A stretch of DNA of 26,634 nucleotides from Funneliformis mosseae. Taxonomy: Eukaryota > Glomeromycota > Glomeromycetes > Glomerales > Glomeraceae. The stretch lies in NCBI GenBank assembly GCA_910592005.1, contig CAJVPP010000758.1, positions 1 through 26,634 on the forward strand, in the 5' to 3' direction. The notes below the pieces were generated by a model. The model saw only the letters and a list, made by a program, of their open reading frames with translations. It made no database searches and was not told the DNA's origin. Of this stretch, positions 1-26,634 are shown piece after piece. Made by a program: the position numbers and the translations under genes. The stretch's first letter is position 1. Each line of letters opens with the position of its first letter.

Positions 1-68
<68 letters not shown>
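1..68. repeat. poly-T homopolymer at window edge
   Basis: An uninterrupted run of 68 T begins at the window edge, so its true length is unknown. It is followed by a run of A and an (AT)n stretch that reaches the ATG of the first gene at 89. Similar but shorter runs (15-24 nt) occur between most genes here. The run leaves only about 20 bp of non-T sequence before the start codon. It is also a place where an assembly may be unreliable. Confidence 0.95.
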
Positions 69-75
<7 letters not shown>

Positions 76-88
76 AATATATATATAT

Positions 89-1679
89 ATGTCAATTAAT
101 TCTGTGATGTTTAAAGATTATGTTGAAGAAGGCGAAGAAAATAATCAGGCAATCGTCCTCTGTCATGGTTTTCCCGATTTGTGGTACGGATGGCGCTATC
201 AAATTCCTTTTTTAGTGTCGAAAGGTTTTAGGGTGATTGCACCGGATCTACGAGGCTTTGGACAAACTGTAATTTTATTTTTTTGTCCTTCATATTGTAA
301 TACAATTCCATCTTACGCCTCTTACATGTTGATAGGAGTCACCACGTTGTCCGCCAGACGACATACATCAATATGGGTTCAAGAATATCTGTAAGGATTT
401 AACCGAACTTATGGATCAGTTAAATATTAAAAAGGCAATTTTCATGGGTCATGATTGGTAAGTCCCAGCATTTCAACATGTCAATACCGGGAAATATCAT
501 ATTATAACACCCGTAAATTTTTTCTAAGGGGCGGTCATATCGTCTGGAGAATGTGCATTCATTATCCCGAAAGGGTTCGTGCTGTAATCAGGTACAGACT
601 TTATTATCATCTTTTTTATCATATTTCTTCATGCATTAATAATGATTTCCTTGATTCAGCTTAAGCACCTCATACATTCCACCAAACGAACATTATCTCA
701 GCATTGAATCCGTGGCCGAACTTTTGCCAAATTTACAGTATCAAGTTTATTTCACTCATCCTAAAGCTGAAATAGAATTGGATAGTAACGTTCGTATATA
801 GAAGATTCGTTTCGATCATTTCATTCTTTTATATATTAACTTTTTAATCCTTTTTATGTTTTTTTTTTTCTAGGTGGATTTATACTTTAAGGGTATCCTA
901 CGCTCGTCTAAGGATGACAATGTCAAAACTTTTGATGGTAATTCCATGTTTGGAGATGTTCCTAATAACTTGGAAAAGAGTCCAATGATCACGAATCAGG
1001 TATCTTAATCTTATGGGTTCTCTTTAACATAAACATATAACTCGTAATTGATTCCCTTGGTCATTCAGGAACTGGATTATTATGTTACGCAATATAAGGC
1101 CAGAGGATTTCATGGAGCACTAAATTACTATAAAACCAGAAAAGTGAACTTTCAAGATGAGAAAGGTAATTTTTATGTTAAGAAAAGAAGGATTTACGCA
1201 AGAAAATCTTTTTCAAATTTAAACATTTTATTTGTTTGTAGGTGCTAGAAAGCAAATACATCATCCTGCTCTTATGGTAAATATAGAACAAAACATTGTG
1301 ATGATACATATGAAATATGTTAAAGTCTTTATTCCTTTCCCTTAAATAATCACGTGAAATGAATAGATTACTCTTGGAGGAGATATCTTTCTTCCTCCCT
1401 CAATCACCACGAATATGCACAAGTATTGTAAAGACTTAACGATAAGTGTAAGTGATGCACAAAATTTTAAAAATTGCGCACCTTTATAACTTTCCAATAA
1501 CGTCCGTTAATAAATCGATTTAGAATATTGAAGATTGTTCTCATTGGGTTATGGTTGAACGAACCCAAAAACTTCACGATATAATTGAACCATTTTTGGA
1601 TAGCATACCACAAAAGGAAATTCAGAATACCGAAAAGGGGTCAAGTAAAGCAAAATCTACATTTAAAGCTAAATTTTAA
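89..1679 (+). CDS. soluble epoxide hydrolase (alpha/beta-hydrolase fold), nine exons
   Basis: Predicted cytosolic enzyme that adds water to epoxides (xenobiotic or fatty-acid epoxides) to give diols. Exons: 89-268, 336-457, 529-591, 660-789, 874-999, 1069-1165, 1242-1276, 1367-1447 and 1524-1679. They join in frame to 990 nt (329 aa), a usual length for this family. Visible motifs are the oxyanion-hole HGFP (res. ~27-30), the nucleophile Asp100 in GHDWGG (the Trp codon is split by intron 2), lid tyrosines around YQVYF (149-153) and NYYK (226-229), the likely charge-relay Asp257 in LGGD, and the base His285 in CSHW. Intron 4 uses a GTTCGT donor. The family usually has about ten more residues before the first strand, and the preceding in-frame stop at 68-70 sits at the poly-T edge, so the annotated start may miss an upstream exon. 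The substrate cannot be told from sequence. The fold and catalytic set are seen directly; the function is inferred from the family. Confidence 0.9.
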
Positions 1680-2250
1680 TTATGCAATTCTTAATAAAAA
1701 AACTAGTTACGCTAAATGGCTTACGAGTGAACAGAATCAAAAAGATTCATCATTTATAAATGGATTAAGTCTTTTTCATAAATCGATTCCTTTGTTCGAT
1801 GCGACCTTTATTTAAACAGCGAAAATAAGAATAAAAAAATAAAAATAATCTCATTCTGTTTGCTGCGGATCATAGACTGAACATCATTGCTGTAAATCCT
1901 TATTCGATATAGGAAATATTATATTGTTACTTTCAAATACTTCTTGCAATTTTCAAAGTGTCGGAATTCGGAGTTCATATTGTTTCTATAAAATGCACGA
2001 TCCATTCTAAACGAATTGCATAAACAAAGATTGGTTTTTAAGGAACCATCGGGTCTAATAATGTAGTAGAGGAGTTTATCGCAAACCATAAATAAAGCAG
2101 AAATTTCTTTTCTTCGTCGATATGCCAAATTACTGTGCATATCTTTCATTTTATTTATTATTGGAATAAAAATTATTAATAATCAAGAAGATAAATTTTA
2201 AAATCATATTTATAATCTTAATATCGCTGGTAAATTTTGCGCTTTCTGAT
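1680..2250. other. intergenic region between epoxide hydrolase and ABC transporter
   Basis: No convincing gene was found. A 76-codon minus-strand ORF (1919-2149) has no recognisable motif and is not called. The last 63 bases (2188-2250) are open in the frame of the ABC transporter and read Lys/Ile/Leu-rich residues resembling the hydrophobic core of a signal peptide, but contain no ATG. An AG at 2186-2187 or 2189-2190 could be the acceptor of an intron after a tiny first exon, which I could not locate. Confidence 0.6.
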
Positions 2251-5200
2251 ATGGAGGATTTACAAGGATTATTAAATCCTATGCTTTACGTTACGTTACT
2301 TCAAAATAAAACATATCCGGGAACTGAGGTGAAACAAATTTTTTCTTCAATTTTCAATTAGTTCACTCATTTTAACACTCAATTCGATCGTAACTCAGGA
2401 GCTTGGGCATCCATGCTATTATATATCTACTCCTCGTCCCGAAGACAATATTACGGTCGGCGGTAAATTGATTACTTGGGATTGTGCAGCCGGGTTAGAA
2501 TTTTAATCATCAATAAGAGTTTGTTGTTATGTTTGAATCGTCAAAAGTAAAATCTTTTTCTGTTTTTTTTTTTTTTTTTTTTTTTCAAAGGAATTATTGT
2601 ATAGGACCCGGAAATTCGATACCCTGTACTGCTGGCTTTCTTTGCCCGGCGAACACAGGTAAAAATCATCACATATATATCGCGGTTGCAGCAGCTTTCA
2701 TCAGTACAATTAATTTACGATATGTTTTTTATTTTTATTTTAAAAAAAAAGCTCAACCTGTGTATTGTTGTGCCGGTTATTATTGTAGTGAAAATGGTAG
2801 CGAATTATCCCTTTGTCCAGAAGGTATTATTGTATTTCATGATCTTCACTCGGTATACTGCGCCACGAACCCGGAACGTTAAAAAATTTTTATTACTTAG
2901 GCCATTTTTGTGAAATTGGTAGCATTCAACCATCACCTTGTCACAAACTAGCAAGTTGTCCACCAGGATCAAGTGCTCTCAGTAGTTATCGTGTAGTTTT
3001 GATATTATTGATATTACTTGGGGGTTTTTTATTATTATTCCAAGTAAAAAGGAAAATTGATACAATAAAAATTGCAAAATATAAAAAATTATTCAATGAT
3101 CATAAACTGCAATCCGAAATGAAACTTGAACCTGTTTCAAGGACCTTTGATATCGAATTTACAAATCTTGGATTGATATTACCGAGTGGTATCGAAATCG
3201 TGAAGGTAAGTTTATTTTATTTTATTTTTAACTTTATTTTTTTTTTTTGTTAACGCATTTTCATTATAATAGGGAGTGTCTGGAAAATTAAGTAAACACA
3301 GGACTTGCGCAATCATGGGTCCTTCAGGTACATAATAATAATATGAAAAATAATTCTTATCAATTAGAAAATTAAAATCAAACCCTAATTTCACGATTAG
3401 GCGCTGGTAAAACTACTTTTGTTTCTTTATTAACTGGAAAGGTTAAGAAAACTAGTGGCACAGTTAAAGGTAATGAAATCATTAATTTTATAAAATTTTT
3501 AAATTCAAGATTATGCCAACTAAATCTTTATTATAGTTAATGGAGTGGAAGAACCATTAGAAAAATATCGCAAATTAATAGGCTATGTCCCTCAAGAAGG
3601 TAAATTCTATGACTGATTGTAGAAAAACATAATTTATTCGACTCATTAATAATTTTTTTCGACCTTAGATGTTATGCTTCGTGAATTAACCGTGCGCGAA
3701 ATATTGGTGGTACGAAAAAAAATTGCTTTGTTTTATCATAAATTCGGTTTTGGTATTTTATATTATTTATTTCATTTGATTATTAGCATTCTGCCATGAT
3801 GCGTCTGCCAACTGATTTGAACCGCGCAACCAAAAAACAAAAAGTTCTTGAAATAATATCGTTTTTGGAATTAAGTCACATTATGGATTCAGTTATCGGG
3901 AATGAAGGTGAAAAATATAATAATGTTAAAATTTGTGATTACTTATTAAAACTACTTAAAATCTTAAATTGAATTTATCTAAAGAGAACAGAGGTATCTC
4001 GGGAGGTCAGCGTAAGCGTGTAAATATTGGGATGGAACTTGTCGCTGAACCATCAATTCTTTTCTTGGTAAGATTCTTTTGATAATTTTATTGACTTCAT
4101 CATCTTTCGGTACTCATATATTTTTATTATTTAATCAGGATGAACCAACTTCGGGTCTAGATTCTACGACTTCATTTGAATTGTGCACGCTCTTAAAGAA
4201 TATCGCTCATCAACAAGGTCTTACTATTGCGGCCATTATACATAGTCCTTCAGATCAAGCCTTTCGACAGTTTGATGATTTTCTGCTACTTAGTAAAGGA
4301 GGAAGGGTCATTTATTCCGGAGAAAGAGATAAGGCATTAAATTATTTTGAAAATTTAGGTTTTGTTTGTCCTCCGGATGAAAGGTAAATGATGAAACGAA
4401 TTTATGTGTATATATTTTTTTTTTACTTGCTTTGCTAATTTTATTGTATTATTATAGCCCTCCTGATTTTATGTTGAAGATTGCTTCTGAAAAAGTTCAA
4501 CCCGTTAATCGTAAATTTTCAACAAGCGATCTACCCAATGTTTGGAATAATTACAGTTCAGGGCAAATAAATGATCCTACGTTAAATTTACCCGGATCTC
4601 ATATTACAATAGAAGTTCATTGTGAAAAGTCTTCAGTAAAAATTATACAAAAATTTAAAAATTTTCTTTCAAATTATCTTACGATATTTTTACAACTATT
4701 TAGAGACGTAATAGATTATTTTAATGACGTAATGACAGAATTTTCATCATTCTTGAGAACAACATTCTTTTTTTGGGAACGTGATCCTATTCGCGAAACT
4801 CCAAATGGGTTTACATCATATGTACTTTTATTTAAACGGGCATGTTTACAACTTTATCGAAATAGAGGACAATTTTTTTTTGATACGTCATTACATATTG
4901 CATGCGGAACCTTCGTTTCTTTGACTGCCAGTAATGTTAATTATGTTGGGAGACCACCAAGAGAACTTTGCATTGTAACACCTTATGCCGTAATTCCTTA
5001 CTGTCTACTTTCATTGGATCTTGTACAGGTAAAAACGATTCTCCCCTCATTCAATCCTTTTAAAATATTTCTTTTTGCATATTTTTTCTTAGTATGTTTC
5101 TTCATAGACTTGCTCCGTCTTTTTCGCGCTTGGATCAACCTTTTCGGGCATTAGTGGCAAGTAAAGAGTAACAAATGTTTGAATTCATTTTTAATGCATT

Positions 5201-6075
5201 ATTATTTATCATTCAATATTCATGTATTTTAGCCGCCTGTACAACATTTGGATACGAAAAGGTCGTATATTGGCGTGAAACGTCAGCTGGCATGAAGTCT
5301 TTACCGTATTTTCTCGCAAAATTTACTGCGGATATTCCTCGTATAATTAATGCTTCTACAATGTTTTCAATGGCTTTTATCGTTTTTTATTCATATCAAG
5401 CATTATTTGTAGAGATTTATGTAATCGCTTTACTAAGTTATTCATGCGCTTGGACGATGGGTTAGTAAATAAATAAATAAATATTCATATCTGTTATAGA
5501 TGAGATGTTACGAAAAAAATTAAATTTTGCTACTTTTTAGGTTACTTCTTGTCGATTATAGTTAAGAAAGGTAATTTACGCAGATTTTACTTGAAATCCT
5601 AATTCTTAACGAATAACTTTATCTTTTTTTTTTTTTTTTTTCCTTTGCAAGAACAAATGGCATTAATCGGTACAGGATTTGCACTAGCATGGTCATTAGT
5701 ATTAAGTGGCAAAAATCCTGAATTAGTAGCAGTTAATTCTTCTGATACATACAAATTCGTAAAATGGCTTTGGAAAGTTTCTGCTCCAAGATGGGTAGTT
5801 GAGGCTCTTTATTTAAAAGAAATTGGTCCAAGAAAGTAAGCCATCTAAAAAAAAATTCTCATTTTTGAATATTCGTATAAAATAGAAATATATTTAACCT
5901 TTTTTTTTTATTTTCTAATTACAGGTGGTATGAAATACATAATGAGCCGTTGAATTTTACATACGCTTTTGAACATTATGAAGATTGTTTAATTAACCTT
6001 GGATTTATAGCATATGGTTGGGCCGTCATATCATTTTGTGCGATGAAGTTGGTTAATCGTAAAAAGCTAAAATAA
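2251..6075 (+). CDS. ABCG-family half transporter with cysteine-rich N-terminal ectodomain, 18 exons
   Basis: Membrane ATPase of the ABCG subfamily (domain order NBD then TMD), resembling yeast Adp1 and plant ABCG24/28-type proteins. The substrate is unknown. Exons: 2251-2328, 2399-2493, 2591-2658, 2752-2823, 2901-3205, 3273-3327, 3401-3469, 3537-3599, 3669-3709, 3787-3907, 3985-4067, 4139-4383, 4458-5028, 5108-5156, 5233-5460, 5541-5570, 5652-5835 and 5925-6075. They total 2508 nt (835 aa) from the Met at 2251. Residues ~32-124 hold repeated C-x-AG-[YFN]-x-C motifs, followed by a membrane helix (~136-151). The NBD shows Walker A GPSGAGKTT (222-230), signature ISGGQ (327-331), Walker B ILFLDEP (347-353), D-loop SGLDS and switch His385. 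The ABC2 membrane domain (~560-825) contains YWRETSAGM. The intron after 5156 is best read as GC-AG. The true start is probably upstream: in-frame hydrophobic codons at 2188-2250 suggest a signal peptide with a missing first exon. Confidence 0.92.
5157..5232 (+). other. GC-AG intron in the ABC transporter gene
   Basis: This intron starts GCAAGT, the strong consensus of GC-type donors, and ends TTTTAG. Splicing after 5156 gives ...[13 protein letters not shown]..., which keeps the full spacing to the YWRE motif seen in relatives. The nearest GT option (donor at 5154) stays in frame but loses one residue, and GTAAAG at 5161 breaks the frame. Confidence 0.7.
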
Positions 6076-6798
6076 TGAATTTTGAAATTTACTATATAGA
6101 GCTACATTTTGTAATTTTGAAAATTTTTTTATTTGTTTTTGTTTTTTTTTTTTTTTTCATTGTTATAATGTTTGGTAGTAAAATGTTTTAAAAAAGTTCT
6201 ATATATGCCAAATATTTTTAACCAAGTTTGATCATCTTTTGTAAATAATCATTGTATTTATGCAGTTGGGTGTTATGACGCGTTTAATGCATTGAAGAAT
6301 TTAACTTTTATTCATTCTCTTTTGTATCATCATCACATACATTTCAATTGATCTTTCACAAAATCAGATTTTTTTTTTTTTTTTTTTTCCTGCAATGTTA
6401 AAAAAAAATTTTTTTTCAATGATGACGTTTCAAAGTTTCAGCTAATCATTAAAATGAAAAAAAAAAAAAAAAAAAAAAATTTTTTTTTCTTATATATTTA
6501 GTACTGTAGTCTGATTGTCAGATGTTCAAACAACATTGAAGTGTTTTTCTGTACGTACACAAAAAAAAAAAATTTTTTTTTTTCTGTATCTTTAAAATTT
6601 AAAATTTTTCAAGAAAAAAATTTTTTAATCTTAGATATTTTTTTCTCTTAGATTTGCATAAATCGTTTAAAGGCATTTGTGGAAGGATCAAAGTAAAATT
6701 TTTCATCAATTTTTTTTTTTTTTTTTTTTTTATATTATGTTTTATGATGAAAATATATTGAGTGATTTAGTTCAAAAATAATTTTAATCATAGGCTCG
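6076..6798. other. intergenic region rich in A/T homopolymers
   Basis: This is the 3' flank of the transporter and the 5' flank of the F-box gene. It contains several T or A runs of 12-24 nt (for example around 6369-6388, 6457-6479 and 6711-6730), some back to back as A-run then T-run, which could form hairpins. No ORF, RNA gene or clear promoter motif was recognised. Confidence 0.6.
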
Positions 6799-8319
6799 AT
6801 GTATTCTTCTTCACTTCCAACTGAATGTCTTCGTGAAATTTTCGAGCATGCGTACGAATATGATGATTTAGAAACTTTAGGTTCTTGTTTATTGGTAAAC
6901 AGAAAATGGTGTGAGGCTGTTATCCCCGTAATGTGGAGAAATCCTTGGGTATTATCTTGGTTTAATTGGAGAGAGAAGTCAACTAGATCAATAACCAGTA
7001 CGATATACGCCCTATTACCTCCTGACATAAAGATTGCCTTCATAGTTAATGGTATATCAATCACACCCCCGACGACAAGGGTCCCCTTATTCAATTATGT
7101 TCAATATATTCAAGTATTGGAATATCGACACATTAAAGGGTTGATTCATGGAGTATTCAATCATGAACTTTATAATTCATTGAATATCAATCATAATCTG
7201 ATGTACATCGAAAGGTTACTTTACAATTTTTTCTTGGTCAATTCAAATATCAAATACTTTGAAATCCCTCGGTTTCCCTTATTGGGTATAACCGCCCCAA
7301 TAAATTGCTTTTCTGGATTAAGGGAAATTACGTGTGATGCGGACATTTCACCACAGATTTTCAAGGATTTGGAAAAAGTTTGTACTAGCCTAGAGAAACT
7401 TATCATTAATAAAGCAATCGTTGATAATGAAGGGTTGGCCTCTTTCATTCATTTTCAAAAAAGGTTGCAATATATATCAATGTGTGATAATGTGAATGAT
7501 GAGGCGGATTCTAGAAAGGTCGGAAAGAGCTTACATGAGATCTCCTTGTTGTACGTTCATTTTCGCGGTCAAATCTTCTTTTCACCAAAGATATTGGCAA
7601 AATTTTCAAATTTAAAGTTATTGAACCTTGAATTGTCCGCGGAGAAACCTATCATGTTACATGAATCTTCTAATTTTCCGGTACTAGAATTCCTGGAAGT
7701 GATTTATGATAGGTTCACTCCTTATAAAATTTTCACATGTATCATTAAGAGAACCAAAGGAATGCTCCGTAGGATCGCCATGAATGTAATTGAAGAACCG
7801 CAAAGTGAAAGGGAGGCGAAGGATTATGTGTTGGCCATTGCGGATCATTGCCCAAAGATTGAATTCGTCACAATTTGGTATAAAGAAGGCATTTATGACG
7901 CTTTGGAAGAAATGTTCAAGAAATGTCAAAGGTTGGAGGGTATTAAATTGATAACCGTTGAAGATATTAAAACTTTGCCATTATTGGAATTTTTGGCAAT
8001 TAAAGCTCCCAAATCATTGAAAATGATTAATTTGAGTAGTATCGGAGAATTTTTTCATGGGAATATGGGATGGGAATTTTCACCTTTAGACTTAACAAAA
8101 TTTTTTGAAATGTGGAAAGGGCGTGAATTGCTTAATTTTTATATTTCGGATGTTAAGGGAAATTTGACAAGGGAATGTGTTAAAACTTTACAAAAATATT
8201 TACGTCATGATAAAGTATTGAATAGTTGGGAAGAAATTCAAATGTTGGAAGATTCTGAAGATATCATTAATGTTTGGGAAACATATGAGTTGTGGATGAC
8301 TGCAGAATATAGAGCGTAA
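6799..8319 (+). CDS. F-box protein, intronless, probable SCF ubiquitin-ligase adaptor
   Basis: A 506-aa uninterrupted reading frame. The N-terminus (res. ~5-47: SLPTECLREIFEHAYEYDD, then LGSCLLVNRKWCEAVIPVMW) is a typical F-box, which binds Skp1 in SCF complexes. The rest has leucine-rich, LRR-like segments (SNLKLLNLELS, FPVLEFLEV, LEKLIINKA, LPLLEFLAI) likely to form the substrate-binding part. No membrane segment or signal peptide is seen. Single-exon F-box genes of about 500 aa are a very large, poorly characterised family in Rhizophagus-type genomes, so the target is unknown. The ATG at 6799 starts right at the F-box, and there is no in-frame alternative nearby that would lengthen the domain. 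Its richer G+C content compared with the flanks and its intact frame argue for a functional gene. Confidence 0.9.
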   Translation: MYSSSLPTECLREIFEHAYEYDDLETLGSCLLVNRKWCEAVIPVMWRNPWVLSWFNWREKSTRSITSTIYALLPPDIKIAFIVNGISITPPTTRVPLFNYVQYIQVLEYRHIKGLIHGVFNHELYNSLNINHNLMYIERLLYNFFLVNSNIKYFEIPRFPLLGITAPINCFSGLREITCDADISPQIFKDLEKVCTSLEKLIINKAIVDNEGLASFIHFQKRLQYISMCDNVNDEADSRKVGKSLHEISLLYVHFRGQIFFSPKILAKFSNLKLLNLELSAEKPIMLHESSNFPVLEFLEVIYDRFTPYKIFTCIIKRTKGMLRRIAMNVIEEPQSEREAKDYVLAIADHCPKIEFVTIWYKEGIYDALEEMFKKCQRLEGIKLITVEDIKTLPLLEFLAIKAPKSLKMINLSSIGEFFHGNMGWEFSPLDLTKFFEMWKGRELLNFYISDVKGNLTRECVKTLQKYLRHDKVLNSWEEIQMLEDSEDIINVWETYELWMTAEYRA

Positions 8320-8422
8320 GAGCTTTCAAATATTTTATCATTCACTTTTTTACTTTAAAAAAAATTATATTTAAAATGAAATCTTTGTGTTTAGGCGTTT
8401 TAATTCTCCACCATTTATGTAA

Positions 8423-8458
<36 letters not shown>

Positions 8459-8674
8459 ATATTTTATAGAATTCTTAAAATTTGTTAAAAAGAACTTCAC
8501 AATTGTTTAAAAAGAGAGAAAAAAAAAGGAAAATTTAAAATGTCAAAACAAAGCTTTCCAATTGAAACTATTTATTTTTATGCGAAACGGATACTGCGCC
8601 GAAACTTGATAATTTTCTTACGCCTCATTACCTCATTTACTATCCCACGATAGAAGGTTTTTTTTTTTTTAAAT

Positions 8675-8705
<31 letters not shown>

Positions 8706-9142
8706 AATACATCGTAATAAAAAAACGAAATTTTTAAAAACGAATTTTTGGTCACCGAATAAAAACTACAGCAAACAAAATTTTAGTAATATTGAAAATG
8801 CCAATAAAGAAGTCAAGGTATATAATATATTATTGATAAAAAGATTTTTTAAAACAAAGATTCATCCCATTTTTTTAATTCAACAGATCATTTTGAGGCG
8901 TTATTTAGGTGAGTTGGACCTTTTGACACGTGACACATTTTTTAAAGAAGACATTATTATATGAACTTTATAGACTTTAGCACTTTGCCTAGAAAATTTT
9001 AAGACTTAAAATTGTTAAAGAGAGTAAAAAGTTAAATATGCTTGGTATGACAACCATTAGGTGACACAATATCATCTTCGATAAGAATATAAAAATTGAT
9101 ATTTCGGAGAAAAACAAAAAAAAAAAATATTACTATTTCATT
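8320..9142. other. intergenic region between F-box and release-factor genes
   Basis: Holds an A run at about 8430-8457 and T runs at about 8659-8705. A short ATG-led stretch near 8798 can be spliced but stops after about nine codons, so I do not call it. The last 100 bases before the next ATG are A-rich and look like a fungal 5' leader. No RNA gene was seen. Confidence 0.55.
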
Positions 9143-11121
9143 ATGAGTCGTACAATACTTTCTTTTCAAAAATTAAATTTACATCATTTTATTACAAAAT
9201 CGTTTAAAAGAAATTATTCATCATTAATTTTAATTTCAATAAGAAGACCTTCATCGGCTTATTATTCTTACAAAAATAATTATAATTTTTTCAATTCAGC
9301 AATATTATCAAGGTTACAGTTGAAGATACGTTCATATTCAACAGGTTCTTACCTTATTTATTTTTTATTTGATGGTTTAAATAATTTATTTATTTTTTTA
9401 ATTTTAAATTAATTTTTTATCTTTATAAAAAAAGAGACATTAATAAACCCTAAAATTCATGAAAAATTGGAAGGATTAATAACTCGTCATTCTTCACTAT
9501 CCGAGCAATTATCTAAACAAGTTGGTACCTTTATTAAATAGTATTTATTATCATATATAATTTTTTCAAATGTCTCATTTTGTCTTATAAAGTTATCATC
9601 AAGTGATGATCCAGATTGCTTGGCAAAACTTTCTAAAGAATTATCAGATTTAAGTGAGATAACCGATCCTTATAATGAGTTAAGAAAAGCACAAGGTGTA
9701 GTATAACCTATTAATTACGCGACTCTTTTAAGGAAAAATGTAAAAATATCTTTACTAAAAAGAAATAATATTATAGGAACTTGAAGAGATTAATACTATA
9801 TTACAAGAAACAACAACTACAAAAGAAGAAGAATTGAAAGAACTTGTACAAGAGGAATATCAAGAATATTTAAAAAAAATAAAATTACTTGAACAAGAAG
9901 TAGTACAAGCTTTATTACCAAAAGATTTAGCTGATGAAGGAAGTGCCGTGATTGAACTTCGAGCTGGTAAGTTAATTAGCCAATTTTTTTTTTTTTTATA
10001 AAAAAACAAAGAGTGACTTATGTTTAAATTTTATGTAGGAACCGGAGGAGATGAAGCTGCGTTATTTGTCAATGACATATTAAAAATGTATGAACGATAT
10101 GCGGAGTTACGTAAATGGAAATTTGAAATCCTATCCAAATCAGAAGATCATATTGGAGCTGTTAAGGTATATCTACAATTATATTATCTTATTAAATGAT
10201 ATTTGAATTAATTAACTATTTATCTTTGAATAGGAAGTTATAGCTACGATATCAGGTAAAGGAGTATTCGGTAATATGAAATTTGAATCAGGGGTTCACA
10301 GAGTACAAAGAATTCCTATAACAGAGAAAGCTGGTCGAGTGCACACAAGCACAATTACAGTTGCAATATTACCAGTTCCATCTGAGGTATTTATCAAAAT
10401 AAATAAATATTTTCAAATTCAAATGATATTAATTTATTTTTTTTTTATTTTTTTTAGACGGATGTAAAATTTAAAGATTCGGATTTGCGCACAGATTATT
10501 ATAGGTCAAGTGGTAAAGGAGGACAACATGTCAATACAACGTCTAGTGCTGTTAGAATAACTCATATTCCAAGTGGTCTTGTAGTGGCTATACAAGACGA
10601 AAGATCTCAACCAAAAGTAAGTTATTTAAGAAATTATTTTGATAGAATTTATTTGTTTTAACTTGTTGTTTCATTTTTTTTAACAAAGAATAAAGCGAAG
10701 GCATTACAAATTCTGCAAGCAAGATTATATGATATGGAACGAAAAAAATTACAACAAGAAAGAAGAGAAAATAGAAGAAAACAGGTGTGATTCCTTAAAA
10801 TAATCTTTGTTACTTTCTAATTAGCTTCAATTAGCTAATTTTTTATAATTGTTATAGGTTGGATCCGGTGAAAGATCTGAAAAAATAAGAACTTATAATT
10901 TCGCACAAGTAAGTTAATATTTCATTTATATTTTACATTTAACTTGAGTAATTTAAATAACTTAATTTAAATAACTTATTTAGAATAGGGTAACTGATCA
11001 TAGAATTAATTTAACATTATATGATTTGAATAATATATTAAATGGTGAATCATTACAAGTTGTTATAAATGAACTTAAAGTACATGATCAAATTGAAACA
11101 TTACAAAATAATGAAATTTAA
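9143..11121 (+). CDS. MRF1: mitochondrial class-I peptide chain release factor (RF1 type), ten exons
   Basis: Recognises UAA/UAG in the mitochondrial ribosome and releases the finished chain. Exons: 9143-9344, 9435-9520, 9593-9700, 9777-9966, 10039-10166, 10234-10386, 10458-10616, 10689-10784, 10858-10908 and 10984-11121. They give 1311 nt (436 aa), normal for mitochondrial RF1. The first ~65 residues are Arg/Ser/Lys/Tyr-rich with almost no acidic residues, a mitochondrial presequence ending near RSYST. The PCRF domain follows, with a long Glu/Lys helical region encoded by exon 4. The stop-codon reading tripeptide PxT is Pro266-Ile-Thr268 within [14 protein letters not shown]. The catalytic GGQ is 310-312 in [10 protein letters not shown], with Lys rather than the usual Ala before GGQ. 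The tail is basic. Introns 1 and 2 use GTT donors (GTTCTT, GTTGGT), fixed by reading frame. No defect was seen. Confidence 0.93.
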
Positions 11122-11454
11122 ATGATTATAAAGATTACATTTTTTTAAGTAATCTTACAATAAAATTTTTTATAAAAATTATAAAAATTATTAAATTAAT
11201 TTTAATTAAAATAATAATAATAAATTTTAATTAATTATAAAAAAAAAAAGTATTTTTGAATTTTTAAAATTAATTTATAATAATATTTTATTAATCATAT
11301 TTATTTTTTATTATTTTATATAATATTTAGCAATTAATTTGATTATATCAAAATTTTAAGTCATTTAATTATAATTTTATTATTATATATTATAAAATAA
11401 GTAAATTTATTTATTATAGAAGGCAATACTTCTTATATATCACCTTTATATATA
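11122..11454. other. A+T-rich 3' flank of the release-factor gene
   Basis: Composition shifts within about 50 bases of the stop codon to nearly pure A/T words (taaa/ttat). No ORF or motif was recognised. The pogo-type relic starts at 11,455. Confidence 0.6.
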
Positions 11455-11477
11455 CAGTTAATCTTCCATATAATCAC
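11455..11477 (+). repeat. left terminal inverted repeat of the pogo-type relic
   Basis: Begins CAGTTAATCTTCC and continues to ATAATCAC at 11,477. The reverse complement of 14,661-14,683 begins TAGTTGATCTTCT and ends the same way. TA precedes it at 11,453-11,454. Differences are C/T, A/G and C/T. Confidence 0.85.
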
Positions 11478-12459
11478 ACCTGTTAGGATTACACAATGCT
11501 ATGATTATATAAAAGTATGCTTATAAATAGGTAATTTTTATGAAGTTATAAAAATATATATTAAAAATTATGATATAAATTTTTATAAAAAATTAAATTC
11601 TAAAGTATTGTTATGAAAAGATATAAATTAACAGAAAATTAAATTCTATAAATAATTGTTCTAAACAAAAAATAAGCAATTATATTACATAGGATTTAAA
11701 CAAATATGTCAGATAGAAATACGTAAGGAATTGTGATTTGTAGGTTAAAGAAAAAGCTGTTTAATTTTATTTAGAATAAAAATAGAAGTAATTATATAAG
11801 AATAGTAAAAAATGAATTAATAAATAAAGAGTAAATTTTAACTTTGATTCTATAAATCTTCTACTTATCTTAATTTTTCTATTTATAAAATAATTATAAA
11901 AAATTACATAATAGTATTGTTATATTGTTACTTCTAAAAATCTTTTAGAATTATCAAATGAGATTGGTAAAATAATAAAAATGTTTATCATGATGAGTAT
12001 AGCCAAAAAAACTATCATAATTATTATATTAAATAAATCTAATATAAACATTATAACATTTATTATTAGAAATTTATTTTTTTAGTTTAATAGTATAAAA
12101 CTTTTATTATTCAAATCAAATTATGCTTTATCTTAATATTATAAAATAAATCTTTCTAAATATTTAAAAATTATCAAGTGTATTTTGTTTCAATAAATTT
12201 ATACTTTAACTTGTTATATAAAGATACTTTTAAATATATATAGATTATTAATATTAAATTAAGAATTATTACTTTACTATTCAAAATATTTAATAAATAT
12301 TTTCAAAATATTAGTTTAACTGTTCTATTAATACTAAGGTATTTCTTTATCTGATAAATATTCATTATTCTCTTTATTTTCTTCAGATTACATAAGATTT
12401 ATAATTTGTTTAATAAGATAGCCTTTTATTAAATGAAAAAATCAAATTATTCTTATACT

Positions 12460-13930
12460 TTATTATTATTTGATATATTATAAAAGAAATTTTCAACTTT
12501 TTCTGAATTAGATTCTTGCATATCTAAATTATCTATATTTATACCACTTATAATATCATCTATATTTTTATTAGGAAATAGAAGAATATTAGTTTTAGAC
12601 TATTATTTTAAATAGTTATTACTATTACATTATCACATACTTTAGCAATATACTCAATTACTTTTTTAATATTTAGATATAAATATTATAAATATTTAAT
12701 TATTTTTTGTAATATTTTTTTAACTTACCCTTCTATATTTATTTCTTTATCAAAATATCAGATCAAATGTTTACAAAATTCTTTTTTATATTTTGCTTTA
12801 AAACTGTGAATAATATCTATATTTATGAATTGAAGATAAGCAGTAATATTAGAAAAAAAGGTAAATAAGCTTAATATTTGTAAGTTAATATTAAAATTTT
12901 TTATTTTGATTTTCTTTATTATTTATTATAAATTTTTTTTTTAAGCCAAAGATGATGATTTAGCAATATTATTTCATTATTATCAAAATCTTTTTCATTA
13001 TTAAATAGTATATTTTCACTAGAATTTTCAAATCTTTTTGAATGAAAGTAAGATCTAGTATTATCAATAATAAGAAGAACTTACTGATCTATTATATAAA
13101 ATCAATTATTAATATTATGATGCTAATTAATAAATATATCTGATTATATTTAAGTTTTTGAGTTAGCACAATAAGTAACAGAAAAAGATAACTTATTAAT
13201 ATTTTTAAAATAACAGAAATTAAGTAATTTTTTAAAAAAACTTTGAGAACTAATAGTATTAGTACATAAAAAAATTAAAAGCTGATTTTTATCCTAAATT
13301 ATTATTATATAATATAGTTTATAATTAAATTAATTGTTTTTAAATTAAAATTAAAATTAATAAAATTTAAATAACTTTACCTTTTTTTAACCAGAAATCG
13401 CATTTATATTAAAAAGTTTGATTTAATTTCATTTAATAAAATAAATCTATCTTATCAGCATTATAAATGTTATTTTTATAATTAACTAAAATTTTTGTAA
13501 TTGTAAATGTTTTTGATAAAATAATTAATAAAGTATTATTAATTTTATTTAAATAATTAATTTTATGAAAATCATTCTATTGCTTAAATTTTATACATAT
13601 TCATTATCACATTTCATTTAATTTTTAAGATTTAATACCTTTGCAAATTCTATATCTTTTCTTATAATATTGCATCACTTAAAGAAATACTAGCAACTAT
13701 CACCTAACTAGTCTAAATTTATATTATTTTATCAAATATTAAAATATTGATAAAAGGTATATAATGTTTGAATAGTAAGCTATTTATTCTGATTTTACTA
13801 TATTTTAGTGATTATTAATTTATTAAGCTTATAATCAAAATATTTTGTATTAAAATATGAAGCAACATTAGCTTGTTTAATATTTTTATTTGCTTATATA
13901 TATTCACAAATTTCTTTTTTACTTTAATAT
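12460..13930 (-). pseudogene. pogo/Fot1-like transposase (DDE) pseudogene
   Basis: Read from high to low coordinates in broken frames, the landmarks come in the right order. At about 13,780-13,920 is the CENP-B-like helix-turn-helix N-terminus (KKEICEYI, stop, ANKNIKQANVASYFNTKYF). At about 13,400-13,470 is the first catalytic Asp region (NIYNADKIDLFY, stop, MKLNQTF). At about 13,050-13,100 is the second catalytic block (VLLIIDNTRSYF, then SKRFEN). At about 12,790-12,880 is the block expected to be LPPNTTxxLQPxDxGII, here LPFFSNITAYLQFINIDII followed by HSFKAKYKKEFCKHL. At about 12,470-12,560 is an Asn/Asp-rich C-terminal tail. Stops fall where Arg, Gln or Trp codons are expected, and Pro reads as Phe, which fits C-to-T and G-to-A change. 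Several frameshifts are present. Boundaries are approximate. Confidence 0.8.
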
Positions 13931-14660
13931 TAACAAATGTACAAAATTTTTTTTCTTATAATAATATTATAATAATAATATAAAATTTTAAAATAAATTT
14001 AAAAATTTTATTGTTAGAAAAATTATCTCAAATTCTTCTAAGAAATTTGAAAGAAAAATTCAGAAAACGTAAAGATAATTTTAATTTAAAAAAATATTAA
14101 AAAGAAGGAAAACAATTTTAATGATTTATATTATTTATATAAATAAAATTTATATTTTATAAATTTAATTTATATAAATTAAAATTTAAATTTAGAAAGT
14201 AATTTTTATAATAAAATATTACTCTAAATTTTATATAGGCTTAAAATTTTGATATTATTTTTTTTAGAAAAGAAGTTATAGAAAGGAAAAATGTTTAAGA
14301 ATAAATTTTTTTGAAAGAATATTATTTTTTTTTTTAAAATAAGAGAAATATTTTCTTTAACAAAATAATATTTTATTCTATTAAAAATAGTATTCTAATA
14401 CTTTATTTTTTTTTTAACTTATAAGATATCAGAATTTATTTATCAGATGTAACTGTATTAGAATTATAAAATTTTCAATAATTAATCAATGATTATATAA
14501 AGAGTAATTTTATATAATTATTATTTAATTATTATATACTAATAATTTTAAGTAATAGTGATTATAAAATAAATAAAACTATAAAAGAAGTAATTTTTGT
14601 ATTTAAAAAATTAGGACTAAATAATGATATGACTAAAAAGAAAATGTGATTATATAGAAG

Positions 14661-14683
14661 GTGATTATATAGAAGATCAACTA
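14661..14683 (-). repeat. right terminal inverted repeat of the pogo-type relic
   Basis: Mirror of the left repeat with 20/23 identity, followed by TA at 14,684-14,685. The inner 14-15 bases of this end are present a second time just inside it (14,646-14,660), a short subterminal direct repeat of the kind transposases often bind. Confidence 0.85.
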
Positions 14684-15289
14684 TATCTAAATTCAATATA
14701 AAAAATTCAAAAATTAAATATTAAAAAAATATTTTAACTATTTTTATAATTTTGTAATTCTTTTTATTATATTCATTAAATTTTAAATCAACTAGTACAA
14801 ATCATTTTTAAATTCATTATCTAGTTTACTAATTTTTATTTTATCTTCATGATAAACAATTTTTCATTATTTTTTTTTTTTATTTTATTTAGATAAAGAA
14901 TCATAATTAAATAACAAATAATTAAAATAATATCAACAGCATTTTATAAAATTATAATCTATTTAGTATATGTAGAATAAAATGGTTTTTTATATATTTT
15001 ATTAATATTAATTGATATATTTTTAAAGCTATCCAATTTTAATAATATTGTCTTAATTTAAATTTAAATCTTTTAATTTAAGTTTAAATTAAATATCTTT
15101 TTAAAAAATCTAAACTAAAAAAAATTAAGAGTTACTTAATAAATTATATTGATTTTTTAATTTCATTATTTATTATTTATACAATATTAATTAGTCAATT
15201 TTCTAAAATATTTAAGTCTTTTTGTTTTATCATCAACATATAACTTTTTCAGTAATATATATTATTGCTTTTTTTCTTTTATTAGAATG
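14684..15289. other. A+T-rich stretch between two relics
   Basis: Nearly pure A/T sequence with no ORF of 60 codons on either strand and no motif I recognise. It may be the eroded continuation of the minus-strand relic that begins upstream at about 16,100, or a separate decayed repeat. Confidence 0.4.
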
Positions 15290-16100
15290 ATGATGAATAT
15301 TATTACCTAAATTTTCATAATATGAATAATAGATATATTATTGCTGTTTAATATTATCAAAACCCATTTGCATATAGGTAGACATACTCGTAATACTTCA
15401 CATAAATATTGCCTAATATATAGTATTAAAACATTTTGTTTATTCAATTTTCAAGAGTATATTATGCATCTCATATCTTGAGAAAAAAAGTAATATATTT
15501 ATTACATAAAATACAATAATGTTATTGAATAATACCTTAATTAAAGTCTTTCACTTGTTTATTCTATAATTTATGTAAGTACTTATTATCAAATTGAAAT
15601 GAGAATCACACATGCCTAGTTTTGACAACATATCATCTACTTCTTTAATTGCTTTTCTATCAACTTGCCATGTATTAAATAAGTTTTGTAATTGTCTTAA
15701 TTTTGTTTATTGCTTCACATCATTGAATTTTACTTAAACAAAATCAATAACAATGCATAATGTAAATCTATATTTTTTATATAATAATAATTTTATCTTG
15801 TTCTTCAAATGTTTCATAATTATTTTTCTCATTTCTACTTCAAAGTCTTTTAAATTTTGCCATTTATCTTTTGATTCCAAATAATCTGTAAATGTAAAAA
15901 AAAAACTTAACAATTACAGAATTGTATTTGTATTCAGTAATCTGTCAAACTTGCATTTGATTATCTTGTAAGTTTTTAATTGCATTATTCTCAATGTATT
16001 AATATATATCATTATTATCATTATTGAATATTTCATTATAATTTTCTAAGGATACTTTTTGTTATTCAAACTGATCAAAACTTATTTCATCATTATCTGA
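15290..16100 (-). pseudogene. decayed protein-coding relic with Cys/His motifs, unassigned family
   Basis: On the minus strand from about 16,098 a single frame runs for some 60 codons (DNDEISFDQFE, stop, QKVSLENYNEIFNN ... NLQDNQMQV, stop, QITEYKYNS). The three internal stops lie where Gln or Trp would fit. A probable intron (donor GTTAAG, acceptor TTTACAG) follows. Then come DYLESKDKWQNLKDFEVEM, a long block with LRQLQNLFNTWQVDRKAI, KEVDDMLSKLGMCDSHFN, a one-base frameshift into FDNKYLHKL, stop, NKQVKDFN, a CxxC pair (HYCILCNKY), and GQYLCEVLRVCLPICKW in another frame. The pattern (CDSHF-FD, CxxC, C-x3-LRVC) recalls a lineage-expanded family I have seen in Rhizophagus-type genomes, possibly zinc-binding. 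I cannot name it. The lower boundary is uncertain. Confidence 0.6.
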
Positions 16101-16515
16101 AAAAAAAAAATGAAGGTGGTGGGAAAGGATTTTCGTACTCTTGTTCTGAAATTACGAGTTTTATGTTTTTCTCAGTTAAAGTTAACTAACTTCAAAGGTA
16201 AGATGCATTTTTGTATGTTGTAATATAGTCAAAATTTGGGACTTATGAAAAAAATACTATTTCGTCATAGGGTTAGTTCGAATCTTTAAAGATTTTTGTG
16301 ATTACAAAAATTTTGCCAATTTATAGTGCAGTTGAGGATTTTAGCATTTTAAAAAGAAATTTTGATCGGAACATGAATTGATATTAATATTCTTTATTGG
16401 TATATTTCAATTGGATATAAAGACTATTTCTTTTATATGTATTATTAGGACAAGCCTTAGCATTCCTTATACTTTATTCCATTAAATTATAAGATTGTAA
16501 TTATTGTGAAAGAAT
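16101..16515. other. boundary segment, 3' flank of the Hsk3-like gene
   Basis: Composition changes abruptly at about 16,100 from the A/T desert to ordinary sequence. The segment has no ORF. A short tRNA B-box-like string at about 16,270 has no partner A box. Confidence 0.5.
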
Positions 16516-16976
16516 TCATGAGTTATCATTACGCATGATACGATTCGCGGCCATAAAACTAAAATAAAGCAAGCATAAATGATATAGAATAGGCTGAATT
16601 GACAAAAAAAAAAAAAATTTTTTTTTTTTTATGTTCTTACTTACATAGCACCATGAGCTAAACCAAAGCTTTGAATATTTTTTAATTGATTTGTTGTTAG
16701 TTCTACATTTTCTTCCAAGTTTTTCATATTTTGTTGTAATCTAGACAATTGATTATTTAATGAATTATAAAGACGTCGTTTCGCTAAAGTATGATGATTA
16801 TGATCAATGCTAGTTTGATTTAATTGTGCTGGTTGTAAAGGAACTTGTAATTTTGACTGGGGCCTTTTAAATGTGTTGAGGGTAGTATCCATGGGTTTTG
16901 GGGTTTTGAAGGTTTTGACGTGAAAAGACGCGAAAGAAAAAAGATTTTGGTTTATCATGGGTTTCAGAACATACAT
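16516..16976 (-). CDS. HSK3: DASH/Dam1 kinetochore complex subunit Hsk3-like, two exons
   Basis: A small subunit of the DASH ring that couples kinetochores to spindle microtubules in fungi. Exon 1 is 16,976-16,645 and exon 2 is 16,558-16,516. The intron has donor GTAAGTAAG and acceptor TTTTAG, and the joined frame is 375 nt (124 aa). The core (res. ~68-115) is one amphipathic helical region, RLYNSLNNQLSRLQQNMKNL then EENVELTTNQLKNI. It matches the Hsk3 pattern of Q/L-rich coiled coil ending in a Gly-x-x-His-x-x-x-FMAA block. Without splicing the frame would stop at Met111; splicing restores GLAHGAIFMAANRIM and ends RNDNS. The N-terminal ~65 residues are low-complexity and longer than in yeast Hsk3 (about 70 aa). 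Translation could therefore begin at Met7 or at the later Met in PMDTTLNTF. Family assignment rests on the C-terminal pattern. Confidence 0.75.
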
Positions 16977-17622
16977 GATTGGCTGGACATGGTGGAACGT
17001 ACAACGTCCATATAAGGCGTATTAATCCACATTGAACATGAATCCCATTATTATCAAATTAATTTAAAATTAGTTTGTTTATTATTATATTAAAATTTCT
17101 TGTATAAAGAGTATTGAAATTATATAAACGTTTCTGAATTTTTTTGATTATTGAAGTTTCGTTTTCAAACTCTTTTGATCAAATTACATACGTTGAGTCC
17201 GAACTCTCTTTATTATAATGAGATGTTTGGAATTGTGTTTTGTTACATGATTTAATTAGTAAGGTGCAATCGAATGTAAAAATAAAAAATTTTTTTCATA
17301 AATATATTCTTGATTAGTCACTATAACTAATTAATATATGAGCTTTAAATTCTTCGGTTGTTCCGAAGACATTACTTTATCACCACGATAATCAAATTCT
17401 AATAAAAGAGTTTGAATGGAATATAAACCAATCGTAGATATAATAATAAAAAATAGCAATAGTTTTATAGGTTCAAATCCCTAACTTATAAATTAATAAA
17501 CCCGATTAAATAATTTGAGTTAAAAACGAATAGATGACTAAGTTGACAACATAAATATTACATACCAATGAATAAAATTTCCAAAAAAAAAAAAAAAAAA
17601 GCTTTTTCTCATGTTCAAATAC
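16977..17622. other. intergenic region between Hsk3-like and DLST genes
   Basis: Contains the promoter side of the Hsk3-like gene and the 3' flank of DLST, including an A run at about 17,583-17,600 shortly after the DLST stop. No ORF was seen. The string GGTTCAAATCC at about 17,471 resembles a tRNA T-arm, but no tRNA can be built around it. Confidence 0.5.
17008..17017. promoter_or_regulatory. CArG box (CC(A/T)6GG) upstream of the Hsk3-like gene
   Basis: The sequence CCATATAAGG is a perfect match to the consensus bound by SRF/Mcm1-type MADS proteins. It lies 31 bp before the start codon of the minus-strand Hsk3-like gene. In yeasts Mcm1 sites control mitotic genes, so the location is suggestive. 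The same bases could also serve as a TATA element. Chance occurrence is possible. Confidence 0.3.
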
Positions 17623-20006
17623 TTAAATACTTAGCAATAGACGACGAGGGTCTTCAATCTGTTCCTTAATGGTTTTCAAAAAGGTAACAGCTTCACGTCC
17701 ATCAATCAAACGATGGTCATAAGTTAAAGCAACGTACATCATTGGACGAACTGTCACCTATTAAAAGACAGATTATATTAAATTTACTTTTCGAGAATAA
17801 AATTAATTATATAATAGTTACTTAAATACCTGGCCATTTACTGCAATAGGGCGTTCTTTGGTAACATGCATCCCTAATATCGCACTTTGTGGCATGTTGA
17901 TAATAGGAGTACCGAATAATGAACCATATACTCCACCATTTGAAATAGTGAAAGTACCTCCAGCCATATCTTCAATTGTAATTTTTCCATCTCGGGCCTG
18001 AAATTTAGAAATATCGATTGAATCAAAATTCTTACTGAATTGATACTTGAAAAATATGAAAATTTTATTACCTTTTTACCTAAATCAGCGATTGCCTTTT
18101 CGACCTCAATAAAAGATAACAAGTGAGCATTTCGAACAACAGGGGTAACAAGACCTTTTGGTGTAGCAACCGCAACACTCATATCAACGTAATCTCTATA
18201 AACTATGGTATCTCCACCATCTGGACCTTCAATAGAAGCATTGACCACCGGAATTTCTTGAAGTGCAAATACAGATGCCTTAACAAATGCAGACATAAAA
18301 CCAAGTTTGATGCCATGTTTTTGTAGGATTAGTTCCTTATATGTGTTACGCAGGTCCATAATATTACTAAATTAATATTTAATATATGTAGATTTGAAAT
18401 GTTTGAATATCTTATTATTATTATTCATATCATTAACAAAAAAATTTTGGTTAAACCTCATATCAATTTCATTGAAGGTTGTCAAAGAAGCGGCCGAGTT
18501 TTGTGATTCTTTCAGTCTTTCGGCGATACGTAAACGCATTCTATTCATCTTTACCTATTAATGATGATGATGATAAAGGGAGAATTTAATAATTATATTA
18601 TGCAATTTTCACATTTTTTCGAATAATGCATATATATATATACATGACGTTCTTCGCGCTCACGATCACCATATAGAGAATCTTCTGATTTTGATGGGCG
18701 TGAAGGTGTAGTACCTTCGGACTTTGATGATGGCGAAGTTGTAGTTGGTTTGGAGTCTATTAAATAAAATGCGAAAGGGATTATTATTTATTATTTGGGA
18801 AAAGGAAAATTATTAGATTCATTACCGGGTTTTGATGATGTCGTTTCCTTTTTTGATTCCTGTTTAGGTTCTTTTTGCTCTTTTGGCTCTTCCTTTTTAG
18901 ATTCTTCCATTTTCTCTTTGGGCTCTTCCTTTTTCGTTTCTTCCTTTGTAGTTTCAAGCTCCTCTGCTTTCATTATTTAACCAAGGTTACGTGACGAAAT
19001 AATATGAGTTGTACACGAAATCACAAACATACCTTTTGCCGGAGCCTCACCCAATTCAATTTTGTAAAGATCTTGATCTACACCCACAGATTCCTCTTCG
19101 TTTGCATATAATTCGAGTATTGTACCAGAATATGGGGAATTAACAGGAGCATCGATCTGCATGATAAAAGAACATGATTATGAAGTAAAATTGAATATTG
19201 ATATAAAAAGAAAAAAAAAGAAATTATTTCAGAATGAATTGATTATACCTTATCGGTTTCGATTGTTGCAACTTCCTCATCTTGCTGAACGAAATCGCCG
19301 ACCTCTATTCGATGTAAGGAAAGTAGAAATATGATTAGGTAAGATATAAAGACAAGAAAATAATTTAAACAATTTACATATTTTACAAAAATTATAAGAA
19401 ATGACATTACTTTTATTCCATTTCGCAAGAGTGCCTTCTTTGATTGATTCGGCCAAAGCAGGAACTTTAACTACCTTGCTGACTATTATTTTCAAATTTA
19501 TAATTAATTATGTAGAGGCAAATCTTTCAAGTACCAAATAGAATTAACAATACTTACCGTATCCTCGAACCTGTATCCGTTTAGCAAATAATTTTGGCAA
19601 TGAAATATTTCTGAATGATAAATAACCTGAGAATCAGAGCGCGCAAATCACCTCCATATCGCTTTTGCACAAAACATTTAAATCAACAACATTTCCTCCA
19701 ACCACAAATAACATAATTGTAAAATTTGGTTTCGAATTCCAATTTTATAATTTTTATGTCAATTATTTGGTAACTGGAATAGGGAGTTGTTGATATATTT
19801 TTAAGTTGATTTATAAAAGAGGCCAACCTTATGATGTTTGATTCATTTGTATAAGTCCCCATAATAATAGGGTGGAGATTTCGCTGCTGCATTAAAAACG
19901 GTTTTTGGACAGCAGGAGTTATTTTTGACACCAACTTGGTATTATAACGCAAAGAACACATAGAAGAACGATTGGACACAGCTTTCCATATAACAGCCAG
20001 ATGCAT
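17623..20006 (-). CDS. KGD2: dihydrolipoyllysine-residue succinyltransferase, E2 of 2-oxoglutarate dehydrogenase, mitochondrial
   Basis: E2 core of the mitochondrial TCA-cycle complex; it moves the succinyl group from the E1 product to CoA by a swinging lipoyl arm. Exons (minus): 20006-19828, 19610-19558, 19482-19411, 19304-19249, 19156-19033, 18966-18826, 18756-18644, 18554-18457, 18366-18072, 17997-17830 and 17757-17623. They give 1434 nt (477 aa), close to the family norm. Residues 1-~80 are a basic mitochondrial presequence. The lipoyl domain reads [20 protein letters not shown] to IETDK, with the lipoylated Lys120 as the last codon of exon 4. A Lys/Glu/Pro then Ser/Thr-rich linker (exons 6-7) replaces a clear peripheral subunit-binding domain, as in other DLSTs. 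The catalytic domain ends with [12 protein letters not shown], active-site His448 and Asp452. The exon 1/2 junction (donor GTTGGC, acceptor ATTCAG) is the least certain, and the exon 6 acceptor may lie one codon further in. Confidence 0.93.
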
Positions 20007-20303
20007 TTTTAAGTCTTGCTGCCTTGACGCGTTAAATTAAAAGTTTAGAAGATAAAAAAAAATCAAATTTGCTGATATTATATGAAAATGAATTGATGTA
20101 TGTTGTATGGTTGTGATACCTCAATATCTAGCAAATTTAGACAATTTAAGTATCATTACTAATTATTTTTGTTGAATGATTTACTGATGATCTGTTGTTC
20201 CATTCGAAATCCTATATCAATTTTCTTTTCTAAAGATCGCGAAAAAAAGATTCAAAATCAGATAACAAATTTAAATTTTAAGGTTACCATTTTTGGGTTA
20301 ATA

Positions 20304-21365
20304 TTAGGGATGGAAGACGGCGATCCGATCATATGACCGATTTCGGTCCAATCTGAAGGTTAGGATTGGATTGATTATGTATACTAATTAAGATCCGGAT
20401 AAAAACTAGAAATAGGCAAGATCCGGAAACAAGTAGATAATTTACCTAGAGATCGACTCGATTTTTGAGCGGGCAATTTTTATCAGAACATTTGCATTAG
20501 AACTGTCGGAAAAATCAATTTTACTTCTATATGGCAAATCTGATTAATTAGGTCTAAATATGTACAGATTTAGCATTAACCCATTTTTTATTTTCCAGCT
20601 GTTTCCCCCTTTCTATTGCAAAGGTCCCATATATTATTTAGAATTTTTTTTTTTTTTTTTTTTTTTTACAATTTGATCCTCTTTTCTCAACATTCATAGA
20701 TATAGTAAATCGTATATTCCCGCATAATCATTAGGTTGATAAAATAGACAATGACACGTGATTATGCACAAAAATAAGTGATAATTATAAAGAGAAAGGT
20801 TTTGATACAGCAGCATTTTCAACCTCTCATTGACAAATTTTTAATATGATTCGATAATGTGTTTCTTTTATTTTGGACGCGAAAGGAATCTAAAAATAAA
20901 ATAAAGGCATAAAAATTATATGTTTCCAAAAGAATTTCGAAAGAAAATAATTCTAAAAAATTAATGTTATTACCCTAAACAAGAAGGGCTTCTTCGTCGC
21001 ATGATTTTTTTACAATATCATCATTTATACTTAAGTTATTTCATAGCAAAAGAATCAGAACAATTGTGTTATATCAAAAATGACCATTCAATGATTCGGT
21101 TTGTATTGACAAATATACAGTAAATATATATTTAAAAAATAACAAGCTCCCGTAAAAGTTGAGATTTTTCTCCTGTTTTATTTCATGATTTGACGCTTCT
21201 TTAGTCTTAAAGAAATAATTTTTTTTTTCGTTTGTAAATAAATAAATAATATATTTCGATCCTAATACCGGTCTAAAAGATCGATCTAAAAATCGATCTT
21301 AAAGATCGCCTTCGCTCCAATCTCACCCCGCTAAAGGACGGACGGAGATCGGATGGATCGATCAA
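20304..21365. mobile_element. possible GATC-rich non-autonomous element
   Basis: The left edge (about 20,304-20,400: TTAGGGATGGAAGACGGCG then ATCCGATC) and the right edge (about 21,258-21,365) are much richer in GATC, CCGATC and GGATC words than the surroundings. The reverse complement of about 21,302-21,330 partly matches the left edge (GATTGGAGCGAAGGCGATC against GATGGAAGACGGCGATC). The left edge also contains a hairpin (20,347-20,370). The first MITE copy lies inside. The inverted match is imperfect and no target duplication was seen, so the element is tentative. Confidence 0.3.
20483..20629 (+). mobile_element. MITE copy 1, TA-flanked, about 147 bp
   Basis: Shares with copy 2 (21,807-21,959) the same order of conserved blocks: TCGGAAAAATCAATTTTACT, CAGATTTAGCATTAAC, then CCTTTCTATTGCAAAGGTCC at the right end. 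TA occurs directly outside (20,481-20,482 and 20,630-20,631). Its left terminus has decayed (CAGAACATTTGCATTAGAA where copy 2 has GGGCCTTTACAATAGAA) but is still aligned. Confidence 0.7.
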
Positions 21366-21806
21366 TAACAATTGCTAGAAATATTCCATGTTCTATTTTG
21401 TCTTACGTTAGATAACGATAACAGAATGATTTGTAGAAAACAATGGGGGGTTTTTTTTTTTTTTTTGATAATCTTGCAGTATCATTGTCTCATTTGGATT
21501 TATAATGATTTTTTATTCTTAGTATCTGCGAGTTTCAAATAACGAACGCGTCCTATTTAAAAGATCCAAATTGATATAAATAGATTTTAAAGTGATTATT
21601 CTGGTAACGAACTGATGTTGCACGATTTGTACATGTCGATTTTATAGGATGTTTGACTTTTTTTTCTGACAAAAAAAACATTTTTTTGCTCTCTCTCCAT
21701 CAATGTACAATCACTGCAGCTGCCCGTGAGATCCTTCGATTTTAAGATTACCAGTTCTAAAAAATTTAAAGGGTCAATTATTATTTAACTTTCATTTGAA
21801 TACATA
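20630..21806. other. non-coding segment between the two MITE copies
   Basis: No ORF or RNA gene was recognised. It contains T runs (about 20,647-20,667 and 21,451-21,466) and the GATC-rich patch at 21,258-21,365. Composition is less extreme than the deserts to either side. Confidence 0.45.
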
Positions 21807-21959
21807 TGGGGCCTTTACAATAGAAAGGAGGGAGTCTGCCGGAAAAAAATCAATTTTACTTATGCCAAATATGATTTTCATGCTAAAATATATTCAGATT
21901 TTAGCATTAACTCATTTTTATTTTTCCTGGCAGTTTTCCCTTCTATTGCAAAGGTCCCA
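21807..21959 (+). mobile_element. MITE copy 2, TA-flanked, about 153 bp with terminal inverted repeats
   Basis: The left end TGGGGCCTTTACAATAGAAA and the reverse complement of the right end TGGGACCTTTGCAATAGAAG are imperfect inverted repeats. They extend inwards to the GTCTGCCGGAAAAA / CTGCCAGGAAAAA match, about 43 bp in all. TA is present outside both ends (21,805-21,806 and 21,960-21,961). TA targets and this small size fit a Tc1/mariner-type MITE mobilised in trans. It has no coding capacity. Confidence 0.8.
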
Positions 21960-22332
21960 TATAATCCTTAGTTCTTTCTTTTCACATAAAAGTACAATTT
22001 TGAAAATTTTTTACTTACAATAAAAAAAAAATGCTCAATAAGATTTATCTTAAAAATTTCTCTAATTAGATATTGTTTTAAAAACTATAGTATATATATA
22101 CATTAACCCAATTTTTGTTGAATTGGTAAAATATTTAAAGAATAAATTGATAATATGATAATTTGATAAAATAACAACCTGTTTAACAAGTTGCTTAATT
22201 TACTTTAAAATTAGGATTTATTTTTTGATATAAAAAGGGATTGAAAAAAAATAAATCAAAATATGATAGTTATTGATTTACTATTATTTTTAATATAATA
22301 TAAATATCAATTTATATTATTAATTTTATATA

Positions 22333-23950
22333 CAGTCCTGTCAAAGTAATAGTAGATGGTTTTTAACTTTATATATGCAATTTTATAGTAAATGTTTTTA
22401 AAATAAAGATAAAAACCATAGCTGTAACTTTATTAAGTAATTAATATTTAGTATGTCTTCCATCTGCATTAATATATGCTTAAATTCAATTTGATGCAAT
22501 TAATTATTACAGAATTAAGATTATCCTATTCTTTACAAATCACATTAATAAAAATTTTAGAAATTTTCTTTTTTTATGCTACCATTTTTTAATTTTTTAA
22601 TTTTTCTTTATTGTAATCAACCATTTTCAATCAGGTTAAGATTTAAACTATAAAAAAGTTAAGAAAAAATCTGATTCAAAATGTAAGTCTTTAAGTCTTT
22701 TTTAACATTATGGGAAATATGTTTCATGTCATTATCTTACTAAAAAAATTCAGTAATAATCTAATTAATTATAAAAATGATCATCAAGAATTTTATAATA
22801 CAAATAGAAATAAAAATAGTTCTATTAATTTCATTACATTTTCTTTTCAGTTTTACTTTGACTCTTTTTAAGTAAATTAAACTTTAAATATTAAGTTAAA
22901 TTTATATTAATAAAACATCATATGATGCTCATTTTAAAAAATTTTTTGACTAGTTATTCAAACAAATTTATTTTATTATTATTTTTAATTTGATGATAAT
23001 CCAATTTTGAGCTAACTCTTAAAATCAGTCTGAAATAAGTTTTGATTCAATTTTTAAAATAGGTAAAAAATGTTTTATAATTCAAAAAAATCCAAAATAT
23101 GCTAAATTTATTATCACTTTTAAAACTGATTCAGAATTGCTCTTTTTGAATAATTCTTATTCCTAAATATAAATGATGATTAAGAATTTTTGTAAAAATA
23201 TATATATTGATTTTTTTTTTGATATTAATTACAGTTTAATATACATTTTGAAAGAATGTTTAGCCTTAAATTAAATAGGATTTCTATTATTAGATTATGT
23301 AAAAATAGTATTATAAAATATTTAAATTAAAATTTTATTTAAAAACTACTTTTTTCTAATTATAATATAAGTAATTATAAATTTAAGATAAGTAATTGTC
23401 TTTTACTTTTTGAGTCAAGAAAGAAACTTTTAGAAAAAAACTGCTATATAATTAATATTATAAAATTATCATTAAATAGTCATTTTGCTGACTTCTAAAT
23501 TTGTATTTTTTCTTTAAATATGGTCTTAAATTTTTCTATTATAGTGAAATGATTATACTTAATAATCTTTTTGATTTAGTAGCATTTTTGAGATCAATTT
23601 TTATAATCGATTAAGTTAATAAATATCAGAAATATTATTATTCTTTCGCAAAAAAATATTTTTCACAATAGCTCAAAAGACTCTATTTTAAGTAAAAATT
23701 TTCTTATATATAAATATTCTTATCTTAAAAGAATTCTATAACTTTATGATTTATCTTTATAAATATTAATAATATTTTAATATCAGTAAGTAAAAAATAT
23801 TTTCTGAAATATTTTTTTATTTATTTATTTTTTAAATAAATATTCTATTATCTAATTTAGTTTAATCAATAATGATAAAATCAAGATAATAGAGATACTG
23901 CAGTTAAAAAAAAATAATAATATTTCTACCACTATTACTTTTAGAGATCG
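22333..23950 (-). mobile_element. decayed Tc1/mariner-type transposon, about 1.6 kb
   Basis: The left end CAGTCCTGTCAAAGTAATAG looks like a Tc1-type TIR and follows TA at 22,331-22,332. The reverse complement of the right end (about 23,925-23,950) has the identical 11-mer AAAGTAATAGT at exactly the same distance (10 bases) from its outer TA at 23,951-23,952; the outermost bases have diverged. A decayed transposase ending just inside the left TIR reads on the minus strand. Length fits the family. The whole element is stop-dense and A+T-rich. Confidence 0.8.
22441..22740 (-). pseudogene. Tc1-like DDE transposase pseudogene, C-terminal half
   Basis: From 22,736 to 22,617 one frame reads DNDMKHISHNVKKDLKTYIL ... 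YSLNLNLIENG, stop. This is the second catalytic Asp block (expected DNDPKHTS) and the SPDLNPIENxW block, with Pro-to-Leu twice, Asp-to-Asn and Trp-to-stop. About 170 bases further, in another frame, the C-terminus ends AYINADGRHTKY with a TAA at 22,441-22,443. It is preceded by ATT TAA and AAT TGA, where relatives have Ile-Gln and Asn-Arg (CAA to TAA, CGA to TGA). At least one indel separates the two frames. The N-terminal half upstream to about 23,900 was not resolved, so the relic probably extends further. Confidence 0.8.
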
Positions 23951-24899
23951 TATATTATAAAATTATAATTTTACTTTTATAATTTATTTTATTATCAAAA
24001 ATTATTTAGTAAAAATTGCAATAATAAATAAAATAGAAATATAGATACTTTGTAGTCAAAAAAAAGAAAATTTTAAAAACAAATTATTTAAATTAATATT
24101 AAATTTTTATTTTACTAAAAAATTGTATTTAGTTTATAAAAAATAAATTTTTTTAATAGTTTTTTTTTTTTTTACAATGTATTTATAAATTCACAATAAT
24201 TTTAATATTTTAAAAAATTAAAATTAAATTTTAATAAGTTTAGTAACTTATCAAAACTTTTTTATTATTATTCTTACTATTATTATAAACTTAATAAAAA
24301 TTTTAAAATTTAATATATTATTAATAATTAAATAATAATTAAATTTGTAATATTATAATAATTAATAAATTAATTTTATAAAAATTACATACATATTCAG
24401 TTAAATATATAATAAATATAAATATATTAATAAAGTATAAAATATATTTCAAAACTTTTAAAATTGTATAAAATTAAAAAAATACTAATTATATATGCTT
24501 TTATAATATTTAAAATTACTTATTAAAATTTTTTTCAGAAAATTAATTTAATTTTTAAATATTAAATTTCATGTGATTTGATAATCTTTTTATTTTTTTT
24601 CAAAGTATTTTATTAAAATTAACTTTGTTTAAAAATTTTTTATAATTTTTTAACTCTTAAATAAAATATAAAGTTTATCTTATTTATTAATAAATAAAAT
24701 AATATAATTTTATGCAATTTTTATTTTTAAAAATAATTATATTTTAAATCGATTTGTATTAATAAACTATTGAATTTCAACCTAATAAAATACAAAAAAA
24801 TATTTAATTTAAAGCTCTAAATAATTTAGATTAATTTAAATTTTTCAATACAATTTTAGATTATATAAAAATTAATCTAAATATTTTAGATAGTTTATT
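23951..24899. other. A+T desert between the Tc1 relic and the minisatellite
   Basis: Nearly pure A/T with no ORF of 60 codons and no motif recognised. It may contain further decayed repeats too eroded to identify by eye. Confidence 0.4.
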
Positions 24900-25357
24900 T
24901 CTAAATAATAAAATATTATTTAATAGAATAATTAAATTATTATTCATTAAAATGATTAATATTATTATTTTAAATGAATAATATTCTTATTATTTACTTA
25001 AAATAATAAAGTTATCTTTTCAAATGAATAATAAGTATATTATTTTAATTGAAATAATTTGAAATTATTATTTCATATGAATAATAAGAATATTATTTAC
25101 TTAAAATAATAAAATTATTATTTATTTAAATAATTTAAATTATTATTTTAAATGAACAATAAAAATATTATTTAATTGAAATAATTAAAATTATCATTCT
25201 AAATGAACAATAAAATATTATTTATTTAGAATAAAATTATTTTAAATAAATAATAAAAATACCTTTCAATTAGAATAATTTAAAATTATCATTTCAAATA
25301 AATAATAAGAATATTATTTAATTAAAACAATTAAAGTTATTATTTTAAATAAACTGA
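24900..25357. repeat. A+T-rich minisatellite, unit about 51 bp, about eight diverged copies
   Basis: The word AAATGAATAATAAGAATATT or a close variant recurs at about 24,972, 25,022, 25,075, 25,150, 25,201, 25,244, 25,296 and 25,347. Spacings are mostly 50-53 bp (one 75, one 43), and there are related partial units from 24,901. Each unit also contains ATTATTTAATTGAAATAATT-like sequence, so units are internally palindromic. Differences among copies are mostly A/T swaps and a few transitions. Confidence 0.75.
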
Positions 25358-26438
25358 ACTTTTAGATTAATCTTAAATTTCAGTTTAATTCAGATTTTTA
25401 CTAATTTATAATTCAGTTTAAATTTAAATTAGTCTATAATTTAGATTAGATTAAACTATTTATAATATTAATTTGGCTGTTAATTTTACAAAATATCAGT
25501 TATATTTTCTTTTGAATTTTATTTTATTTTAATATATTTTAGCTAATTTTTAATATATGTTAATCAAATATCAATTAGCTATAAATAAGATAGGTTAAAT
25601 TTTAGCTAATTCTTTATATATATCAATTAGTTATAATGCTAATAATTTAGATAATAATATAAGATAATAAAAAAAAGTTATCATTTATTAAATAAAAAAT
25701 TTAAAAGCTAATAAATATGATATTTATGCTTTATTTCTTCTTTTAAATATAATTTATATTAATATCTTTATTATATTTATTTTTACTTAGTTAGTCAATT
25801 TATTTTATTATATAATAATAAAAAATATTATTTTGATTAATTTAAATTATGTTATTTATTTATTATAATAAATAATATAGTAAAATATTATTAATTATAT
25901 TGTAGACTATTATTAAAAAAATCAGGTAAAACTATTTGTGAATGTAATTTTTTGTTAATAATTTATATATTATATATTTTTAAAAACTATTTATTAATAT
26001 TTTTAATTAAAAAATTTTTCTAATATTTTTTTTTTTAAATTAGTAAAATTTAATTAATCTGATAAAAAATTTATCACAAAATAAATTTATCAATAGAAAA
26101 ATAATAAAATAATAAAATATTATTATTAAATCTACTAAATTTTTAAAATAAAATTTTTTTAATTTTTTTTTATAAGTTAGAATAATTTATAAGTATAAAA
26201 ATTTTATATATTATTTAACTATTTAATTCTTTATATTTTTAAAGATAAAGTATAGTATTATTTTATTTTTTAATATTTTATCTCTTAAATAGTAAGTATA
26301 AAGTTATTTATAAAATATTTAAAAAATTTATAATATCTTGATATCTAATAATTATAAAAAAATAAAATAAAATTTATTAGATTTATCATATTATAATATA
26401 TCTAATAGTAGTATTTTTAAATTTTTAAAATTAATTTT
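25358..26438. other. A+T desert after the minisatellite
   Basis: Continues as A/T-only words. Around 25,355-25,460 are several TTTAGATTAA/AGTTTAAAT-type imperfect repeats. No gene, RNA or clear mobile-element end was seen. Confidence 0.4.
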
Positions 26439-26440
26439 TA

Positions 26441-26569
26441 GGAAAATCAGGTTCCAAGAAATTTTTGATTAAAATTAAATGCTTAATACATTTTAATCTA
26501 ATAACATCAAAAACTATAATGCAATAAAAATTTCAATTTTACTAAAAAATTTTCAGAATCTGATTTTCC
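26441..26569 (+). mobile_element. 129-bp TA-flanked MITE-like palindrome
   Basis: The left end GGAAAATCAGGTTCC and the reverse complement of the right end GGAAAATCAGATTCT are inverted repeats. They stay alignable for about 25 bp, mostly with transition differences. TA lies directly outside both ends (26,439-26,440 and 26,570-26,571). It has no coding capacity. Size and TA target fit a Tc1/mariner-type MITE, different in sequence from the pair at 20.5 and 21.8 kb. Confidence 0.7.
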
Positions 26570-26634
26570 TAGTAATTAACCCATATATTAATTTTTTAAA
26601 TTTTTAATTTTTATCTAATAATCACAAAAATATA

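Follow-up and report, generated by a model that had tools for sequence, protein, structure and literature searches.

C:G to T:A decay of three repeat relics in a Funneliformis mosseae contig, probably through cytosine methylation and deamination

RIP in fungi is expected to raise TpA/ApT and to lower (CpA+TpG)/(ApC+GpT) past the usual thresholds. AM fungi were long held asexual and are reported to lack RIP. For three Basidiomycota, PMC4352252 describes a CpG-only signature together with a Masc2-like DNMT1 and no RID. Dim2-dependent mutation in Zymoseptoria is mitotic, occurs at CpA and spares methylated CpG, according to PMC8016269. TE loci of Rhizophagus irregularis are mostly reported as highly CpG-methylated (PMC8647823), and 5mC was measured there at 32.5-49.5% of cytosine in PMC8298701, which also reports homologues of RID and DIM-2 from AM fungi.

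The window analysed here is a stretch of 26,634 nucleotides of F. mosseae (contig CAJVPP010000758.1), containing pogo-type, 'Cys/His' and Tc1-type relics (Table 1). These belong to three repeat families, each multi-copy in the same 82 Mb genome; the copy-number searches covered the window outside 1-6000 and 17600-20010. DDE_1 (PF03184) overlapped five copies of the pogo relic (on C91, C150, C912, C3447 and C4148), and the pogo ends formed an imperfect inverted repeat (11436-11477 and 14661-14700, flank included) with an alignment score of 44, where 200 shuffles reached at most 30. A sequence-only reading had described all terminal mismatches as C/T or A/G, which did not hold: the pogo ends differed by 4 transitions and 3 transversions, and the Tc1 ends by 1 transition and 3 transversions with an alignment score no better than shuffles. 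The 'Cys/His' relic was CpG-poor as far as about 16120, and its single relative on C759 still aligned at 16207, beyond the CpGs at 16134 and 16155, so the repeat is given no sharp border at 16120. The relic is called Tc1 on the basis of motifs and of the sequence-only reading, because three coding pieces of the copy L049 had no Pfam match; on its minus strand L049 carries what we take from its motif to be a C-terminal Tc1 coding piece. The insert in the Tc1 relic had copies of its own at 78-82% (L053, L060, L065, L066 and L067) and was unmatched in other Tc1 copies.

Table 1. Features of the window
Feature	Position	Strand	Remarks
F-box gene, single-copy, unique-DNA control	6700..8400	+	
Pogo-type transposon relic	about 11436..14700	.	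GC 0.14; repeat copies elsewhere in genome
'Cys/His' relic	15153..16207	.	Repeat with putative coding content; genome copies
Inter-relic stretch, internal control	16208..21965	.	Hsk3-like and 2-oxoacid dehydrogenase acyltransferase genes (Pfam), intergenic DNA, short repeats
Short repeats within the inter-relic stretch	16246-16507; near 20488-20665; near 21777-22067		
Tc1-type relic, first part	22330..22805	-	Genome copies
Separate repeat of ~360 bases inserted in Tc1 relic	22806..23166	.	CpG 0 vs 2.6 expected
Tc1-type relic, second part	23167..23942	-	Genome copies and directed counts
Extremely AT-rich repeats	23950..26634	.	GC 0.09
Satellite, period about 50 bases	24947-25350		Inside the AT-rich repeats

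Decay of all three relics consisted mainly of C:G to T:A changes on both strands, confirming the earlier proposal that they share transition-type damage. In directed counts, changes from C in the copy to T in the relic were compared with the reverse over both strands. Against L049, the least decayed Tc1 copy among those fetched and our reference, the Tc1 relic gave 139 such changes and 20 in reverse at 23167-23942, and 47 and 11 at 22331-22803. The pogo relic gave 215 and 73 against L010, and the 'Cys/His' relic 53:34, 65:44, 83:32 and 64:35 against L081, L082, L083 and L084, respectively. For pogo copies AT-rich like the relic the direction was even or reversed (L011 41:73, L012 40:53, L013 85:108, L020 14:12 and L036 6:10), and relatives at 64-70% identity had a raw ts/tv of only 1.0-1.5.

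The ts/tv of 12 Tc1 copies was 10.7-17.4 at C:G-origin sites versus 0.70-1.29 at A:T-origin sites; in a second set, composed of 7 pogo-type copies, the values were 4.3-7.9 versus 0.48-0.70. High and low values in the same copies indicate cytosine-specific change, and this A:T-site control rules out a general transition bias. At C:G sites, young copies were far from the neutral ts/tv that would have spoken against shared damage. A singleton test polarised by a second Tc1 subfamily left almost only A:T columns and gave no C>T measure. C>T events fell equally on both strands; for strand agreement of adjacent events, three of the 12 copies (the window's included) gave p 0.05-0.08 and the remaining 9 gave p of at least 0.60. 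Single-strand deaminase editing of the AID/APOBEC type was rejected, since strand-coordinated C>T runs were not consistent and were missing from 9 of the 12 copies.

Stops had been placed at expected Gln, Arg or Trp codons, and the Tc1 frames agree. Two reading-frame pieces were compared with L049 over 1,886 codons in 19 Tc1 copies; of their 90 in-frame stops, 82 arose from CAA, CGA or TGG by C>T or G>A only, and in the window's Tc1 frames 7 of 7 arose through C>T or G>A at Gln, Arg or Trp codons.

CpG was depleted at 11121-16130 (4 vs 28.7 expected) and 21966-26634 (4 vs 19.3), with 0 of 500 shuffles as low in either; the pogo relic held 3 against 17.4 expected, and 15153-16000 held 1 against 8.2. 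The counts at 1-11120 and 16131-21965 were 257 vs 236.8 and 143 vs 129.9 expected, respectively. The state of unique DNA was read from its CpG and GC content. Non-coding DNA with no repeat match (16980-17600, 20010-20487 and 20666-21776) had GC 0.28 and kept its CpG (64 vs 43.4 expected). The F-box gene, for which the genome search returned only itself and one 31-base match, had GC 0.32 at 150 4-fold sites. Together they rule out a regional A+T skew; unique intergenic DNA lacks the skew, and damage is limited to repeats, as the sequence-only reading supposed. The genes and intergenic DNA at about 16208-21776, inside the range it had covered, are undamaged. The F-box protein showed 97% identity with a Funneliformis geosporum protein, which places the genome in an arbuscular mycorrhizal fungus.

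Two MITE-like pieces in the undamaged stretch were CpG-poor at normal GC (2 vs 7.1 expected, P 0.013), which fits the prediction that CpG decays first. The short repeat at 16246-16507 had no measurable deficit (3 vs 3.7 expected); decay is not seen in every repeat, and this counts against the explanation we prefer below. The idea that short repeats escape decay, prompted by a CpG observed/expected of 1.1-1.5 in L012, L021 and L072, was dropped, given this mixed result. The Tc1 copies made up a graded series, with GC of 0.13-0.30 and 0-19 CpG each.

Through 12 alignments, the C>T fraction per copy was 0.44 at CpG (95% interval 0.36-0.60), 0.22 at CpA (0.18-0.26), 0.23 at CpC (0.16-0.32) and 0.11 at CpT (0.09-0.14), giving the order CpG > CpA = CpC > CpT. 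In the least decayed copies, 13% of CpT cytosines were already T, with C>A and C>G summing to 0-2%; therefore CpG alone is insufficient for the A+T content. Across 20 Tc1 copies C>T rose with T>A (Spearman 0.94). C>T per transversion dropped with age, from 54 to 7 at CpT and from 99 to 9 at CpA, where the youngest bin is one pair (L022/L031, with 153 transitions, 7 transversions and the highest ratio); without this pair it dropped from 27 to 7 and from 59 to 9. In a simulation with constant rates, CpA and CpT changes per transversion stayed flat with age. The fall could come from master-copy divergence, site-rate differences or a burst.

The PF00145 profile search of the genome returned 5 pieces, of which the four examined were DNMT1, DNMT1/DIM-2-like and DNMT2. 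On one strand of C671, around 3500-7200, lie a DNMT1 C-terminal catalytic piece and an RFTS domain; this gene is known from pieces, its central catalytic piece being unmatched. A second DNMT1/DIM-2-like gene is present in pieces on C3347, around 4860-5250. RID was not identified among the PF00145 pieces examined, a search that could miss it since RID lacks part of this domain (PMC4352252).

We consider it likely, though well short of certain, that methylated repeats decay here by 5-methylcytosine deamination, non-CpG sites included. Long repeats of this genome would carry cytosine methylation, maintained at CpG by the DNMT1 with the RFTS domain, while non-CpG cytosines would probably be methylated less, by the second DNMT1/DIM-2-like enzyme. 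Methylated cytosines would deaminate to thymine during ordinary mitotic growth. A copy starting near 30% GC, a value suggested by the least decayed copy, would lose CpG first, CpA and CpC next and CpT cytosines last, and would drift toward roughly 3-8% GC while its Gln, Arg and Trp codons become stops. That these repeats are methylated, that methylation is the cause and that this enzyme acts at non-CpG sites are all presumed. The reading is favoured by CpG depletion in repeat blocks and its retention in repeat-free non-coding DNA, by CpG decaying fastest to give TpG, CpA and TpA, by cytosine-specific change without a general transition excess in two families, and by a maintenance methyltransferase in the genome. 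The graded Tc1 series, the absence of strand runs from most copies (9 of 12) and the tracking of T>A by C>T also favour it, as do the reported repeat methylation in Rhizophagus irregularis and the CpG signature reported for Basidiomycota with a Masc2-like DNMT1. It is weakened by CpA and CpC decaying at half the CpG rate, above what CpG-only methylation predicts, by the age-related drop that constant rates did not give, and by the Zymoseptoria pattern, under which the mutated context need not follow from methylation. The sequence-only reading had offered RIP or 5mC deamination; deamination fits better, and classical RIP fits poorly, with CpA changed at half the CpG frequency and at no higher frequency than CpC.

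RIP or a RIP-like process, in which the fungus would detect duplicated sequence and mutate its cytosines in a pulse, premeiotic or mitotic, dependent on RID or DIM-2, is in our view unlikely. It would explain C>T on both strands with stops in repeats while unique DNA is spared, CpA changing twice as often as CpT, and C>T per transversion peaking in the youngest pair and dropping faster than constant rates allow; one premeiotic passage, as in classical RIP, is compatible with the high value of that pair. RID and DIM-2 homologues are reported in AM fungi, and TpA/ApT is somewhat raised (0.84-1.02 in relic blocks vs 0.63-0.95 elsewhere). However, (CpA+TpG)/(ApC+GpT) stays at 1.03-1.57 in the relic blocks, CpG is the first target, CpC equals CpA, CpA is not dominant, and damage is graded among copies rather than all-or-none. 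RIP signatures are reported undetected in Gigaspora margarita (PMC8647823), and a kingdom-wide survey finds few clades in which RIP with a CpA preference is active (PMC12543289). We might also speculate, with equally low expectation, that AM fungi have their own repeat-directed mutator, placing all-context, CpG-first, front-loaded C>T on new copies and slowing with divergence, in mitotic nuclei and by DNMT1/DIM-2-class enzymes rather than RID.

Slightly less probable again is general cytosine deamination in heterochromatin that replicates late and is poorly repaired, where methylation would add only the CpG excess. Every cytosine context is affected and no CHG effect was seen (CAG 0.227 vs CAH 0.226; CTG 0.092 vs CTH 0.110), which also rules out CHG-type methylation; and a preceding G lowered C>T outside CpG (0.118 vs 0.18-0.21), which methylation does not obviously explain. 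But the non-CpG part is not context-free, CpA and CpC changing twice as often as CpT (CpA/CpT 1.66-2.30). Ordinary A+T-biased mutation, with selection relaxed on dead copies free of coding constraint and holding only genes and promoters at higher GC, is very improbable given the GC and CpG of repeat-free non-coding DNA, the 4-fold sites of the single-copy gene and the lack of a marked transition excess at A:T sites in the same copies.

AM fungi thereby gain a measurable mutational footprint of probable transposon silencing, and the AT-rich blocks of the window are accounted for by C>T decay. Its context order is unlike Ascomycete RIP and unlike the CpG-only signature of some Basidiomycota, and non-CpG methylation by a DIM-2-like enzyme becomes testable in an old, obligately symbiotic lineage. 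The results suggest that CpA-based RIP scans would miss such decay and that transposon ages left uncorrected would be overestimated. In the open-access literature searched, we recognised no prior report of C>T decay in AM-fungal repeats.

RID-dependent RIP in Neurospora is alike in striking repeats with C:G to T:A changes, transposase stops and AT-rich relics, whereas here CpG comes first, CpC equals CpA, damage is graded, the substrate index stays at 1.03-1.57 and RID was not identified among the PF00145 pieces examined. In Microbotryum, Melampsora and Puccinia, as PMC4352252 describes them, transposons likewise undergo C>T change that strikes CpG first and affects both strands, and the genomes also encode a DNMT1-type enzyme; here, CpA and CpC change at half and CpT at a quarter of the CpG rate, and relics reach GC 0.09-0.20. 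The TpCpG preference reported there for Microbotryum is absent, TCG (0.39) being the lowest of the four NCG contexts. Dim2 mutation in Zymoseptoria tritici is similar in its DIM-2/DNMT1-class enzyme and its transposon C>T without need of sex, but PMC8016269 places >98% of its C>T at CpA with CpG spared, whereas CpG is the most affected here. Rhizophagus irregularis, of the same subphylum, has methylated repeats and an expressed DNMT1-related protein (PMC8647823, PMC8298701); those reports concern the methylation mark, whereas the present decay is probably a mutational footprint of such a mark.

Searches of the genome DNA (82 Mb, 4154 contigs, the window being contig C758) showed that the three relics are repeats: at least 59 matches were obtained with 11430-14000 (pogo-type), at least 56 with 14000-16120 and at least 60 with 22300-24000 (Tc1-type), the window itself counted in each. 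Five pogo copies overlapped matches to DDE_1. The best of 152 DDE_1 matches, a transposase match at C1391:9004-9531 on another contig, had a stop-free open frame of 369 codons, and most others listed had internal stops. Further repeats of the window are listed in the table.

Additional repeats in and around the relic blocks of the window
Feature	Position	Remarks
C759-like tail of repeat	to 16207	reaches into the intact stretch
Short repeat family	16246-16507	>20 partial matches at 70-96%
MITE-like repeat, ~165 bases	21804-21965 and ~20501-20634 (pieces near 21777-22067, 20488-20665)	33 other copies of the first among the matches listed, 82-85%
Separate repeat, ~360 bases	22806-23166	splits the Tc1 relic; own family at 78-82%
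Satellite, ~50-base period	24947-25350	related arrays in three other loci (L026, L078, L079)

GC content was 0.08-0.20 in the relic blocks vs 0.22-0.35 elsewhere in the window, and CpG observed/expected was 0-0.26 vs 0.80-1.41. With expected numbers computed by shuffling within 300-base bins (500 shuffles), 11121-16130 contained 4 CpG vs 28.7 expected and 21966-26634 contained 4 vs 19.3, and none of the 500 shuffles was as low in either block; the remaining parts contained 257 vs 236.8 (1-11120) and 143 vs 129.9 (16131-21965). The sequence-only reading had proposed that damage was limited to repeats and that the genes between them were intact, and the non-coding DNA bears out the first point: the pieces without repeat match (16980-17600, 20010-20487 and 20666-21776) were spared, with 64 CpG vs 43.4 expected. 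The MITE-like pieces lying between this undamaged DNA had 2 CpG vs 7.1 expected (P 0.013) at a normal GC of 0.28. Damage follows repeats. Depletion was not measurable in the short repeat family (3 CpG vs 3.7 expected), the window satellite had no CpG with only about 1.5 expected, and the related satellite arrays showed CpG observed/expected of about 1.5-2.9 at GC 0.16-0.21. Beside the Tc1 relic, 22068-22329 was AT-rich and CpG-free without repeat match, with only 1.3 CpG expected. No sharp border of damage was shown at a repeat edge.

As for the single-copy controls, the F-box protein (6799-8316) shared 97% identity with a Funneliformis geosporum protein and 82% with a Rhizophagus irregularis protein; its region (6700-8400) was single copy except one 31-base match, and GC at its four-fold sites was 0.32. 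Genome matches of 8330-11120 were all shorter than 90 bases, and 16980-17600 had no repeat match in the genome DNA search. Three open frames of the window matched Pfam families (F-box-like, 2-oxoacid dehydrogenase acyltransferase and DASH Hsk3-like); no Rfam match was found within the window.

The C:G to T:A damage noticed in the relics proved real. After dropping five duplicate loci, 20 Tc1 copies (19 from the genome and the window) formed a graded series from L049, the least decayed copy (GC 0.30, 19 CpG), to GC 0.13 with none. In the seven copies with the least decay, T stood in place of 12-26% of cytosines and A in place of 0-2%; for the window copy the figures were 42% and 4%. Of 20 columns in which two or more of these seven carried CpG, none read CG in the window; 1 read TG, 5 CA, 10 TA and 4 something else. 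Transition/transversion ratios of C:G origin in 12 Tc1 copies were 10.7, 15.1 and 17.4 under three polarising rules, the strictest leaving just 125 C:G sites, and those of A:T origin were 0.70, 1.29 and 0.70; seven pogo-type copies gave 4.3, 6.4 and 7.9 vs 0.48, 0.70 and 0.48. Because C:G-origin ratios were high and A:T-origin ratios low in the same copies, the excess of transitions is specific to cytosine. If transversions are left aside, the C>T and T>C rates in these copies would bring GC to rest at 3-8%, close to the value of 0.09 in 24000-26634. Raw ratios were just 1.0-1.5 when the relics were set against distant relatives (64-70% identity), and the pogo relic showed an even or reversed C>T direction relative to pogo copies with as high an A+T content; in such comparisons old age hides the signal.

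For Tc1, the origin of internal stops from Gln, Arg and Trp codons also held. Within two Tc1 coding pieces, 1,886 codons from 19 copies were compared with L049, and 90 in-frame stops were counted; 82 need C>T or G>A only, in TGG, CAA or CGA, and eight need more. All seven stops of the window copy in these pieces need these changes alone. Seven Tc1 copies were examined for open frames, and all lacked a long one; at most 107 codons ran without a stop.

Sequence context was analyzed in 37 alignments (83.5-99% identity, at least 250 bases, satellite loci left out beforehand) and a greedy non-overlapping subset of 12, which came from 10 locus pairs at 83.5-94% identity and contained 1347 transitions and 163 transversions. 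In the 12, C>T per copy was 0.44 at CpG, 0.22 at CpA, 0.23 at CpC and 0.11 at CpT (bootstrap ratios: CpG/CpA 1.77-2.37, CpA/CpT 1.66-2.30). Tc1 columns picked so that, at CpA, none of the 20 copies has G in the following position gave a similar order by ancestral context (CpG 127/297, CpC 114/373, CpA 142/538, CpT 45/355). The alignment-free dinucleotide table agreed: between non-coding DNA that is mostly unique and the blocks, values went from 1.32 to 0.18 (CpG), 1.29 to 0.94 (CpC), 0.97 to 0.99 (CpA) and 0.81 to 1.16 (CpT). CHG and CHH did not differ in the 12 alignments, and C after G outside CpG decayed slower (0.118 vs 0.18-0.21). GpC observed/expected was raised in the pogo (1.94) and Tc1 (1.47) relics. 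Changes fell on both strands, as the sequence-only reading had supposed, and to a like extent in the Tc1 copies; strand runs were at most weak (p 0.05, 0.054 and 0.076 in three of 12 copies), and C>T showed some clustering along the element (window copy p 0.004, L049 p 0.036).

Across the 20 Tc1 copies, C>T climbed with T>A (Spearman 0.94), both measured from the same seven copies, with one subfamily more distant. C>T per transversion dropped with age from 54 to 7 at CpT and from 99 to 9 at CpA (eight bins of 451 non-independent pairs, the youngest bin being one pair only), whereas both ratios stayed nearly flat in a constant-rate simulation. The fall could reflect transversions that accumulated in active master lineages, rate variation among sites, a bias toward pieces that can be aligned, or a genuine early burst.

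Five pieces matching PF00145 were found on four contigs, and four were read. The piece at C671:3529-3702 was DNMT1-like (best PDB match DNMT1, 9.8e-18), with an RFTS domain on the same contig and strand, and those on C132 and C3651 were DNMT2. C3347 had two open exon-like pieces: one best matched 9baq/9bap (1.4e-13), entries labelled just DNA methyltransferase (up to 1456 residues) and presumably Neurospora DIM-2, followed by DNMT1 (1.7e-11); the other matched DNMT1 chains only (4.1e-5). Neither RID nor DNMT5 was identified among the four pieces read.

Of the two processes suggested earlier, RIP and 5-methylcytosine deamination, classical RIP does not match the context, with CpG ahead of CpA; methylation-linked cytosine decay of repeats best explains the finding. 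No report of a C>T decay footprint in AM-fungal repeats was found in the open-access literature searched. PMC8647823 reports that RIP was not detected in Gigaspora and that transposons of Rhizophagus irregularis carry CpG methylation. The decay seen here is unusual in its non-CpG part and in its apparently front-loaded kinetics.
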